Assembly (NCBI RefSeq): GCF_024808665.1 | Contig: NZ_JANUBZ010000013.1 | Span: forward strand, 1-64,000 | Length of the DNA: 64,000 nt | Reading direction: 5' to 3' | From: Mucilaginibacter empetricola | GTDB lineage: Bacteria > Bacteroidota > Bacteroidia > Sphingobacteriales > Sphingobacteriaceae | In this document: piece after piece, positions 1 to 64,000 of the stretch | How positions within the stretch are numbered: position 1 is the stretch's first letter | Layout: every line of letters starts with the position of its first letter | The notes under the pieces: generated by a model | The model's input: only the letters and a program-made list of their open reading frames with translations | Told to the model about the DNA's origin: nothing | Database searches by the model: none | Translations under genes and position numbers: made by a program

Positions 1-93
1 AGCAATAACCTGGGCGGGGCCAATATCCCTACCCATGAGGTGACCCTCAGCTATCGTTTCGGTAAAGCTTCCGGGAATAATAAATTGTTGTAG
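1..93 (+). CDS. C-terminal tail of an outer-membrane protein, PorP/SprF-like (partial)
   Basis: The window opens inside a reading frame that gives 30 residues and then TAG. The tail contains THEVTLSYRFGK, the shape of a last outer-membrane beta strand. A 'HE' followed by alternating residues and an aromatic ending is common in PorP/SprF proteins, and the complete PorP/SprF-like protein at 54347 also ends with a THEIVIG strand. Such proteins help secrete or anchor type IX secretion cargo. Only the last strand is visible, so another barrel family cannot be excluded. A strong terminator follows 34 bases downstream. Confidence 0.55.
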   Translation, partial: SNNLGGANIPTHEVTLSYRFGKASGNNKLL

Positions 94-126
94 AAAAGGA
101 ATGAAATTTATATCTTATTAAAAGAT

Positions 127-161
127 AAAAAGACGAGTTTGTTTAAAACACTCGTCTTTTT
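127..161 (+). terminator. Rho-independent terminator of the partial barrel gene
   Basis: Perfect 12-bp stem (AAAAAGACGAGT paired with ACTCGTCTTTTT) with an 11-base loop, ending in a T-run on the plus strand. It closes the upstream partial gene. The A-run on the other side means it could also work on the minus strand. Confidence 0.85.
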
Positions 162-248
162 ATTTAAATACCTTTATCTTATCTATTCAGCAAAATCGAT
201 TTAATATTTAATTGAATTGCTATTTTCAATGCCTGTAAATCAACTTAG

Positions 249-1205
249 ATGCCCCAACTCGAACACCCTTTAAAAAGCTGGATACCTTATAAGCTTGATT
301 TGAAAAATAACGACCATATTTTATGTCGCTGGTTAAATACGTTTAATGAGCCATATAAAGAACCCTTTTTTGATGAAACAATTACCAAGTGCAAGTCCAT
401 CAATACACATTTAACAGCTTATTCAAGTGTTGGAGATTTGGCAATTTTAAAGCATTGGGCAGGAGATCTTAATTACGTTAACCCAACAGCATTTATCTTT
501 CATATATCGCGTTGTGGCTCTACGCTAGTGTCGCAGTTGCTGGGAATGAATGAACGGAATGTTTCTTTAGCAGAGGTTCCGTTCTTTGATGATATTTTAA
601 GATTGCCTTTTAAAAAAGAAGGTATAGGAGGTTTGGACACTAGAGAATTGCTTGCGGCTGCGATAAAATTTTATGGGCAGAAAAGAAACGGTACCGAAAC
701 TAACTTATTTATTAAAACAGACAGCTGGCATATATTTTATTATAAACAGATAAGAGAACTGTATCCCCAGGTTCCATTTATATTTTTATATCGCAGGCCG
801 GACGAAGTATTTAATTCGCATCAAAAGAAAAGAGGAATGCAGGCTGTGCCGGGGCTGATTGAACCTGAATTATTTGGATTTGATAGAATTGAGACCGTAA
901 ATATGAATCAGGATGTCTACACTGCCAAGATGTTAGAAAGATATTTTGAGATGTACCTGGAGATAAAGAAATATGATAAACTGAGTTTTTTTTTGGATTA
1001 TAAAGAGGGGATAATCCCTATTGTAAAGGAAACCGCCTCCATTACGAAGACCATCATAAGCGATGTTGAGTTATCGGCAATTGAAGAAAGAAGCAGGTAT
1101 CATTCAAAATACCCTAACGAGGTATTTTCTGAAAAAAAAGTCGCTATTGAAAACCTCGACCTAAAAAGAGCCTTTGAATTGTATGAAAAGCTCGAGAGAA
1201 AATAG
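249..1205 (+). CDS. Sulfotransferase family protein
   Basis: Predicted PAPS-dependent sulfotransferase of 318 residues with no signal peptide, so cytoplasmic. The 5'-phosphosulfate loop is visible as SRCGSTLVSQLL (residues 87-98). A 3'-phosphate-binding segment follows as YRRPDEVFNSH (181-191), after a hydrophobic strand FIFL. These two motifs in this order define the sulfotransferase fold; the acceptor substrate cannot be read from sequence. The downstream gene, on the opposite strand and only 4 bases away, is an APS kinase, the enzyme that makes the sulfate donor PAPS, which supports the assignment. A weak promoter-like TACCTTTA lies at 169-176, just after the upstream terminator, so this is probably a single-gene unit. 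A nucleotide kinase is less likely because the P-loop is of the sulfotransferase type. Confidence 0.8.
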   Translation: MPQLEHPLKSWIPYKLDLKNNDHILCRWLNTFNEPYKEPFFDETITKCKSINTHLTAYSSVGDLAILKHWAGDLNYVNPTAFIFHISRCGSTLVSQLLGMNERNVSLAEVPFFDDILRLPFKKEGIGGLDTRELLAAAIKFYGQKRNGTETNLFIKTDSWHIFYYKQIRELYPQVPFIFLYRRPDEVFNSHQKKRGMQAVPGLIEPELFGFDRIETVNMNQDVYTAKMLERYFEMYLEIKKYDKLSFFLDYKEGIIPIVKETASITKTIISDVELSAIEERSRYHSKYPNEVFSEKKVAIENLDLKRAFELYEKLERK

Positions 1206-1209
1206 ACTA

Positions 1210-1731
1210 TCAGATTAGTTCAGTAATAAAATTATAAAACTTTGTTACAGATTCATCTATACTCTCCAAATGGGTGTTTAGCTTTAAATCAAAATTTAAA
1301 GGAGTTTCAAAACTGTCGTTTACCCCAGTTAGATTAAAGATTTTATCTGGGTCGGTATCGGGCAACAGCGCTCTTTTATATAATCCTTTTGTGTCTCTCA
1401 GGATAAGTGAATCAAGCTCGCAATTAATCCAAACTGTTTTTGCATCATACTTTAACTTTAATCCGCTACGAGCCTCTTCATAAGGATTGATGGCGGCGAT
1501 GATTACTACAGGATACTGCTTAGCCAATGAATGAGCCAAATTGCCAAGTCGCCTGATATTTTCGAGCCGATCCGCTTTTGAAAAACCAAGATCCTTACAT
1601 AAGGTTTGACGATATCGGTCACCGTCCAGAATTTCGATATGGATGCCTTTTGCTGCGAATAATAGTTTTACTGCATTAGAAATTGTGGTTTTTCCGCAAC
1701 CTGATAAGCCGGTTAGCTGAATTATTTGCAT
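1210..1731 (-). CDS. cysC: Adenylylsulfate (APS) kinase
   Basis: Phosphorylates adenylylsulfate to PAPS using ATP. The 173-residue protein has Walker A GLSGCGKTT (8-16), the APS-kinase DGDRYR segment (36-41) followed by LGFSKADRLENIRR, then RDTKGLYKRA (112-121) and LTGVNDSFETP (134-144). The last two match the family's RDPKGLY and TGIDxPYE segments. Length is slightly below the usual ~200 because the N-terminus starts almost directly at the P-loop. It stands alone, without sulfate adenylyltransferase (cysD/cysN) beside it, and converges on the sulfotransferase. The pair looks like a small sulfation module, so PAPS may be made here for sulfation and not for assimilation; that is inference. Confidence 0.9.
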   Translation of the reverse strand: MQIIQLTGLSGCGKTTISNAVKLLFAAKGIHIEILDGDRYRQTLCKDLGFSKADRLENIRRLGNLAHSLAKQYPVVIIAAINPYEEARSGLKLKYDAKTVWINCELDSLILRDTKGLYKRALLPDTDPDKIFNLTGVNDSFETPLNFDLKLNTHLESIDESVTKFYNFITELI

Positions 1732-1803
1732 AAGGTTTAATCGTAATATACGGGTGCAATTTAGCGAATAAATAAAATCTGCGACGAAAAGAGGTGATTA
1801 AAT

Positions 1804-1844
1804 AAAAAGACCCGGATAGAAAGTAAATCTACCCGGGTCTTTTT
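1804..1844 (-). terminator. Rho-independent terminator after the esterase gene
   Basis: Perfect 12-bp stem (AAAAAGACCCGG with CCGGGTCTTTTT). Read on the minus strand it ends in a T-run, 16 bases past the stop of the leftward esterase gene, and it separates that gene from cysC. Confidence 0.85.
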
Positions 1845-1859
1845 GTAAAAATACTTTAT

Positions 1860-3179
1860 TTAAGGGAATTTAACTCCTCTATAACTTGCCACATTTGCTA
1901 ATGGGATATTTGATCCGTATTTGCCGTTTATGGCTTTAATAAATTCGTTAGCTACTATTGCATATCCTCTTGGCGTTAAGTGTACGCCATCAAGAGAAAA
2001 CAATCCACCACTAATGTAATTTGAATTTAAATTCAAACCGTCAATAACTAAGCCATTTTGCTTGATATTATCTAAGAATGTATATGCGTCAAATACTGCT
2101 AAACCATTAGCCGCAGCTATAGATGTAATAGTACTGTTAAATGAAAGTACATGTTGTTGCGTTAAGGCAACTTCGTTTGCATCTAAAACATATTGATTAT
2201 CAATCGGCGTGTATGGTGTTAAGCCGTATGGTAATTGGCCGTACGGGGTTGTAACCGGTTGACCTATCATGCTTGTAGGGAAGGTTAAAACAATTAAATC
2301 TTGAGCGGTAGCCAATCTTGGTGCATAAGTAGTACCAGACACTAATGCATTAATGTAAAGACCCTGAACAGCAGGGTTTAATTTTTGTACACCAGCCAAT
2401 ATGGCATTAACGGTTACCGTATTAAAATATGGTATTGAGGTTACATCTGGAATAGTTGCAACTACGCCTTTTGCACCATTTGCCGTTAAGCGACTGATAG
2501 ATAAAGCGTATAATTGTGCAAATGTGGTTTCGTCGGTCAATACGTCGCCGGCACCGCCAGATGTAGCATATAAAAGAGCATCATTATTACCCAACCAGTC
2601 TGAAAAGAAAGTGAACGGTTTTGCGGTTATAAAATCCAGGTAGTCTGTTGTGTTATTGGGAGCATCGTTAGGTAATAAACGTTCAAAATAGCCATTTAAA
2701 TCTCCGTAAGGAGCATAGGTAATATTAAGAAGTTTAATTCCGGGTACACCATAGTTTTCAATGTCGCCGGTATATTTGGTGTATAAAGTTACGTTTCCAA
2801 AACCGGGAACAGGAAGAATGCCTCTTATCGCCAAATCAGTTGTAACCGGCGTAGTAATAGGCGTGCCATCTGCATTAAAACCGGTTAGTTGCAAATAGCC
2901 GGAGCCATTTGCCTGTGCTGCAGTAAATAATGGCTGATTAAAGGCTCCACCACCTACAGACTGCATTTGGTTGGCCATAATTGAAGGATACGAATTAAGT
3001 TGTCCATCCAGGTAAAGTCCACCATCGGCATAGCCTGCTGTTAAGGAGTTTCCTACCGCTATGAATCGCGAAAAATTTGCCGAGCCATGGGTAAGCGGCG
3101 CGGTTTTAACTTCGGGTTTGCAGGCTGCGAAGAGAAATAAGCCTGCAATTATATATATATGTCTTTTTAGAAATTTCAT
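1860..3179 (-). CDS. SGNH/GDSL esterase-lipase, lipoprotein
   Basis: Predicted exported ester hydrolase of 439 residues. The N-terminus is a lipoprotein signal with FAAC (Cys20). The GDSL block appears as GNSLTAG with the nucleophile Ser45 and Asn in place of Asp. WLGNND matches block III (GxND), and LDGVHLTP near the end holds the Asp397/His400 pair. The gene lies 18 bases after a FadL-type porin in the same leftward unit, whose promoter region carries one of the two 42-bp AraC-linked elements. The likely job is releasing fatty acids from esters outside the inner membrane so that the porin can import them. The family is much larger than typical TesA esterases, and its real substrate is unknown. 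Confidence 0.82.
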   Translation of the reverse strand: MKFLKRHIYIIAGLFLFAACKPEVKTAPLTHGSANFSRFIAVGNSLTAGYADGGLYLDGQLNSYPSIMANQMQSVGGGAFNQPLFTAAQANGSGYLQLTGFNADGTPITTPVTTDLAIRGILPVPGFGNVTLYTKYTGDIENYGVPGIKLLNITYAPYGDLNGYFERLLPNDAPNNTTDYLDFITAKPFTFFSDWLGNNDALLYATSGGAGDVLTDETTFAQLYALSISRLTANGAKGVVATIPDVTSIPYFNTVTVNAILAGVQKLNPAVQGLYINALVSGTTYAPRLATAQDLIVLTFPTSMIGQPVTTPYGQLPYGLTPYTPIDNQYVLDANEVALTQQHVLSFNSTITSIAAANGLAVFDAYTFLDNIKQNGLVIDGLNLNSNYISGGLFSLDGVHLTPRGYAIVANEFIKAINGKYGSNIPLANVASYRGVKFP

Positions 3180-3197
3180 CTGCTTAAGTATTAAATT

Positions 3198-4421
3198 TTA
3201 CCAGTGATAAGAAAGTGAGATACCAGGAATATAAACATTTGTATCATAAGTGCCCGACAACTGATATTGAATATTAGTTTGAGTGCGGCTTAACAAATGC
3301 TCATATTCAAATGACGCATCAAGGTCAAAATGTTTAGTCAGCATATAACCAAAGCCACCGGTAAAGTACATTCTGTTAGCATCTGGTGCTTCCGGTGTAA
3401 CATAACCATCCAACACAGCTGTAGTTGCGAAACCTCCGCCAAAGCGCCATGCAGTTCTGGGAGATGACTTGTATTGTGCACCTGCTCTGAATGTGAAGGC
3501 ATCCTGATAATCGCGGGGCGAAATGGAGTTCTGTAAATCGGGTGTAGTAGTCTTATAATCAAACTCTAAGGTTTTATAACTACTCCAGCTTGTAATATTC
3601 ACGTCCAGTGCTAATGTCCATTTTGAAGTAGGATAAAAGCCTATACCTACAGAGTTAACAGCGGGTAATGGAATAGTTGATGAGAAAGTGTTAGGTTGAG
3701 GAAAAGCACTTTGAAGCGACGCCGGAACAGAAAATATAGCATTGCCATTGTTGATAGTGGTAGAAACGCCGCTACGGTGGGTAATACCTACAGTAAAGTT
3801 AGCTTCTGTTTTAAAATAAATACCTGCGTTCCAGCCATAGCCGTGTCCGGTGCCTTTTAGTTCGGCTTGCCCATCCTGACCTGCGCTGTTTGAAAGTGGT
3901 ATTGCTTGGGTAAGGTCAACACTGCCTCTGTTATACACAAAACCACCACCTATGCTTACAAAATCAGCCAATTTAATACTAATGGTAGGTTGAAAATAAA
4001 TAGCTTTTAAATCAAGGCTCTCCAATACATATTTTCCCTGCCAATTATTTCCCCAATCGGTTAAACCGCCATAAGGTGTATAAATGCCCAATCCAAATTT
4101 CCACCAGGATGCTTTTGGGCCCCACACGCCATAAAAAGTAAATGGAGGGGCAATTTTATTAGCAGTGTGATATTGAATATCAGTACCAGATGGGTTAAAA
4201 ACCGACTGAAATACTAACGGGCTGATTCCAGCCTGAACATAATTTTCGGGAAGCATAGCAACTGCGCCCGGGTTAAAAAATACTGAAGCACCATCTGTTG
4301 CAAGACCGGTACCAGTATGGCCCATACCAATTTGCTTTTCACCTTCAAGATTAACCTGGAAGCCTTGCGAAAATGCACATACTGGCAATGCCAACCATAG
4401 TAGGAGTAATAGTTTTCTCAT
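3198..4421 (-). CDS. OmpP1/FadL family outer-membrane fatty-acid transporter
   Basis: Predicted long-chain fatty-acid porin of 407 residues. A signal peptide (MRKLLLLLWLALPVCAFSQG) precedes GFQVNLEGEKQIGMGHTGTG and ASVFFNPGAVAML, the N-terminal hatch region with the FadL-type NPA/NPG turn. The remainder is rich in alternating aromatic strands and ends in SLSYHW with a terminal aromatic, as barrels do. First gene of a two-gene leftward operon with a secreted esterase. It runs divergently from an AraC regulator and the beta-oxidation genes. A -33/-7-like promoter (4490-4519 on the minus strand) and a 42-bp element lie directly upstream. The family assignment is good; the exact substrate is inferred from context. 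Confidence 0.87.
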   Translation of the reverse strand: MRKLLLLLWLALPVCAFSQGFQVNLEGEKQIGMGHTGTGLATDGASVFFNPGAVAMLPENYVQAGISPLVFQSVFNPSGTDIQYHTANKIAPPFTFYGVWGPKASWWKFGLGIYTPYGGLTDWGNNWQGKYVLESLDLKAIYFQPTISIKLADFVSIGGGFVYNRGSVDLTQAIPLSNSAGQDGQAELKGTGHGYGWNAGIYFKTEANFTVGITHRSGVSTTINNGNAIFSVPASLQSAFPQPNTFSSTIPLPAVNSVGIGFYPTSKWTLALDVNITSWSSYKTLEFDYKTTTPDLQNSISPRDYQDAFTFRAGAQYKSSPRTAWRFGGGFATTAVLDGYVTPEAPDANRMYFTGGFGYMLTKHFDLDASFEYEHLLSRTQTNIQYQLSGTYDTNVYIPGISLSYHW

Positions 4422-4489
4422 AAAATAATAATTGGTTTATAATATTAACAGCCTGGTGTATTAGGATACACTACATAACTATCAAAGTA

Positions 4490-4519
4490 TAAAAGTAGTT
4501 TGGTTTGAAATGAAAAAAA
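4490..4519 (-). promoter_or_regulatory. Putative promoter of the fadL-esterase operon
   Basis: On the minus strand TTTT (4519-4516), 18 bases, then TACTTTTA (4497-4490) resembles the Bacteroidota pattern TTTG-N19-TAnnTTTG. The T-run is also the end of the 42-bp element, so a protein bound there would touch the -33 region. The same arrangement is found in front of the acyl-CoA dehydrogenase gene. Confidence 0.5.
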
Positions 4520-4555
4520 GGGCTATAATGCGGAGATATTAGTCAAAAAGTCGGA
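4514..4555 (-). promoter_or_regulatory. 42-bp AraC-linked element, copy 1 (fadL side)
   Basis: Matches 5618-5659 in inverted orientation at 40 of 42 positions (differing only at the two bases 4525-4526). Read towards fadL it begins TCCGACTTTTTGAC, has a second TCCG 21 bases after the first, and ends in a T-run at the promoter. The spacing of two helical turns between half-sites is what AraC-type proteins use. It probably binds the regulator encoded at 4664-5551. It also lies 108 bases before the araC start, so autoregulation is possible. Confidence 0.75.
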
Positions 4556-4663
4556 TAATATATATTATAAGCAATAATGTTAATTTGAAGATAAAAAGTG
4601 ATGGTTTCAATTTTTAAAAAATCGCTTAAATAAATTCGGCAAAAAATTATATATTGTAGGGCG

Positions 4664-5551
4664 ATGAATAGAAAAATAGGGCAATTAAGCCTCTCAAAAT
4701 TTGCTTATCTGTATGCTGATAAGTTGGCCGGGGCAGACTTTTTTGTAGCTGATGAAAAGCAATTATTAAGCCTAAGCGAATATCCTTACCGATCAGACGG
4801 TTATATAGTTGGTATATGTACACGGGGTACGGCGCAGGTTGAGGTTAATCTGCAGGTTTATGAGGCCAGGCCTGATGCTATGTTGTTGGCAACCCCTTTC
4901 CACGTTTTAAGGATTTATAACAGTAGCGAAGATTTTTTATGCAGATTCATTGTTTTCAGCAAAGCATTTTTGACTGAAAATAGCGTAAATAGTCATTTTT
5001 TAGAATCGTTCAGTTATTTTAAAAGCACCTCATTGCCGGTAATATATTTGGATAGTGCCGATGCTAAAATGATTTTGGATATCTATTTATTGATACAGCA
5101 AAAGCTGGAGAGGGAAGGTCATCCTTATCATGTTGAAATATCAAGAAGTATTTTAATAACCCTGTTATATGAAGTACAGGCCGCTTATGAAAAGCAACAT
5201 TCAATAGTAAAAGGTAAACAGACCCGCAAACAGGAGCTGAATATGCTTTTTCAGGATATGGTTTTTCAGCATTATAAAGAGCATCGCAGTGTGCAATATT
5301 ATGCTGATGCTTTATTCGTATCGCCCAAACATCTCACTGAAACTATAAAGGAAGTTACAGGCAGAACAGCGGGGGAGTGGATTGATGATGCAGTGGTATT
5401 AGAAGCCAAGGTGTTATTAAGAAATCATGATATCAGTATTGCCCGCGTGGCCGAGGGTATACACTTCCCGGATCAATCTTCTTTTGGGAAATATTTTAAG
5501 AAACACGCCGGTATGTCGCCGTCTGATTACAGGACGGTTTCTGCCAATTAG
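4664..5551 (+). CDS. AraC family transcriptional regulator
   Basis: A 295-residue DNA-binding regulator. The C-terminal ~95 residues form the two helix-turn-helix motifs of the family: YYADALFVSPKHLTETIKEVTGRTAGEWI, then ISIARVAEGIHFPDQSSFGKYFKKHAGMSPSDYR. The N-terminal ~180 residues look like a cupin-type sensing domain (RGTAQVEVNLQVYEARPDAMLLATP). It sits between a leftward lipase/FadL operon and the rightward beta-oxidation operon. Near-identical 42-bp elements lie on both sides of it, each orientated towards one operon. The plain reading is a regulator of fatty-acid use that responds to a fatty acid or acyl-CoA; the ligand is unknown. The geometry favours activation. Confidence 0.9.
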   Translation: MNRKIGQLSLSKFAYLYADKLAGADFFVADEKQLLSLSEYPYRSDGYIVGICTRGTAQVEVNLQVYEARPDAMLLATPFHVLRIYNSSEDFLCRFIVFSKAFLTENSVNSHFLESFSYFKSTSLPVIYLDSADAKMILDIYLLIQQKLEREGHPYHVEISRSILITLLYEVQAAYEKQHSIVKGKQTRKQELNMLFQDMVFQHYKEHRSVQYYADALFVSPKHLTETIKEVTGRTAGEWIDDAVVLEAKVLLRNHDISIARVAEGIHFPDQSSFGKYFKKHAGMSPSDYRTVSAN

Positions 5552-5570
5552 TATACTTCCAGGTACTTCT

Positions 5571-5601
5571 TATAGCAATGGGTTTTAAACCCGTTGCTAT
5601 A
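5571..5601 (+). repeat. Palindromic hairpin downstream of araC
   Basis: Two 15-base arms (TATAGCAATGGGTTT and AAACCCGTTGCTATA) pair fully in RNA with one G-U, around a single central T. There is no T-run behind it, so termination is uncertain. The core GGGTTTTAAACCC is shared with the palindrome at 30624-30652. Confidence 0.65.
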
Positions 5602-5617
5602 ACGTGAAAATGCTCTT

Positions 5618-5659
5618 TCCGACTTTTTGACTAATATCTCCGCATTGCAGCCCTTTTTT
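5618..5659 (+). promoter_or_regulatory. 42-bp AraC-linked element, copy 2 (beta-oxidation side)
   Basis: Inverted copy of 4514-4555 with 40/42 identity. TCCG occurs at 5618 and again at 5639, 21 bases apart. The element ends in a T-run at 5654-5659 that serves as a poor -33 box. Orientation relative to transcription is the same as for copy 1, so both operons present the same face to the regulator. Confidence 0.75.
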
Positions 5660-5684
5660 CGGCTTGCAAAGGCATCTAATTTTA
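5654..5684 (+). promoter_or_regulatory. Putative promoter of the beta-oxidation operon
   Basis: TTTT (5654-5657), 19 bases, TAATTTTA (5677-5684), close to TTTG-N19-TAnnTTTG but imperfect in both boxes, as expected for a promoter that needs an activator. The leader to the first gene would be roughly 145 bases. Confidence 0.5.
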
Positions 5685-5834
5685 CCCTGATTATAAAACT
5701 TAAAATTAAGCGGCCTATCTGAACAGGTTTGGCTTAAAAATGACCAAAAATAAATTGCTGCTACTATAACGGATTATGTGTGGCTGCGTTTATTAAGTAT
5801 AAAACCAAAAGATCAACATATTTAATTATTTATT

Positions 5835-7631
5835 ATGAATACCACAGAATCTGTAAAAGCCATAAAAGGGGGTGAATTCCTGATAAGGGAAACAGCTGCT
5901 GAAAGTATCTTCATTCCCGAAGAATGGAACGAAGAACAGTTGATGATAGCCGAAACCTGTACAAATTTTTTAGCCCAAAACGTTACGCCTAACCTAAATC
6001 GTATTGACGAGCAGGAGGAAGGGCTGATGGCTCATTTAATGGAAGAAGCGGGTAATCTTGGTTTGTTGGGTATCTCCGTTCCGGAAGAGTACGGTGGTTT
6101 TGGTAAAGACTTTAAAACAGCAATGCTGGTTACCGAAAAATTGGGTGCCGGGCACTCATTTTCTGTGGCTTTTTCGGCTCATACAGGGATAGGTACCTTG
6201 CCTATACTTTATTATGGTAATGATGCTCAAAAGCAAAAATATATTCCAAAACTAGCAAGTGGCGAATGGAAAGGCGCATACTGCCTTACCGAGCCGGGAG
6301 CCGGATCGGATGCAAACTCGGGAAAGGCAAGGGCAAAATTATCTGCAGACGGTAAATATTACCTGATCACCGGTCAGAAAATGTGGATCACCAATGCCGG
6401 TTTTGCCGATATATTCACTGTTTTTGCCAAGATAGATAATGATGAAAACCTGAGTGCTTTTATTGTTGAGAAAGATTTTGAAGGACTATCGTTAAATACC
6501 GAAGAACATAAAATGGGTATTAAAGGAAGCTCAACCCGTCAGGTGTTTTTTAATGATTGTAAAGTGCCGGTAGAAAATCTGCTTTCTGAACGTCAGAATG
6601 GATTCAAGATAGCTGTAAATATTTTGAACCTGGGCCGTATTAAGTTAGGCGGCGGCACGGTAGGGGCCAGCAAAGATGTTATTTCGTTGGCTGTAAAATA
6701 TGCGAATGAACGTGAACAATTTGGCCGACCAATTTCCAAATACGGAGCTATTCGTTATAAATTGGCTCAACAAGCTATCCGCACCTATGCTTCAGAGGCT
6801 GCAATATATCGCGCCAGCCAAAATATGGAAGAAGCGACCGATATGCTGGTAGAATCGGGCATGGATTCAATTAAAGCAAAGCTTAAAGGAACAGAACAAT
6901 ATGCAATTGAGGCAGCAATTATTAAAGTACACGCTTCTGAAACCTTAGACTATGTGGTTGATGAAGGCGTGCAGATTTATGGCGGTATGGGTTTCAGCGC
7001 CGAAGCGCCGATGGATAGAGCTTATCGCGATTCGAGGATCAATCGCATTTTTGAAGGAACCAATGAGATAAACCGTATGCTGACCGTTGATATGATGTTA
7101 AAGCGCGCCATGAAGGGCGAGCTTGATTTAATGGGTCCCGCACAAAAAGTGGCTGGCGAACTGATGAGTATTCCTGATTTTAATGCAGGCGAAGAAGATG
7201 GTTTGTTCACAAAGGAGAAAAAATATATAGCAGGGTTTAAAAAAGCAGTCTTAATGGTTGCCGGTGGCGCTGTTCAAAAATTGATGGCCCAGTTGGGTAA
7301 AGAACAGGAAGTGTTGATGAACCTGGCAGATATGCTGATTGAACTTTATGTGAGCGAATCGTTACAGCTAAGAGTTGAAAAATTAGTTGGTATAAAAGGC
7401 GAAGAAGCAACTAAAGAGCAACTGGATATTATGCGGGTATATATCAGCGAAGCAGCTGAACGCATTTTAAAATCAGGAAAAGAGGCATTAAACTCATTTG
7501 CCGAGGGCGATGAACTAAGAATGATGTTGATGGGATTAAGACGCTTTACTAAAACCGAAGATTTTAACACTACCCAGGCTCGTAGAAATATTGCTGCTAA
7601 ATTGATTGCCGAAAATAAATATTGTTTTTAA
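5835..7631 (+). CDS. Acyl-CoA dehydrogenase
   Basis: FAD enzyme that introduces the trans-2 double bond into acyl-CoA and passes electrons to ETF, the first step of beta-oxidation. At 598 residues it is longer than the usual ~380. The extra ~170 C-terminal residues resemble the very-long-chain/ACAD9 type, which suggests long-chain substrates. Visible signatures are YCLTEPGAGSDANSG (flavin/substrate loop), KMWITNAGFADIFTVFAK, and YGGMGFSAEAPMDRAYRD followed by RIFEGTNEINR. Glu407 in FEGT is at the position of the catalytic base of medium-chain enzymes. It is the first gene of the rightward run, behind the second 42-bp element, with the two ETF subunits next. Confidence 0.92.
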   Translation: MNTTESVKAIKGGEFLIRETAAESIFIPEEWNEEQLMIAETCTNFLAQNVTPNLNRIDEQEEGLMAHLMEEAGNLGLLGISVPEEYGGFGKDFKTAMLVTEKLGAGHSFSVAFSAHTGIGTLPILYYGNDAQKQKYIPKLASGEWKGAYCLTEPGAGSDANSGKARAKLSADGKYYLITGQKMWITNAGFADIFTVFAKIDNDENLSAFIVEKDFEGLSLNTEEHKMGIKGSSTRQVFFNDCKVPVENLLSERQNGFKIAVNILNLGRIKLGGGTVGASKDVISLAVKYANEREQFGRPISKYGAIRYKLAQQAIRTYASEAAIYRASQNMEEATDMLVESGMDSIKAKLKGTEQYAIEAAIIKVHASETLDYVVDEGVQIYGGMGFSAEAPMDRAYRDSRINRIFEGTNEINRMLTVDMMLKRAMKGELDLMGPAQKVAGELMSIPDFNAGEEDGLFTKEKKYIAGFKKAVLMVAGGAVQKLMAQLGKEQEVLMNLADMLIELYVSESLQLRVEKLVGIKGEEATKEQLDIMRVYISEAAERILKSGKEALNSFAEGDELRMMLMGLRRFTKTEDFNTTQARRNIAAKLIAENKYCF

Positions 7632-7652
7632 ACAGCTATTAATACTGACCTC

Positions 7653-7684
7653 GAATTATCCCGGCTTTTTTGCCGGGGTAATTC
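7653..7684 (+). terminator. Strong hairpin between acyl-CoA dehydrogenase and etfB
   Basis: A 13-bp stem with one G-U (GAATTATCCCGGC with GCCGGGGTAATTC) around a six-T loop. A weak pyrimidine tract (TTCTTT) follows. It may act as a partial terminator that lowers expression of the genes behind it, or as a stabilising 3' end. No promoter is obvious between it and etfB. Confidence 0.55.
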
Positions 7685-7707
7685 TTCTTTGCTAAATAAA
7701 ATACCTT

Positions 7708-8451
7708 ATGAAAATATTAGTGTGTATAAGCCAGGTACCGGATACCAGTACTAAAATTATACTAAAAGATAACAATACCGCCATCAGTAGCGATGGTGTA
7801 ACTTACATCATAAATCCTTATGATGAATGGTATGCGTTGATCCGCGCGTTGGAACTAAAAGAAACAGGCGTGGCTACTGACGTCCATTTAATAACAGTAG
7901 GAAAAGCTGATGTAGAACCTATCATCAGAAAAGGACTGGCATTAGGCGGCGATGAAGCTATCCGTATTGATGCTGCACCCAATGACGCTTATGAAACTGC
8001 CAATTATATTGCAGAATATGCCAAAAGTGTGGGTTATGATTTGATACTATGTGGTAAAGAATCTATCGATTACAATAACGGGACCACTGGTGTGATGATT
8101 GCTGAATTACTGGATGTGGATTATATAGGCTTTGCTACCAGTATCCAGATTGAGGGTAATATAGCTACCGTTAACCGTGAAATTGAGGGTGGTGAAGAAA
8201 CAGATACCTGTAATTTGCCTGTAGTAATTGCATGCCAAAAAGGTGTCGCCGAGGCTCGCATACCCAATATGCGGGGAATAATGGCCGCACGTACCCGTCC
8301 ACTAAAAGTTGTTACACCTACGGCAGTAGCCCCGGTTGCGTCAATTTTGTCGTATGAAATGCCTCCGGCTAAGGCGGGCATTAAACTGGTTGATCCGGAT
8401 AATATGGATGAACTGGTTGAATTGCTTCATTCAGAAGCAAAAGTTATTTAA
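7708..8451 (+). CDS. etfB: Electron transfer flavoprotein, beta subunit
   Basis: AMP-binding subunit of ETF, which accepts electrons from acyl-CoA dehydrogenase and delivers them to the quinone pool through ETF-quinone oxidoreductase. The 247-residue protein begins MKILVCISQVPDTSTKI as in the family. It has CGKESIDYNNGTTGVMIAELLDVDYIGFATSI, and the ETF-beta signature region VIACQKGVAEARIPNMRGIMAARTRPL. Length is normal. It is followed by etfA after 26 bases. Placement beside the dehydrogenase argues for a beta-oxidation ETF and not a nitrogen-fixation type. Confidence 0.93.
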   Translation: MKILVCISQVPDTSTKIILKDNNTAISSDGVTYIINPYDEWYALIRALELKETGVATDVHLITVGKADVEPIIRKGLALGGDEAIRIDAAPNDAYETANYIAEYAKSVGYDLILCGKESIDYNNGTTGVMIAELLDVDYIGFATSIQIEGNIATVNREIEGGEETDTCNLPVVIACQKGVAEARIPNMRGIMAARTRPLKVVTPTAVAPVASILSYEMPPAKAGIKLVDPDNMDELVELLHSEAKVI

Positions 8452-8477
8452 TCTATCCTAAAAAATAATTACGAAAG

Positions 8478-9455
8478 ATGTCTGTATTAGTATTGGTAGA
8501 ACATACCGAAGGAATTATAAAAAAGAAAAGTTTTGAAGCAGTTCAATATGCTTCACATATAGCCAAACAAAACGGCGCCACGGTAACTGCTGTTGTTTTG
8601 GGTAATGCACAGAGCTCAGAAATAGAAGGTTTAGGTGCATACGGTGCTCAAAAAGTATTGTATGTTGCCGATGCCCGTTTAGATGAATTGCATGCCCGAG
8701 CCTATGCGAAAGCATTAATTGTTGCAGCTCAAAAAGAAGATAGTAAAATTATCATTGCATTGCATGATATTAATGGAAGAGCTGTCGCTCCACGCGTTGC
8801 CGTTAAATTAAAAGCAGGGTTGGTGGCAGGCGCATTGTCGTATCCTGATACTGAAAAGGGTTTTGTAATAAAAAAGGCCGTTTTCTCAGGTAAAGCTTTT
8901 GCATTTGTAAATATTTTGAGTGATGCGAAAGTAATCACCTTAATGCCAAACTCATTTCAATTAAATAAAGCCGAAGGAAAAGCGACTGTTGAAAAGCTGG
9001 ATGTTAGTTTTGATGAAAAAGACTTCGGCATAAAAGTAAAACAAGTTAATAAAGTAAGCGGGGAAGTATCGCTGGCTGATGCTGAACTGGTTGTCTCTGG
9101 CGGTCGTGGTATGAAAGGCCCTGAAAACTGGGGACTGATTGAAGATTTAGCCAAGGAATTGGGTGCTGCAACAGCATGCTCGCGCCCGGTTGCCGATTCA
9201 CACTGGCGTCCGCATCATGAGCATGTTGGTCAAACAGGAGGAACTATTCGACCTAATTTATATATCGCCGTTGGTATATCAGGGGCCATTCAGCATTTGG
9301 CAGGGGTTAATGGATCAAAAACCATCGTTGTAATCAATAAAGATCCAGAAGCGCCATTTTTTAAGGCAGCTAATTACGGGGTAGTTGGCGATGCGATGGA
9401 AGTTCTTCCTAAATTAACTGCTGCGGTAAAAAAGTACAAGGAAACTCATAAATAA
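8478..9455 (+). CDS. etfA: Electron transfer flavoprotein, alpha subunit
   Basis: FAD-carrying subunit that pairs with EtfB. The 325-residue protein has the C-terminal FAD domain with GGRGMKGPENW, then CSRPVADSHWRPHHEHVGQTG, and the ETF-alpha signature LYIAVGISGAIQHLAGVNGSKTIVVINKDPEAPFF. The terminal part reads NYGVVGDAMEVLPKL, as expected. Eight bases separate it from a thioesterase, so the genes are very probably on one transcript. Confidence 0.94.
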   Translation: MSVLVLVEHTEGIIKKKSFEAVQYASHIAKQNGATVTAVVLGNAQSSEIEGLGAYGAQKVLYVADARLDELHARAYAKALIVAAQKEDSKIIIALHDINGRAVAPRVAVKLKAGLVAGALSYPDTEKGFVIKKAVFSGKAFAFVNILSDAKVITLMPNSFQLNKAEGKATVEKLDVSFDEKDFGIKVKQVNKVSGEVSLADAELVVSGGRGMKGPENWGLIEDLAKELGAATACSRPVADSHWRPHHEHVGQTGGTIRPNLYIAVGISGAIQHLAGVNGSKTIVVINKDPEAPFFKAANYGVVGDAMEVLPKLTAAVKKYKETHK

Positions 9456-9463
9456 CTCGGGTT

Positions 9464-9907
9464 ATGAACGTTTATTACGAAGGACAGGTTTTGTGGTCGC
9501 AAATTGATGCTAACCAGCATTTGCGCCACTCGGCTTATGCTGATTTTGCCGCACAAGCAAGGTTAAATATGCTGCAGCAATTAGGTTTAAAACCGGCTTT
9601 ATTGCTTGAGCAAAAAATAGGGCCGGTATTGTTTAGAGAAGAGCTTTTTTACCTGCACGAAGTGATTTTAAATGATACCATTAAGATGACTTGCGAGCTT
9701 TCAAAAGCCCGTGCAGATGGTTCCCGTTGGTCGATAAAGCACGAAATGTACAGGAGCGATGGCGTTAAGGCAGCTATTATTAATGTGGATGGTGCCTGGA
9801 TTGATATGGAGAAACGCAAATTATGCCCGTTGCCTATGGATGTGAGCGAGCTTTTTATGAGAGCCAATAAAACCAGTGATTTTGTTGAAGATGTACCTAA
9901 AGTTTAA
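9464..9907 (+). CDS. Acyl-CoA thioesterase, hotdog fold (4HBT type)
   Basis: A 147-residue single-domain hotdog protein. The N-terminal QIDANQHLRHSAYADFAAQARL follows the YbgC/4-hydroxybenzoyl-CoA thioesterase pattern, in which the Asp (residue 15 here) is catalytic. KHEMYRSDGVKAAIINVDGAWID forms the later strands. It would release CoA from acyl-CoA, and in this operon may relieve CoA trapping when an intermediate stalls. The spacing to the neighbours (8 and 18 bases) indicates co-transcription. The substrate chain length cannot be read from sequence. Confidence 0.78.
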   Translation: MNVYYEGQVLWSQIDANQHLRHSAYADFAAQARLNMLQQLGLKPALLLEQKIGPVLFREELFYLHEVILNDTIKMTCELSKARADGSRWSIKHEMYRSDGVKAAIINVDGAWIDMEKRKLCPLPMDVSELFMRANKTSDFVEDVPKV

Positions 9908-9925
9908 CACATATACCTAATAATA

Positions 9926-10192
9926 ATGATTCAATTAAAAGATGTTTTTGAAGCGGCTGTAAAAGACAGTAAAGAACTGCCTTCGCGTCCGGATAATGAA
10001 ATATTACTGCAAATTTACAGTTTATATAAACAAGCAACCGAAGGCGATATTAACGCTGATAATCCGCCGGGAATGTTCGACTTTGTGGCCAAAGCCAAGT
10101 ATGATACCTGGTTAAAATTAAAGAGTGTTAGTGCCGAAGATGCGATGAGGCAATACATTAACCTGATTGCTGAGCTATCGGGAAACAAATAA
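9926..10192 (+). CDS. Acyl-CoA-binding protein
   Basis: An 88-residue protein with the full ACBP pattern: LPSRPDNEILLQIYSLYKQATEGD, NADNPPGMFDFVAKAKYDTWLKLKSVSAEDAMRQYINLI. The Tyr/Lys pair of 'YKQAT' and the KAKYDTW segment line the CoA pocket in known ACBPs. These proteins bind long-chain acyl-CoA in the cytosol and deliver it to enzymes. They are common in eukaryotes and much rarer in bacteria, so one inside a beta-oxidation operon is notable. It ends the first gene block; a 220-base gap follows before the bifunctional enzyme. Confidence 0.9.
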   Translation: MIQLKDVFEAAVKDSKELPSRPDNEILLQIYSLYKQATEGDINADNPPGMFDFVAKAKYDTWLKLKSVSAEDAMRQYINLIAELSGNK

Positions 10193-10412
10193 CAAAATAA
10201 AGTTCCGAAATATTGACAAATGTTTCCGTCATTTGGACCTTTATATAATCATCCTTAAAGGGATATTTGCTAATATAAACCAATACCAATTATTAAATCA
10301 TTTCGGGGCTAAACTGCTTTTTGTAAAGATGGCAGAATAAACAACAGGGCGTTAAATACTTAAGGCTTGTTTGCGGAATGAATATTACAACCATTTAAAA
10401 TAACGTATTTGC

Positions 10413-12794
10413 ATGGATGCCAAACGAATAATAAAAAAGGTAGCTGTACTGGGTTCAGGGGTAATGGGCAGTCGTATAGCCTGCCACTTTGCAAACATTG
10501 GGGTGCAGGTATTGCTATTGGATATTGTACCCAAAGATGCACCTGAAAACGATAAGAAGGTCAGGAATAAAATAGTGAATGATGCGTTGGATTTTGCTTT
10601 AAAATCAAACCCTTCGCCAATCTATCTCAAATCATTCGCAAAGCGCATCACAACGGGAAATTTTGATGATGATATGCCCAAAATTGCTGATTGCGATTGG
10701 GTAATAGAAGTGGTGGTCGAACGCCTCGACATCAAACAAAAAGTATTCGAAAATGTCGAGAAATTCCGTAAAGCGGGCACGCTCATCACCTCAAATACTT
10801 CAGGTATTCCTATTCATCTGATGGCAGAGGGTAGAAGCGACGACTTTAAAAAACATTTCTGCGGAAGCCACTTCTTTAATCCGCCACGCTATTTAAAACT
10901 GCTAGAGGTTATTCCAACAAAGGATACTTTGCCCGAGGTAACTAATTTCCTGATGGAATTTGGCGAGAAATTCCTCGGTAAAACCACTGTTTTGGCTAAA
11001 GATACACCGGCATTTATTGGTAACAGGGTAGGTGTGTTCAGTATAATGAGCGTGCTGAACTATGTGAGCAAAACGGGCATGACCGTAGAAGAAGTTGATA
11101 AGCTTACCGGACCAGTTATCGGTCACCCAAAATCAGCTACTTTCCGCACCAGTGATGTTGTTGGTTTAGATACTATGATCCATGTGGCTAACGGTCTTTA
11201 TGAAAACGCACCGAAAGACGAAGCCAGAGAAATATTTAAAATTCCTGATTTTGTAACCGGTATGGCCAAAAACAACTGGCTGGGCAGCAAAACCAACCAG
11301 GGTTTTTATAAAAAAGAAAAGGTTGATGGCGTAAACCAATTTTATGCGCTCGACTTAAAAACTTTGGAATATAAGCCATCACAAAAAGTAAAATTCCCAT
11401 CATTGGAGACCACTAAGGCGGTTGATAGTTTAAAAGATCGGCTTAAAACACTTTTTGCAGCAAAAGATAAAGCAGGTGATTTTTATCGTGCTACTTTTTA
11501 TGAATTATTTGCTTATGCCAGTAACCGCATACCCGAAATTGCTGATGAGTTTTACAAAATAGACGCTGCCATCAGTGCTGGTTTTGGCTGGGAAATGGGC
11601 CCTTTTGAAAAATGGGATGCTCTTGGCGCCGAAGAAACCTTGAAGGCAATGGAAACTGCCAGCAATAAACCTGCTCAATGGGTTTATGATATGCTTGCTT
11701 CCGGCGCAAAAAGTTTTTATAAGGTTGAAGGCGGCAAACGTTTGTATTATGATATTCCATCCAAAACCTACCAGATAATTCCGGGAACGGAGAGTTTTAT
11801 TTTGCTGGATAATATCCGCCCAACACATACCATATGGAAAAACAGCGGTACTACCATTACCGATATTGGCGATGGTATACTCAACCTGGAGTTTCATACC
11901 AAAATGAATACCATAGGTGGCGATGTGATAGAAGGTATCAACAAAGCCATAACGCTGGCCGAGAAGAATTATAAAGGCCTGGTAATATCAAACGAAGGAG
12001 CCAATTTTAGTGCAGGTGCCAATGTTGGGATGATATTTATGATGGCTGTTGAACAGGAGTTTGATGAGCTGAATATGGTGATCAAAGCTTTTCAAAATAC
12101 GATGATGCGCATCAGGTATTCATCTATTCCGGTGGTAGCCGCTCCGCATCAGATGGCATTAGGCGGCGGGTGTGAGTTATGCCTACATGCTGATAAGGTT
12201 GTTGCCCATGCCGAATTGTATATGGGTTTGGTTGAATTTGGCGTAGGCTTAATACCCGGCGGCGGCGGTACAAAAGAGTTTGCTTTAAGATTATCGGACG
12301 AATTGCAGGATGGCGATATTGAGCTTAATAACTTCCGCGACAGGTTTTTAACCATTGGTCAGGCAAAAGTATCTACCTCGGCTTACGAGGCTTTTGAATT
12401 GGGCTATTTGAAAAAGGGTCGTGATGTAGTTGTTGTTTCTCAAAATAGGTTATTGGCCGAAGCTAAACAACAGTGCTTACAACTTGCTGATGAAGGCTAC
12501 GTACAACCTATACCGCGAATTGATATCAGGGTACTGGGCAAACAAGCTCTTGGCTTGGGTTATGTAGGCGCTAATACTATGTATAGCGGCAACTATATCA
12601 GCGAGCACGATGTGAAAATATCACAGAAATTGGCTTATGTAATCTCGGGCGGGGATTTATCACAACCATCCCTTGTAAGCGAAGAATATTTGCTGGGCTT
12701 GGAGCGTGACGCTTTTGTATCGCTGTGTATGGAAAAGAAAACCCTGGAAAGAATTCAATCCATTTTAACAGGCGGAAAAGTGCTGAGGAATTAA
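10413..12794 (+). CDS. 3-hydroxyacyl-CoA dehydrogenase / enoyl-CoA hydratase (FadN-like)
   Basis: Bifunctional 793-residue enzyme for the second and third steps of beta-oxidation. The NAD-binding dehydrogenase is N-terminal (VAVLGSGVMGSRIACHFA, GSGVMG at residues 14-19; GSHFFNPPRYLKLLEVIP). The crotonase/hydratase domain is C-terminal (FSAGANVGMIF, then GGGCELCLHADKVVAHAELYMGLVEFGVGLIPGGGG at about 584-616). This order is the reverse of E. coli FadB and agrees with Bacillus FadN, as does the length. Thiolase follows, as in fadNA. The 220-base upstream gap holds an imperfect inverted repeat (CAAATG at 10217 with CATTTG at 10230) but no promoter I would defend. Confidence 0.92.
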   Translation: MDAKRIIKKVAVLGSGVMGSRIACHFANIGVQVLLLDIVPKDAPENDKKVRNKIVNDALDFALKSNPSPIYLKSFAKRITTGNFDDDMPKIADCDWVIEVVVERLDIKQKVFENVEKFRKAGTLITSNTSGIPIHLMAEGRSDDFKKHFCGSHFFNPPRYLKLLEVIPTKDTLPEVTNFLMEFGEKFLGKTTVLAKDTPAFIGNRVGVFSIMSVLNYVSKTGMTVEEVDKLTGPVIGHPKSATFRTSDVVGLDTMIHVANGLYENAPKDEAREIFKIPDFVTGMAKNNWLGSKTNQGFYKKEKVDGVNQFYALDLKTLEYKPSQKVKFPSLETTKAVDSLKDRLKTLFAAKDKAGDFYRATFYELFAYASNRIPEIADEFYKIDAAISAGFGWEMGPFEKWDALGAEETLKAMETASNKPAQWVYDMLASGAKSFYKVEGGKRLYYDIPSKTYQIIPGTESFILLDNIRPTHTIWKNSGTTITDIGDGILNLEFHTKMNTIGGDVIEGINKAITLAEKNYKGLVISNEGANFSAGANVGMIFMMAVEQEFDELNMVIKAFQNTMMRIRYSSIPVVAAPHQMALGGGCELCLHADKVVAHAELYMGLVEFGVGLIPGGGGTKEFALRLSDELQDGDIELNNFRDRFLTIGQAKVSTSAYEAFELGYLKKGRDVVVVSQNRLLAEAKQQCLQLADEGYVQPIPRIDIRVLGKQALGLGYVGANTMYSGNYISEHDVKISQKLAYVISGGDLSQPSLVSEEYLLGLERDAFVSLCMEKKTLERIQSILTGGKVLRN

Positions 12795-12808
12795 TCGTTG
12801 ATGGGTTA

Positions 12809-12962
12809 AAGAATCAAGAGCCAAGATTCAAGAATCAGGAATTGAGAAATAAATAAAAGTTAAAAACCTGAGATCAAAAGTAGAGAAATAGAGAAGCATA
12901 GTGAAAAGTCAGCTGGAAATACTTCTGGTCTTGATTCTTGGCTCTTTCTTCTTGGTTCTTAG
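12809..12962. repeat. Intergenic GAATCAAGA-type inverted repeat, copy A
   Basis: The space between the FadN-like gene and thiolase is filled by repeats of short words such as AAGAATCA and AAGAGCCAAGA. An 18-base stretch at 12816-12833 pairs with 12929-12946 at 17 of 18 positions, so the RNA would fold into a long hairpin. Copy B of the same family lies at 19826-19924. Confidence 0.65.
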
Positions 12963-12989
12963 CTACAGGTTCTCAAAAAAACATAAAAA

Positions 12990-14165
12990 ATGAACGCATA
13001 CATAGTGGCTGCAAGCCGGAGCGCTGTTGGAAAAGCAACAAGAGGGGGTTTAAGGTTTACACGACCTGATACCCTTGCTGCCGATGTTATTAAACACCTG
13101 GTTGCCTTGGTTCCTAATGTTGACAAGGAGCAAATTGATGATGTAATTGTTGGTAATGCAACTCCCGAGGCAGAACAAGGTTTAAATGTTGCCCGTTTAA
13201 TCTCATTAATTGCATTGGATACCGATAAAGTTCCTGGGATGACCGTAAATCGTTACTGCGCATCGGGGCTGGAAACTATTGCTATCGCGGCAGCAAAAAT
13301 ACATAGTGGTATTTCAGATTGTATTATAGCTGGAGGTGTTGAGAGCATGAGCTTGTTGCCAATGGGCGGCTGGCGCGTAGTACCCAATGCAGACGTTGCT
13401 TTGGCGCATCCCGACTATTACTGGGGTATGGGTCTCACCGCCGAAGCAGTTGCCAGTGAATATAAAGTAAGCAGGGAAGAACAGGATCAGTTTGCCTATA
13501 ACTCTCATCAAAAAGCTATAGCTGCTATTAAGGAAGGAAAGTTTAAAGACGAGATTGTTCCGGTTAATATCGTAGAAACTTATGTTGATGAAAGCGGCAA
13601 GAAGAAGAAACGTGAATTTAAGGTTGATACTGACGAGGGGCCTCGTGCCGATACATCATTGGACGCATTGGCAAAATTGAAGCCTGTATTTAATGCAAAA
13701 GGCGTTGTTACGGCGGGTAATTCATCCCAAACCAGTGATGGTGCTGCATTTGTAATGGTGGTGAGCGAAAAGTTTATGAAACAAAATAACCTTACACCCA
13801 TTGCCCGCATGGTAAATTATGCTGTTGCAGGCGTTCCGCCGCGTATTATGGGGATAGGTCCGCTAGTAGCTATTCCTAAGGTATTAAAACTGGCGGGCAT
13901 GAAACAACAGGATATTGACCTGATTGAATTAAATGAAGCATTTGCTTCTCAATCACTGGCTATTATAAAAGGATTGGAATTAAATCCGGATATTGTAAAT
14001 GTAAACGGAGGCGCTATAGCATTGGGGCATCCGCTGGGTTGTACGGGAGCAAAGCTTTCGGTGCAATTGTTTAACGAATTGAAGAGACGTGATAAAAAAT
14101 ATGGTATGGTTACCATGTGTGTAGGAACAGGGCAGGGAGCGGCAGGTATATTTGAATTGTTATAG
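12990..14165 (+). CDS. fadA: Acetyl-CoA C-acyltransferase (3-ketoacyl-CoA thiolase)
   Basis: Cleaves 3-ketoacyl-CoA to acetyl-CoA and a shortened acyl-CoA. Thiolase motifs are complete: NRYCASGLETIA with nucleophile Cys90, NGGAIALGHPLGCTGAK with His347, and MCVGTGQGAAGIFE with Cys377. Length 391 is typical. Context decides for the degradative role over biosynthetic acetoacetyl-CoA thiolase. It lies behind a 195-base repeat-containing gap that does not show a clear promoter, and is followed at 39 bases by an acyl-CoA ligase. Confidence 0.92.
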   Translation: MNAYIVAASRSAVGKATRGGLRFTRPDTLAADVIKHLVALVPNVDKEQIDDVIVGNATPEAEQGLNVARLISLIALDTDKVPGMTVNRYCASGLETIAIAAAKIHSGISDCIIAGGVESMSLLPMGGWRVVPNADVALAHPDYYWGMGLTAEAVASEYKVSREEQDQFAYNSHQKAIAAIKEGKFKDEIVPVNIVETYVDESGKKKKREFKVDTDEGPRADTSLDALAKLKPVFNAKGVVTAGNSSQTSDGAAFVMVVSEKFMKQNNLTPIARMVNYAVAGVPPRIMGIGPLVAIPKVLKLAGMKQQDIDLIELNEAFASQSLAIIKGLELNPDIVNVNGGAIALGHPLGCTGAKLSVQLFNELKRRDKKYGMVTMCVGTGQGAAGIFELL

Positions 14166-14204
14166 TATTTTATCATGTCATTTTAACTTATAACTGTTTT
14201 ACGA

Positions 14205-16019
14205 ATGGAAAAAGCAACAAGATTATTTGATTGCATGGCAGTTCAGGCTAGTGAACCCAGAACCGACTTATTAAATGCAAAAGTAAACGGAAGCTGGAAA
14301 GCTTACAGTACAACAGAAGTGCACGGTCTGGTTTATCAGCTAACCCAGGCACTGCTTGATTTAGGTATTTCCACAGGCGATGGTACAGTTGAAGGGCGTG
14401 ATAAAATAGGTTTAATAAGTGCTGGCAGGCCTGAGTGGGTAATTACTGATTTGGCCGTACAGCTTACCGGCGCAGTGCTGGTGCCATTATATCCCAATAC
14501 TAATACTAAAGAAATTGAGCAGATTTTGATTGAAGCTGATGTAAAATACCTGTTTGTAAGTACAAAAGAATTATTCGAAAAAGCAAAGCAAATACATGCC
14601 AATGTACCATCATTAAGAACCATTTTTTCTTTTGATGAACTGGATAATTGCCCTAACTGGACCGAACTGCTCAAGCCATTAAAGCCTGGCTATGAACAAA
14701 GAATAAATGATATCAGCAACCAAATTAAAAAGGACGACGTTACCACAATAATTTACACCTCAGGTACTACAGGAAGGCCAAAAGGAGTAATGCTTACGCA
14801 CGAAAATATTTTGAGTAACGTTACCGCATCAGGTGATATACTGGTGCAAATACCTATAAAAGAGAGACGTGCATTAAGCTTTTTGCCATTGAATCACATC
14901 TTCGAAAAAATGGTAACCTATATTTATCTTTTCTACGGCTTTTCGGTTTCTTATGCCGAAAATATGGATACGATAGGCCCTAATATGCGCGAGGTTAAAC
15001 CTTATCTGTTTACTGCGGTTCCGCGGGTGCTGGAGAAAGTTTTTGAACGAATAATGGTTGAGGGCCAGAAACTTACAGGTATAAAAAGAAAGATATTCTT
15101 CTGGGCTGTAAGTGTGGCCGATCAGTTTGAGATTGGCAAAAGTAGCCCGGGATATAAACTTAAATTGGCCATAGCCGATAAACTGGTATTTAGTAAATGG
15201 CGTGCTGCTGTCGGTGGAAATATAAAAGCCATCGTGGTGGGAAGTTCATCAACTCCGATCAGGCTCGAAAAAATATTTACAGCTGCCGATATGGTAGTGA
15301 TAGAAGGTTATGGTTTAACGGAAACCTCGCCGGTAATTGCGGTTAACCATTATGCCGAAAGCGGCAGGAAATTTGGCACGGTAGGGCCGCTGTTGGGCGG
15401 CGTGCAGGTGCAAATAGCCGAAGATGGCGAAATATTGTGTAAAGGGCCAAATGTTATGCCCGGCTATTATAAAAACCCTGAATTAACAGCCGAGGTATTG
15501 GCGGATGGCTGGTTCCATACCGGAGATATTGGTGTGTTGGATGAAGATAATTTCTTGAAAATAACCGATCGTAAAAAGGAAATATTCAAAACTTCGGGTG
15601 GCAAATATGTGGCTCCGTTACCTATTGAAAATAAGATGAAGGAAAACTACTTCATTGAACAAATGATGGTAGTTGGGTCAGAGCGGAAGTTTGCTGCCGC
15701 ATTGATAGTGCCATCATACACCAATCTGAAGCCGTGGTGCAAAAAGAATGATATTGAGTTTACTTCACACAAGGATCTTTTAAAAGATAAAAGGGTTATT
15801 GATATGTATCAATCTATTATCGATACCTATAATCCTGAATTTAACCACGTAGAGCAGGTAAAGAAAATTACTTTGCTGCCCGATGAGTGGTCGGTTGATA
15901 CCGGCGAGCTTACCCCAACAGGAAAAATGAAGCGTAAAATTATCACCGAAAAATACAAAATAGAGATCGACAGAATGTATGCTGGCGAAGTAAGTGAAAA
16001 CCCCGCCCTGGTAAATTAA
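14205..16019 (+). CDS. Long-chain fatty-acid--CoA ligase
   Basis: AMP-forming ligase that activates imported fatty acids with ATP and CoA. The 604-residue protein has the P-loop YTSGTTGRPKG (about 184-194), the YGLTETSP adenylate motif, GWFHTGDIG, and the hinge region ITDRKKEIFKTSGGKYVAP, ending with the catalytic Lys-bearing TPTGKMKRK. It is of the long, soluble FACL type seen widely in Bacteroidota. In this locus it receives fatty acids entering through the FadL-like porin. Its neighbours are thiolase upstream and an isomerase 10 bases downstream. Confidence 0.92.
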   Translation: MEKATRLFDCMAVQASEPRTDLLNAKVNGSWKAYSTTEVHGLVYQLTQALLDLGISTGDGTVEGRDKIGLISAGRPEWVITDLAVQLTGAVLVPLYPNTNTKEIEQILIEADVKYLFVSTKELFEKAKQIHANVPSLRTIFSFDELDNCPNWTELLKPLKPGYEQRINDISNQIKKDDVTTIIYTSGTTGRPKGVMLTHENILSNVTASGDILVQIPIKERRALSFLPLNHIFEKMVTYIYLFYGFSVSYAENMDTIGPNMREVKPYLFTAVPRVLEKVFERIMVEGQKLTGIKRKIFFWAVSVADQFEIGKSSPGYKLKLAIADKLVFSKWRAAVGGNIKAIVVGSSSTPIRLEKIFTAADMVVIEGYGLTETSPVIAVNHYAESGRKFGTVGPLLGGVQVQIAEDGEILCKGPNVMPGYYKNPELTAEVLADGWFHTGDIGVLDEDNFLKITDRKKEIFKTSGGKYVAPLPIENKMKENYFIEQMMVVGSERKFAAALIVPSYTNLKPWCKKNDIEFTSHKDLLKDKRVIDMYQSIIDTYNPEFNHVEQVKKITLLPDEWSVDTGELTPTGKMKRKIITEKYKIEIDRMYAGEVSENPALVN

Positions 16020-16029
16020 TCGAAGAACA

Positions 16030-16809
16030 ATGGACACATTTCAATTGAAAATCAGGGATAGGTTAGCGATGATAGCGCTTGACAGAGGGCGTTCAAATCC
16101 TATTAATCATCAAATGGTTAAAGAACTAACCAGTTGTATCAGGAATTTAGATGCCGATGACACCAATGTAGGCGGATTACTGTTAACCGGCAAAGAAGGT
16201 TTTTTCTCTTCGGGTATTGATCTGATTGAAGCTTACGAATACGATGAAGCGCAAAGCCGTGAGTTTTGGGTTGACTTTTTAGAACTGCAAAAGGTATTGG
16301 CCTCTTTTAAAAAGCCTATGGTTGCTGCTATAAGCGGTCACAGTCCCGCAGGCGGGTGTGTTATGGCGATTTGCTGCGACTATAGGGTAATGGCCGAGGG
16401 CAAGTTTGTTATTGGCTTAAATGAAATTCCTGTGGGCATTATTGTGCCCGATGGTATTTTTGATTTATACGCTTTCTGGCTTGGCAAACGTAAGGCTTAT
16501 CAGTATTTGTTAGAGGGTAAATTGCTGAATGTTAATGAAGCGCTTGATGCCGGTTTAATAGATGAATTGAGCGCGGCTGACAGCCTGTTAAGCACGGCAG
16601 AAAAGAAGATAAGAACCTACATGCAATTTAGTGCCACCACCTGGAGCCAAAGTAAATTAAACCTGCGCAAAGAATTGATAACTAAGTTAAATGGTGATCA
16701 ATCCGACACTTTAAATAAAATGCTTAGTCAGTGGTGGGCTCCTGCAACCCGCAAAGGCCTGCAAATGATGGTGGAGAATTTAAAATCAAAAAGTACTACT
16801 GCAAAATAA
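16030..16809 (+). CDS. Enoyl-CoA isomerase of the crotonase family (ECI1-like)
   Basis: A 259-residue crotonase-fold protein. The segment SGHSPAGGCVMAICCDYRVMAEGKFVIGLNEIPVGIIVP closely follows mitochondrial delta3,delta2-enoyl-CoA isomerase (ECI1), including PAGGC and GLNE. Glu132 sits where ECI1 has its single catalytic Glu. Such isomerases shift cis/trans-3 double bonds to trans-2, so that unsaturated fatty acids can continue through beta-oxidation. Next to it, 7 bases on, is a DECR1-like reductase, the partner enzyme for polyunsaturated chains. A plain enoyl-CoA hydratase is the alternative, but only one of the two hydratase glutamates is apparent. Confidence 0.8.
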   Translation: MDTFQLKIRDRLAMIALDRGRSNPINHQMVKELTSCIRNLDADDTNVGGLLLTGKEGFFSSGIDLIEAYEYDEAQSREFWVDFLELQKVLASFKKPMVAAISGHSPAGGCVMAICCDYRVMAEGKFVIGLNEIPVGIIVPDGIFDLYAFWLGKRKAYQYLLEGKLLNVNEALDAGLIDELSAADSLLSTAEKKIRTYMQFSATTWSQSKLNLRKELITKLNGDQSDTLNKMLSQWWAPATRKGLQMMVENLKSKSTTAK

Positions 16810-16816
16810 ACTTGTT

Positions 16817-17710
16817 ATGACTAATACCAACCCACAAAACCAGGCAATTACCGACGGAATGTTAAAAGATGATGCTTTAAAAGGCAAAACCATAGTAATT
16901 ACTGGCGGTGGTACGGGTTTGGGCCGCGCAATGGGTACTTATTTCCTAAAGCTAGGCGCCAATTTGGTAATTACCAGCAGAAAACTGGATGTGCTGAAAC
17001 AAACAGCTACCGAAATGGAAACCGAAACCGGCGGTAAGGTATTAGCCGTGGCCTGTGATGTAAGGAAGTATGAAGAAGTAGAAAGTATGTTGGAGCAGGC
17101 AGTTAGTGCTTTTGGAAGTGTTGATGTACTGGTAAACAATGCGGCGGGCAATTTTATTTCGCCAACAGAACGGCTTTCGGCCAATGCTTTTTCGGCTATA
17201 ATTGATATTGTGTTAAAAGGCTCGGTAAATTGCTCGTTGGCTTTGGGTAAATACTGGATAAATGAAAAACTACAAGGTAACATACTCAATATAGTAACTA
17301 CTTACGCGTTCACAGGGTCGGCTTATGTAGTTCCATCTGCTTGTGCCAAAGGTGGCGTACTGGCTTTAACCAGGTCGTTAGCCGCGGAGTGGGGGCGTCA
17401 TGGAATCAGATGTAATGCTATCGCTCCTGGCCCATTCCCAACCAAGGGAGCCTGGGAACGCCTGCTACCCGGTGATATGGGCAAAAAGTTCGATTTCAAA
17501 AACAGAGTTCCCCTTAAGCGCATGGGCGAACATCAGGAATTGGCTAATCTGGCGGCTTTCCTGGTATCAGGCTTCTCTGGTTATATTAATGGCGAGGTAA
17601 TTACTATCGACGGTGGTGAATGGATACAGGGTGCAGGTCAGTTTAATGCACTGGAAATGATCCCCGCCGAAATGTGGGATAGTATCGAAAAAGCTACCCG
17701 TTCTGCGTAG
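16817..17710 (+). CDS. 2,4-dienoyl-CoA reductase, SDR type (DECR1-like)
   Basis: NADPH-dependent short-chain reductase of 297 residues. TGGGTGLG (29-36) is the cofactor loop and VNNAAGNFISPTERLS (107-121) follows. IVTTYAFTGSAYVVPSACAKGG contains Tyr163 and Lys178, spaced by 15 as Tyr199/Lys214 are in human DECR1, an arrangement different from the usual SDR YxxxK. The stretch AEWGRHGIRCNAIAPGPFPTKGAWERL is typical of the DECR group. It would reduce 2,4-dienoyl-CoA from polyunsaturated fatty acids. It is the last gene of the rightward run. Confidence 0.87.
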   Translation: MTNTNPQNQAITDGMLKDDALKGKTIVITGGGTGLGRAMGTYFLKLGANLVITSRKLDVLKQTATEMETETGGKVLAVACDVRKYEEVESMLEQAVSAFGSVDVLVNNAAGNFISPTERLSANAFSAIIDIVLKGSVNCSLALGKYWINEKLQGNILNIVTTYAFTGSAYVVPSACAKGGVLALTRSLAAEWGRHGIRCNAIAPGPFPTKGAWERLLPGDMGKKFDFKNRVPLKRMGEHQELANLAAFLVSGFSGYINGEVITIDGGEWIQGAGQFNALEMIPAEMWDSIEKATRSA

Positions 17711-17731
17711 CGCTCATTAATCCTTCTTTTA

Positions 17732-17751
17732 GAATGGCTTTTCCGCCATTC
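17732..17751 (+). terminator. Probable terminator of the beta-oxidation run
   Basis: A 7-bp stem (GAATGGC/GCCATTC) with a six-base loop begins 21 bases after the last stop. Only a mixed pyrimidine-rich tail follows, so strength is uncertain. Confidence 0.45.
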
Positions 17752-18287
17752 AGTTCCTATTTATTCTGTATTTAGTAATATCACCCTTGAAAATTGGCAT
17801 AGGCTGTTTTTGGGTGAATTTTAAGATAAAATTACCACTTTGTCATAATGGCAGTGGTTTGTCAGGTCTTTCTGATGGCTTTTTTTGCCATTATTTTCCA
17901 CTTGGCAGTATGTGTGACAAAATGGCAAAAAAATATTTTTCGTATTCGAGTTGTTGTAATATTGTCAAATATTGCCCGCTCTTTTTATAAATTGGCTTAT
18001 TTTTTCACTTTTTTATCTTTCAAAACTATCTATTGCATGCTTTTTAAGATTTTTTAGTCCAAATTTTAATATTATTTCGGTTGACAGTAGTTTTAATGTC
18101 ATTTATTTGATTTTTTCATTGAAGCCGCAATTATTAATTTTTTTAGAATGATTTTTTGGGTGATTATTTAAAACCCGGTAATTTTTTTTTGAAACAGTTC
18201 TTTATTTTTTATGGTTTCCGGATTTTGCTAATTTTTATTTTTAACCTTTTTAGCTACCGGAATTTAAAAGAATACGATTTTGGCCCA
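17752..18287. other. T-rich intergenic stretch without convincing genes
   Basis: About 540 bases with many T-runs (7-9 long) on the plus strand and repeated ATGGC/GCCAT words, including the small hairpin ATGGC-T7-GCCAT near 17875-17891. Frames of 60-70 codons exist on the plus strand, but their residues are Phe/Leu/Ile-rich simply because of the T-runs, and two of them overlap in different frames. I see no gene. It may be a long leader or regulatory region for the small gene at 18402. Confidence 0.5.
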
Positions 18288-18303
18288 TGGCACGCTTTTA
18301 GTA
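18288..18303 (+). promoter_or_regulatory. Sigma-54-like promoter candidate before a microprotein gene
   Basis: TGGCACG, six bases, GTA. The -24 half (TGGCAC) is perfect for sigma-54, while the -12 half has GT where GC is canonical. The same pattern with identical spacing occurs at 33446-33461 in front of the other unassigned small gene. The gap to the start codon is 98 bases. Confidence 0.4.
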
Positions 18304-18401
18304 CAACCCTATGCGGATAAGTATGCAAGCATCCTTGAAAATTGCCCATTACAAATCCACAGTTAATAGTTAAGTATTTAAAAAATTAAAACACAAAAAT
18401 C

Positions 18402-18479
18402 ATGTTAGTTGTATTAGAAGTTGCTGCATTAATCGCTGTAATTGTATTACCTCTTATTCCACAAAAAACTGTAAAATAA
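18402..18479 (+). CDS. Hydrophobic microprotein, 25 residues
   Basis: ATG at 18402 opens a 25-codon frame encoding MLVVLEVAALIAVIVLPLIP followed by QKTVK and TAA. One continuous hydrophobic helix with a short basic tail suggests a small inner-membrane protein. Support for a real gene: a strong terminator starts 31 bases after the stop, no other frame explains that terminator, and a sigma-54-like sequence lies upstream. There is no good Shine-Dalgarno, but these are weak in Bacteroidota generally. I do not recognise a family. Function could be a membrane regulator, a toxin-like peptide or a small subunit; none is supported over the others. Confidence 0.6.
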   Translation: MLVVLEVAALIAVIVLPLIPQKTVK

Positions 18480-18509
18480 TTTAAGTTTTACGTTTGACTA
18501 AGAATATAC

Positions 18510-18536
18510 GGGCTGCCTTTGGCGGCCCTTTTTTGT
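18510..18536 (+). terminator. Rho-independent terminator of the microprotein gene
   Basis: An 8-bp GC-rich stem (GGGCTGCC with GGCGGCCC, one G-U), a TTT loop and a run of six T. A run of eight G (18553-18560) follows shortly after. Confidence 0.85.
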
Positions 18537-18737
18537 TTGTAGCTATTTTAATGGGGGGGGTATGGCGCCTGGGGACGATAACTGGACTCTTCTTAAACTC
18601 TTCTTTTTTGATGCTATTAAAGCCGTAAATATTTACTTTACACTACATAAATGTTAAAGGCATCAATTAATTATTATTTTTAACAAATTTTAACATTTAT
18701 ACCCCGCATTTTACTGGCAAAAAAATGTCTATCTGTT

Positions 18738-18745
18738 TAAGTTTG
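18738..18745 (+). promoter_or_regulatory. -7 box of the Bat operon promoter
   Basis: TAAGTTTG matches TAnnTTTG exactly, 23 bases before the moxR start. The -33 box is poor (CTGG about 20 bases upstream). Confidence 0.5.
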
Positions 18746-18768
18746 CCGTTCCAAATTAAAAAGACTTC

Positions 18769-19824
18769 ATGGAAGATATAAAAAGTAACACAGGTTATCC
18801 TTCGTCGGATGCTGTAGCAGGTAATTCATCCTACTCAACCGACATAAGGGCTATTAATGAAATGATACAACGCGAAAGCGCTTTTGTCGATCTTTTAAAA
18901 ATGGAGATGGACAAGGTTATCGTGGGTCAAAAGTATATGGTTGAACGTTTGCTGATAGGTTTATTGGCCGACGGGCATATTTTACTTGAAGGCGTACCTG
19001 GATTAGCAAAAACGCTTGCGATCAATACACTTTCAAAAGCTATTCAGGCCGATTTTAGTCGTATCCAGTTTACTCCCGATCTGTTACCTGCCGATTTGGT
19101 TGGAACGATGATCTACAATCAAAAGAAAGAGGAATTTATCGTTAGAAAAGGTCCTGTTTTTTCAAACTTTGTTTTGGCCGATGAAATTAACCGTGCCCCA
19201 GCAAAGGTGCAAAGCGCTTTGCTGGAAGCTATGCAGGAAAGACAGGTAACCATTGGCGATAATACATTTCCTTTGCCAAATCCGTTCCTGGTGCTGGCAA
19301 CCCAAAACCCGATAGAGCAGGAAGGTACTTATCCGCTGCCGGAAGCACAGGTTGACCGTTTTATGTTAAAAGTTGTTATTGGCTACCCTAACAAAGAGGA
19401 CGAAAAGAGAATAGTACGTGCCAACATTGCTCCACAAGGAATGCTGAAACCTAATGCTATTATTCACCCGGACGATATTGTACGGGCCCGTAAGGTGGTT
19501 AGGGAAGTTTATATGGACGAAAAGATTGAGCAGTATATTATTGATATTGTTTTCGCTACCCGTTATCCCGATCAATATAAATTAGCTAACTACAAAAACC
19601 TGATCAGTTTCGGTGCCTCGCCAAGGGCAAGTATCAATCTGGCGCTGGCATCAAAAGCTTATGCCTTTATTAAACGCCGTGGTTATGTTATCCCTGAAGA
19701 TGTAAGGGCTATTTGTCATGATGTTTTAAGGCACCGTATAGGCTTAACTTATGAAGCTGAAGCTGAAAATATGACTACAGAAGATATCATCACCGGTATA
19801 TTAAATGCTGTAGAAGTACCTTAA
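18769..19824 (+). CDS. MoxR family AAA+ ATPase (Bat operon)
   Basis: A 351-residue AAA+ chaperone-type ATPase. Walker A is GVPGLAKT (75-82), Walker B VLADEINR (Asp138, Glu139), and sensor 1 LATQNPIEQEGTYPLPEAQVDRF; the lid domain follows. MoxR proteins work with von Willebrand A-domain proteins to assemble or activate complexes. Here the whole partner set (DUF58 and two VWA proteins) follows on the same strand. It is the first gene behind a clear -7 box, so it heads the operon. In Bacteroides fragilis an equivalent gene belongs to the bat (aerotolerance) operon. Confidence 0.93.
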   Translation: MEDIKSNTGYPSSDAVAGNSSYSTDIRAINEMIQRESAFVDLLKMEMDKVIVGQKYMVERLLIGLLADGHILLEGVPGLAKTLAINTLSKAIQADFSRIQFTPDLLPADLVGTMIYNQKKEEFIVRKGPVFSNFVLADEINRAPAKVQSALLEAMQERQVTIGDNTFPLPNPFLVLATQNPIEQEGTYPLPEAQVDRFMLKVVIGYPNKEDEKRIVRANIAPQGMLKPNAIIHPDDIVRARKVVREVYMDEKIEQYIIDIVFATRYPDQYKLANYKNLISFGASPRASINLALASKAYAFIKRRGYVIPEDVRAICHDVLRHRIGLTYEAEAENMTTEDIITGILNAVEVP

Positions 19825-19825
19825 T

Positions 19826-19924
19826 AGAATCAGGAATCAAGATTAAAGAACAATAAAGAATCAAGATTAAAGAGCCAGGAAACAAGCATTAAGAGAAGCA
19901 ATGAGGATAACTCATCCTGATTCT
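19826..19924. repeat. Intergenic GAATCAAGA-type inverted repeat, copy B
   Basis: The 129-base gap between moxR and the DUF58 gene is built of the same words as copy A (AAGAATCAAGA, AAGAGCCA). AGAATCAGGA at 19826-19835 pairs perfectly with TCCTGATTCT at 19915-19924. Like copy A it sits inside an operon, so it would be transcribed and fold. Confidence 0.6.
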
Positions 19925-19953
19925 CGATTCTTGACTCTCGACTCTCAAAAATT

Positions 19954-20835
19954 ATGGCTGGGGATACCAAAGAATTATTAAAAAAGGTAAGGAAGATAGA
20001 GATTAAAACCCGTGGGTTAAGTAATCATCTGTTTTCGGGTGAATACCATTCTGCTTTTAAAGGCAGGGGGATGGCCTTCAGCGAGGTGCGCGAATACCAG
20101 GTAGGGGATGAGATCAGGACGATTGATTGGAATGTAACTGCCCGTTTTAATCATCCTTACGTGAAGGTTTTTGATGAAGAGCGCGAATTAACGGTTATGC
20201 TGTTGATGGATGTTAGCGCGTCTGAAAATTTCGGAACCATCAATCAGCAAAAGCAGGACCTGGCAACCGAGTTGTGTGCGGTGCTTGCTTTTTCGGCCAT
20301 TCAGAATAATGATAAGGTTGGTGTGATATTTTTTAGCGATAAAATTGAAAAGTTTATTCCGCCTAAAAAAGGTCGCAGCCATATCCTGATGATTATCAGG
20401 GAGCTGATTGATTTTAAGCCTCAAAATAAAGGAACAAATGTAGCCGAGGCATTGAGGTATTTTACTAGTGCTATTAAAAAGAAGTGCACAGCTTTCATTA
20501 TCTCTGATTTTATGAGTCCGGGTTTTGAAGCCGAGCTAAAAATAGCCAATAAAAAGCATGATATTATTGCTCTGCGACTTTTTGACAAGCATGAAGAGGA
20601 GTTTCCGGATCTTGGTTTAATATCTGTAAAAGATGAAGAATCGGGTGAGGTTATTTGGGTAAATACAGGTGATAAAAAGGTACGTAATGCTTTTAAGGTT
20701 GACGCGCTGCGACGAAATGCAAACTTGAAAGATGTTTTTAGCAAATCGGGAGTTGATGCTGCCGATATTGGCACACACGAATCGTATGTTAAACCTTTAA
20801 TGACGTTGTTTAAAAAGCGTGAAAGAAAAAGGTGA
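19954..20835 (+). CDS. DUF58 domain-containing protein
   Basis: A 293-residue cytoplasmic protein with the DUF58 core: FSGEYHSAFKGRGMAFSEVREYQVGDEIRTIDWNVTARFNHPYVKVFDEERE. It leads into a VWA-like strand MLLMDVSAS (DxSxS metal site). DUF58 proteins always accompany MoxR and VWA proteins; they are thought to be part of the complex remodelled by MoxR, with no proven enzyme activity. It ends 4 bases before the next start. Confidence 0.9.
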   Translation: MAGDTKELLKKVRKIEIKTRGLSNHLFSGEYHSAFKGRGMAFSEVREYQVGDEIRTIDWNVTARFNHPYVKVFDEERELTVMLLMDVSASENFGTINQQKQDLATELCAVLAFSAIQNNDKVGVIFFSDKIEKFIPPKKGRSHILMIIRELIDFKPQNKGTNVAEALRYFTSAIKKKCTAFIISDFMSPGFEAELKIANKKHDIIALRLFDKHEEEFPDLGLISVKDEESGEVIWVNTGDKKVRNAFKVDALRRNANLKDVFSKSGVDAADIGTHESYVKPLMTLFKKRERKR

Positions 20836-20839
20836 TAAA

Positions 20840-21805
20840 ATGAAGAAAAAGTTTTTTAATTATAGTCTCTTATTATTTTTTATCTGTGTTTCTGTAAATA
20901 TAAAGGCCCAAAACATAAAGGTTGAGGCTAAATTGCAGCAATATAGTATCAGAATCGGTGATCAAACCAGGTTTTTCCTGAGTGTACATCAACCTGTAAA
21001 AGAACGTGTAAACTTTCCTAAAATAGCAGATACATTGCTGGGGAAGGTTCAGGTGGTAAATGCCAACAAACCTGATACGACGTTTGATCAAAATGATAAA
21101 GGCAATGCAACCATAACCCAAAGTTATATTATAACCTGCTTTGATGCAGGTACTTATACTATCCCATCATATTCATTTGGATCTTCGGGCGGAGTTTTAA
21201 AGTCGAATGAATTGACCCTGCAGGTGCAAACTGTAAAAGTTGACACCACCAAAGGTATTTATGATATTAAACAGCCTATACAAGTATCGTACACTTTTGC
21301 CGACTGGTTAAAAGATAACTGGTATTGGGTTTTAATTCCCTTTCTTGTTGTTTTGGCGATAGCAGGCGTGATTGTTTATTTTAAAACGCGTCCTAAACTG
21401 CGACCTGTAGTAAAAGTTGTGCAGCCGCTAGTGCCACCACATATTATAGCATTGGGTAAATTGACCGAAATACAAAGTAAAAAACTTTGGCAGCAAGAAC
21501 AAACCAAACAATATTATATTGAGCTGAGCGATGTATTGCGCGAATACCTGGAGAACAGATACGCCATAAAAACTCATGAAAAAACTACTGACGAGATTTT
21601 AACTGAGTTGCGGCGGGTAGAAATAGCAGAGCACAATAAGCAAATGCTTAAAGAGCTTTTAACGTTATCAGATTTGGTGAAGTTTGCAAAAGAAAAGCCG
21701 CTTCCTGTTGAAAATGAGCAATGCATGGATAATGCGGTCAAATTTGTAAAGCAAACGCAACAAGCAATAAAACCAATTTCAGAAGGAGGTGAAGCTGATG
21801 TTTAG
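20840..21805 (+). CDS. Short BatD-like membrane protein of the Bat operon
   Basis: Predicted exported protein of 321 residues starting at ATG 20840. A longer start at 20819 exists but would overlap the DUF58 gene, and the start at 20840 has AAAGG at a suitable distance. A signal peptide (KFFNYSLLLFFICVSVNIKAQ) is followed by a ~115-residue beta-rich region like the BatD repeat (KLQQYSIRIGDQTRFFLSV). One membrane helix (WYWVLIPFLVVLAIAGVIVYF) follows, and then a cytoplasmic helical tail. It resembles a half-size BatD. Position between DUF58 and BatA is constant in many Bacteroidota. Function unknown beyond the complex. Confidence 0.75.
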   Translation: MKKKFFNYSLLLFFICVSVNIKAQNIKVEAKLQQYSIRIGDQTRFFLSVHQPVKERVNFPKIADTLLGKVQVVNANKPDTTFDQNDKGNATITQSYIITCFDAGTYTIPSYSFGSSGGVLKSNELTLQVQTVKVDTTKGIYDIKQPIQVSYTFADWLKDNWYWVLIPFLVVLAIAGVIVYFKTRPKLRPVVKVVQPLVPPHIIALGKLTEIQSKKLWQQEQTKQYYIELSDVLREYLENRYAIKTHEKTTDEILTELRRVEIAEHNKQMLKELLTLSDLVKFAKEKPLPVENEQCMDNAVKFVKQTQQAIKPISEGGEADV

Positions 21806-22796
21806 TGGAATTGAATTTGCTCATCCGAGTTTTTTCTGGCTTCTATTGCTCGTTCCGCTTACGGCGGCCTGGTATATCTGGCGGGAAAGGATGCTTCATG
21901 GAAGTTTAAGCGTGTCGGCAGCTAAAGGATTCTCCCTGCCGGTTAAAAGTGTTATACCACGTTTGCGTCATTTAGGAATTATATTCCGTTCACTTGCCTT
22001 GGTTGCTTTAATTATAGCCTTAGCGCGTCCGCAATCATCTTTAAGCTGGCAAAACACCACAACGGAGGGTATCGACATTATTATAGCATCTGATATTTCG
22101 GGCAGTATGCTGGCCGAAGATTTTCAGCCTAACCGGTTGGAAGCGGGAAAGAACATCGCCATAGATTTTATAAAAAACCGCCCGGACGACCGTATCGGCC
22201 TGGTTATCTTCAGCGGCGAAAGTTTTACACAATGTCCTTTAACCATTGATCATGACGTTTTAATTAACCTTTTTAAAGATGTTAAAAACGGGATGATTGA
22301 TGATGGCACTGCGATAGGGATGGGATTAGCTACGGCCGTAAATCGCCTTAAAGACAGCGAAACCAAAAGCAAAGTAGTGATTTTGCTGACTGATGGATCA
22401 AATAATATGGGTTCAATACCACCTATAACGGCTGCCGAAATTGCTAAACAGTTTAACGTACGGGTTTATACCGTTGGCATTGGTACACATGGTTATGCGC
22501 CATACCCGGTACAAACGCCTATGGGGATTCAATATCAGCGCATTCCCGTCGATGTTGACGAAGGTACATTGAGTAAAATTGCAAATATTACCGGCGGCAA
22601 ATACTTCCGGGCTACCGACAATGAAACGCTGAAGAATATTTACGATCAGATTGATAAATTGGAAAAAGCTAAAATTGACGTTACTCAATATCATAAAAAA
22701 ACAGAATTGTTTTTGCCATTTGTTTTAATAGCGTTATTGTTTCTGTCGCTGGAGTTTGTGTTTAAAAATACTTTGCTGAAAGGAGCACTTAGTTAA
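21798..22796 (+). CDS. batA: VWA domain-containing protein BatA
   Basis: Inner-membrane protein of 332 residues with two N-terminal helices, a periplasmic VWA domain and a C-terminal helix. The metal-binding motif is DISGS (Asp99, Ser101, Ser103), then SRLT-type downstream residues and LLTDGSNNMG. I start it at ATG 21798 because AAGGAGGT (21783-21790), an unusually good Shine-Dalgarno for this phylum, lies 8 bases before it; an upstream GTG at 21789 overlaps that site. It overlaps the previous gene by 8 bases. BatA and BatB are a paralogous pair thought to interact in the membrane. Confidence 0.9.
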   Translation: MFSGIEFAHPSFFWLLLLVPLTAAWYIWRERMLHGSLSVSAAKGFSLPVKSVIPRLRHLGIIFRSLALVALIIALARPQSSLSWQNTTTEGIDIIIASDISGSMLAEDFQPNRLEAGKNIAIDFIKNRPDDRIGLVIFSGESFTQCPLTIDHDVLINLFKDVKNGMIDDGTAIGMGLATAVNRLKDSETKSKVVILLTDGSNNMGSIPPITAAEIAKQFNVRVYTVGIGTHGYAPYPVQTPMGIQYQRIPVDVDEGTLSKIANITGGKYFRATDNETLKNIYDQIDKLEKAKIDVTQYHKKTELFLPFVLIALLFLSLEFVFKNTLLKGALS

Positions 22797-22797
22797 T

Positions 22798-23835
22798 ATG
22801 CTACGTTTTGAAAATAGTGAATATTTGTGGGGATTGGTTATCATCCCAGTATTCATCCTGCTTTTTATACTGGTAAGCAGATGGAAGAAAAAGGCTATTA
22901 CTGCTTTGGGCGATAAAAAGATAGTTGACCTGATAATTCCCGAGGTTTCCTTTTCACGTCCGTGGCTCAAATTTATTTTGTTTATTGTGGCCTACGGATT
23001 GCTAATTATAGCTGCTGCCGATCCGCAAATAGGTTCAAAAATTGAGGAAGAAAAACGTAAGGGAGCCGATTTAATGATACTGCTTGATGTTTCGAACAGT
23101 ATGCTTTCACAGGATCTTCCGCCAAGCCGGCTGGAAAATGCCAAGCAGGCTATAGCGCAGCTGATTGATAATTTACATAGCGATCGTATCGGGATAATTG
23201 TTTTTGCCGGGGAAGCCTACGTGCAGTTGCCAGTGACTACAGATTACTCGGCTGCGAAGCTATTTTTGAATACCATTAATACTAATATGGTACCTACCCA
23301 AGGCACTGCAATTGGCTCTGCCATTGATATGGGCATGCGATCATTTGATTTTAAGGATGGAACCGGCAAATCAATGATTATTATTACCGATGCAGAAAAC
23401 CATGAAGATGATGCTGTCGCGGCAGCAAAAAGCGCTACCGAAAAAGATGTTATGGTAAATGTTATTGGTATTGGCTCTGAACAAGGTGCCCCCATACCAA
23501 TTTATGAAAATGGCAGGCAGGTAGGTTTCCATACCGATAGCACCGGGAAAACGGTTATTAGTAAACTGGATGAAACGATGGGTAAAGAAATAGCCGCCGC
23601 CGGTCAGGGTACTTATGTACGTGCAACTAATGCTAACAGCGGATTAAATATAGTGATGGATCAGATCAATAAAGTGCAGCGTAAAACTATCGACAGTAAA
23701 TCGTTTAAAGATTATGAAGATCGTTTTCAGTTTTTCCTGGCCATCGCGCTTATTATATTAATTGTTGAGTTTTTTATTTCAAACCGCAAAAGCCTGCGCT
23801 TAAGTGGTTTAAAACTATTTGAGGTAAAAAAATAA
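22798..23835 (+). CDS. batB: VWA domain-containing protein BatB
   Basis: A 345-residue paralogue of BatA with the same layout: two N-terminal membrane helices, a VWA domain with DVSNS (Asp97, Ser99, Ser101) and IIITDAENHEDD, and a C-terminal helix (FFLAIALIILIVEFFIS). It starts 1 base after the batA stop and its own stop overlaps the batC start (TAATG), so expression is coupled. Role in the Bat complex as for BatA; no enzymatic function is known. Confidence 0.92.
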   Translation: MLRFENSEYLWGLVIIPVFILLFILVSRWKKKAITALGDKKIVDLIIPEVSFSRPWLKFILFIVAYGLLIIAAADPQIGSKIEEEKRKGADLMILLDVSNSMLSQDLPPSRLENAKQAIAQLIDNLHSDRIGIIVFAGEAYVQLPVTTDYSAAKLFLNTINTNMVPTQGTAIGSAIDMGMRSFDFKDGTGKSMIIITDAENHEDDAVAAAKSATEKDVMVNVIGIGSEQGAPIPIYENGRQVGFHTDSTGKTVISKLDETMGKEIAAAGQGTYVRATNANSGLNIVMDQINKVQRKTIDSKSFKDYEDRFQFFLAIALIILIVEFFISNRKSLRLSGLKLFEVKK

Positions 23836-24563
23836 TGAAACGGATATTAACTATATTAATATTACTGCTTTCTGCACAAATACTTTTTGCACAGGAAAAG
23901 GCAGATATAAAAAAAGGCAACGATTTGTATCAACAACAGAAGTTTAAAGAAGCCGAAGCAAACTATCGTAAATCAGTTCAAAAAAAAGACCAGAATTTGC
24001 CGGCCAATTTTAATTTAGGCGATGCTTTATACAAACAAAAAAAGTTTACCGATGCAGGCGAACAGTTCAATAAAATTGCTGCCACAAATCCCAATAAAAA
24101 AGTGGCGGCCGATGCTTATCATAATTTAGGAAATTCGTTGCTAGAAAATAAAAAGCTGGAGGAAAGTATTGAGGCTTATAAAAAATCATTGCTTAATAAT
24201 CCTAATGATGACCAAACCAGATATAATTTGGCTTATGCGCAGGATAAGTTAAAGCAGCAACAACAGCAAAATAAGAATAATAAAAATCAGGATAACAAGA
24301 ATAATCAGAACCAAAACAATCAGAATAAACAAAATCAGGATAAAAAGGATCAGGATAAGAAAAACCAGGATAACAAGGATAAACAGAACGACCAGAATAA
24401 GCAGGATCAGAACAAGCAAAACGGACAGCAGCCAAACCAGGTATCGAAAGAAGATGCCGAAAGAATGCTGGATGCTAGTAATAACGACGAAAAGGCCACT
24501 CAGGAAAAGCTGAAAAATAAAAAACTGAAAGGCGCGAAATTGAATATTTCAAAAGATTGGTAG
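23835..24563 (+). CDS. batC: TPR protein BatC
   Basis: Exported 242-residue protein: signal peptide (MKRILTILILLLSAQILFA), then about three TPR units (GNDLYQQQKFKEAEANYRKSV; GDALYKQKKFTDAGEQFNKI; GNSLLENKKLEESIEAYKKSL). After these comes a remarkable ~65-residue stretch made almost only of Asn, Gln, Lys and Asp. The last ~40 residues are a basic helical tail. TPRs bind partner proteins, probably BatA/B. The low-complexity part is probably a flexible linker; such regions vary fast between species. Confidence 0.88.
   Translation: MKRILTILILLLSAQILFAQEKADIKKGNDLYQQQKFKEAEANYRKSVQKKDQNLPANFNLGDALYKQKKFTDAGEQFNKIAATNPNKKVAADAYHNLGNSLLENKKLEESIEAYKKSLLNNPNDDQTRYNLAYAQDKLKQQQQQNKNNKNQDNKNNQNQNNQNKQNQDKKDQDKKNQDNKDKQNDQNKQDQNKQNGQQPNQVSKEDAERMLDASNNDEKATQEKLKNKKLKGAKLNISKDW
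24248..24430 (+). repeat. Low-complexity AAN/CAR/GAT codon tract within batC
   Basis: The DNA is an imperfect tandem array of short words such as CAGGATAA, AATCAGAA and CAGAATAA, coding for Asn/Gln/Lys/Asp. It is a likely place for in-frame slippage. Confidence 0.7.
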
Positions 24564-24599
24564 AGGTTTTGCGCTTTTCCAATCCACTTAATATAACAA

Positions 24600-26405
24600 A
24601 TGAAGATTAGGTATTACATATTATCAATACTGCTGCTTTGCGCTAATGTGCTGTTTGCTGATGGAATAAAATTTACTGCATCAGTATCTAAAACAGAAGT
24701 AGGCACCGGCGAGCAGTTTGAAATTACGTTTTCATTAAATGGCAATGGCGACGATTTTAGACCACCAAATATCAACGATTTTCAGGTACTATCGGGTCCA
24801 AATGAATCTACCAGTATGGAATCCATTAACGGAAACACAACTGTAAGTACATCTTATAGCTATGTTTTAATGGCGGCCAAAGAAGGCGAGTTTACTATTG
24901 GCCCTGCTACAATAGTGGTTAATGGCAAACGTCTGAGTACACAGCCAATTAAAATAAAGGTAGTTAAAGGCAGGCCCGTTCCGCAAAATAATGCGCAACA
25001 GCAAAATGCTCCCGACAATAATATTTCTGAGGCAGCCGCAGGAGATTTGTCCAAATTGTTGTTTATTCGAGCTGTTGTTGATAAAAACAATGTTTATGAT
25101 GGTCAGCAATTAACGGTAAGTTATCGTTTATATACACGTGTCGGTATTGAACAAAGTCAGCCCGAAAAATTGCCCGATTTAAATGGTTTTTGGAGCGAAG
25201 ACGTTAAACGCCCCCAACAGGTTCAGTGGAATGTAGAGACGTACAAAGGGCAAAAATATAACGTGGCAGATATTAAACAAACCATTTTATTCCCTGAGCA
25301 TGATGGCAATTTAACGATTGACCCGTTATCGATGGTGTTTATTGTGCGGCAGCCGGTTGCATCCAGAGACGTTATGGATCAGTTTTTTGGTTCATACCGG
25401 CAGGTTAAGTATACAGCGAAAAGCGCACCAGTAACTATTCACGTAAAGCCATTACCTCAGCAAGGTAAGCCGACTGGGTTTGCCGGAGCAGTTGGCAATT
25501 TTAAGATTGATGATAGTATTGATAAAACAGAAGTAAAAGCAAATGATGCTTTAAACTACAAAGTGAAAATTACTGGTTCGGGTAATATCAAATTATTAAA
25601 ACCTTTAACGGTTAATTTTTCGCCCGATTTTGAAAAATACGATCCTAAAGTGACAGATACCGTAACCGAAGATTTAAATGGGGTATCTGGAAGCCGGATT
25701 TATAATTTTCTGTTAATACCGCGGCATCAGGGCAATTATATTATTGATACCTTAAAGTTCTCGTATTTTAACCCAAATACCGGCAGATACATTACGCTTA
25801 CTTCCAAGCCTATCCATGTTAAGGTTAATAAAGGCGCCAACGAGGCCAATGTTACTTCGCTGCCAGACGCGGAAAAGGAAGATGTTAAAATACTGAATAA
25901 AGATATAAGATATATTAAAACAGACAGCGGCGGCCTAACCAATGCTGCCGATATGTTTTTCGGGTCGATAGGGTATTGGCTGCTTATTATAATAGGACCC
26001 ATTGCGTGCATTGTGGCATTTAATTATCGTAATAAAATTAGAAAAGATAACAGCGATCTGGTTAAAGTGAAAAGCAAGCGCGCCGGAAAAATTGCAGCTA
26101 AACACCTTGCAAATGCCCAATTACAATTAAGTGTTAAAAATACAAAGGGCTTTTACGGGGCCGTTTTTAAAGGTTTATATGGATACCTGAGTGATAAGCT
26201 TAATATTTTGTATGCCAATTTGGATAGAGAAACCATTGCTTCCACTTTAAAAGCCAGATCTGTTGACGAGCAATTAATAAATAGGTTGCTTGATACACTT
26301 GATTTATGTGAAATGGCCCGTTATGCGCCCGTAAATCATATCTCGGAGCAGGATGTATTTGAAAAAGCAAAAGCTATTATAAACGATATTGAAAATGAAA
26401 TTTAA
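24600..26405 (+). CDS. batD: BatD family protein
   Basis: Exported and membrane-anchored protein of 601 residues. A signal peptide (ending LFADG) is followed by repeated beta-sandwich units characteristic of BatD (KFTASVSKTEVGTGEQFEITFSLNGNG; KTEVKANDALNYKVKITGSGNIKLL). One membrane helix lies near residues 458-478 (GYWLLIIIGPIACIVAFNY), then a cytoplasmic helical domain. In the family the beta units lie in the periplasm and the role is linked to oxidative or envelope stress. It follows batC after 36 bases and overlaps batE. Confidence 0.9.
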   Translation: MKIRYYILSILLLCANVLFADGIKFTASVSKTEVGTGEQFEITFSLNGNGDDFRPPNINDFQVLSGPNESTSMESINGNTTVSTSYSYVLMAAKEGEFTIGPATIVVNGKRLSTQPIKIKVVKGRPVPQNNAQQQNAPDNNISEAAAGDLSKLLFIRAVVDKNNVYDGQQLTVSYRLYTRVGIEQSQPEKLPDLNGFWSEDVKRPQQVQWNVETYKGQKYNVADIKQTILFPEHDGNLTIDPLSMVFIVRQPVASRDVMDQFFGSYRQVKYTAKSAPVTIHVKPLPQQGKPTGFAGAVGNFKIDDSIDKTEVKANDALNYKVKITGSGNIKLLKPLTVNFSPDFEKYDPKVTDTVTEDLNGVSGSRIYNFLLIPRHQGNYIIDTLKFSYFNPNTGRYITLTSKPIHVKVNKGANEANVTSLPDAEKEDVKILNKDIRYIKTDSGGLTNAADMFFGSIGYWLLIIIGPIACIVAFNYRNKIRKDNSDLVKVKSKRAGKIAAKHLANAQLQLSVKNTKGFYGAVFKGLYGYLSDKLNILYANLDRETIASTLKARSVDEQLINRLLDTLDLCEMARYAPVNHISEQDVFEKAKAIINDIENEI

Positions 26406-27168
26406 GATGCTTAAACGCACATTATATATTTTAATTTGGCTTGTTTTACCGATCCGTTCATTTGGGAATGACAATGCTCGTCAACTATTTGAAAAAGGCA
26501 ATGCATTTTATGCCAAAGCACAATATAAAGAGGCCTTGGATATTTATCAGCAATTATTGAATAGCGGTTATCAGTCGGCGCCTGTTTATTATAACATGGG
26601 TAATGCCAGTTATAAATTGGATGATATACCATCGGCTATACTTTATTTTGAAAAAGCACACAAGCTTGCTCCGGCAGATGAAGATATTAATTTTAATATC
26701 CGCCTAACTAATTTGAAGACTACTGATAAAATTGAAGAGATTCCTGATTTTTTCCTTACAAGATGGTGGAAGTTATTCATTTTTTCATCTTCATTGGATA
26801 CATTGACGGTTTTAAGCATCGTCTTCTTTTTTGCGGGATCTGGATTATTAATGATGTATTTTTTTGCTAACGCCTTTTTGGTGAAAAAGTATTCTTTTTA
26901 CGCCGCTATAATAGTATTCTTTGGAGGCTTGGTGTTAATTTTTATGGCGAACCGGCAGATCAATTATTTTGATAGCCATAAACAGGCAATTGTTTTCAGC
27001 AGTTCAGTAACTGTAAAAAGCGGCCCTGTTGATAAATCAGCAATATTATTTGTTATACACGATGGAACCAAGGTAAATGTTGAAGACAATAATACCGAAT
27101 GGATAAAAATCAAACTTGTTAATGGTAATGAAGGCTGGATAAAAGCCTCTGATGTAAAAGAAATTTAA
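26395..27168 (+). CDS. batE: BatE-like TPR and SH3b protein
   Basis: Last gene of the operon, about 258 residues. After a signal-like helix (LKRTLYILIWLVLPIRSFG) come TPR units (ARQLFEKGNAFYAKAQYKEALDIYQQLL; PVYYNMGNASYKLDDIPSAILYFEKA). Two membrane helices follow, then a C-terminal bacterial SH3 domain (VKSGPVDKSAILFVIHDGTKVNV...WIKIKLVNGNEGWIKASDV). SH3b domains often bind peptidoglycan. ATG codons at 26395 and 26407 are both possible starts. The first overlaps batD by 11 bases; the second begins 1 base after its stop. Confidence 0.85.
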   Translation: MKFKMLKRTLYILIWLVLPIRSFGNDNARQLFEKGNAFYAKAQYKEALDIYQQLLNSGYQSAPVYYNMGNASYKLDDIPSAILYFEKAHKLAPADEDINFNIRLTNLKTTDKIEEIPDFFLTRWWKLFIFSSSLDTLTVLSIVFFFAGSGLLMMYFFANAFLVKKYSFYAAIIVFFGGLVLIFMANRQINYFDSHKQAIVFSSSVTVKSGPVDKSAILFVIHDGTKVNVEDNNTEWIKIKLVNGNEGWIKASDVKEI

Positions 27169-27222
27169 TATCATCTGCATGGTTTAGGTTATATTCGCTA
27201 TATAAAATCTAAACCCAATCAA

Positions 27223-27534
27223 ATGAGTCAGCTCAATTTTATCAACAATTCAACTGATCAAAATAATGCTCATATTGTAATTTTAGTAACAGACTCAACT
27301 TCAAAACTTGCAGTTGCTTCTCATTTTTTGTCACTGGCATCTGGCGCTAAATCGGGCATACAGGTTGCAGAGATTGCTAAATTTTATGTATCAATAATTT
27401 CTCCCGAGGTTGCTTTCGATGGCGGCATAGTGACCATCAAAGAACATTCCGCACCTGCCGTAGAAATAAAAGCCGACCAAACCGCTGTTGTATCGGGTGA
27501 TTTAAAATCAGGATACCAACTCACTGTCAACTAA
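27223..27534 (+). CDS. Hypothetical protein, 103 residues
   Basis: An isolated frame between the Bat operon and tetR. It encodes a soluble protein without signal peptide; the middle and end (IVILVTDSTSKLAV, GGIVTIKEHSAPAVEIKADQTAVVSGDLKSGYQLTVN) look like beta strands. Codon use matches the neighbours and no competing frame exists. I do not recognise a family. A gene is likely because the frame fills the gap and begins after a plausible leader, but there is no motif to support a function. Confidence 0.55.
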   Translation: MSQLNFINNSTDQNNAHIVILVTDSTSKLAVASHFLSLASGAKSGIQVAEIAKFYVSIISPEVAFDGGIVTIKEHSAPAVEIKADQTAVVSGDLKSGYQLTVN

Positions 27535-27620
27535 ATATCTCCCAGTTATGGCAATAGGATATCTCTATCTGCCTGGAAACGTAATCAAATTGTAAATATT
27601 GAACCCTATCTGTATTTTTA

Positions 27621-27652
27621 TTTGTAAAATAAGACCGATCGGTTTACATTTG
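27621..27652 (+). promoter_or_regulatory. Promoter of tetR
   Basis: TTTG (27621-27624), 20 bases, TACATTTG (27645-27652) matches the Bacteroidota consensus. The start codon is only 8 bases after the -7 box, so the transcript is probably leaderless or nearly so. Confidence 0.75.
27632..27645. promoter_or_regulatory. TetR operator 1, inside the tetR promoter
   Basis: AGACCGATCGGTTT with the perfect core ACCGATCGGT lies exactly between the -33 and -7 boxes. A repressor bound here would block its own gene. The same half-site (AGACCGAT) recurs before the pump gene at 28266. Confidence 0.8.
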
Positions 27653-27660
27653 TTTCCGTA

Positions 27661-28248
27661 ATGACAAAGGCAGAAAGAACACGTCAGTTTATAATAGAAA
27701 AGGCAGCACCTATTTTTAATAAAAAAGGTATGGCCGGTACTGCTATAAGCGATATAATGGAAGCAACCAAGCTGGCCAAAGGCGGTGTTTATGGAAACTT
27801 TGAAAACAAAGAAGAGATATGCCTGGAAGCGTATAAATATTTAACTCAAACGCTTAGCGCTGCCATTGACCAGAGTATAGCCAGTAAAATTACAGCTAAG
27901 GATAAGCTTTTTGCTTTACTCGACTTTTATGCAGACGTATTGATTAAAAATGATAAAGGCGGATGCCCCATCCTGAATTTTGGAACCGAGGCAGACGATA
28001 CTAATCCACTTATTAAGCAAAAGGTAAAGGAATCAATCAGCTATTCACAAAACAGAATTTTTAAAATAGCCCAGCAAGGTATCGACAACGGTGAATTTAA
28101 GGATACGTTGGATGCCCGTCAGTTTGCTTTGAAAACGTTTACGATGATTGAGGGTGCAATTTTGATTAGTCGTGTGCAGGGCAGCAATGAACACATCAGG
28201 CTCATAGCTGGCATGATCAAATTTGAAATTGAACAAAATATAAAATAA
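27661..28248 (+). CDS. TetR/AcrR family transcriptional repressor
   Basis: A 195-residue regulator. The N-terminal helix-turn-helix reads RQFIIEKAAPIFNKKGMAGTAISDIMEATKLAKGGVYGNFENKEEICLEAY, the standard TetR pattern. The C-terminal domain (TMIEGAILISRVQG) is of the YsiA/NemR-like type. Operators with the half-site AGACCGAT lie in its own promoter and in front of the next gene, a DHA2-type exporter, so it most likely represses both until a toxic ligand binds. The ligand is unknown. Confidence 0.92.
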   Translation: MTKAERTRQFIIEKAAPIFNKKGMAGTAISDIMEATKLAKGGVYGNFENKEEICLEAYKYLTQTLSAAIDQSIASKITAKDKLFALLDFYADVLIKNDKGGCPILNFGTEADDTNPLIKQKVKESISYSQNRIFKIAQQGIDNGEFKDTLDARQFALKTFTMIEGAILISRVQGSNEHIRLIAGMIKFEIEQNIK

Positions 28249-28265
28249 TTTTTTTTGACAAATAT

Positions 28266-28281
28266 AAGACCGATTGGTCTT
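28266..28281. promoter_or_regulatory. TetR operator 2, before the pump gene
   Basis: AAGACCGATTGGTCTT is a 16-bp palindrome with one mismatched pair, ending 15 bases before the pump ATG. It shares nine bases (AAGACCGAT) with operator 1. Confidence 0.8.
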
Positions 28282-28296
28282 TTTTATAAACATAAC

Positions 28297-29847
28297 ATGA
28301 CCGGCTTAAAAAGACAACTGCTTATTATAACTGTTTTGCTCGCGGCAGTAATGGAATTGATTGATACCACCATTGTAAACGTAGCCTTATCCCATATGAG
28401 TGGCAATCTGGGTGCTACTATTGAAGATACCACCTGGGTTATCACCGCCTATGCAATTGCCAATGTGATTATTATACCATTAACTAGTTTTTTAACCATT
28501 AAGCTTGGGCGCAGAAACTATTACATCGGGTCCATTATCCTGTTTGTGGTGTGTTCGTTTATGTGCGGGAGTGCAACGGATATATGGACACTGGTGTTTT
28601 TTAGGTTTTTGCAAGGTTTGGGCGGCGGAGCGCTCCTGTCAGTATCTCAGGCGGTAATATTTGAGCTGTTTCCAAAAGAAAAACAAGGTGTAGCCAGTGC
28701 TATTTTTGGTATAGGTGTATTTATTGGGCCAACTATTGGCCCTACAATGGGGGGTATTATTACTGAAAATTATTCATGGCCGCTTATATTTTATATCAAT
28801 ATTCCAATCGGCATTTTGGCAGCCACATCCTGCTATTTTCTGCTTACTGAACCGCTCATCAAATCAAAAGTACATCGGGTTGACTGGACGGGCATTGCGT
28901 TATTGGCAATAGGAATAGGCTCACTGCAAACCGTTTTAGAGCGCGGTCAAACAGAAGATTGGTTCGCCACAGGCTATATCACATTTTTAACAGTTACATC
29001 GGTAATAACATTAACCTCTTTTATTTTGTGGGAGTTGCACGTGGAGAACCCGGTAGTAAATCTGCGTGTTTTTAAAAGCAAAACATTAAGTATTGCTGCA
29101 CTGTTAACGTTTATTACAGGCATTGGTATGTTTACCTCTATTTTTTTAACGCCGGTAATAGCGCAGCGATTGCTTGGTTTTACGCCTACGCAAACAGGGC
29201 TATTACTTTTGCCGGGAGCGATAATAGCTATATTGGGGTTGATGGTTTCGGGTAAGCTTCTACAAGCCGGCGTATCGCCATTAATTATAATAACCATTGG
29301 TTTCGTTTGCTTTATTTACTTTAATTGGAGCATGTTTGGGATGGATCTGGATACATCGGCTAATACCATTACCCGCAATTTGATTTTCAGGGCATTGGGT
29401 ATGGCTTTTTTAACGGTGCCTTTAACTATGCTGGCTATATCTACATTAGCGCCAAAAGATATCCCCCAAGGAGCCGCCTTAAACAATATGATGCGGCAAT
29501 TGGGCGGCTCATTCGGAATTTCAATTATCAATACTTATTCGGCACGTAGAATTGCTTCACACAGGATGGACCTGATCAGCCATATTACCAGTTCCAACCC
29601 GCTAACTATCGATCGGATTAATAGCTACACTGCTTATTTTCAACACAAGGGAAGTAACCTGATAGAATCCAAACAAAAAGCAATGGGTTTAATTGAATTG
29701 GGCGTTGTAAAGCAATCTACTTTATTGAGCTATACCGATGCTTTTTTCCTTATCGGGATACTATTTGCTATAACGCTGCCGCTACTGCTCTTTGTAGTAG
29801 GCGGTACTAAAAAAACAGTGCCTAAAATGGTAATATCAGATCATTAA
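28297..29847 (+). CDS. DHA2 family MFS exporter (EmrB/QacA type)
   Basis: A 516-residue proton-coupled drug exporter with about 14 membrane helices. Motifs are ELIDTTIVNVALSHM (helix 1, with the DHA2 'D-T-T-I-V-N-V-A' motif D1), IKLGRRN (motif A), FRFLQGLGGGALLSVSQA (motif B) and GIGVFIGPTIGPTMGG (motif C, antiporter signature). I start it at ATG 28297. A TTG 42 bases earlier is in frame, but that extension would overlap the operator. Regulated by the preceding TetR; an SDR follows 21 bases downstream. Substrate unknown. Confidence 0.9.
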   Translation: MTGLKRQLLIITVLLAAVMELIDTTIVNVALSHMSGNLGATIEDTTWVITAYAIANVIIIPLTSFLTIKLGRRNYYIGSIILFVVCSFMCGSATDIWTLVFFRFLQGLGGGALLSVSQAVIFELFPKEKQGVASAIFGIGVFIGPTIGPTMGGIITENYSWPLIFYINIPIGILAATSCYFLLTEPLIKSKVHRVDWTGIALLAIGIGSLQTVLERGQTEDWFATGYITFLTVTSVITLTSFILWELHVENPVVNLRVFKSKTLSIAALLTFITGIGMFTSIFLTPVIAQRLLGFTPTQTGLLLLPGAIIAILGLMVSGKLLQAGVSPLIIITIGFVCFIYFNWSMFGMDLDTSANTITRNLIFRALGMAFLTVPLTMLAISTLAPKDIPQGAALNNMMRQLGGSFGISIINTYSARRIASHRMDLISHITSSNPLTIDRINSYTAYFQHKGSNLIESKQKAMGLIELGVVKQSTLLSYTDAFFLIGILFAITLPLLLFVVGGTKKTVPKMVISDH

Positions 29848-29868
29848 TAAACAATAAAAAACAAAATC

Positions 29869-30615
29869 ATGAATATAGTTAACAAAACAGTCCTGATCAC
29901 GGGAGGTGGCTCAGGGATAGGCTTCGAGATAGCAAAATTATTGAGCCAGAAAGGTAACAAAGTAATTATTACCGGCAGGAGCGAAGAAAGGCTTCAAAAG
30001 GCCGCTGCAAAACTTCATAATGTTGTTGCAATTGCAACCGATATCAACAGTCCGGATGCTGTAAATAATTTAGTTACACGGGTTAATAATGAATTCGGAT
30101 CATTGGATATATTGATTAATAATGCCGGTCAGGCATATTACTTCAAACTGGATGATAGCAACATTAATGCTGCCGAAAAAGCGGCCCATGAAATGCAAAC
30201 CAATTACATATCCGTAATTAACCTTACTGAGAAGTTTTTGCCTTTATTAAAGGTGTCTAAAGAAGGAGCTATAGTAAACGTAACGTCTATTGTTGCATTT
30301 GTGCCGGGTATAAATATTCCAACATATGCGGCAAGTAAAGCTGCATTACACTCCTATTCGCAGGCATTGAGGTATACATTGGCTAAAAGTACCAATATCA
30401 AAGTGTTTGAATTAATGCCGCCGTTGGTTAATACTGAATTTTCGGCCGGTATAGGTGGTGAAAATGGTATTCCACCCCAGGAGGTAGCAGATGATTTGAT
30501 TAAGGGTTTTGAAAAAGGCGAATATGAAATTCATGTCGGTAACACAGCAAACATCTATAAGTTATTTCTTTCATCTCCACAGGAAGCATTAAATGCTTTA
30601 AACCAAGGCAGATAA
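29869..30615 (+). CDS. Short-chain dehydrogenase/reductase (DltE-like)
   Basis: A 248-residue classical SDR: cofactor loop TGGGSGIG (11-18), NNAG at about 84-87, catalytic Ser140, Tyr153 and Lys157 (YAASK). NADP preference is suggested by the Arg in ITGRS (residue 37). It resembles the DltE/YvaG-like group of unspecified oxidoreductases. Third gene of the TetR-controlled unit, so it might modify the compound that the pump exports; this is inference from position. Confidence 0.82.
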   Translation: MNIVNKTVLITGGGSGIGFEIAKLLSQKGNKVIITGRSEERLQKAAAKLHNVVAIATDINSPDAVNNLVTRVNNEFGSLDILINNAGQAYYFKLDDSNINAAEKAAHEMQTNYISVINLTEKFLPLLKVSKEGAIVNVTSIVAFVPGINIPTYAASKAALHSYSQALRYTLAKSTNIKVFELMPPLVNTEFSAGIGGENGIPPQEVADDLIKGFEKGEYEIHVGNTANIYKLFLSSPQEALNALNQGR

Positions 30616-30623
30616 TATATTTC

Positions 30624-30652
30624 ATAGCATAGAGTTTTAAACCCTATGCTAT
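30624..30652. repeat. Palindromic hairpin behind the SDR gene
   Basis: ATAGCATAG (30624-30632) pairs with CTATGCTAT (30644-30652), and after one mismatch the stem continues to GTT/AAC. It begins 9 bases after the SDR stop. The central GTTTTAAACCC equals that of the hairpin at 5571-5601, so these belong to one family of intergenic palindromes. Confidence 0.6.
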
Positions 30653-30679
30653 TTAAATGCTAAGTTTTTTGTCTAAGTT

Positions 30680-30709
30680 TTTGTAAACTCCAAAATTTAT
30701 ATACTTTTA
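30680..30709 (+). promoter_or_regulatory. Putative promoter of the UMF1 transporter
   Basis: TTTG (30680-30683), 18 bases, TACTTTTA (30702-30709), one mismatch from consensus. The start codon follows 8 bases later. Confidence 0.5.
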
Positions 30710-30717
30710 GGGTTAGT

Positions 30718-32064
30718 ATGGAAGCAAAAAATAACAAAAAAACTATTTGGGCCTGGTGCATGTTTGATTGGGCTAATCAATCCTATAATATGGTGATTAC
30801 CTCAACCATATTTCCGGCCTACTATGTGTTTTACACCACGTATCACAATACCAATCATGATATCGTAACCTTTTTTGGGCACAAGTTTGTAAATACTGTA
30901 TTGCTTACCTATGCTTTAGGTTTGTCGTACATGCTTATTGTAATTCTTTTGCCTATTCTAACTTCCATAGCCGACTACAAGGGAAATAAGAAGCTTTATC
31001 TGCAATTTTTTACCTGGTTAGGGGCTTTGTCCTGCGCAGGATTATTCTGGTTTAAACCGGTTGCTCATGGCACTCCGGCGTTGGAGCTTCCTTTAATATT
31101 TTACGGTTTGGCTTGTATAGGTTATTGTGGCGGCTTTGTTTTTTACAACTCTTACCTACCTCAAATTGCTACCGACGACCAAATGGACAACGTAAGTGCA
31201 AAGGGGTTTATGTATGGCTACGCGGGAAGCTTAATTATGCAGCTTTTGTGTTTAGTTGTTATACAACAACCAACCTGGTTTGGCTTAAAAGAAGATGTAT
31301 TACAAGCTATCCCTGAACGCATGTCATTCTTATTGATTTTCTTTTGGTGGATGGGCTTTTCGATTATTCCGTTCAGACTTTTACCAAAAGGCGAACCCAG
31401 TGTTAAAAAGCAAAACTACAATGTGTTAACAGGCGGTTTTAAAGAATTAGGCCGAGTTTTTAAAAAGGTACAAACTATGCCTTTGCTTAAAAGATTTCTT
31501 TTATCATTCTTTTTTTACTCAGTTGGTGTGCAGACTATTATGCTGGTAGCAGCAAACTTTGCATCGAAAGAACTTCATATGTCTGATGATGTATTAATTG
31601 AGATTATTCTTTCCATACAAGTAGTTGGTGTTATTGGTGCGTGGCTAACTTCAAAAGTATCAAACAAATACGGTAACGTGCGTACGCTTATTGTTCTTGT
31701 TTCTATTTGGACAGTCCTTTGCTTATTGGTATTCTTTATTGCCAACACACCACAGTTTTTCGCCGCTGCAATTGTAGTAGGAGCGGTAATGGGAGGGGTA
31801 CAATCTATATCGCGTTCAACTTATTCAAAATACCTGCCGCCAAATATTCCAGATACGGCTTCATTCTTTAGTTTTTATGATGTTACCGAAAAATTGGCTA
31901 TCGTTGTTGGTTTGTTTACGTTTGGCTTTGTTGAGGCAGTAACCGGCGAAATGCGAGATTCCGCTTTGGCATTGGATTGTTTCTTTGCGATTGGTTTAAT
32001 TTTGATGATTGTACTTTATTTTGCCGAAAGAAAAGCAAAAAAACATGCAGCAGTTGTGGCATAA
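30718..32064 (+). CDS. MFS transporter, UMF1 (Atg22-like) family
   Basis: A 448-residue membrane protein with about 12 helices. The start IWAWCMFDWANQSYNMVITSTIFPAYY is the hallmark of the UMF1 family, whose eukaryotic relatives (Atg22) export amino acids from vacuoles. Later markers are GYCGGFVFYNSYLPQIA and GGVQSISRSTYSKYLPPN. The bacterial substrate is not established. It has its own promoter-like sequence and appears to be followed by independent genes. Confidence 0.88.
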   Translation: MEAKNNKKTIWAWCMFDWANQSYNMVITSTIFPAYYVFYTTYHNTNHDIVTFFGHKFVNTVLLTYALGLSYMLIVILLPILTSIADYKGNKKLYLQFFTWLGALSCAGLFWFKPVAHGTPALELPLIFYGLACIGYCGGFVFYNSYLPQIATDDQMDNVSAKGFMYGYAGSLIMQLLCLVVIQQPTWFGLKEDVLQAIPERMSFLLIFFWWMGFSIIPFRLLPKGEPSVKKQNYNVLTGGFKELGRVFKKVQTMPLLKRFLLSFFFYSVGVQTIMLVAANFASKELHMSDDVLIEIILSIQVVGVIGAWLTSKVSNKYGNVRTLIVLVSIWTVLCLLVFFIANTPQFFAAAIVVGAVMGGVQSISRSTYSKYLPPNIPDTASFFSFYDVTEKLAIVVGLFTFGFVEAVTGEMRDSALALDCFFAIGLILMIVLYFAERKAKKHAAVVA

Positions 32065-32106
32065 GGTGCATTTGATTAAATTTACCTAACCAATCAAAAA
32101 AACAAT

Positions 32107-32631
32107 ATGAAACGTTTTGCATTATTGTTCACCATAATGGTGACCTTCGCCTGTACGGCGGCGCATGCCCAATTTACCCAGTCGGAACTAGTTTCCGAAT
32201 GGCAACGTGCCAAGAATTATACAAAGGCATATCTTGATGCTATGCCCGCTGATGGTTATAGCTTCAAGCCAACACCCGAAATCCGGTCATTTGCCCAGCA
32301 AATGCTTCACCTGGCTGATGGAAACTATTTCATGGTTTCTACAGCCGCAGGCATAGCAAGCCCCATGGACGAGAAATCTGTAGAAAAAGAAGTTTCACCA
32401 ACCAAAGAAGCAACCATTAAAGCGGTATTGGATAGTTACGATTTTGTAATTAATACGCTTAAAATTATGACTCCTGCACAACTACAGCAATCTGTGAGCC
32501 TTGAAGGGCATACTGTTACCAGGTTTGGTGGCTTTGGTAAGGCTTTTGAGCATCAAACTCATCATCGCGGGCAAACCACTATCTACCTGCGATTAAAAGG
32601 CGTAACCCCTCCGGGCGAAATGCTGTTTTAA
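32107..32631 (+). CDS. Exported DinB family protein
   Basis: A 174-residue protein with a clear signal peptide (MKRFALLFTIMVTFACTAAHAQ) followed by a DinB-like four-helix domain. The three metal-ligand histidines of the fold are seen as QQMLHLADGN and EHQTHHRGQTTIYLRLKG. DinB/YfiT folds often act as thiol-dependent or metal enzymes; the exported variants in Bacteroidota are uncharacterised. A second, cytoplasmic DinB protein lies at 45061. Confidence 0.8.
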   Translation: MKRFALLFTIMVTFACTAAHAQFTQSELVSEWQRAKNYTKAYLDAMPADGYSFKPTPEIRSFAQQMLHLADGNYFMVSTAAGIASPMDEKSVEKEVSPTKEATIKAVLDSYDFVINTLKIMTPAQLQQSVSLEGHTVTRFGGFGKAFEHQTHHRGQTTIYLRLKGVTPPGEMLF

Positions 32632-32634
32632 TTT

Positions 32635-32746
32635 TTGTCTGAATCAGGATTTATGGGATTTAATGATGCCAGGAGAGGATCATCAAAATAGATGAAAGAA
32701 AAAATCGTATAATCACTATTAATTGTATAAATCCTGATTCAGACAA
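32635..32746. repeat. Intergenic element with perfect 20-bp terminal inverted repeats
   Basis: TTGTCTGAATCAGGATTTAT (32635-32654) is repeated exactly inverted at 32727-32746, enclosing 72 bases that include GGATTTAATGATG and GAGGATCATC. The right arm ends on the first base of the cupin start codon. It has the build of a small non-coding mobile element or of a REP-like hairpin. It has no coding capacity of its own. Confidence 0.75.
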
Positions 32747-33234
32747 TGAGCAACCACACCGCCCGACACTGGATAAACCACTTAAGTCTTCAACCTCATC
32801 CGGAGGGTGGTTACTATAAAGAGGTATATAGATCCGATCATCAGATAATTAGGGTCGGGTCCGAAGAACCTCGGCAAGCTTGTACTTCCATCTACTATTT
32901 GCTTGAGGGAGCTGATTTTTCAGGCTTTCACCGTATTTTATCGGATGAATTATGGTATTTTCATAAAGGGCAGCCGTTGTTGATTCATTGTATAAATCGG
33001 CAAGGCGATTATTGGGTAATGGAATTATCTGACAATCCTTCGGGGAGTTTATCTGTAGCTGTTGAAGCAGGAACATGGTTCGCCGCTGAAATATCGTCAA
33101 AAAATGAATTCTCGTTGGTAAGTTGTAATGTTGCGCCAGGTTTTGAATTTACTGAATTTGAAATGGCTCATAAACAAACACTCATTGTATCGTATCCGCA
33201 ACACAGTGATTTATTAAACAGATTGTGCCGCTAA
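32746..33234 (+). CDS. Cupin domain-containing protein (DUF985 family)
   Basis: A 162-residue double-stranded beta-helix protein. LQPHPEGGYYKEVYRS is the N-terminal signature of DUF985, followed by SIYYLLEGADFSGFHRILSDELWYFHKGQPLLIH and AGTWFAAEI...VAPGFEFTEFEMA. Members have been linked to sugar or nucleotide-sugar epimerase-like folds without a confirmed reaction. The start codon lies at the edge of the 20-bp inverted repeat, so its translation could be affected by that hairpin. Confidence 0.85.
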   Translation: MSNHTARHWINHLSLQPHPEGGYYKEVYRSDHQIIRVGSEEPRQACTSIYYLLEGADFSGFHRILSDELWYFHKGQPLLIHCINRQGDYWVMELSDNPSGSLSVAVEAGTWFAAEISSKNEFSLVSCNVAPGFEFTEFEMAHKQTLIVSYPQHSDLLNRLCR

Positions 33235-33445
33235 TAATTTGCTCATTTTATTAAAAGCCTTAAACAAACCCTTTGATCAAGATTTTTAAAGTGAATTATT
33301 TGATTCTGCCGTGTTTCTGCACGTTTTTGTATGAAAATTTGTCCAATACCAGCCGACAATAGCCATTGTGCTGTTTGTAACTTTTAAATTACACAACTGA
33401 TTTTTTGAGAATGTGATAGCGGTTTTTAAATAAACAGCTTGTTTA

Positions 33446-33461
33446 TGGCACGGTGTTGGTA
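33446..33461 (+). promoter_or_regulatory. Sigma-54-like promoter candidate before the 49-residue gene
   Basis: TGGCACG, six bases, GTA: same boxes and spacing as 18288-18303. Predicted start of transcription about 20 bases before the ATG at 33491. The -12 box deviates (GT for GC). Confidence 0.4.
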
Positions 33462-33490
33462 TTAGCCTCAACAGCTAAAACATCAAACCT

Positions 33491-33640
33491 ATGAAAACTT
33501 CAACTAACACCCGCGTAATATTAAAAGCAATTGATTTAGAACTAAGAGCATTTTTAAAAAAAGATCTTCAGCATTTTAAAATGATGCAAGATAAAATGAT
33601 GCAGGAAAACAAACGGGCTCAAATGAGAAAAGCAGCCTGA
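33491..33640 (+). CDS. Small basic protein, 49 residues
   Basis: ATG 33491 to TGA 33640. The product (MKTSTNTRVILKAIDLELRAF, LKKDLQHFKMMQDKMMQENKRAQ) is highly charged and almost certainly helical, Met/Lys/Gln-rich at the end. A very strong terminator follows 22 bases after the stop, and a sigma-54-like sequence precedes it. I recognise no family. Size and charge would fit a small regulatory or nucleic-acid-associated protein, but nothing in the sequence proves it. Codon use is like the surrounding genes. Confidence 0.65.
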   Translation: MKTSTNTRVILKAIDLELRAFLKKDLQHFKMMQDKMMQENKRAQMRKAA

Positions 33641-33662
33641 CCATCATATCATCTACCTACGA

Positions 33663-33698
33663 AAAAAAGAGTTCTTATTGGTTTAAGAGCTCTTTTTT
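33663..33698 (+). terminator. Bidirectional rho-independent terminator
   Basis: A 15-bp stem with one G-U (AAAAAAGAGTTCTTA / TAAGAGCTCTTTTTT), six-base loop, T-run on both strands. It lies between the 49-residue gene and the convergent flavin reductase and can serve both. Confidence 0.88.
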
Positions 33699-33741
33699 AT
33701 TTAAAGAGAATTTAAAGTAGCGCATAAACTGTTTGCAGGCT

Positions 33742-34410
33742 CTATTCCTCAATCACAATTTTTTCGTTTGCAACGCCAAGGTCAATAAGTGCATTTTTTA
33801 ATTCGGCAACAAACTCATCAGGACCGCAGATATAGTAATATTGGTTTGGGCTTTTAATAAATTGCTTTAATAGCTGTTTGTTAATTCGTTTACTTTGCTT
33901 ACCTGGCAATTTGGGGTTTGATATAATATCAATATGATTTTCGCCAAGCATATCATCCAGTTCATTTTTAATAATAATATCTTCTTCCGTGCGGTTGGCA
34001 AATAGTAAAATATTATGGGCCAGTTTACTATCTTGTTTTAGCTGCCTTAAAATAGAAATAAAAGGAGTTACGCCCGCGCCGCCCGCAATAAATAGTCCCG
34101 GCCCTTTATAATTGATCGCTCCAAAAACGTCATGCAATATCAGTTCATCGCCGATATTAACATCCATCAGCTTTTCAGTAACGCCATTATGACCTTTATA
34201 AATTTTTATAGTGAATTCCAGATACGGATCAGTGTTAAGGCAGGTGAAGGTAAACGGACGCAAATCATTTTCTAATCCTGGTTTGTTGATAGAAACATCT
34301 GTAGCTTGTCCGGATACAAACGAATAGCCCTGAGGCTTTTCCAGCGTGAAACGTTTTACGTTATGCGTAACCATTTCTGTTTTTAAAACTTTAACAATAT
34401 GCTTTTCCAT
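33742..34410 (-). CDS. Ferredoxin/flavodoxin-NADP reductase-like flavoprotein
   Basis: A 222-residue FNR-family oxidoreductase. RPFTFTC (51-57) matches the FAD-binding RxYS region, AGGAGVTPFISILRQL (109-124) the NAD(P) pyrophosphate loop, and YYICGPDEFV the C-terminal nicotinamide site. There is no 2Fe-2S domain, so it needs a separate partner such as flavodoxin or ferredoxin. A single gene, divergent from the uronate operon, with a strong shared terminator downstream. Partner unknown. Confidence 0.85.
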   Translation of the reverse strand: MEKHIVKVLKTEMVTHNVKRFTLEKPQGYSFVSGQATDVSINKPGLENDLRPFTFTCLNTDPYLEFTIKIYKGHNGVTEKLMDVNIGDELILHDVFGAINYKGPGLFIAGGAGVTPFISILRQLKQDSKLAHNILLFANRTEEDIIIKNELDDMLGENHIDIISNPKLPGKQSKRINKQLLKQFIKSPNQYYYICGPDEFVAELKNALIDLGVANEKIVIEE

Positions 34411-34462
34411 CAGTATCAGATTGAATAAAAAATAAACATTGAGTTTACTATTAATGTCATGT

Positions 34463-34486
34463 ACGTCCTAAATGTTTTTAGGATGT
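34463..34486. promoter_or_regulatory. Inverted repeat between divergent genes
   Basis: ACGTCCTAAA (34463-34472) pairs with TTTAGGATGT (34477-34486), ten pairs with one G-U, four-base loop. It is located between the flavin reductase and uxaC starts, so it may be an operator for either; no regulator gene is adjacent. Confidence 0.35.
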
Positions 34487-34521
34487 TTATTAATATTTAA
34501 TCGATCAAATGTTTCCTTTTT

Positions 34522-34529
34522 TAAATTTG
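34522..34529 (+). promoter_or_regulatory. -7 box candidate for uxaC
   Basis: TAAATTTG fits TAnnTTTG exactly; the -33 region has no good TTTG at 18-20 bases. The leader would be about 130 bases. Confidence 0.35.
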
Positions 34530-34666
34530 CCCGGATAACTTTAAATTAATCAATTTAACTCTTAATAATTTTGGAACAATTGCCTTATAAAAGTATATTG
34601 CTGCCGGAAAAAGTTAAACCTTATAAACCAAAATATTTTTGCCATAAAGCCGGCAAATAATTCATA

Positions 34667-36079
34667 ATGAAGAGTTTTTTAAACGAGGATTTTTTACTGG
34701 AAACAGAAACTGCTAAGCGCTTATACCACGAATACGCCGCCGGCTTGCCAATAATTGATTACCACTGCCATTTACCACCCGATCAAATTGCTGAAGATGT
34801 TAAATTTGAAAACCTAACTCGCGTTTGGCTTTTGGGCGATCACTACAAATGGCGTGCTATGCGTGCCAATGGCATTGGGGAAGCTTATATCACAGGGAAC
34901 AAAACCGATTTCGAGAAATTCGAAAAATGGGCCGCTACCGTACCTTACACGCTTCGCAATCCATTATATCATTGGACACATCTGGAACTGCAGCGTTATT
35001 TTGATATTAACGAATTGCTATCGCCGGCTACTGCACGCAAAATATTTGATGAGTGTAGTGAAAAACTGCAATCGCCGGAGTATAGCGTCAGAAATTTGAT
35101 CAAAAAAATGAATGTGGAGATTATTTGTACGACGGATGATCCGGCAGATGATCTTTTACATCACAATAAAATAAAAAAAGACGGATACAGCGTAAAAGTT
35201 TTACCGGCTTTCAGACCAGACAAGGCCATGGAGGCTGACAACACTAAAGCGCTTAATGCCTATATAAATCGTTTAGAAGAAGTTGCAGGTCTTAAAATCA
35301 ATAGTTTTGATATGTACCTGGATGTGTTAAAACGCCGCCATAACTTTTTCGCTGCCAACGGTTGTAGCATATCTGATCACGGCTTGGAGCATCTGTATGC
35401 CGAAAGTTGTACAGAGAGTGAAGTTAGGTCGATATTTACCAAGATAAGAACAGAACAGGTATTGTTTTCGGACGATGTAATGAAGTTTAAATCGGCCATG
35501 TTGTACTATTTTTCGGTTTGGGATCATGAAAAAGATTGGGTACAACAATTTCACCTGGGTGCTTTGCGTAATAACAATACCCGTGCTTTAAAAGAAGCAG
35601 GCCCGGATACAGGTTACGATTCAATTGGCGATTTTCAGCAGGGTAGAGCCCTGTCAAAGTTTTTAAATAAACTTCAGGCAGAAAACAAGTTAGCCAAAAC
35701 AATACTTTATAATTTAAATCCATCAGATAATGAAATGATGGCTACAATGGCCGGTAATTTTAATAATGGATCTATTGCAGGCAAAATGCAGTTTGGCTCG
35801 GCCTGGTGGTTCCTGGATCAAAAAGACGGAATGACCAAGCAGTTAAATACCATATCAAATATGGGGCTTGTAAGTAGAATGGTAGGAATGCTCACGGATT
35901 CCCGTAGCTTTATGTCATTCCCGAGGCACGAATATTTCAGAAGGATACTATGCAATCTTTTTGGTAATGATATTGAAAATGGCGAACTGCCCAATGACAT
36001 TGCCTGGACAGGAAAGGTGATACAGGATATTTGCTATTATAACGCCAAAAGGTATTTTGATTTTGACAAAATAAAATGA
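34667..36079 (+). CDS. uxaC: Glucuronate isomerase
   Basis: Converts D-glucuronate to D-fructuronate (and galacturonate to tagaturonate). The 470-residue protein has the amidohydrolase-type metal motif DYHCHLPPDQIAED (His33, His35), ICTTDDPADDLLHH, and the C-terminal FGSAWWFLDQKDGMTKQLNTISNMGL and LTDSRSFMSFPRHEYFRR segments that are specific to UxaC. Length is standard. It overlaps kdgK by 4 bases (ATGA), so the three uronate genes form a tight operon. Confidence 0.95.
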   Translation: MKSFLNEDFLLETETAKRLYHEYAAGLPIIDYHCHLPPDQIAEDVKFENLTRVWLLGDHYKWRAMRANGIGEAYITGNKTDFEKFEKWAATVPYTLRNPLYHWTHLELQRYFDINELLSPATARKIFDECSEKLQSPEYSVRNLIKKMNVEIICTTDDPADDLLHHNKIKKDGYSVKVLPAFRPDKAMEADNTKALNAYINRLEEVAGLKINSFDMYLDVLKRRHNFFAANGCSISDHGLEHLYAESCTESEVRSIFTKIRTEQVLFSDDVMKFKSAMLYYFSVWDHEKDWVQQFHLGALRNNNTRALKEAGPDTGYDSIGDFQQGRALSKFLNKLQAENKLAKTILYNLNPSDNEMMATMAGNFNNGSIAGKMQFGSAWWFLDQKDGMTKQLNTISNMGLVSRMVGMLTDSRSFMSFPRHEYFRRILCNLFGNDIENGELPNDIAWTGKVIQDICYYNAKRYFDFDKIK

Positions 36080-37110
36080 GTTTAAACTTCCTCAAAACTT
36101 ATACAGGTAAAATACTTTCATTTGGCGAGTTACTATTACGTATTTGCCCGGATGCCAAAGGTGAATGGCTGAATGAAAATAGATTGCCATTTTATGTTGG
36201 CGGTGCCGAACTAAATGTTGCTACAGCACTCTCGCTTTGGGGATTGCCATCCAAATATCTTACTGCGCTTCCAGATAATGGTATGGCAAAGCAGCTTATA
36301 GAGTTTGCGCAAAAGAAAGGAATTGATACATCGTCCATTATTAAAACCGGTAATAGGGTGGGCCTATATTATTTAACGCGGGGGCAGGATTTAAAGCATA
36401 ATGCACTGATATATGACAGGGCAAATTCGTCATATTCAACACTAAAACCAGGAGTTATTGATTGGGAAAGTGTGCTGGATGGGGTTAGCTGGTTTCATTT
36501 CAGCGCAATTTGCCCGGCAATAAGTCAAAATGTTGCTGATGTGTGCAAAGAAGCACTCGAGGCAGCGTCAAAAAAAGGGATTACCATATCAGTAGATATG
36601 AACTACCGGGCAAAGCTATGGCAATATGGGAAATCGCCTATTGATATTATGCCCGATTTGGTAAAATATTGTAACTTAATAATGGGAAATGTTTGGGCCG
36701 CCGAAGCGATGCTCGGTATACCGGTAATTCCTGATATTCATGAAAGCGGACAAAAAAGTATCTATTTGAAAGAGGCATTAAAAACATCAGAAGCTATTGT
36801 TGAACAATATCCAAAATGTGAAGCTGTTGCCAATACTTTCCGCTTTGATGCTACTAACAATATAACTTATTATACTTCATTATTTACAAACGGACAATTC
36901 TATACATCTAATCAGTACGATACAGGTAAGGTAAAGGATAAGGTAGGCAGCGGCGATTGTTTTATGGCCGGACTGATTTATGGATTTTATAAAAACCTTG
37001 CGCCGCAGCAAACGCTTGAATTTGCTACAGCTGCAGCATTTGCGAAATTATTTATCAACGGTGATGCAACCACCAGTACTGTAGCAGAAATAGAAAATTC
37101 AATAAAATGA
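36076..37110 (+). CDS. kdgK: 2-dehydro-3-deoxygluconokinase (PfkB family)
   Basis: Phosphorylates KDG to KDPG in the uronate pathway. The 344-residue PfkB-family kinase begins SFGELLLRICPD, has GGAELNVATALSLWGLPSKYLTALPDNGMAKQL (sugar-binding region), and the anion-hole/catalytic motif KVGSGDCFMAGLIYG near the C-terminus (Asp of GxGD). Overlaps of 4 bases with uxaC and eda indicate translational coupling. Substrate choice is set by the neighbours. Confidence 0.9.
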   Translation: MSLNFLKTYTGKILSFGELLLRICPDAKGEWLNENRLPFYVGGAELNVATALSLWGLPSKYLTALPDNGMAKQLIEFAQKKGIDTSSIIKTGNRVGLYYLTRGQDLKHNALIYDRANSSYSTLKPGVIDWESVLDGVSWFHFSAICPAISQNVADVCKEALEAASKKGITISVDMNYRAKLWQYGKSPIDIMPDLVKYCNLIMGNVWAAEAMLGIPVIPDIHESGQKSIYLKEALKTSEAIVEQYPKCEAVANTFRFDATNNITYYTSLFTNGQFYTSNQYDTGKVKDKVGSGDCFMAGLIYGFYKNLAPQQTLEFATAAAFAKLFINGDATTSTVAEIENSIK

Positions 37111-37766
37111 AAATAAAAAAGGCCGTATTAAACAGTATACTAACTCAGGGAATGTTGCCTCTGTTTTATTATGAGGATGCCGAAATTAGTCTTCAGGTAA
37201 CCCGCACCTTATATGAAGCTGGCGTAAGAGTACTAGAGTATACCAACCGGGGAAAACAGGCACTTGAAAACTTTAAGCTGCTAAAAAAGGCCCAGCAAAA
37301 AGAAATGCCCGAATTGCTATTGGGTATAGGTACCATTAAAAATGTATCAGAAGCTGAGGCGTTTATAGATGCCGGGGCGGATTTTATAGTTTGTCCTATT
37401 ATTAACCCCGAAGTAGCAAAGGTGGCACATAAGCATAAATTACTTTGGATACCCGGCTGTATGACACCTACGGAGGTTTATGCGGCCCAACGAAGCGGTG
37501 CAGACCTGGTGAAAATATTTCCGGCTAATATTGTAGGGCCCGCATTTATAAGCTCGATAAGAGAGTTATTCCCCGGTCAGCTATTTATGCCAACCGGTGG
37601 AGTTGACCTTACGGCAAAAAATATAAGCGGATGGTTCCATGCAGGAGCTTGCGCCGTAGGAATGGGAAGCAAGTTGATCACCACCGAAGTTTTAGAAAAA
37701 AAGCTTTATCAACAACTATATACAGATACTGTTAAGGCACTTGAATTGGTGAAAACAGCCATGTAA
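37107..37766 (+). CDS. eda: KDPG/KHG aldolase
   Basis: Cleaves KDPG to pyruvate and glyceraldehyde 3-phosphate. The 219-residue protein shows RVLEYTNRGK with catalytic Glu44, GIGTIKN (residues 73-79), and IPGCMTPTEVYAAQRSGADLVKIFPAN with Schiff-base Lys136. GG(V/A)DL then forms the phosphate site. End of the uxaC-kdgK-eda operon; fructuronate reductase and mannonate dehydratase are not here, so the route must be completed by genes elsewhere. Confidence 0.94.
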   Translation: MKIKKAVLNSILTQGMLPLFYYEDAEISLQVTRTLYEAGVRVLEYTNRGKQALENFKLLKKAQQKEMPELLLGIGTIKNVSEAEAFIDAGADFIVCPIINPEVAKVAHKHKLLWIPGCMTPTEVYAAQRSGADLVKIFPANIVGPAFISSIRELFPGQLFMPTGGVDLTAKNISGWFHAGACAVGMGSKLITTEVLEKKLYQQLYTDTVKALELVKTAM

Positions 37767-37797
37767 TACAGCTGGTATTTTTTATCAGAACAAATTC

Positions 37798-38490
37798 TTA
37801 ACTAAACTTTTTACTCATTTTTTCATTGGCATTTGTCATTAATGGCTTTCCGTGCCCAAAACAACCAATATCGAAGTTGTATTTAGATATGTTTTTTAAA
37901 GTTTGCTTTGCCAAAGGTACATCTTCATATAAAATACTGTAATCAAGCCCGTTTGTATTCATGCAGATATCGGCTGCAATTAGTACTTGCTGTTTCTCCA
38001 ATAACAAGGAAATATGCCCGGCAGAATGTCCTGGTGTATAAATTACTTTTAGGCCCGAAAGTATTGGCAATATTTGGCCGTCTGCTAAATCAATAATATC
38101 ATTTACCGGTTGAATAACCTTTGGTGCTTTTTTAAGCACTAAATTAAATACCAGCCATGATATAAGGCCTGGCATCCTTATCATAGATTCTCTCATGCCA
38201 ATTCCCTGTTTAATTAATTCGCCATCTTTATAGCTCGCATAAACCGGAATGTGCAACATATTCTGAATAGCTGCCGCCGCGCCGCTATGATCTGGATGTA
38301 AATGGGTTAAAATAATTTGCTTAATATCGGTTGGCTTTCTTCCAATACCTGCTAATCCTTTAAATATCTTTTCTTCGCTCCCTGTAAATCCAGTATCTAT
38401 TAAAGTGATCGAACCGCTGTCGTCAATAACAAAACAGTTAACCATGCCAGGGTCAAACTGGTATACATTGTCCGTTATCTTTTTTATCAT
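37798..38490 (-). CDS. MBL-fold metallo-hydrolase
   Basis: A 230-residue metallo-beta-lactamase-fold protein. The HxHxDH metal motif is HLHPDH (His63, His65, Asp67, His68), with VIYTPGHSAGHISLLLEKQQVLIAADI providing further ligands. It belongs to the broad hydrolase group (glyoxalase II/quorum-quenching-like), and the substrate is unknown. It diverges from an HxlR regulator; a perfect palindrome in between and a clear -7 box suggest that HxlR controls it. Confidence 0.85.
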   Translation of the reverse strand: MIKKITDNVYQFDPGMVNCFVIDDSGSITLIDTGFTGSEEKIFKGLAGIGRKPTDIKQIILTHLHPDHSGAAAAIQNMLHIPVYASYKDGELIKQGIGMRESMIRMPGLISWLVFNLVLKKAPKVIQPVNDIIDLADGQILPILSGLKVIYTPGHSAGHISLLLEKQQVLIAADICMNTNGLDYSILYEDVPLAKQTLKNISKYNFDIGCFGHGKPLMTNANEKMSKKFS

Positions 38491-38513
38491 CTGTTTAAAT
38501 TAAAATAATGGGG

Positions 38514-38521
38514 CAAAGCTA
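38514..38521 (-). promoter_or_regulatory. -7 box of the MBL hydrolase gene
   Basis: TAGCTTTG on the minus strand matches TAnnTTTG exactly. It is 23 bases before the ATG and just inside the shared palindrome. Confidence 0.6.
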
Positions 38522-38554
38522 AGCCAACAACACCAGTTAATTAACAATGCTATA

Positions 38555-38578
38555 CTTTAGTATACCGGTATACTAAAG
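38555..38578. promoter_or_regulatory. Perfect 24-bp palindrome, probable HxlR operator
   Basis: The half-site CTTTAGTATACC is followed immediately by its exact reverse complement. It lies between hxlR and the MBL gene. It ends where the hxlR -33 box is expected and lies upstream of the MBL -33 region. HxlR proteins are dimers that bind such palindromes. Confidence 0.8.
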
Positions 38579-38598
38579 GAAACCGGCTAGTAATTAAA

Positions 38599-38606
38599 TA
38601 CCTTTA
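38599..38606 (+). promoter_or_regulatory. -7 box candidate for hxlR
   Basis: TACCTTTA (one mismatch). The 14-base surrounding word TTAAATACCTTTAT is identical to 164-177, before the sulfotransferase gene. Confidence 0.45.
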
Positions 38607-38622
38607 TATTTTAATAAGAAAT

Positions 38623-39003
38623 ATGGATATCAGAGATTGCGCTCCGGAGGATTTACCTTCAGATTTATCATATGAAGATTTTCTTCAAATGTTACTGCCT
38701 TTAAGGGACTCGCTTGATATTTTGGGAGGAAAATGGAAATTACAGATTATTTTCTCATTAAAGTTTGGCAGAAAACGGTTTAAACAAATTCAAAGGGAAA
38801 TACCAGGCATTTCGCCCAAAATGCTGTCAAAGGAATTGAAGGAACTGGAAATAAATGATCTGGCCGAGAGATACGTTCATAACACCATGCCTATAACTGT
38901 CGAGTACGAACTGACTGAATATGGACAAACCTTAAAATCAGTGGTGACTGAACTATATAAATGGGGAGCAGCACACCGCAGGCATATAGCGGAAAAAAAA
39001 TGA
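38623..39003 (+). CDS. HxlR family transcriptional regulator
   Basis: A 126-residue winged-helix protein: LRDSLDILGGKWKLQIIFSLKFGRKRFKQIQREIPGISPKMLSKELKELEINDLAERYVH is the complete HxlR domain, and VEYELTEYGQTLKSVV the wing and dimer helix. HxlR proteins often sense electrophiles or redox state and control nearby enzymes. The likely target is the divergent MBL hydrolase. No conserved Cys close to the N-terminal helix other than Cys6, which could be the sensing residue; that is inference. Confidence 0.9.
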   Translation: MDIRDCAPEDLPSDLSYEDFLQMLLPLRDSLDILGGKWKLQIIFSLKFGRKRFKQIQREIPGISPKMLSKELKELEINDLAERYVHNTMPITVEYELTEYGQTLKSVVTELYKWGAAHRRHIAEKK

Positions 39004-39015
39004 AACCAAATATGA

Positions 39016-39837
39016 TTAAAGTGAGGTTCCCGGAGGATTACTGATACTTTCCAGGAAATAACTTACAGCTTCATTAAAATGATCCGGATGTTCCAGATTT
39101 GGCATATGCCCGGCATCTTCTATAATTACCAATTTGCAATTTTGAAGATTTTCTTTTAGCTCTTCGGCTTTGGCAACTGGTGTAAATTCATCCTCTCTGC
39201 CAACAATTACCAGTGTTGGTACATTAATTTGTGGCAATACTTTAGTCAGGTAGTTAATTCTTTCGGCTCTCGCTCTCAGGGCAGCCGCTGCACCTGCTGG
39301 AGAGGTGCCTTTCATCATTTTAATAACATGTTTAGTAACTTCGGGCATTGAGCTAACATGTTCGGGGCGAATCATTTTGTAAATTACCTCGTCCGAATAA
39401 GCATTCATTCCTTCATTCTCTAATCGGTTGGCAGTATCGTAACGGCCCTGTTTTATCTCCGGGGTATCCAAACCGGCAAATGTATCGGCAAATATTAATG
39501 ACCTTATCCTTGTTGGAGCCTGCCTGAATATTTCCATGATAATTTGACCGCCCATTGATAGTCCGGCAAGATGAAACCGGTCAACATTCAAATAATCCAG
39601 CAATTGCAAAATGTCTGTAGCATAATCCTCAAATTTGGTATCAGCCGAAGGTGGGAGCGTACTGTTACCGTAGCCTCGCAAATCGGGCGTAATTACCTGG
39701 TAACTATCAGAGAAGTCGACAACTTGCGGATACCACATGGTATGATCAAATGGATGCCCATGTACTAAAACTAAAGGTATTCCGCTGCCGGTAACCTTGT
39801 AATTAAGTTCAACTCCGTTAACTTTTGCCTTTGCCAT
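39016..39837 (-). CDS. Alpha/beta hydrolase
   Basis: A 273-residue alpha/beta-fold hydrolase. The oxyanion region is VHGHPFDHTMW, the nucleophile elbow AGLSMGGQ (Ser94), the acid Asp in VGREDEFTP and the His in EDAGHMPNLEHP. The cap region is short. It resembles 3-oxoadipate enol-lactonase and haloperoxidase-like esterases, but no aromatic-degradation genes are adjacent. It may be in the same leftward unit as the CDGSH gene (44 bases apart). Confidence 0.85.
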   Translation of the reverse strand: MAKAKVNGVELNYKVTGSGIPLVLVHGHPFDHTMWYPQVVDFSDSYQVITPDLRGYGNSTLPPSADTKFEDYATDILQLLDYLNVDRFHLAGLSMGGQIIMEIFRQAPTRIRSLIFADTFAGLDTPEIKQGRYDTANRLENEGMNAYSDEVIYKMIRPEHVSSMPEVTKHVIKMMKGTSPAGAAAALRARAERINYLTKVLPQINVPTLVIVGREDEFTPVAKAEELKENLQNCKLVIIEDAGHMPNLEHPDHFNEAVSYFLESISNPPGTSL

Positions 39838-39881
39838 TGCTGGATTTAAATGTTGAGTATAATAATATTAAACTTTTAGTC

Positions 39882-40106
39882 TTAAACCTTTTTTGGAGGA
39901 AGATCAAAAGCTATAGCATCATGTTCAAAATGTCCTTTATGCGAACCATCACAAAAAGGTTTATTAGCCGAAAGTCCGCAGCGGCAAATAGATACTATTG
40001 TTCTTCCCTGCAAACCGTATTCGTTGCCCTGCATATCTACAATTTCAAAATCGCCATCAATTTTAACTGAACCATTGTTGTTAATGGTAAGTTTTGTTTT
40101 GCTCAT
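39882..40106 (-). CDS. CDGSH iron-sulfur domain protein
   Basis: A 74-residue protein with the mitoNEET-type motif CRCGLSANKPFCDGSHKGHF. Cys41, Cys43, Cys52 and His56 provide the three-Cys/one-His ligation of a 2Fe-2S cluster. Soluble, with no membrane anchor. Family members transfer clusters or electrons and sense redox state. Gene context gives no partner. Confidence 0.9.
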   Translation of the reverse strand: MSKTKLTINNNGSVKIDGDFEIVDMQGNEYGLQGRTIVSICRCGLSANKPFCDGSHKGHFEHDAIAFDLPPKKV

Positions 40107-40181
40107 GTTTTAATATTTTGAGGCGAAGATAGTCATCCTGATATTAGGTTATAATTAAGTATGGAAAAATAATTTTTGCTT

Positions 40182-40871
40182 TTAACCTTTATTCAGCAAT
40201 ACTTGCTGCAGTACCTCCCAAACATTGTTGCCTACAATTTTAGCTCCTTCAGCAGTAGGATGAATGCCATCTTTTTGATTTAATGATGGCACACCACCTA
40301 CATCTTTTAAAAGAAACGGCACCAAAGCCATTTTATTTTTTGCGGCCAGTTCCGGGAAAATAGCTTTAAAACTGTATGCGTATACTGATCCCATATTAGG
40401 CGGAACCTGCATGCCTAGTAACATCAATTTAGCTTTTGGATATTTCGTTTTTACTGCATCGGCAATAGCCTGCAGGTTTGCAATTGTTTCACTTACGGGA
40501 ATACCGCGAAGGCCGTCATTTGCACCAAGTTCCAATATAAAAACATCAACATGCTGTTTCAATATCCAGTTGATCCTTGCTTTTCCTCCGGCAGATGTTT
40601 CGCCGCTAACACCTGCATTTATTACCTTGAAATGCAATTTTGCCGAATCGATTTTATTTTGAATCACGCCAGGGAATGCTTCTGACTGGTCGTCAAGTCC
40701 ATACCCGGCAGTTAAGCTATCACCAAAAAATAAAATAGTTTTTGAGGAAGAGCTATCGGGAGTTTCAACATTTGCAGATGTTTCTCTCGGGGTTGCTTTT
40801 TTTTCACCACATCCACTTAAAATGGCGACGAGGCAAGCAATGTATATTAATTTGGAATTGTACATTTTCAT
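40182..40871 (-). CDS. tesA: Arylesterase / TesA-like SGNH hydrolase, lipoprotein
   Basis: A 229-residue lipoprotein: lipobox ILSGC (Cys21), then a Ser-rich linker, GDSLTAGYG (Ser52), GANDG (block III), and DGIHPTAEG (Asp201/His204). It corresponds to the E. coli TesA family (thioesterase I/arylesterase), but is anchored and not freely periplasmic. It follows ybbP-like and ybbA-like genes in the same direction after 20 bases, the same group as tesA-ybbA-ybbP in Proteobacteria, suggesting a functional link with lipid or acyl handling. Confidence 0.88.
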   Translation of the reverse strand: MKMYNSKLIYIACLVAILSGCGEKKATPRETSANVETPDSSSSKTILFFGDSLTAGYGLDDQSEAFPGVIQNKIDSAKLHFKVINAGVSGETSAGGKARINWILKQHVDVFILELGANDGLRGIPVSETIANLQAIADAVKTKYPKAKLMLLGMQVPPNMGSVYAYSFKAIFPELAAKNKMALVPFLLKDVGGVPSLNQKDGIHPTAEGAKIVGNNVWEVLQQVLLNKG

Positions 40872-40891
40872 CTTTTAGTTCAGTTCGTTAA

Positions 40892-43432
40892 TTAGGCTGT
40901 TCTTAATACCTCTAACGGTGGTCTGTTTAATACCCCGCGGCTGTTTAACAGGCCAATAACCACCGTTAATGACGAAATAATTAAAAACAGCAACCCAACC
41001 GGCCATAAATTAATACCGAAAGGTATTTCAAAACTGTATTTTGCCAATAGCCAGCTACCTGCTAGTGCAATTACAATACCAGTTAATGCCGATAGCGCCC
41101 CTAAAAATAAATATTCTAATGCAGTAATAACAAATATCTGCTTACGGCTGGCGCCCAGTGTACGCAACAATACGCTTTCGCGGATGCGTTGATATTTGCT
41201 TATCCTTACCGATGCAATTAATACAACAATTCCCGTAATAATGCTGAATGCGCTCATAAAACGGATGATATAACCTATTTTATCCAGCAAGTCGTCCACC
41301 GTTACTAAAACCTGGCCCAGGTCAATTATTGACACATTTGGATATTGCTTTACAACCGCCTGCTGATATTTTGCTGATGCTTTTGCAGCAGGAACGTGAG
41401 TTAATAATACATGGAACTGAGGAGCATCCTCTAACGTACCTTTTGGAAAAAGAATCTGAAAATTAGTTTGAATTTTATTCCAGTTTACCTGTCTAATGCT
41501 TGCAACTTTAGTTGCCATATTAAGCCCCTGTACATCGAAAACTAATTTATCACCAACTTTGATGTTATTACGTTTGGCAAAATTATCTTCAATAGACACA
41601 GGGATTTCTTTTCCTGCATCTGCTTTCCCTATCCATTCACCTTTTATTATTTTTTCTGATGGTGTTAAGGTATCACGATAAGTAACCCGGTACTCGTTTG
41701 AAAAAACATGTTTGGATATTTTAAGAGTGGAATCTTTTCTCAAATCGGCTGCGGTTTTGCCATTAATACTTTCTAATCTGATGGTAATTATGGGCACTTG
41801 CTGCAAAACCGGTAAACCCTGCTGCCTGGTTAACGCGGCTATTGATTTTTCCTGACTTGACTGAATATCAAACAAAATCATATTGGCCTGATTGCCGCTT
41901 GATGACAGATTTACCTGATTAATCAGCATACTTTGAATGAAAAAAAGCGTGCAGATAAACGCTGTGCTTAGCCCGATAGATACTATAAGTATGATGGTTT
42001 GATTATTTGGCCTGTATAAATTGGCGAACCCTTGGCGGGTCAAATAACTCCATGTATTTTGAATAATTGTTCGCATTACTTTCATTAACAGCCACGCCGT
42101 AAATGCCAGTATCATAAATGCGATAAGAATACCGATGGTAAAAAATATGCTCGCCAGCCAGCTATCCAGTTGAAAAAAGGTAAAGCTAACTACAAATAAA
42201 AGTATCAGTATGTAAACTAGCCACCTGAGTGGATCGCGCACCAGGTTGATATCTTCATAAGAAATGCGCAAAGTATTTAATGGCGAAATGTTCCTGATAG
42301 AAATTAAGGGCAGCAATGCAAAAAGTACTGATATCACCACACCCAATAAAATACCCTGACCAATTGCCAACCATGATATAGAAGTGGAAATGGTGAATGG
42401 CAGGAAATCTTTCAATATCATGGGCAAAATGTGCTGGATAAATGTACCCAGAAACGCACCAGCTACCGAGCCGATGAAGCCTATGCCCACAATTTGAATC
42501 AGGTATATGATAAAAGCTTCTGATGCCTTAACTCCGAGACAACGCATAATGGCGATAGAGGCTATTTTTTCGCGTATGTAAATATGAATAGCGCTTGCAA
42601 CACCAACACAACCCAGCAACAAGGCGATAAAGCCTACAAGAGAAAGAAAACGTGTTAAATCACCAAAGGATCGGCCGGTATTTTCTTTACGCGTTTCAAT
42701 AGTTTCGTAGCTCATTTCGGCCTTGTCCAATTTTGGATCAATGGTTTTGATAAGCTTATTCATATCTACCGGTTTATCGTACTTATAATAAAAACTATAA
42801 TTTATACGACTACCTTTTTTTGAAAGACCCGTTTGCTCCAGGTATTGTAATGGGATATAAACAATAGGGGCTATGCTTGTAGAGGCACCGGTTTGCCCCG
42901 GCGCTTTATTTAAAGTTCCGGCAATTAAAAAGGTAACATTACCCACTTTGATAGAATCATTCACACGGGCATTAAATTGAAGCATCAGGGTTTTGTCAAC
43001 CAGGGCCATTTTGCCCGTTTTGAAATTTAACCCTGCCTGTTGAGGTGTAGTCTCCAGCGTTCCATAATAGGGAAACCCACCTGCCAGGGCACGTACCTGT
43101 ACCAGCCTTGTTCCGTTGCTTTTTGTGAAATAAACCATTGATACAAAACTCCGCTCCTCTGATCTTTTATCACCTAATGAATCGAGTAGCGGTTTTATAG
43201 TTGCATCTGCGGGTTTGCTGCCCGTAATTGATAAATCGGCACCTATCAATGTGGCCGCTTGTGCGTTAATGTCTTTTTCCAGGTTAAACCTGAAGGAGTA
43301 GATGGCCACAAGGGCCGCTATGCCAAATATAATAGCTGAAATGAATAACAATAACCGCGAACGGTTTTTGCGGCTATCGCGCCAGGCCATTTCAAAAAGC
43401 CAGGGGATATTAATGCTCCGTTTGCTTTCCAT
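40892..43432 (-). CDS. ybbP: ABC transporter permease, FtsX-like (YbbP type)
   Basis: An 846-residue permease with one N-terminal helix, a large extracytoplasmic domain, and FtsX-type helix groups in the middle and at the C-terminus (LSLVGFIALLLGCVGVASAIHIYIREKIASIAIMRCLGVK; SIITGIVVLIASVRISKYQRIRESVLLRTLGASRKQIFVI). This double arrangement is typical of YbbP. I start at ATG 43432, 7 bases after the ATPase stop; the longer start at 43468 would overlap that gene. Partner of the next ATPase; substrates are probably lipids or lipoproteins. Confidence 0.88.
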   Translation of the reverse strand: MESKRSINIPWLFEMAWRDSRKNRSRLLLFISAIIFGIAALVAIYSFRFNLEKDINAQAATLIGADLSITGSKPADATIKPLLDSLGDKRSEERSFVSMVYFTKSNGTRLVQVRALAGGFPYYGTLETTPQQAGLNFKTGKMALVDKTLMLQFNARVNDSIKVGNVTFLIAGTLNKAPGQTGASTSIAPIVYIPLQYLEQTGLSKKGSRINYSFYYKYDKPVDMNKLIKTIDPKLDKAEMSYETIETRKENTGRSFGDLTRFLSLVGFIALLLGCVGVASAIHIYIREKIASIAIMRCLGVKASEAFIIYLIQIVGIGFIGSVAGAFLGTFIQHILPMILKDFLPFTISTSISWLAIGQGILLGVVISVLFALLPLISIRNISPLNTLRISYEDINLVRDPLRWLVYILILLFVVSFTFFQLDSWLASIFFTIGILIAFMILAFTAWLLMKVMRTIIQNTWSYLTRQGFANLYRPNNQTIILIVSIGLSTAFICTLFFIQSMLINQVNLSSSGNQANMILFDIQSSQEKSIAALTRQQGLPVLQQVPIITIRLESINGKTAADLRKDSTLKISKHVFSNEYRVTYRDTLTPSEKIIKGEWIGKADAGKEIPVSIEDNFAKRNNIKVGDKLVFDVQGLNMATKVASIRQVNWNKIQTNFQILFPKGTLEDAPQFHVLLTHVPAAKASAKYQQAVVKQYPNVSIIDLGQVLVTVDDLLDKIGYIIRFMSAFSIITGIVVLIASVRISKYQRIRESVLLRTLGASRKQIFVITALEYLFLGALSALTGIVIALAGSWLLAKYSFEIPFGINLWPVGLLFLIISSLTVVIGLLNSRGVLNRPPLEVLRTA

Positions 43433-43439
43433 GTCCAGC

Positions 43440-44129
43440 TTAAGCGTTAGTGTTTTTTTCGTCGGCAATTAATTTACCGCCTTTTATGCGAAGAATGCGT
43501 TGGGTTTTTGCGGCCAATTCCAAATCATGCGTAACCAATACTAGCGTGGTGCCGGCCTCTTTATTTAAGTCGAATATCAGCTTTACCACTTTTTCACTTG
43601 TTTCGGCATCAAGGTTTCCGGTCGGTTCATCCGCAAATAATATTCTCGGCGCATTTGAAAATGCCCGGGCTAATGATACCCTTTGTTGTTCGCCTCCCGA
43701 TAGTTGAGCCGGATAGTGATGTCCTCTGTCTGCAAGACCAACCTTGTCCAGCAGATCCATTGATCTGGCCTTGATATTTTTTTCACCTCTTAATTCCAGC
43801 GGCACCATCACATTCTCTAAAGCGGTTAAGGTGGGCAGCAATTGAAAGTTTTGAAATATAAAACCAATATATTGGTTACGTACCTGCGCCCGCTGATCTT
43901 CTGATAAGTTACCCAAATTAATACCGTTCAATTCAACAGCACCGGTACTCGATCTATCCAAGCCCGCACATAGCCCCAGTAGGGTTGTTTTGCCGCTTCC
44001 TGATGGGCCTACAATGGCATTTGTTGAGCCTTCGGCAATAGAAAAGTTTATTTGATCAAGCACGGTAAGCGTTCGCCCTGCACTTTGATATGTTTTACCC
44101 AGATTTATAATATTTAGTATAGTTTCCAC
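43440..44129 (-). CDS. ybbA: ABC transporter ATP-binding protein (YbbA type)
   Basis: A 229-residue ATPase of the LolD/MacB family: Walker A GPSGSGKTT (41-49), Q-loop IFQNFQLLPTLTALENV, signature LSGGEQQRVSLARA, Walker B ILFADEPTGNLD, and the H-loop VLVTHDLELA. It pairs with the YbbP-like permease 7 bases downstream (start at 43432). First gene of a three-gene unit (ybbA-ybbP-tesA). A palindrome lies upstream at 44228-44253. Confidence 0.92.
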   Translation of the reverse strand: METILNIINLGKTYQSAGRTLTVLDQINFSIAEGSTNAIVGPSGSGKTTLLGLCAGLDRSSTGAVELNGINLGNLSEDQRAQVRNQYIGFIFQNFQLLPTLTALENVMVPLELRGEKNIKARSMDLLDKVGLADRGHHYPAQLSGGEQQRVSLARAFSNAPRILFADEPTGNLDAETSEKVVKLIFDLNKEAGTTLVLVTHDLELAAKTQRILRIKGGKLIADEKNTNA

Positions 44130-44227
44130 TTAAAATGTTTTTTATATAGATATCAGAAGCTTGTTATTGTTACTTTAAATATGCTGCGTAATATTCAGTT
44201 ACGGAGTGTTACAGCCATAAAAAACTA

Positions 44228-44253
44228 AAGTATGACATTAATATGTCTTACTT
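44228..44253. promoter_or_regulatory. Palindrome upstream of ybbA
   Basis: AAGTATGACAT, four bases, ATGTCTTACTT: 10 of 11 pairs match. It sits 99 bases before ybbA and 28 bases beyond the end of the GNAT gene. It may be an operator for the ybbA operon or the 3' end hairpin of the GNAT transcript. Confidence 0.4.
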
Positions 44254-44280
44254 CATGTTGGCTTCGAAATTCAACAGTTT

Positions 44281-44883
44281 TTATTTTAGTCTGATACTAA
44301 GACGATCCTTTACTTCTGTTTCCCATTCGTTTTTTAAAATACTCAAAACGATGGAATCACGCCGGTCGCCTGTTGGTAGAGGCATATTGCTTCGTAAAGT
44401 TCCTTCGGGTTTGCAGCCAATGCTCTTCATGGCCGCTATACTCAACTCGTTCCTGGCGTCGGCCCTGAATTCAACGCGTAGTGCGCTCATCTTTTCAAAA
44501 GCAAATTGAAGTAATAAAAATTTGCAATGCTTATTTAACCCGGTGCCTCTAAATTTTCCACCATACCATGTATAACCCAGCTGCACTGTTTGCCATTGTG
44601 GGTTGATATCATAAAAGCGGGTGCTGCCGGCGTACGATGAAGTTTGTTTATCGTATACAATGAATGGATATTCGGCACCTGTTGTCCTGTTTTTAAGCGC
44701 ATTGTCGATATAAATGCGCATGCCATCTTCCCCTTCGCCGCTTTGGTGTGAGTATTTCCACGTCTCAGGCTCATTTAAGGCAAATGGTAACAGGAGTTCG
44801 AAATCTTTTTCTTTTAATGGTCTGAGTAGTACGCGTTCGTCTTCCAATATGTATTCGGTATTGCGGTCAAAGTTGAGGGTCAT
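44281..44883 (-). CDS. GNAT family N-acetyltransferase (RimJ/RimL type)
   Basis: A 200-residue acetyltransferase: ERVLLRPLKEKDFELLLPFAL (N-terminal), LGYTWYGGKFRGTGLNKHCKFLLLQFAFE with the acetyl-CoA loop GTGLNK, and RVEFRADARNELSIAAMKSIGCKPEGTLRSNM, typical of RimJ/RimL-like proteins. They acetylate protein N-termini or small amines; the substrate is open. It is a monocistronic unit ahead of the ybbA operon. Confidence 0.85.
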   Translation of the reverse strand: MTLNFDRNTEYILEDERVLLRPLKEKDFELLLPFALNEPETWKYSHQSGEGEDGMRIYIDNALKNRTTGAEYPFIVYDKQTSSYAGSTRFYDINPQWQTVQLGYTWYGGKFRGTGLNKHCKFLLLQFAFEKMSALRVEFRADARNELSIAAMKSIGCKPEGTLRSNMPLPTGDRRDSIVLSILKNEWETEVKDRLSIRLK

Positions 44884-45060
44884 GCTGTTTATTTAAATTG
44901 ATAAAATTCATTTAGTGTTACACCAAATTTGAGCAATTTTTTATCATATCTTTTATATGTCATCACTGTTTTGTAATAAAGTTAATTAATCGTTTAATCA
45001 TGAAAATAATACAATAGTAACACTTGCTATTTTCAAAAAAACTTTCGTTTATTAGCCTTC

Positions 45061-45537
45061 ATGATTTCTTCTCCATTAACTGAACGTTTAAAAAATCAGC
45101 ATAAAATTATCGCCTCTCTTATTATTAATTTAAATAACAGGCAAATACAGCAGCAGTCGGTTTATGGTAAATGGAGTATTCACGAAAATATTGCTCATTT
45201 GGCAAAATATCAGCCTGTTTTTATCGATAGGCTGCGTAAAATTATAGCTCTTGATAATCCCGGATTTGACGCTTATAAAGCAGAGAATGACGATGAATTT
45301 GAAATTTACTGTGCATTCACTACCTATGAGTTACTAAAGAAAATATCGGCCGACAGGGAGATCATTTATCAATTGTTTCACCATTTACCTGCTGATAAGC
45401 TTCAGCGTACAGGCATGCATCCTAAATTTGGAAAATTAACCGTTCCCGAATGGGTCGAGTTTTTTTTGCTTCATGAATCGCATCATCTTTATACCATTTT
45501 TCAGTTGGCCCACTCGGGCGATAATAAGCTTTCTTGA
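45061..45537 (+). CDS. DinB family protein
   Basis: A 158-residue cytoplasmic DinB/YfiT-like protein. The metal ligands are HENIAHLAKYQPVF and FFLLHESHHLYTIFQL (the final HxxxH-like helix). Homologues include bacillithiol transferases; whether this organism uses bacillithiol cannot be told from the window. Alone between GNAT and an ABC exporter pair. Confidence 0.82.
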   Translation: MISSPLTERLKNQHKIIASLIINLNNRQIQQQSVYGKWSIHENIAHLAKYQPVFIDRLRKIIALDNPGFDAYKAENDDEFEIYCAFTTYELLKKISADREIIYQLFHHLPADKLQRTGMHPKFGKLTVPEWVEFFLLHESHHLYTIFQLAHSGDNKLS

Positions 45538-45667
45538 TTTTACGTCAAAAAAAATAAAATAAGCGCAGAATTGATGAAATTTTTCAGGGTGTGAATCGTC
45601 ATCATCATTAAATAACATTTGTATTGTTATTTTTACCCGTTGTTTACGTCTAAATAAAAAACACTAA

Positions 45668-47428
45668 ATGAAGCCTACCAATAATAGTACGCCTAAGCCA
45701 CCTGGCATTTTTAGTTTGTTAAAGCCTTATTCGGGTTTGGTAACCATGCTGATATTGTTTGCACTTTTTAGCAATACAGTTACTTTATGGCTGCCAAAAA
45801 TCGTTTCGCATGGCATAGATGATTATATCCATAGCTTATTCACGCACGTTAAGTACGACGTAAATCCAACGTTGGTTAAGTTTACGCTGGCTGTGGTATT
45901 CATTTTTATTTTTGCTTACCTACAAACCATTATTCAAACCTATACCTCAGAAAAAGTTGCCCGCGATTTGCGTACACGTCTTTCTGATAAGATCTCCAGG
46001 CAAAGCAGTGCATTTATTGAACAGGTAAATCCTTCTAAACTGCTGACAAATCTTACTGCCGATGTGGACTCCATTAAACTTTTTGTTTCGCAGGCATTGG
46101 TTTCAATTATATCGTCGGTATTTATAATTGTGGGCGCTAGTGTATTGCTGCTTACTATTAACTGGAAGTTGGGGCTGTGTATTATTGCTATTATTCCCAT
46201 TATTGGCGGTACCTTTTTTTACGTATTAAAAAAGGTACGCGCACTGTTTATTAAAAGTCGTGGCGTTATCGACTGGTTGAATAAAGTTATTAACGAGAGT
46301 ATTTTAGGCTCGGCGTTAATTCGCGTTATAAACTCGCAGCAATTGGAATTTGATAAGTTTTTAAAAGCTAATTCCGAAGCACGAGACATTGGCCTTTCTA
46401 TTTTAAGACTGTTTTCGGGACTTATTCCTGTAATTACATTTACAGCCAATTTAGCCTCGTTAAGTATATTAGCCTTAGGCGGCCATTTTGTGATAAATGG
46501 TACTATGACTTTGGGCGATTTTGCCGCCTTTAACAGCTATTTGGCGCAGCTAATTTTCCCAATACTGGTTATCGGCTTTATGAGTAATATTATAGCTCAG
46601 GCAACTGCATCATTTCAACGCATTAACGTTGTACTTGACACTACAGATACTTCGGAAACAGGAGAAATAGTTGCCGAACTAAACGGTGATATTGAATTAA
46701 AAGATATTTCTGTTTTATATGGGCAGAAACCTGCATTGAAGCAAGTATCATTTAAGGTAGATGCAGGATCAAAAATCGCCATTATTGGCCCGACAGCGGC
46801 CGGTAAATCACAATTATTGTACTTGCTTACAGGCTTAATAAAATCCACCAGCGGGGATATATTATTTGATGATAGGAACATAGACGCTTATAACAGCGAA
46901 TCGTTCCACAGCCAGGTTGGCTTTGTTTTTCAGGATAGCATCATTTTTAATATGAGTATTCGAGAGAATATAGCTTTTAGTGATACTGTTACCGACGAAT
47001 CATTGCAAAAAGCAATACAAACTGCTGAGCTGGATGGCTTTATTGATTCACTGCCCGATAAACTAAGCACTATAGTATCGGAACGAGGTTCAAGCCTTTC
47101 CGGAGGGCAAAAGCAGCGTATTATGCTGGCAAGAGCTTTGGCTATTAACCCCAAAGTTTTATTATTGGACGATTTTACCGCAAGGGTTGATAATACTACC
47201 GAAGCAAAAATATTAGCCAACGTGCAAAAAAACTATCCTGGCTTAACGCTGATCTCAGTAACGCAAAAAATAGCCTCTGTTGAGCATTATGACCAAATTA
47301 TTCTGTTAATGCAAGGAGAAATTATCGCCTCAGGCAAACACGATGAATTAATGAAGAGCAGCCCCGAATACGTTCAAATATTTAACTCGCAACAAAGCAC
47401 CAGCAATTATGAATTACAATCTAAATGA
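45668..47428 (+). CDS. ABC exporter half-transporter with degenerate ATPase site (subunit 1)
   Basis: A 586-residue half-transporter with six membrane helices and an ATPase domain. Walker A is GPTAAGKS (around 372), signature SLSGGQKQR is intact, but Walker B reads LLLDDFTARVD with Asp in place of the catalytic Glu, and the H-loop has Gln (ISVTQKIAS) in place of His. Its own ATP site is thus catalytically crippled while its signature is good. This is the pattern of heterodimeric exporters such as BmrCD and TM287/288. The partner gene overlaps it by 20 bases. Substrates are probably drugs, lipids or peptides; nothing nearby decides. Confidence 0.9.
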   Translation: MKPTNNSTPKPPGIFSLLKPYSGLVTMLILFALFSNTVTLWLPKIVSHGIDDYIHSLFTHVKYDVNPTLVKFTLAVVFIFIFAYLQTIIQTYTSEKVARDLRTRLSDKISRQSSAFIEQVNPSKLLTNLTADVDSIKLFVSQALVSIISSVFIIVGASVLLLTINWKLGLCIIAIIPIIGGTFFYVLKKVRALFIKSRGVIDWLNKVINESILGSALIRVINSQQLEFDKFLKANSEARDIGLSILRLFSGLIPVITFTANLASLSILALGGHFVINGTMTLGDFAAFNSYLAQLIFPILVIGFMSNIIAQATASFQRINVVLDTTDTSETGEIVAELNGDIELKDISVLYGQKPALKQVSFKVDAGSKIAIIGPTAAGKSQLLYLLTGLIKSTSGDILFDDRNIDAYNSESFHSQVGFVFQDSIIFNMSIRENIAFSDTVTDESLQKAIQTAELDGFIDSLPDKLSTIVSERGSSLSGGQKQRIMLARALAINPKVLLLDDFTARVDNTTEAKILANVQKNYPGLTLISVTQKIASVEHYDQIILLMQGEIIASGKHDELMKSSPEYVQIFNSQQSTSNYELQSK

Positions 47429-49175
47429 TCTTCAGGCAAATGCCCCAAAATCATCAACATGGTCGTCGCTGGGTAAACTGTTACAGCTAATTTCGCACGA
47501 ACGGAAGAACCTGATAATGGCGATGATTGCCATATTGGTAAACTCTACCTTAAACTTACTTGGCCCGCTTATTATAGGGCATACTATTGACCAGTATATT
47601 TTTGTACCGCACAAAAACTATCATGGTGTGCTGGTAAACTGCTCCATATTATTGGGCATGTACCTGGTGGCACTGTTATCTAGTTACTTACAAACCATTT
47701 TGATGGGCGGAGTAGGACAACGTATGCTATTTACTTTGAGAAATGCCATATTTAATAAATTGCAGTTATTGCCAGTTGGGTTTTTTAATCAAAACAAAGC
47801 AGGCGATTTAATATCCCGCATAAATAACGATACTGATAAACTCAATCAGTTTTTTTCGCAATCGTTAATGCAGTTTATAGGCAGTATTGCCACCATGCTA
47901 GGAGCGGGAATATTTTTATTATCTATAAATATTGAACTTGGCTCGGCTACACTTATTCCGGCGGTGGTTATATTGATTTTTACAGTTTTAACGTCGCCTT
48001 GGGTAAAAAGAAAAAATGCTAAAAATTTAAAAAGCGTAGGCGGGATGAGCGCCGAAATACAAGAGAGCCTCAATAATTTTAAGGTGATCATAGCTTTTAA
48101 CCGCCGCGATTATTTCCGCAAGCGTTTTGATGAAGCCAATCAACAAAATTATGATACAGCGATAGGAGCGGGCATAGCCAACAATAGTTATGTGCCGGTT
48201 TATGGATTGTTTTCCAGCATGGCGCAATTGATTGTGCTGGCGTTTGGTATTTATCTTATTTCGCAAGGGCAATTTGCAATTGGTCTATTGGTGAGCTATT
48301 TATCGTATGCTAACCAGTTTTACAACCCATTAAGGCAATTGGCAGCGCTATGGACAAACTTTCAAACTGCTATGGCAGGCTGGGATCGTATTTCGCAAAT
48401 ATTAATATTGGAGACAGATCTGGTAAAAGTTGATGACGTTGCTGCGGAGTCTTCGGCTTCTTTGCTGGAATTCAGAAATGTACATTTTAGCTATGACGAG
48501 AGCCGGGAGATATTACACAATATCAACTTTAAACTAGAAAGAGGTAAAACTTACGCATTAGTTGGGCCTACCGGAGGTGGTAAAACTACAACAGCTTCAT
48601 TAATAGCTCGTTTGTATGACACAACAAAAGGTGCCATTTTGCTCGACGGAAAGGATATTCGTGCATATGAAGCAGTGGATCGCACCAAAAAAATAGGGTT
48701 TATTTTACAGGAGCCATTTTTGTTTACAGGTACCGTACGCGATAATATATTGTACGGCAACGAGCTGTATGTAAATTATAGCAATGAAGAGCTGGAAAAG
48801 GTTATTTTAGAAGCTAACCTAGGCAGCTTGCTCGCTATTTTTGAAAGTGGATTAGATACTAAAGTACTTTCGAGCGGCGACAGTATAAGTTTGGGACAAA
48901 AGCAATTGATTGCCTTTATGCGTGCAGTATTGCGTAACCCCGATTTATTGATTTTGGATGAAGCTACAGCTAATATTGATACGATTACTGAAAAGCTACT
49001 TAGCGACATTTTAAACAAACTGCCCGATACAACAACCAGGGTAATCATAGCGCATCGTTTAAATACGATAGAAAATGCTGATGAAATATTCTTCGTTAAC
49101 TCAGGTGAGGTTATACGTGCGGGCTCGTTTCATCATGCAATGGATATGCTGTTGCAGGGGAAAAGGGTGAGTTGA
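47409..49175 (+). CDS. ABC exporter half-transporter with degenerate signature motif (subunit 2)
   Basis: The 588-residue partner of the preceding gene. Walker A GPTGGGKTT (around 385), Walker B LLILDEATANID with the catalytic Glu, and H-loop IIAHRLNT are canonical. The signature is altered to SISLGQKQ (in place of LSGGQ). Combined with subunit 1, a working ATP site forms from this Walker A/B and the other's LSGGQ, and a non-hydrolysing site from the remainder. The complementary defects show that the two proteins function together. A terminator lies at 49273. Confidence 0.92.
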   Translation: MNYNLNDLQANAPKSSTWSSLGKLLQLISHERKNLIMAMIAILVNSTLNLLGPLIIGHTIDQYIFVPHKNYHGVLVNCSILLGMYLVALLSSYLQTILMGGVGQRMLFTLRNAIFNKLQLLPVGFFNQNKAGDLISRINNDTDKLNQFFSQSLMQFIGSIATMLGAGIFLLSINIELGSATLIPAVVILIFTVLTSPWVKRKNAKNLKSVGGMSAEIQESLNNFKVIIAFNRRDYFRKRFDEANQQNYDTAIGAGIANNSYVPVYGLFSSMAQLIVLAFGIYLISQGQFAIGLLVSYLSYANQFYNPLRQLAALWTNFQTAMAGWDRISQILILETDLVKVDDVAAESSASLLEFRNVHFSYDESREILHNINFKLERGKTYALVGPTGGGKTTTASLIARLYDTTKGAILLDGKDIRAYEAVDRTKKIGFILQEPFLFTGTVRDNILYGNELYVNYSNEELEKVILEANLGSLLAIFESGLDTKVLSSGDSISLGQKQLIAFMRAVLRNPDLLILDEATANIDTITEKLLSDILNKLPDTTTRVIIAHRLNTIENADEIFFVNSGEVIRAGSFHHAMDMLLQGKRVS

Positions 49176-49272
49176 TGTTTAATGAAATGATCCCTGCGGG
49201 GCTGCAAAGGTCTGAAGATTGAGTGTAGGGATGAAGATCTAATGAGCGGTATAACACTATTGAAGCACAATG

Positions 49273-49317
49273 AAAAGGAGCTTTACCATTATAATATTTT
49301 GGTAAAGCTTCTTTTTT
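49273..49317 (+). terminator. Rho-independent terminator of the ABC exporter operon
   Basis: A 15-bp stem with one G-U (AAAAGGAGCTTTACC / GGTAAAGCTTCTTTT), 13-base loop and a following T-run. Confidence 0.85.
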
Positions 49318-49386
49318 GTTAATTAAAAAGCCAAATAACCCCTCTTTTCATTTTTTTATTGATGATCATATAGTAGTTCTGTTGAC

Positions 49387-49406
49387 TTTATCGACTTTCC
49401 GATAAA
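49387..49406. promoter_or_regulatory. Operator-like inverted repeat before the Nudix-type regulator
   Basis: TTTATCG, six bases, CGATAAA: a perfect 7-bp inverted repeat with one-turn symmetry, 59 bases before the start codon. A probable site for autoregulation by the encoded winged-helix protein. Confidence 0.5.
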
Positions 49407-49465
49407 AAAACTAGGTAATATTATCCAAAAAATTTTTACACTTGTAAATAAACTAAAGCCTGATT

Positions 49466-50170
49466 ATGCAGAGATATACTGGTCAAAAACGAATTTTAGT
49501 AGCTACTGATTGTATAATTTTCGGATTTGATGGATGGAATTTAAAATTGTTGTTGGTTCAGCGTAATATTGAGCCCGAAAAAAATAAATGGAGCCTGATG
49601 GGCGGTTTCCTTGGCCCTTCTGAAACTCCGGAAGATGCTGCCAATCGTGTTCTGGAATTAAGAACAGGGTTGAAAAATGTTTACATGGAGCAATTCCAGG
49701 TGTTTGGTAAGCCCGATCGTGACCCGGTGGAGAGAACATTATCTATCGCCTATTTTGCTTTAATTGATATTCATCAATACGAAAAACAAATAAGTGACGA
49801 GTATCATGCCGAGTGGTTTCTATTAAACGAAATGCCCGATCTGATATTTGATCATAGCGAAATGGTTAAGCTGGCAAAGCGGCAACTGCGTTATAAAGCG
49901 GCTTTGCACCCTATATTATTTCAATTGCTACCAGAGAAATTCACCATTCCGCAGTTGCAGGCGCTTTACGAAGGTGTTTATAATACCGAGTTTGATGATC
50001 GTAATTTTAGCCGTAAGCTACTATCAACCAATTTATTAGTAAAACTTCCCGAAAAGGATAAAGTGTCATCAAAAAAAGGTGCCTTTTATTATAAACTTGA
50101 TCAATCAAATTACACAGAAAATTTTGAGAAGTTTTTGAACCTGGTTCCTAACCCGGATAAGTTTTTTTAA
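49466..50170 (+). CDS. Nudix-related transcriptional regulator (NrtR/AraR type)
   Basis: A 234-residue protein with an N-terminal Nudix domain and a C-terminal winged-helix domain (FTIPQLQALYEGVYNTEFDDRNFSRKLLSTNLLVKL). The Nudix box should be G-x5-E-x7-RE-U-xEE-xGU; here it reads G47...E53...R61-Val62-L63-E-Leu65-Arg66-T-G68-L, so the three metal-binding glutamates are gone. Such proteins (for example AraR of Bacteroides) use the domain to sense a ligand, not to hydrolyse it. The ligand may be a sugar phosphate or ADP-ribose derivative. It is a single gene with its own palindrome. Confidence 0.88.
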   Translation: MQRYTGQKRILVATDCIIFGFDGWNLKLLLVQRNIEPEKNKWSLMGGFLGPSETPEDAANRVLELRTGLKNVYMEQFQVFGKPDRDPVERTLSIAYFALIDIHQYEKQISDEYHAEWFLLNEMPDLIFDHSEMVKLAKRQLRYKAALHPILFQLLPEKFTIPQLQALYEGVYNTEFDDRNFSRKLLSTNLLVKLPEKDKVSSKKGAFYYKLDQSNYTENFEKFLNLVPNPDKFF

Positions 50171-50374
50171 AGCCTCATCTCACGCCAAATACAATATACA
50201 CCTATCGGGACAGGAGGTTTTTTACAGATGTGGATCGATACCTTTGTTCTTCGGGATGTAAGGTGTTTAATAATTTTTTATTTGCATAACACTTTCATTT
50301 AATGCTTTATGTATTTTTAATGACTTGTTGCCAATAGAACCAATGATACATTATTGCATATCCACTAACAAACT

Positions 50375-53300
50375 GTGTTAAGCAGGGGCTTTATAATTAA
50401 ATGCACTATAACAGTAATTATTACTGTGTGTTTTTGTGCGTTTCATGCCCAGGCACAAAATACCACCAATTTAGGCACAGAATTCTGGACTGCTTATATG
50501 GATCATAATAACGGCGCCAGCACGGGTGCAGCTACCAGCCTAAATTCAAATGGTAAAGCTGTACCAGATACGGCAAGCTTAATGAGTTTATATATTACAT
50601 CTGCCGTTAATACATCAGGCACTATAACTATTGCTGATGCTAGTTTTGCGCCAATATCTTTCACAGTAGCAGCAAATCAGGTTACTATAGTAACTATTCC
50701 AGCAGTTGCTTTTTTAGGCACTTACACACTTCAAAATAAAGGCATACACATAGTTTCTTTAAAGCCGGTAGCAATTTATGCCCATATTTATGCTCAATCA
50801 GTTTCGGGTGCTACATTATTATTGCCGGTAAGTACATTGGGGAAGGATTACTTTTCTATTAATTACACGCAACACTCTAATGCCGCAGCCGATAATCCGG
50901 CATATTCTGCTTTTATAGTTATCGCTACACAAGATAACACTACTGTTCAAATTACCCCATCGGCCCAACTGATTGATAGTCATCCACCCGGTCAGTCATT
51001 CACGCTTTCCTTAAAAAAAGGGCAATTGTACCAGGGCTTATCTCTTAATGACCTCACCGGGACAAAAATCTCTTCCGTAAATTCTACAACGGGTGGTTGT
51101 ACCAAGATTGCGGTTTTTTCCGGAAGCTCCAGGGTCGATATTGGGTGTAATCCAAGGTTTGTAACATCCGACAATCTTTTTCAACAGGTTTATCCAACTG
51201 CATCATGGGGTAAAAATTATATTACCACGCCGCTCATCACCAGGAATTATGATACGTTCAGGATACTTTTAAGCAACCCGTCAACAACAACCGACCCTGG
51301 CGTACAGCTAAATGGTGTACCGGTTCCTTTAAGCTCATTTGGCAACGGATATTATGAATTTCCATCGCAAACACCAAATGTAATTACCTCGTCTCAACCA
51401 ATACAAGTTGTTCAATATTCGGTTTCCGAAGATAATACCATTAACTGCGGCACCTTTGCCGGGGATATAGGTGATCCCGAAATGATTTTTTTAACACCAT
51501 TGGAGCAAACGCTTAGTCATGTTACTTTATACTCTACGGGTAATTTTATGATTATAAGGAGCTTTATAAATGTGTTAATGAAAACCAATGCTGTTTCTAC
51601 ATTCACTATTGATGGGCAACCTTACACTGGTTTTAACCCCGTGCCGGGTAATCCGTTGTATTCTCATGCTCAAATACCCGTGCAATCCGGCCCGCAGGAT
51701 GTTCAGGTATCAACAGGAAGTCAGGGTACCCACAATATTAATGCAGGCGATGGATTTAGCGCTATAGCCTATGGCTTTGGCCAGGCCGAATCATATGGTT
51801 ACGCGGCAGGGACAAATCTGTTGAATTTAACCGAAAACATTACGCTATTGAATCCTGGGACAGACTCAACGCAAACAAATGGCTGCACGGGCGTAACTTA
51901 TAAATTGCAATTAACGCTTCCTTATCAAACTTCAAACATAGTTTGGGACTTTAAAAATGGTACAACCTATACTGATAACAATCCACAGGTTGTTTCAACC
52001 GTTATAAAGGGAAACCAAACTCTTTATTTATATCAATATTATAAAACAGTAACCTATAACACACCGGGTGATACCTCTATCGTAGCCAATGTATTTAACC
52101 CCATTGCTGGCGATTGCGGCGATACTGAGGCTGTTGAATTTGATTTTAATATTGCTTCGCCACCTGTTGCAAATTTTGCTATTAATAATTCCTGCCTCGG
52201 CGATTCAACTGTATTTACTGATAAAACAGAAACAAACGGAACTCCAATAAAAAACTGGCTTTGGAATTTTGGCGATAACATCACTTCAACAAAGCAAAAC
52301 CCAACGCATTTATACGCCGCACCAGGTAATTATAAGGTGACTTTAAGGGTGGCTAACGGGAATGGTTGTGGTTCGGATGCTATACAAATGGCCAATATTG
52401 TTAACAAGCCGTTGGCGGCGTTTAATTTTTCATCGGTTGATTGTGCAGGTCAAAATGTTTTATTTACAGATAAATCGACTTCATCTAACGGACAAATAGC
52501 TCAATGGATTTGGGATTTTGGCGATGGTGAAAAAGACACATTGAATAACGGCAATCCCTTTAATCATATTTATAGTAAAACGGGCACAGATACCGTTAAA
52601 TTGATTGTTGTAGTAGCCGGAGGATGTTCGAGTACAATAAATTCGCTGGTAATTACTATAAATCCGGCACCGGTAATTGATTTTACCTTACCTGATGTTT
52701 GCACATCCGACGCTTTTGCGCAGTTTACCGATCAAAGTACCATTGCAGATAACAATATATCAAACTTTACCTATCAGTGGGACTTTGGCGACCCGAGTGC
52801 AGATCCCTCTAACCCTAATATCTCAACATTGCAAAATCCCCGGCATAAATATTCGGCAGCTGGTAATTATAATGTAACCTTAACAGTGACATCGGGCAGT
52901 GGATGTGCTGTTTCGAACACGAAACAGTTTACGGTTAACGGAGATTTACCTGTTGCCGCCTTCTCTGTTGAAAACAGTGCGAATTTATGCAGTATAGATG
53001 ATGTGATTTTTGACGATCAATCTACTGTGAACTTTGGTAACATTACCAAAATTGTTTGGTATTTTGACTATAACAATAACCCGCAGGATACGACTGTATT
53101 TCTCAAAACCAATATCCCATCAGATAGAAAGTTTAACCATAATTATGGCCTGTTTAACTCACCATCAACAAAGTCATACACCATAAGAATGGACGTATAC
53201 TCCGGCATAACGTGTGTCAATACTATCCAGCAAAGCATAACTTTAAAAGCTAACCCTTTGGTTACTATATCTCAGCTTGGACAATTGTGCCAAAACGACT

Positions 53301-53989
53301 CACCGATACAAATTATAGAAGATAAAAATGGCTTTGCAGGTACAGGTGTGTTTTCCGGAACCGGAATGTCTACTACAGGTTTGTTCGATCCAGGAGCCGC
53401 AGGGCCAGGTTCGTTCACCATCAATTATAACTTTACCTCAGAAAATGGATGTGGTTATTCAACTTCAGAACAGATAGTTGTTACAGCCAACCCAACGGTG
53501 TCACTACCACAAAATATAACCATGCTACAGGGAGCTCAATTAACGTTGCCGGCTAAAACAGGAGGCGGGGATTTGACGTATCAGTGGAGTCCGGTTATTG
53601 GATTAAGTGAAAGCAATATTTTAAATCCTATTGCCAGCCCGGCGGATAATACGACATATAAGCTCACCGTTACTAATACGCAGGGCTGTGCTGCTACTGC
53701 GCAAATCAATGTAAATGTTTTAAAATACCTGGTGATCCCTAATGCGTTTACACCTAATGGAGACGGCATAAATGATACCTGGGATATTAAATATTTAGAT
53801 ACCTACCCTAATAATACGGTTTCGGTTTTTAACCGTTATGGCGAAATGGTTTATTATTCTATTGGTTATGCTGCCCCCTGGGATGGTAAATATAGGGGAG
53901 CTAATTTGCCATCGGGAACGTATTACTATATTATTGACCCCAAAAATGGCAGAAATCAAATATCCGGCGGTGTAACAATTATCAGGTGA
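50375..53989 (+). CDS. T9SS cargo protein: IgGFc-binding-like N-terminus, PKD repeats, gliding-motility C-terminal domain
   Basis: Secreted protein of 1204 residues. A signal peptide (VIITVCFCAFHAQAQ) is followed by a domain starting NLGTEFWTAYMDHNN that resembles the IgGFc-binding N-terminal family (~300-400 residues). Four PKD-type repeats (WLWNFGDN, WIWDFGDGE, YQWDFGDPS, IVWYFDYNN) lie at about 595-930. The C-terminal ~85 residues (PNAFTPNGDGINDTWDI...VFNRYGEMVYY...WDGKYRGANLPSGTYYYII) form the type-B sorting domain (CHU_C). The start codon is GTG at 50375; the nearby ATG at 50401 is out of frame. The PorP/SprF-like gene follows, the usual partner. Likely an adhesin or surface glycan-binding protein. 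Confidence 0.87.
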   Translation: MLSRGFIIKCTITVIITVCFCAFHAQAQNTTNLGTEFWTAYMDHNNGASTGAATSLNSNGKAVPDTASLMSLYITSAVNTSGTITIADASFAPISFTVAANQVTIVTIPAVAFLGTYTLQNKGIHIVSLKPVAIYAHIYAQSVSGATLLLPVSTLGKDYFSINYTQHSNAAADNPAYSAFIVIATQDNTTVQITPSAQLIDSHPPGQSFTLSLKKGQLYQGLSLNDLTGTKISSVNSTTGGCTKIAVFSGSSRVDIGCNPRFVTSDNLFQQVYPTASWGKNYITTPLITRNYDTFRILLSNPSTTTDPGVQLNGVPVPLSSFGNGYYEFPSQTPNVITSSQPIQVVQYSVSEDNTINCGTFAGDIGDPEMIFLTPLEQTLSHVTLYSTGNFMIIRSFINVLMKTNAVSTFTIDGQPYTGFNPVPGNPLYSHAQIPVQSGPQDVQVSTGSQGTHNINAGDGFSAIAYGFGQAESYGYAAGTNLLNLTENITLLNPGTDSTQTNGCTGVTYKLQLTLPYQTSNIVWDFKNGTTYTDNNPQVVSTVIKGNQTLYLYQYYKTVTYNTPGDTSIVANVFNPIAGDCGDTEAVEFDFNIASPPVANFAINNSCLGDSTVFTDKTETNGTPIKNWLWNFGDNITSTKQNPTHLYAAPGNYKVTLRVANGNGCGSDAIQMANIVNKPLAAFNFSSVDCAGQNVLFTDKSTSSNGQIAQWIWDFGDGEKDTLNNGNPFNHIYSKTGTDTVKLIVVVAGGCSSTINSLVITINPAPVIDFTLPDVCTSDAFAQFTDQSTIADNNISNFTYQWDFGDPSADPSNPNISTLQNPRHKYSAAGNYNVTLTVTSGSGCAVSNTKQFTVNGDLPVAAFSVENSANLCSIDDVIFDDQSTVNFGNITKIVWYFDYNNNPQDTTVFLKTNIPSDRKFNHNYGLFNSPSTKSYTIRMDVYSGITCVNTIQQSITLKANPLVTISQLGQLCQNDSPIQIIEDKNGFAGTGVFSGTGMSTTGLFDPGAAGPGSFTINYNFTSENGCGYSTSEQIVVTANPTVSLPQNITMLQGAQLTLPAKTGGGDLTYQWSPVIGLSESNILNPIASPADNTTYKLTVTNTQGCAATAQINVNVLKYLVIPNAFTPNGDGINDTWDIKYLDTYPNNTVSVFNRYGEMVYYSIGYAAPWDGKYRGANLPSGTYYYIIDPKNGRNQISGGVTIIR

Positions 53990-54346
53990 CGTTCGTAACA
54001 GTGAGAGATTTGTATTTTATTATATATCTGCCTATATATCAGTGTTTTTGAATGTGTAGCTTTGTGTTTTGAAAGCTGAACAAATGTCTGAGATATATCA
54101 CATTATAAGATTCAAATATAGTTTAGATAATGTTATAGTATAAGAGAACATAAAAAGCTCTAATTAAGTAGGCAAAATATGTATTTGTCATATAAAACAG
54201 GTTTGCAGAAAATGTATATTCGTCAATCTGTTAGGGAATGTGTGGGAAGGTATTAATTGTCTTGTAATATTCGCCTTATCATTGCGTTCTTAGATTTGAA
54301 AAATAGTTTAGTATTATCTGGCATGGTGGCCAATATCAAATAATTA
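53990..54346. other. 357-base intergenic space before the PorP/SprF-like gene
   Basis: AT-rich with no reading frame worth reporting. TAGCTTTG at 54057-54064 fits a -7 box, but no -33 box is placed correctly. No hairpin terminator after the large cargo gene is evident, so read-through to the barrel gene is possible. Confidence 0.5.
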
Positions 54347-55363
54347 ATGAAAAGAATTTTACATTTAATATTTCTTTTAGCTGTATGTACGCAAATGGGG
54401 TTGGCTCAGCAAAAACCTCAATATACCCAATATGTTTTTAATAATTTGCTTTTAAACCCAGCGGTAAGTGGTATTGAAAATTATACAGACGTTAAAGCAG
54501 GCTACCGGAGTCAATGGACAGGTTTACAAGGGGCCCCGGTAACAAGTTACCTGACGTTGTCAACACCGATTGGGGATAATTTTATACAAGGCGACGCTAC
54601 AGCTATGCCAGCGGAGGGTGGCGAAAACCCGTCGAGCCGTTTGTATACACAAAACTATATGGCGGCAGAACCTCACCATGGTATAGGTTTTATGCTGGTT
54701 TCTGATAAGGCAGGTCCCATTACAACCACTAATATTGATGTTACTTATGCTTATCATTTGGGTTTATCGCCAACAATGAATCTGGCAGTAGGTGTGCAGG
54801 GTGGTGTAAACAACATTAACTTAAACACAAGTGAATTAACATTGGAGTTTCCGCTCGATCCGGCTATTTCTAATGGCAGTAACAGTCAGTGGAAACCTGA
54901 TCTGGGTGCAGGTATATGGCTTTATTCGTCCAATTATTACTTTGGTGCATCTGTTCAGCAATTGTTGCCTCAGACGCTCTATTTTAGCACCAATGTGGCT
55001 TATAATCAGAGTAAAACTGTTCCTCAATATTTTCTTACCAGCGGTGTAAAGCTTTTTTTAACGGATGATATTACCCTAATGCCGTCGTTTTTAATAAAAG
55101 TAATCAACCCAACACCAATAACTTTTGATATCAATGCCAAGCTGTCGTTCATGGACAAATTTTGGGTGGGAGGGTCTTACCGTCGGGATGATTCTTTTGG
55201 CGTATTGGCGGGAGTAAATATAAGTTCCTTTATCAACGTTGGATATTCATACGATATTACCACCTCGGCACTGAATACTGTTAGTAATGGTACGCACGAG
55301 ATAGTTATCGGTATACTGCTTAATAACAGGTACAAAGTAACCTGTCCGCAACATACGTTTTAA
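54347..55363 (+). CDS. PorP/SprF family type IX secretion membrane protein
   Basis: A 338-residue outer-membrane protein. Signal peptide (MKRILHLIFLLAVCTQMGLAQ), then QKPQYTQYVFNNLLLNPAVSGIENYTDVKAGYRSQWTGLQGAPVTSYLTLSTPIG, the diagnostic PorP/SprF opening. The remainder is barrel-like strands, with HHGIGFMLVSDKAGPI. The family acts with particular CHU_C-type cargo, helping it reach or stay on the surface. The gene directly upstream encodes such a cargo. The partial tail at 1-93 probably belongs to a paralogue. Confidence 0.92.
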   Translation: MKRILHLIFLLAVCTQMGLAQQKPQYTQYVFNNLLLNPAVSGIENYTDVKAGYRSQWTGLQGAPVTSYLTLSTPIGDNFIQGDATAMPAEGGENPSSRLYTQNYMAAEPHHGIGFMLVSDKAGPITTTNIDVTYAYHLGLSPTMNLAVGVQGGVNNINLNTSELTLEFPLDPAISNGSNSQWKPDLGAGIWLYSSNYYFGASVQQLLPQTLYFSTNVAYNQSKTVPQYFLTSGVKLFLTDDITLMPSFLIKVINPTPITFDINAKLSFMDKFWVGGSYRRDDSFGVLAGVNISSFINVGYSYDITTSALNTVSNGTHEIVIGILLNNRYKVTCPQHTF

Positions 55364-55371
55364 CCCCCTTG

Positions 55372-55385
55372 CCCCCTGAAGGGGG
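55372..55385. repeat. CCCCC-TGAA-GGGGG hairpin
   Basis: A five-base C/G stem with a TGAA loop 8 bases after the PorP/SprF-like stop. I know this type of palindrome as frequent between Bacteroidota genes. It lies between convergent genes and may stabilise or end both transcripts; there is no T-run. Confidence 0.55.
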
Positions 55386-55446
55386 AATAATAAGAAAATT
55401 GGATAAAACCTGGAGAATAATATCTTTTTTTGGGGATGCTGTTGGT

Positions 55447-56922
55447 CTACAGCTCTTTCCTTAAACGCGCAACCGGGATGTTCATTTGTTCACGATATTT
55501 GGCTACTGTGCGACGAGCAATATTATAGCCGGCGTCTTTTAAAATTTCGGTAAGCTTTTCATCAGCCAGCGGATGCTTTTTATCTTCGGCGCCTATATGC
55601 TCTTCCAGTATTTTCTTAACCTCTTTATTTGAAACCTCTTCGCCACTTTCAGTTTGAATTGCTTCCGAGAAGAAAGATTTTAACAAAAAGGTGCCAAACT
55701 CGGTTTGTACATACTTCGAGTTCGCAACTCTCGAAACGGTCGAAATATCCATGTTTATCCTGTCTGCAATATCTTTCAGAATCATGGGCTTCAAATTCTT
55801 ATCGTCGCCTGTTAAAAAGAATTCATATTGGTATTGCATTATGGCATTCATGGTTTTCAGCAAAGTTTGCTGACGCTGCTTAATAGCGTCTATAAACCAT
55901 TTTGCTGAGTCGAGCTTTTGCTTTACAAACTGAACTGCTTCTTTAAGTTTTTTATCTTTTTGAGATGCTTTATCATAGTGCTCAAACATTTCCTGGTAGG
56001 AGCGGCTTACCCTAAGCTCGGGAGCATTTTTTGAATTTAGGGTAAGTATCAGCACACCATCGTTGTTGGTAATGTGAAAATCAGGGATAACCTGCAACTG
56101 TTTGGTGTTGATCTCATTAGAGTCACCCGGTTTTGGATTAAGCTTTAAAATCTCGTTAACTACGCCTCTTAATTCAATTGACGACATGTTAAGCGACTTT
56201 TCAAGCTTATCATAGTGTTTACGGGTAAACTCATCCAGGTATTGCTCAACAACCAATATTGCTTTTTTTACAATGGGATCATTAGCATCCTTTTTACGCA
56301 GCTGTATTAAAAGACACTCCTGTAGACTACGCGCACCGACACCCGGAGGGTCGAAACTTTGTATTACTTTGAGCATATCCTCCACCTCGTCGTCGGTAGC
56401 GAAAACATTTTGTGAAAATGCAAGATCATCGGTAAGCGACATGATGGGACGGCGTAAATAACCATCGTCATCCAAACTACCTATTATTTGTTTACCTATT
56501 CTGAAATCTTTGTCAGATACAGGTATTAGATCAAGTTGCTGTTGCAGACTTTCAAAAAATGAGCTTTGTACAGCAATTGGGATTTCTTTCCGTTCATCGT
56601 CATCATCGCCATTTTGATCATAGCGAGATCCATAGTCATTTACATTATCTTCCTGTAGATAATCATCAATATTAAACTCATCTGCTTCCCCCTTTTCCTC
56701 ATCACCGTTATAACTGTCTTCTTCCGGGTCGCGATCGGGATACTGTTCTTCCGGCTCGTTTAAATTGGTTAAACTTAAATCTTCCAATGCCGGGTTTTCT
56801 TCCAGCTCTTCTTTAATACGGGTATCTAACGAAACAGTAGGAACCTGCAACAATTTTATAAATTGTATTTGCTGAGGGGAAAGTTTTTGTAAAAGTTTTT
56901 GTTGAAGATTTTGTTTAAGCAT
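55447..56922 (-). CDS. rpoN: RNA polymerase sigma-54 factor
   Basis: A 491-residue sigma-54. The N-terminal activator-interacting region is Gln/Leu-rich (MLKQNLQQKLLQKLSPQQIQFIKLLQVP), followed by an acidic region II, the core-binding segment and the RpoN box region ARRTVAKYREQMNIPVARLRKEL at the C-terminus. I start at ATG 56922. A start 24 bases upstream (56946) exists but would precede the -7 box found at 56933-56940. No enhancer-binding protein is encoded nearby. Two sigma-54-like sequences occur in this window before small genes. Confidence 0.94.
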   Translation of the reverse strand: MLKQNLQQKLLQKLSPQQIQFIKLLQVPTVSLDTRIKEELEENPALEDLSLTNLNEPEEQYPDRDPEEDSYNGDEEKGEADEFNIDDYLQEDNVNDYGSRYDQNGDDDDERKEIPIAVQSSFFESLQQQLDLIPVSDKDFRIGKQIIGSLDDDGYLRRPIMSLTDDLAFSQNVFATDDEVEDMLKVIQSFDPPGVGARSLQECLLIQLRKKDANDPIVKKAILVVEQYLDEFTRKHYDKLEKSLNMSSIELRGVVNEILKLNPKPGDSNEINTKQLQVIPDFHITNNDGVLILTLNSKNAPELRVSRSYQEMFEHYDKASQKDKKLKEAVQFVKQKLDSAKWFIDAIKQRQQTLLKTMNAIMQYQYEFFLTGDDKNLKPMILKDIADRINMDISTVSRVANSKYVQTEFGTFLLKSFFSEAIQTESGEEVSNKEVKKILEEHIGAEDKKHPLADEKLTEILKDAGYNIARRTVAKYREQMNIPVARLRKEL

Positions 56923-56932
56923 AAGATACGGG

Positions 56933-56940
56933 CAAAAATA
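56933..56940 (-). promoter_or_regulatory. -7 box of rpoN
   Basis: TATTTTTG on the minus strand fits TAnnTTTG; it leaves a leader of only a few bases before the ATG at 56922. No clear -33 box. Confidence 0.45.
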
Positions 56941-57014
56941 CATCAATTACCTTTAACTTTAAAATATGTTAGGGTAATAAGCCAATGTTGTAAAATACAA
57001 AAGGATTGAATTTG

Positions 57015-57044
57015 TTTGTTTAGTTTGTTAATTTTATAACTTTA
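57015..57044 (+). promoter_or_regulatory. Putative promoter of mscL
   Basis: TTTG (57015-57018), 18 bases, TAACTTTA (57037-57044), one mismatch from consensus. Confidence 0.45.
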
Positions 57045-57065
57045 ATCTACTTAAACAAAACGTAT

Positions 57066-57479
57066 ATGGCTTTTATTAAGGAATTTAAGGAATTTGCAAT
57101 GCGGGGCAACGTTGTTGACCTCGCTGTTGGTGTGGTTATTGGAGCCGCATTTGGAAAAATAGTAACCTCGCTGGTTGCCGATGTTATAATGCCTCCAATA
57201 GGGTATATTACAGGTGGCGTGGATTTTTCAGATAAGAAGATTGTTTTGAAAGAGGCCGATCCGGCACATAAAGTGTTGGAAACTGCTATCCACTATGGAA
57301 GCTTCATTAATGCAATAATTCAGTTTATAATAATAGCATTCTGTATATTTTTGGTGGTTAAAGCAATAAACTCCTTAAAAAAGGAAGAGGAAGCGCCTGC
57401 AGCACCGGCAGATCCGGAACCTACAAAAGAAGAGATTTTGCTTACCGAAATACGCGATTTACTGGCAAAAAAAGCATAA
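57066..57479 (+). CDS. mscL: Large-conductance mechanosensitive channel
   Basis: A 137-residue pentameric channel that opens on osmotic downshock. The N-terminal amphipathic helix and first membrane helix ([44 protein letters not shown]) are textbook MscL. The second helix is [23 protein letters not shown], and the C-terminal helix ends [16 protein letters not shown]. Length and composition are typical. It diverges from rpoN. Confidence 0.97.
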
Positions 57480-57540
57480 GGATATTATTGATGGTTCGAA
57501 GCTTCTCTGCGCGACGAGCTATCAATTTTTAACGAGCCAG

Positions 57541-58419
57541 CTAAAATGTTCTAGGTAGTTTAGGGTCTGTTAAGATTATATAGTCTCCGTTTTTTGCTAA
57601 TTTATTCCAATCCGGATTGTTGAAAGAATTGTCCGAATAGGTGGCTATATTTAACAGACGTATTTGAGGTGCATATTTTTTCGCCTGTGCCGCCGCGCCC
57701 AATTTCTCTTCGCTATGGAAGCCACCGTTTAGCTGCAGTATTTTAAAAGCCGGATGAGTTTTAAAAAAGCTAGCGATCGACCAACCCATAGTGGCATCCC
57801 ACAAATTTTGAGCCTGATACATTTGCATGCCAGGCATATTTGCATGGCCTCCCATTATTTGAGCAAATTTTTCATGATAGGCGCCAGTGGCTGTGTCGAT
57901 TGGTAAAGGTGGGAGATATGATTTCCCAATAGAACTCAATTGTTGCAAGCTGTTTAACCCAAGCCGGTTAACCATATTAGTATAGCGAGAGGGTGCATTA
58001 GCAGCTATAACTGGGATCTGATTTGCTTTGGCAAACTCAATGAGTGGTCGATAATCTTTATAATTGGGCCATATACGGGCATCTGTTTTAAAGTTTTTTT
58101 CGCGTATTAGTCCATTTAAATATTCGTTTAACACGTTTTGGCAGTCGGTTTCAAACATCTCCATCGATAAAGCAACCTTGTCGGGATATTTATCGGCCAG
58201 TTTTTTTAGCAAAAGATATTCGATAGCATGACCGGTAGAATCATCGTGTTCTTCGCCAAAAAACAATACGTCGGCTTTGGCCATGTCTATCACAATTTCG
58301 TCAATGGTAACAACTCTTTGTTTTGCCGTACTATAAATTTTATAATGACTGGATAAGGAATCCTGACCAAAAACAATAAAAGGAAGCATGATTAATAACA
58401 CGATAGCTGATGTTTTCAT
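57541..58419 (-). CDS. ChaN family (Tiki/TraB-like) exported protein
   Basis: A 292-residue protein with a signal peptide (ending IVFGQ). ADVLFFGEEHDD (Glu56, Glu57, His58) is the metal motif of the ChaN/Tiki/EreA superfamily, with VALSMEMFETDCQ and MGGHANMPGMQMYQAQNLWDATM as further conserved parts. ChaN of Campylobacter binds haem; others are thought to be metalloproteases. No lipobox is present. The gene stands alone between mscL (convergent) and rpmH (divergent). Confidence 0.82.
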   Translation of the reverse strand: MKTSAIVLLIMLPFIVFGQDSLSSHYKIYSTAKQRVVTIDEIVIDMAKADVLFFGEEHDDSTGHAIEYLLLKKLADKYPDKVALSMEMFETDCQNVLNEYLNGLIREKNFKTDARIWPNYKDYRPLIEFAKANQIPVIAANAPSRYTNMVNRLGLNSLQQLSSIGKSYLPPLPIDTATGAYHEKFAQIMGGHANMPGMQMYQAQNLWDATMGWSIASFFKTHPAFKILQLNGGFHSEEKLGAAAQAKKYAPQIRLLNIATYSDNSFNNPDWNKLAKNGDYIILTDPKLPRTF

Positions 58420-58560
58420 TTTCTGTTATTGTTGATGTATTTAATTGATAATAAGAGTGTTATTTAGTTTATTGGGTATTAATATCACAAACATTGCAAA
58501 CCTAGTTTACCCACGCTACATAATCAATTAAAATTGTGTTAATAAACTATTTAACTATTG

Positions 58561-58591
58561 TTTGAAAAAAAGAAAAAAAAGACTAAATTTG
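58561..58591 (+). promoter_or_regulatory. Consensus promoter of rpmH
   Basis: TTTG (58561-58564), exactly 19 bases, TAAATTTG (58584-58591): a full match to the Bacteroidota housekeeping promoter. The leader is about 35 bases. Confidence 0.8.
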
Positions 58592-58630
58592 CGCTCTTGT
58601 TTTTAAAACGAACGAATAGAATAAATAGCC

Positions 58631-58789
58631 ATGAAAAGAACGTTTCAGCCCTCACAAAGGAAAAGAAGAAATAAACACGGTTTCCGTGAGCGCATGTCAA
58701 CTGCTAACGGCAGAAGAATATTAGCTGCAAGAAGAGCTAAAGGAAGAAAAAGATTGACAGTTTCTGACGAGCGCAGTCACAAAGCATAA
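58631..58789 (+). CDS. rpmH: 50S ribosomal protein L34
   Basis: A 52-residue, very basic protein: [48 protein letters not shown]. This is the standard L34 sequence, and its neighbour rnpA is the usual one. It has the best promoter in the window. dnaA and dnaN are not adjacent, so this is not an origin region of the classic type. Confidence 0.98.
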
Positions 58790-58859
58790 AGCTGGTTGCT
58801 TCCTCTGTTGAGGGGCATGGGCCGGTTATTTTTTAAATTTCGGTTCATATTTAGCAACA

Positions 58860-59243
58860 ATGTATACTTTTAAGAAAGAAGAACGGTTATGTAATAAAAA
58901 GCTTATTGATGAGCTTTTTCATAATGGTTCTTCTTTTTTATGTTACCCTTTCAAAGCGTCGTGGATGTTAGTCAGCAATCCGCAACAGTTTCCTGCACAA
59001 ATTATACTGGCCGTCTCCAAAAGGCGTTTCAAGCGAGCTGTTGATCGCAATCTGATAAAAAGGCGTATGCGTGAAGCTTATCGGCTGCACAAACAACAAT
59101 ATCTATATGATCGGCTAAATTTAACTGATAAGCAGATTGTACTATCATTAGGATATATTGGAAAAGAGATTGCCCCTTATGATATTACAAAAAAAAAGAT
59201 GCTCAAGCTTTTAACTCAGCTCCGCGCCGAAATTGATAAATGA
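58860..59243 (+). CDS. rnpA: Ribonuclease P protein component
   Basis: A 127-residue subunit of RNase P that helps the RNA bind pre-tRNA. The signature [23 protein letters not shown] contains the RNR motif (63-72). The N-terminus [17 protein letters not shown] is typical. It lies downstream of rpmH by 70 bases and overlaps yidD by 4 bases (ATGA). Confidence 0.95.
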
Positions 59244-59482
59244 AAGCTATTATTGATATAGTAAAATTTGTAGTTGGTAGTATATTTATATTGCTGATTA
59301 AAATATATCAATACTTTATTTCGCCGCTTACGGGCGCTTCCTGTCGCTATACCCCAACATGTTCGCAATATGGAGTTGAAGCAATAAAGAAATATGGCGC
59401 TTTTAAAGGCGGTTGGCTAACTATAAAACGAATAGCCAGCTGTAACCCTTGGGGAGGGCACGGGCATGACCCGGTGCCTTAA
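59240..59482 (+). CDS. yidD: Membrane protein insertion efficiency factor
   Basis: An 80-residue protein: [58 protein letters not shown], nearly the full family consensus with three Cys and the terminal GGHGHDPVP. It helps YidC insert inner-membrane proteins. YidC itself is not encoded nearby, unlike in many other bacteria. Confidence 0.96.
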
Positions 59483-59576
59483 ATTAAATTCTAGTCTTTT
59501 AAGTAAAATAGATTCTTTGTCTTATCCATTTAGGTAATTTAAGTCGAAGAAAGAATTAAATAGAATACCAAACAAA

Positions 59577-60263
59577 ATGAGCCTGATACTTCAAATTGAA
59601 ACCGCCACTACTTCATGTTCAGTTGCTATAGCCCGGGATGGGGTTGTGCTAGCGTACAAAGAAGCGAACGAAAGAAATATTCATGCGGAAGTTATTACAA
59701 GGTTTATTGAAGATGTTATAACTCAAGCAAGTGTTGTATACAATCAAGTTGACGCTATAGCCGTTAGCTGTGGTCCTGGTTCGTATACGGGTTTAAGAAT
59801 TGGTATTTCAACGGCAAAAGGGCTGTGTTTTGGCCTCGATAAGCCACTTATAGCAATTGAAACGTTAGAGGCAATGGCTTTTGGCGTGAAGAATACAAAA
59901 CAGTTGAATGCTAATACACTTCTTTGTCCCATGATTGACGCACGCCGAATGGAAGTATTTACCGCTATATTTAATTTGCAGGGAGATAGGGTACAAGCAA
60001 CGTCTGCCGCCATAATAGACGAAAATAGCTTTATAGAACTGCTTGCCGACAATAAAATATTATTCTTTGGTGATGGAGCTGAAAAATGCCAGGCGGTTTT
60101 AGGTGGCAATCCAAATGCCGAATTTTTACCTTGTTTTATAAACTCAGCTACCTATTTAAGCCAAAAAGCCCTTGAAAAATTCAAGGGCAATGATTTTGAA
60201 GATGTGGCTTACTTTGAGCCATACTATTTAAAAGAATTTATTGCCGGTAAAAAAGCACTGTAA
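59577..60263 (+). CDS. tsaB: tRNA threonylcarbamoyladenosine biosynthesis protein TsaB
   Basis: A 228-residue ASKHA-fold protein: LILQIETATTSCSVAIARDG, then VDAIAVSCGPGSYTGLRIGISTAKGL (the TsaB GPGSYTGLR signature). It has no metal-binding HxxxH (that is in TsaD). It partners TsaD and TsaE in the t6A modification of tRNA. The DNA near its end contains a perfect 9-bp hairpin (60168-60188). It converges with the next gene, 22 bases apart. Confidence 0.95.
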   Translation: MSLILQIETATTSCSVAIARDGVVLAYKEANERNIHAEVITRFIEDVITQASVVYNQVDAIAVSCGPGSYTGLRIGISTAKGLCFGLDKPLIAIETLEAMAFGVKNTKQLNANTLLCPMIDARRMEVFTAIFNLQGDRVQATSAAIIDENSFIELLADNKILFFGDGAEKCQAVLGGNPNAEFLPCFINSATYLSQKALEKFKGNDFEDVAYFEPYYLKEFIAGKKAL

Positions 60264-60285
60264 ATTACTTTTTTCACCAATCTTA

Positions 60286-61719
60286 TTAATTGTCTGTTTT
60301 AAACAGCCTGCCCCAAACACGGCCTAGAAATCCTTTTTCGCCGTTCGGTATGGTACTAGCATTCATAGGATGCTCTGTTACCGGGCCAAACTTTAGCGCA
60401 AAGCCAAAATTTACACTTAGCCCGGTATAAGCGGTATTATTACTTATGTTTGAAGCATTTTTATTAAGCGCATCGTAAGCAAAATGCCCCGTTGAAATAA
60501 AATCATTAGTGCCGATAAAAATCTCAAAATTTGGCGTTTTATACATAAACTGACCGCCCACTGAAAACGTTTTTAAATCGTCATACGAGGTGGATAGTGT
60601 AGCAATATAGTTCCCATATTGAAATGGATTCACTAATCCGCCAACAAAGCCCGAGTAGAATAGTTCTTTAGATGCAATAAGTGTAGGCGAATATTTTAAT
60701 TTATTGTCGTCATCCAGCCAATAGCTTTTATTTACGCTTACTTCGGCGTGACCATCAACAGGCGTGGTAAATGAACCTACGGTACCGTTGTTGTGTACAA
60801 TTTTGTAAACTGCATTATATATACTGTCTTCCCTGGCTGGGGTTGATAAGCCGTTTATTGTTTCCGTATTATTGAAGTTATAAACAGCTGATTGACTGTT
60901 CCAGTGTATAAAACCCAGGTCTTTTACGTTTGCTTGTATAACAAAATTATCATTGGTTCTATACATTGTTCCAATTGATATAGAAGCACCCGGGTTACGT
61001 AAAGTTGGCAAATAATCGCGAGCGACCATATGTCCAGGTACAAAGCCGGTAGTGTATGTTCCTCCCAGGGTAACATCAGCCATGTCATTCAGCTTATCAT
61101 AGTTCACATTTGAACTTGTAATATCTAATTTTTGATATTCGATACCGAGTAAGGCACTGAATTTAAAACCAATAGCAAACTGTTTGGTTACTTTTTCGCG
61201 ATAGCTAAAGCTAATCTGGTTATAGGCCTGATAGTTATAATTACTGTTGAAAACGTTTGAATAATTTGAATTTTCAAAGCTTGCGGTACCATTTAAAGCA
61301 GCTATGGTTTCGTCTGTAAATAGGCCATGGCCCTCAAATTTAGTTTGGGCCGAAATACCCATCTCCACATCTCCGTTAAAGCTTGAAAACCAACGGAACA
61401 TCAAAAAATAAACATCCGCATTAACATTTGCCAGATTATTCTGGCCCTGATTTATTTTTAAAGCGCTATTGTCGTATTGATTTTTAAAAAAGCGATTTTT
61501 TAATGTAGCTTGTGCATCGCCGCTTAAAAAGAAATTTCCCGCAAAGTTAGGAATTAAAAAGTTTGAGGCAAATTGCTTGCTTGTGTCAAGGATAAATGCA
61601 GTTTGAGCAGGGTTTTCAAAAGAATCATACAAAGTCCCTGTATTATATTGTGAAAGCGTTTGTGCAAATATTGAGGTCGTAAAGAAGAAAAAAGAAAAAA
61701 GAAGTAAAATTTTTTTCAT
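60286..61719 (-). CDS. Predicted outer-membrane beta-barrel protein (DUF5723-like)
   Basis: A 477-residue exported protein. After a signal peptide (KKILLLFSFFFFTTSIFAQ) comes TLSQYNTGTLYDSFENPAQTAFI and many alternating aromatic/polar strands (FAIGFKFSALLGIEYQKLD; YWLDDDNKLKYSPTLIASKELFYSGFVGG), as in a barrel. The C-terminal ~30 residues are basic and non-barrel. I associate it with the DUF5723 group of Bacteroidota; no function is established. It may be co-transcribed with the gene upstream (111-base gap). Confidence 0.7.
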   Translation of the reverse strand: MKKILLLFSFFFFTTSIFAQTLSQYNTGTLYDSFENPAQTAFILDTSKQFASNFLIPNFAGNFFLSGDAQATLKNRFFKNQYDNSALKINQGQNNLANVNADVYFLMFRWFSSFNGDVEMGISAQTKFEGHGLFTDETIAALNGTASFENSNYSNVFNSNYNYQAYNQISFSYREKVTKQFAIGFKFSALLGIEYQKLDITSSNVNYDKLNDMADVTLGGTYTTGFVPGHMVARDYLPTLRNPGASISIGTMYRTNDNFVIQANVKDLGFIHWNSQSAVYNFNNTETINGLSTPAREDSIYNAVYKIVHNNGTVGSFTTPVDGHAEVSVNKSYWLDDDNKLKYSPTLIASKELFYSGFVGGLVNPFQYGNYIATLSTSYDDLKTFSVGGQFMYKTPNFEIFIGTNDFISTGHFAYDALNKNASNISNNTAYTGLSVNFGFALKFGPVTEHPMNASTIPNGEKGFLGRVWGRLFKTDN

Positions 61720-61829
61720 AAAGTATAGTATGCTTTTAACTGCTATTTATTTGTTTTAAAGATAAAGTTCCAATTCGATATCTAAATAATAATAATAATA
61801 AATTAAGTGTTTAAACGGAAAAAACGCAA

Positions 61830-63443
61830 TTATTGTTGTGATTGATTAACGATTTGAGGCTTTATATCGGCCGAATCGGTATTTAATTTTAAACAAAGGT
61901 TGGTATAGAAATTTTTATCGCTGGCACTTAACTGGACCGATGCTGCATAGAAATCTTTTAGTCCTTGTTCTTGTGATTTAAAATCTTGATAAACAGATGG
62001 GTATAGGTCTCTTTCCAGTATGGGCTGAACATTTCTTAAGCTCAAAAAGTACGATATGTTACTTCTTTCGGTGAGTAAATTATTGAATTGGTTGTTTTGT
62101 TCATTTTTACTTAAAAATTTTCGATTTATATAAATATCATTATAGCTTTTTAACTCGCTCATACTGTTCGCTAAAATGAGATAATTATCTATCACTGTAA
62201 AATACGGACGCCTAAAGGATTCTAAGGCATCGCCCAACAAAAAGAATGGAAGCTTTTCATAGTTTAACTGCCCGGTATTTTCATCACTCATAGTGCTTAC
62301 AGAATTCAATATTGATTTAATCTTTGAACCATTTTTAACCGAAATAATAGCAAATTTTTCAAAATAACGAGTGGTAACCACAGCGAATTCGTTGCCGAGT
62401 TGGTTGTCAAAGTCCTTTTTGAAGCTTTTTCCTGTTTCTGCTTTTATTTTGTTCAATAATTTACCTTTTTCGTTTCCCAAATTTGCTTTTGAATTCATCG
62501 TTGATAGCTCTGAACTAAATTTTAATGGATCTGACAGGCCGAAGGTTATGCTGTATGCCGTTGTGGAAGGGAATATATCCTTAATATGATTTACAACAGG
62601 TTGTTGATTAATAAACAGATTCAAATACTCAAGCGTTCCATTCTGATTAATGCTTGTGGAGCCGTTGAACATTAAAGCTTCATTTCTATAATTTAAACTT
62701 AATGTGGCCAGCCCGGGTAGTATTCTTAGCGTTCTTAAAATGTCTGTGTTTTTGTTCTGAAACAATTGATCGAGTAGTGGGGAAATCTGTTCAAAATTAA
62801 TATACAGATTAGCTAAAGAATTAGTGCTTTGCTGCTCTGAAAGTAGCTCGAATGATTTACCGTCTTTTTTATTTTTATGATTTAAACTGCTGTCAACCAA
62901 ATCCTTTGTGAAGCTACCCGAAAATATATCGTCACCTTTGCTGGTGATATAAAAACGCTTTTTTAAAGAGTTGATGTAAATGGTATAGCCTTGGCTGCCA
63001 GGGATTTTAAGCGGTGTTACAACAAAGCCACTGTTGGGTAGTTTGCTTAAATCTTCCAGTATCGAGCTATCAAAACCATTACCAGATGATATGGTTACTA
63101 AAAGCCCAATATTATCTGTTTTGGATGGATGTACGGATACAAAAATGTTTTGGCCGGAAAAGTATTTTTCCAATGATGGATTTTGTAGCAGAAGATCTTT
63201 TAAGGTATCTAAATCAGCTATTTTTTGCTTGCCAACAATGGATACAAATAGTTTGCTCCCGTTAAAAATATCATAAAACCCCTTGTCATTATTAAACTCA
63301 AATATCAATGAAGCGTTATCTGGAATTACCTGCATAACTTTACTGGTACGCATGCCCGGAGTGTTTAAATTTTTAAAATAAACAATGGTAGCATACGCAG
63401 TAGCCGATAAAAGAATTAGGGTAATAATAATTTGCTTCTTCAT
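61830..63443 (-). CDS. Membrane-anchored protein of unknown function
   Basis: A 537-residue protein with an N-terminal membrane helix (MKKQIIITLILLSATAYATIVYF) and a large exported part. Segments such as VMQVIPDNASLIFEFNNDKGFYDIFNGSKLF and PYFTVIDNYLILANSMSELKSYNDIYI recall DUF3352-like proteins, but I am not certain. A TACCTTTG -7 box at 63458-63465 predicts transcription to start around 63454, so I use ATG 63443 and not the ATG at 63455. No catalytic motif is seen. Confidence 0.65.
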   Translation of the reverse strand: MKKQIIITLILLSATAYATIVYFKNLNTPGMRTSKVMQVIPDNASLIFEFNNDKGFYDIFNGSKLFVSIVGKQKIADLDTLKDLLLQNPSLEKYFSGQNIFVSVHPSKTDNIGLLVTISSGNGFDSSILEDLSKLPNSGFVVTPLKIPGSQGYTIYINSLKKRFYITSKGDDIFSGSFTKDLVDSSLNHKNKKDGKSFELLSEQQSTNSLANLYINFEQISPLLDQLFQNKNTDILRTLRILPGLATLSLNYRNEALMFNGSTSINQNGTLEYLNLFINQQPVVNHIKDIFPSTTAYSITFGLSDPLKFSSELSTMNSKANLGNEKGKLLNKIKAETGKSFKKDFDNQLGNEFAVVTTRYFEKFAIISVKNGSKIKSILNSVSTMSDENTGQLNYEKLPFFLLGDALESFRRPYFTVIDNYLILANSMSELKSYNDIYINRKFLSKNEQNNQFNNLLTERSNISYFLSLRNVQPILERDLYPSVYQDFKSQEQGLKDFYAASVQLSASDKNFYTNLCLKLNTDSADIKPQIVNQSQQ

Positions 63444-63457
63444 AGCAGTCTGCATTA

Positions 63458-63465
63458 CAAAGGTA
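63458..63465 (-). promoter_or_regulatory. -7 box of the unknown membrane-anchored protein gene
   Basis: TACCTTTG on the minus strand, with TTTC 18 bases upstream as -33. It constrains the start codon of the gene at 61830-63443. Confidence 0.6.
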
Positions 63466-63572
63466 ATCTATTTAGTGGTTTGTGAAATTGATGTTATTAA
63501 CTTATTGGCTGAACGCTACAGTCAGTTGACAAACCTTCACGCTATATTTGGTAACTTAGCAACATAATATTT

Positions 63573-63965
63573 ATGAAAAGAAAAATTATAATTACAGCGG
63601 CCATTTTTGGTGCATTGGCCGTTATAGCCGGCGCCTTTGGTGCTCACGGATTGCAAGGGCAATTATCTGCAAAATACCTCGATGTATGGCATACAGCAGT
63701 GCAATACCAGTTTTATCACGTATTTGCCTTATTGTTTTTATCATTAATTGTTACAACAAATGATAAGCTGATAAACGCTTGTTATTACCTTTTTACGTTG
63801 GGAATTATATTCTTTTCGGGCTCCTTATATTTGCTTAGTTGCAGCGAGTTGTTAGGTTGGGACTGGCTTATATTTATGGGTCCGGTTACACCGTTGGGCG
63901 GGCTATTATTTATTGCAGGATGGATAACATTAGGTATAGCAGCGTTAGGAAATAAAATAAAATAA
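63573..63965 (+). CDS. DUF423 family membrane protein
   Basis: A 130-residue inner-membrane protein with four helices. KRKIIITAAIFGALAVIAGAFGAHGLQGQLSAKYLDVWHTAVQYQFYHVFALLF is the DUF423/YgdD signature (GAFGAHG, W-x-TA-x-YQ-x-H). Function unknown; family members are linked to stress resistance by genetics only. Its stop overlaps the start of the next gene (TAATG). Confidence 0.9.
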   Translation: MKRKIIITAAIFGALAVIAGAFGAHGLQGQLSAKYLDVWHTAVQYQFYHVFALLFLSLIVTTNDKLINACYYLFTLGIIFFSGSLYLLSCSELLGWDWLIFMGPVTPLGGLLFIAGWITLGIAALGNKIK

Positions 63966-64000
63966 TGTTAGAGTTTGCCCAGGCTGAACATACGGAACGC
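63965..64000 (+). CDS. Start of a further gene (partial, 12 codons visible)
   Basis: ATG at 63965 overlaps the preceding stop and reads MLEFAQAEHTER to the window end. The overlap suggests co-transcription with the DUF423 gene. Too short to identify. Confidence 0.45.
   Translation, partial: MLEFAQAEHTER

Follow-up and report, generated by a model that had tools for sequence, protein, structure and literature searches.

An AraC-type regulator gene of Mucilaginibacter empetricola is flanked by two near-identical copies of a 42-bp element in opposite orientation, with genes for fatty-acid uptake on one side and genes for fatty-acid oxidation on the other. The locus raises the question of what this element is, how old its copies are, and whether the gene between them encodes the protein that reads it. 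The analysis covers a 64,000-nucleotide stretch of DNA (the window) together with the corresponding loci of relatives.

The inverted element and the genes around it

The two arms, at 4514-4555 and 5618-5659, are 42 nt long, lie 1062 nt apart and are reverse complements at 40 of 42 positions (95%) in a repeat search, as an earlier note on this DNA had claimed. Aligned without gaps in inverted orientation, the two intergenic regions reach a best score of 36, against 13 or less in 200 dinucleotide shuffles. Both mismatches fall within the distal half of the element (CATTATAG / CATTGCAG); the element has no palindromy of its own, and a search of positions 3000-13000 against Rfam returned no match at gathering scores. 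Its description as a two-copy duplication has to be amended, since a relaxed core scanned across the genus reveals that fadB is preceded by a third copy, at 10204-10245, which has diverged. The core pattern has three matches in the window, against 0.01 expected, and a 39-bp motif allowed up to 3 mismatches has three in the 5.83-Mb genome, all in the fad cluster, with none for the reversed control. The many copies elsewhere, unrelated to fatty-acid genes, that the earlier note had named as the observation that could overturn it did not appear. Each of the three sites reads toward the operon 3′ of it.

The earlier note had proposed TCCGAC-N15-TCCGCA as the unit by which to scan the genome, and the exact pattern does occur twice, both times at the arms. 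When up to 2 mismatches are allowed, its matches do not rise above background (246, with 297 for the reversed control), and the short motif alone is thus uninformative; the recognisable unit is the 42-bp tandem AraC-type site.

The gene between the arms (4664..5551, plus strand) encodes a 295-aa AraC-type protein, proposed here as an activator of three operons. It has an N-terminal cupin-like sensor/dimerisation domain of the AraC/RhaR type and a C-terminal double helix-turn-helix (HTH) with matches above gathering scores (HTH_18 3.3e-20, HTH_AraC 1.8e-10), which bears out the claim that the arms flank a regulator gene. The fold list for the model of the regulator includes AraC-type chains, among them Rns with decanoic acid. 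Scores against the NCBIfam equivalogs for AraC (PRK10572), RhaR and HpaA fall below the curated cut-offs (76.9 bits against 208 for AraC), so that the protein is neither the arabinose regulator nor another of these named regulators. Being AraC-type, it also does not have the GntR or TetR fold of FadR, PsrA and FadP.

Operator 1 (4514..4555, minus strand), composed of two 21-bp half-sites, points toward fadL (3198..4421, minus strand), which encodes an outer-membrane transporter of the OmpP1/FadL/TodX type (PF03349, Toluene_X, 1.5e-49) and heads operon 1; the gene for a GDSL-type lipase/esterase 18 bp behind it (1860..3179, minus strand; PF00657, 5e-8) probably belongs to the same operon. Operator 2 (5618..5659, plus strand) points toward the acyl-CoA dehydrogenase gene acd (5835..7631, plus strand; NF058590, FadE, 5.6e-240), the head of operon 2. 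This gene is followed on the same strand by etfB (7708..8451), for the beta subunit of electron transfer flavoprotein (ETF domain 3e-29, the subunit being assigned from below-cut-off matches), etfA (8478..9455), for the alpha subunit (ETF_alpha 5e-34), and genes for a 4HBT-type acyl-CoA thioesterase (9464..9907; PF13279, 8e-20) and an acyl-CoA-binding protein (ACBP, 9926..10192; PF00887, 5.4e-29). The arms do, as previously stated, face operons for import and oxidation, with fadL on one side and acd-etfBA on the other.

Operator 3 (10204..10245, plus strand) lies 5′ of fadB (10413..12794, plus strand), which encodes a FadB-like 3-hydroxyacyl-CoA dehydrogenase/enoyl-CoA hydratase and heads operon 3 in this genome. 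Behind it on the plus strand are genes for a thiolase (12990..14165), an AMP-binding enzyme that is probably an acyl-CoA synthetase (14205..16019), an enoyl-CoA hydratase/isomerase (16030..16809) and a short-chain dehydrogenase/reductase (16817..17710), whose operon membership is predicted from spacing only. Because of the 195-bp gap between fadB and the thiolase gene, the latter may have its own promoter. The gap between operator 3 and fadB is 184 bp in the window, against 646-869 bp in 47 of 51 loci. A DUF2147-type gene was seen in this interval in three relatives (L081:7857-8309, L092:4146-4598 and L110:6900-7352, with a Pfam check on L081), and the short gap in the window leaves no room for it.

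A near-perfect hairpin (TTATAGCAATGGGTTT/AAACCCGTTGCTATAA, 16-bp arms, 1-nt gap) occupies 5570..5602, in the interval between araC and operator 2, and is unique in the genome at up to 3 mismatches; it is possibly an araC terminator or insulator. The genome also holds a dispersed TCCGAAATCGACATTCCGACTTCCGAA-type repeat, unrelated to the operator, with 27 matches at up to 3 mismatches and none for the reversed control (for example G000:C3:33685-33711 and C3:46650-46743).

Half-sites, promoter spacing and conservation in Mucilaginibacter

Site 2 consists of two 21-bp halves, TCCGACTTTTTGACTAATATC and TCCGCATTGCAGCCCTTTTTT, and among profile self-offsets of 5 to 29 bp the best was 21 bp in all three site classes, which gives the tandem half-sites of about 21-bp period that are a feature of AraC-type operators. 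Each half-site is a TCCG box followed about one helical turn on by a GAC/CCT box. The profiles were built from 55 site-1, 57 site-2 and 51 site-3 sequences, excluding one of the 56 site-1 copies (L126, at a contig end) and two of the 59 site-2 copies (3 mismatches). Columns invariant in the three classes are CCG at 2-4, T at 11, A at 13, C at 14, AA at 16-17, CCG at 23-25 and CCT at 35-37, forming four boxes 10 to 12 bp apart; some of these positions were fixed by construction of the search pattern, while CCT and the promoter box are independent of it.

A TAnnTTT motif starts 37 or 38 nt past the second TCCG in 54 of 55 site-1 and 56 of 57 site-2 sequences, and TTTG stands at the same columns in 50 of 51 site-3 sequences. 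In the window, this spacing points to a predicted -7 box TACTTTTA (4490..4497, minus strand) for a putative fadL promoter; the other predicted boxes are TAATTTTA (5677..5684, plus strand) for acd and GATATTTG (10262..10269, plus strand) for fadB. An operator adjoining the -33/-35 region, as placed here, is the layout of class II activation by AraC proteins. In Flavobacterium psychrophilum the sigma-A -7 box has the consensus TAnnTTTG and spans -12 to -5, according to the available sections of PMC9723704. With the box at these positions, the second half-site would cover about -50 to -30 and the first about -71 to -51, and the predicted operators adjoin or overlap -33/-35 at a fixed promoter spacing.

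In a sample of 149 Mucilaginibacter genomes, an AraC match at E <=1e-40 occurs in 77, and an araC orthologue, defined by at least 70% identity, in 64, three of them cut off. All 64 genomes with the orthologue carry at least one site and 59 carry at least two; among the 85 without it the counts are 13 and 4, no better than the reversed control. One of these four, G103, is an 86% complete assembly that has a fadB of 90% and a site close to the start of a contig. Of the 64 genomes with a close fadB (at least 83%), 61 also have araC, and genomes without araC therefore mostly also lack the fad cluster.

A comparison of the araC neighbourhood across relatives had been proposed in the earlier note, and it was made on 61 loci (the window and 60 others); the genomes with a cut-off araC (G099, G117 and G133) were excluded, though they are among the 64. 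Site 1 is present at 56 of the 61 loci, site 2 at 59 (two of these at 3 mismatches) and site 3 at 51. Where acd is displaced behind the thiolase gene, site 2 precedes etfB (9 loci, in one of which, L127, the stretch ends before acd) or the thioesterase gene (1 locus); across such rearrangements the site remains at the operon head. Site 2 lies anywhere from 12 bp to kilobases from araC, and site 1 stays 100-118 bp from fadL.

The absences follow gene order in part. Loci in which fadL is not beside araC (L116, L125, L129, L137 and also L128, which begins at a contig end) have no site 1; in three of these genomes a fadL elsewhere also has no site. Over all matches to a fadL not beside araC, a site was found in none of the 36 upstream stretches fetched, out of 49 such matches, these being genes that may be paralogues. 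Of the stretches, 28 come from genomes without the orthologue, one from G133, whose araC is on another contig, and seven from genomes with araC; the stretch from G108 is just 394 bp long. Upstream of fadB homologues of 69-70%, no site was found in three stretches, and the short G136 stretch, also free of a site, stops some 380 bp before fadB and is too short to decide. Site 2 is weak at L108 and L132, and L131 has none within 3 mismatches, similarity to the second half alone remaining. A fadB without site 3 is found at L083 and L108 and also at L080, L116, L129 and L137, which have no etfBA between acd and fadB; L084, L090, L095 and L107 keep site 3 despite the same arrangement. At the other loci without site 3 (L089, L125, L126 and L127) fadB lies outside the stretch.

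Strong selection or recent copying had been offered as the cause of the similarity between the arms. Sites 1 and 2 differ in their distal halves (CATTATAG against CATTGC) at most of the loci printed, and this persistent difference implies that copies 1 and 2 are old. Over the proximal 25 columns, the mean distance between sites 1 and 2 is 0.83 within a genome against 1.62 between genomes (52 loci), and among 26 representatives of less than 93% identity it is 1.27 against 2.06; in each case 0 of 20,000 permutations were as low as observed, in a comparison uncorrected for phylogeny. No clear concerted effect was seen in the distal halves (0.06 and 0.18 of permutations) or in site 3. By reading of the araC tree, there were at least five separate concerted changes, along with two groups (L120/L121/L123 and L084) that have a change in site 2 alone. 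The concerted first halves would follow from local gene conversion or from a pressure that the regulator exerts on both sites. In G130 (L011) the inverted copies are identical over 54 nt, including 27 nt of araC-side flank, which favours recent gene conversion in that lineage. The history of the element thus involves both selection and copying, acting on different parts: the copies are old and their distal halves separately conserved, and recent copying, with concerted change confined to the proximal part, is not the main story. Concerted change in two operators that face each other across a regulator gene provides a clean case of local operator co-evolution.

A candidate fatty-acid regulon and its alternatives

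The reading that we consider likely is that the elements are class II operators at which a dedicated AraC-type protein activates the genes of fatty-acid uptake and beta-oxidation, with binding, activation and ligand all predicted. Each 42-bp element would hold a pair of AraC monomers, with two HTH motifs each, on one face of the DNA. Because the operators lie just upstream of the -7 box, with the second half-site covering the -33 region, the bound dimer would most likely activate RNA polymerase directly. Operator 1 would serve fadL-GDSL esterase (uptake), operator 2 acd-etfBA-thioesterase-ACBP, and operator 3 fadB-thiolase and the genes that follow, with one regulator switching import and beta-oxidation together in response to an inducing ligand that is probably a fatty acid or acyl-CoA. 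The earlier suggestion that a single regulator acts on both arms draws support from conservation, from co-occurrence, from the movement of the site with the operon head, from the fixed promoter spacing and from the lack of a site at the examined fadL copies away from araC. A three-operator fatty-acid regulon is a well-supported prediction, of a known kind of system with new membership and a new target, and here a complete compact regulon, with its operators, promoters and targets, can be predicted from sequence alone.

Fatty-acid degradation regulators of the FadR/PsrA/FadP class are repressors, and the same protein might bind the elements here but repress the three operons until released by a fatty acid or acyl-CoA. 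The named regulators that coordinate fatty-acid degradation are GntR-type (FadR) or TetR-type (PsrA and FadP) in the available sections of PMC5343134, which lends some weight to such a logic, and operators near -33 are compatible with occlusion; that the operators lie upstream of and up to -33, clear of the -7 box and the start, appears to be the usual layout of activators and makes repression unlikely. It is slightly less likely that the elements are bound by a different protein (an AraC paralogue or a global regulator), with the adjacent araC as a bystander. Co-occurrence cannot separate the two readings, since araC and the fad cluster come together (61 genomes), and weaker related motifs stand beside or near paralogous AraC proteins of the genus (5 of 6 loci). 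Their scores, however, are 3-17, against at least 41.8 for the sites, at the loci examined araC is adjacent to the sites or enclosed by them, and with the orthologue of another order the site is found too, in front of a different operon head.

Two further explanations take the repeat itself as the point. If the inverted copies were the trace of a mobile element or a recent duplication without regulatory role, the identical flank in the 54-nt match of G130 and the concerted evolution of the first halves in copies 1 and 2 would fit; yet a genome search allowing up to 3 mismatches turned up no additional copy, both arms persist across the loci of the genus and keep their own distal halves, the third copy has diverged and occurs almost as often, and such an origin would not account for the constant spacing to the promoter, so that it is highly improbable. 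An equally slim prospect is a phase switch, in which the copies recombine and flip araC. Repeats of 42 bp in inverted orientation do flank one gene, and the identity between them is gene-conversion-like, but the arms are short and no flipped araC occurs among the 61 loci, where araC and fadL, if both are there, always diverge.

The proposed activator resembles several described proteins in parts. In Escherichia coli, the araI1-I2 site of AraC has a tandem half-site layout. CdhR of Pseudomonas uses GGTCGC half-sites with a 15-bp spacer (PMC5806209, in its available sections), the same layout as TCCGAC-N15-TCCGCA here. The double HTH, the 21-bp direct repeat and a regulator divergent from its target are common to these activators and the present system; CdhR is called class I in those sections, with a site between -216 and -112 or overlapping -112, whereas the sites here abut the promoter, and both AraC and CdhR differ from the arrangement of three operators before three fatty-acid-catabolism operons. 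The AraC-type hybrid two-component systems (HTCS) of Bacteroides have predicted direct-repeat motifs with an average of 21 bp between sites (PMC3878776, available sections). Like the regulator here they have an AraC-type DNA-binding domain in a member of the Bacteroidota, but they combine it with periplasmic sensor and kinase domains and act in polysaccharide use, whereas the present protein is a one-component regulator beside fad genes.

SphR of Pseudomonas, a sphingosine-responsive AraC-type protein, regulates lipid-related genes as proposed here, with a different ligand and different targets. ToxT has an N-terminal pocket to which long-chain fatty acids bind, and unsaturated fatty acids inhibit it, according to the available sections of PMC9247172. 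ToxT and Rns have the AraC-type fold of the regulator here, with whole-protein rmsd values of 7.1-8.0 against its model, but are virulence rather than catabolic regulators. FadR, PsrA and FadP control the same pathway as here and belong to unrelated protein families; the string 'arac' is absent from the main text of PMC5343134. Among the best-ranked papers of searches in open-access full text, which mostly leaves subscription journals uncovered, no described regulator of fatty-acid breakdown in Bacteroidota was found, and those found for Proteobacteria are of the GntR and TetR types, unlike the AraC-type protein here.

Related operators beyond the genus

Outside Mucilaginibacter, an orthologue was found in 2 genomes within a sample of 399 genomes of the family. 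L218 has site 1 (1 mismatch) and site 3, with no site 2 within 3 mismatches; L219 has site 1 at 3 mismatches, and its stretch ends behind araC. Two Flavipsychrobacter stenotrophus and two Chitinophagaceae bacterium records, which we take to represent another order, Chitinophagales, contain an araC of 69-76% identity, cut off in one of them. Downstream of araC in all four records are a site, a TACATTTA box and fadB-thiolase-acd: the site is the same and the operon head is different.

More distant relatives were examined with a profile made from the three site classes, at 39 loci of AraC homologues of 28-36% identity. The top match lies near araC at 22 of 39 loci against about 3.6 expected, some of the scores being below zero. 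TTTG, which is outside the scoring profile and has a background of 0.0076 per position, stands exactly at the expected -7 column in 16 of the 39 top matches, compared with 1 of 234 lower-ranked controls. The other 23 top matches have no TTTG at that column, and Pedobacter sites are among them.

In the Pedobacter loci L195, L197, L200, L211 and L215, a related operator lies about 370-515 bp upstream of the araC homologue. Five of six Pedobacter sites score 29-41 bits and the sixth scores 4. At L195, the one locus checked by homology, the site is upstream of a divergent gene for serine palmitoyltransferase (E 2e-178), and the Pedobacter operator is possibly an AraC-type switch of sphingolipid synthesis. 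Sites of the TTGACCAAT...GACCT-like kind, with TTTG at a fixed spacing, occur at L181, L182, L184, L187-L189, L193, L196, L198, L201 and L202; these TTGACCAAT-type sites lie 20-161 bp behind distant araC homologues, on the same strand, in other Bacteroidota.

The operator grammar is probably common to part of a wider AraC clade. We are evenly divided on a broader reading, in which the element would be one case of a phylum-wide operator-promoter module of a one-component AraC clade in Bacteroidota. That reading joins tandem (T)CC-N-TTGACC-like half-sites, a -7 TTTG at a fixed place and recurring lipid targets, namely beta-oxidation here and serine palmitoyltransferase/sphingolipid synthesis in Pedobacter, and the even judgement is on all of these together. 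If true, it would supply a general rule for reading AraC regulons across Bacteroidota. The targets of unstudied AraC genes could be predicted from the operator-promoter spacing that some distant AraC proteins have in common with this one. A metagenome-assembled genome of the Prevotellaceae (L212) has two operator-like sites on the minus strand, at 3450 (24.6 bits) and 5995 (32.3 bits), close to a gene for an AraC homologue of 28% identity.
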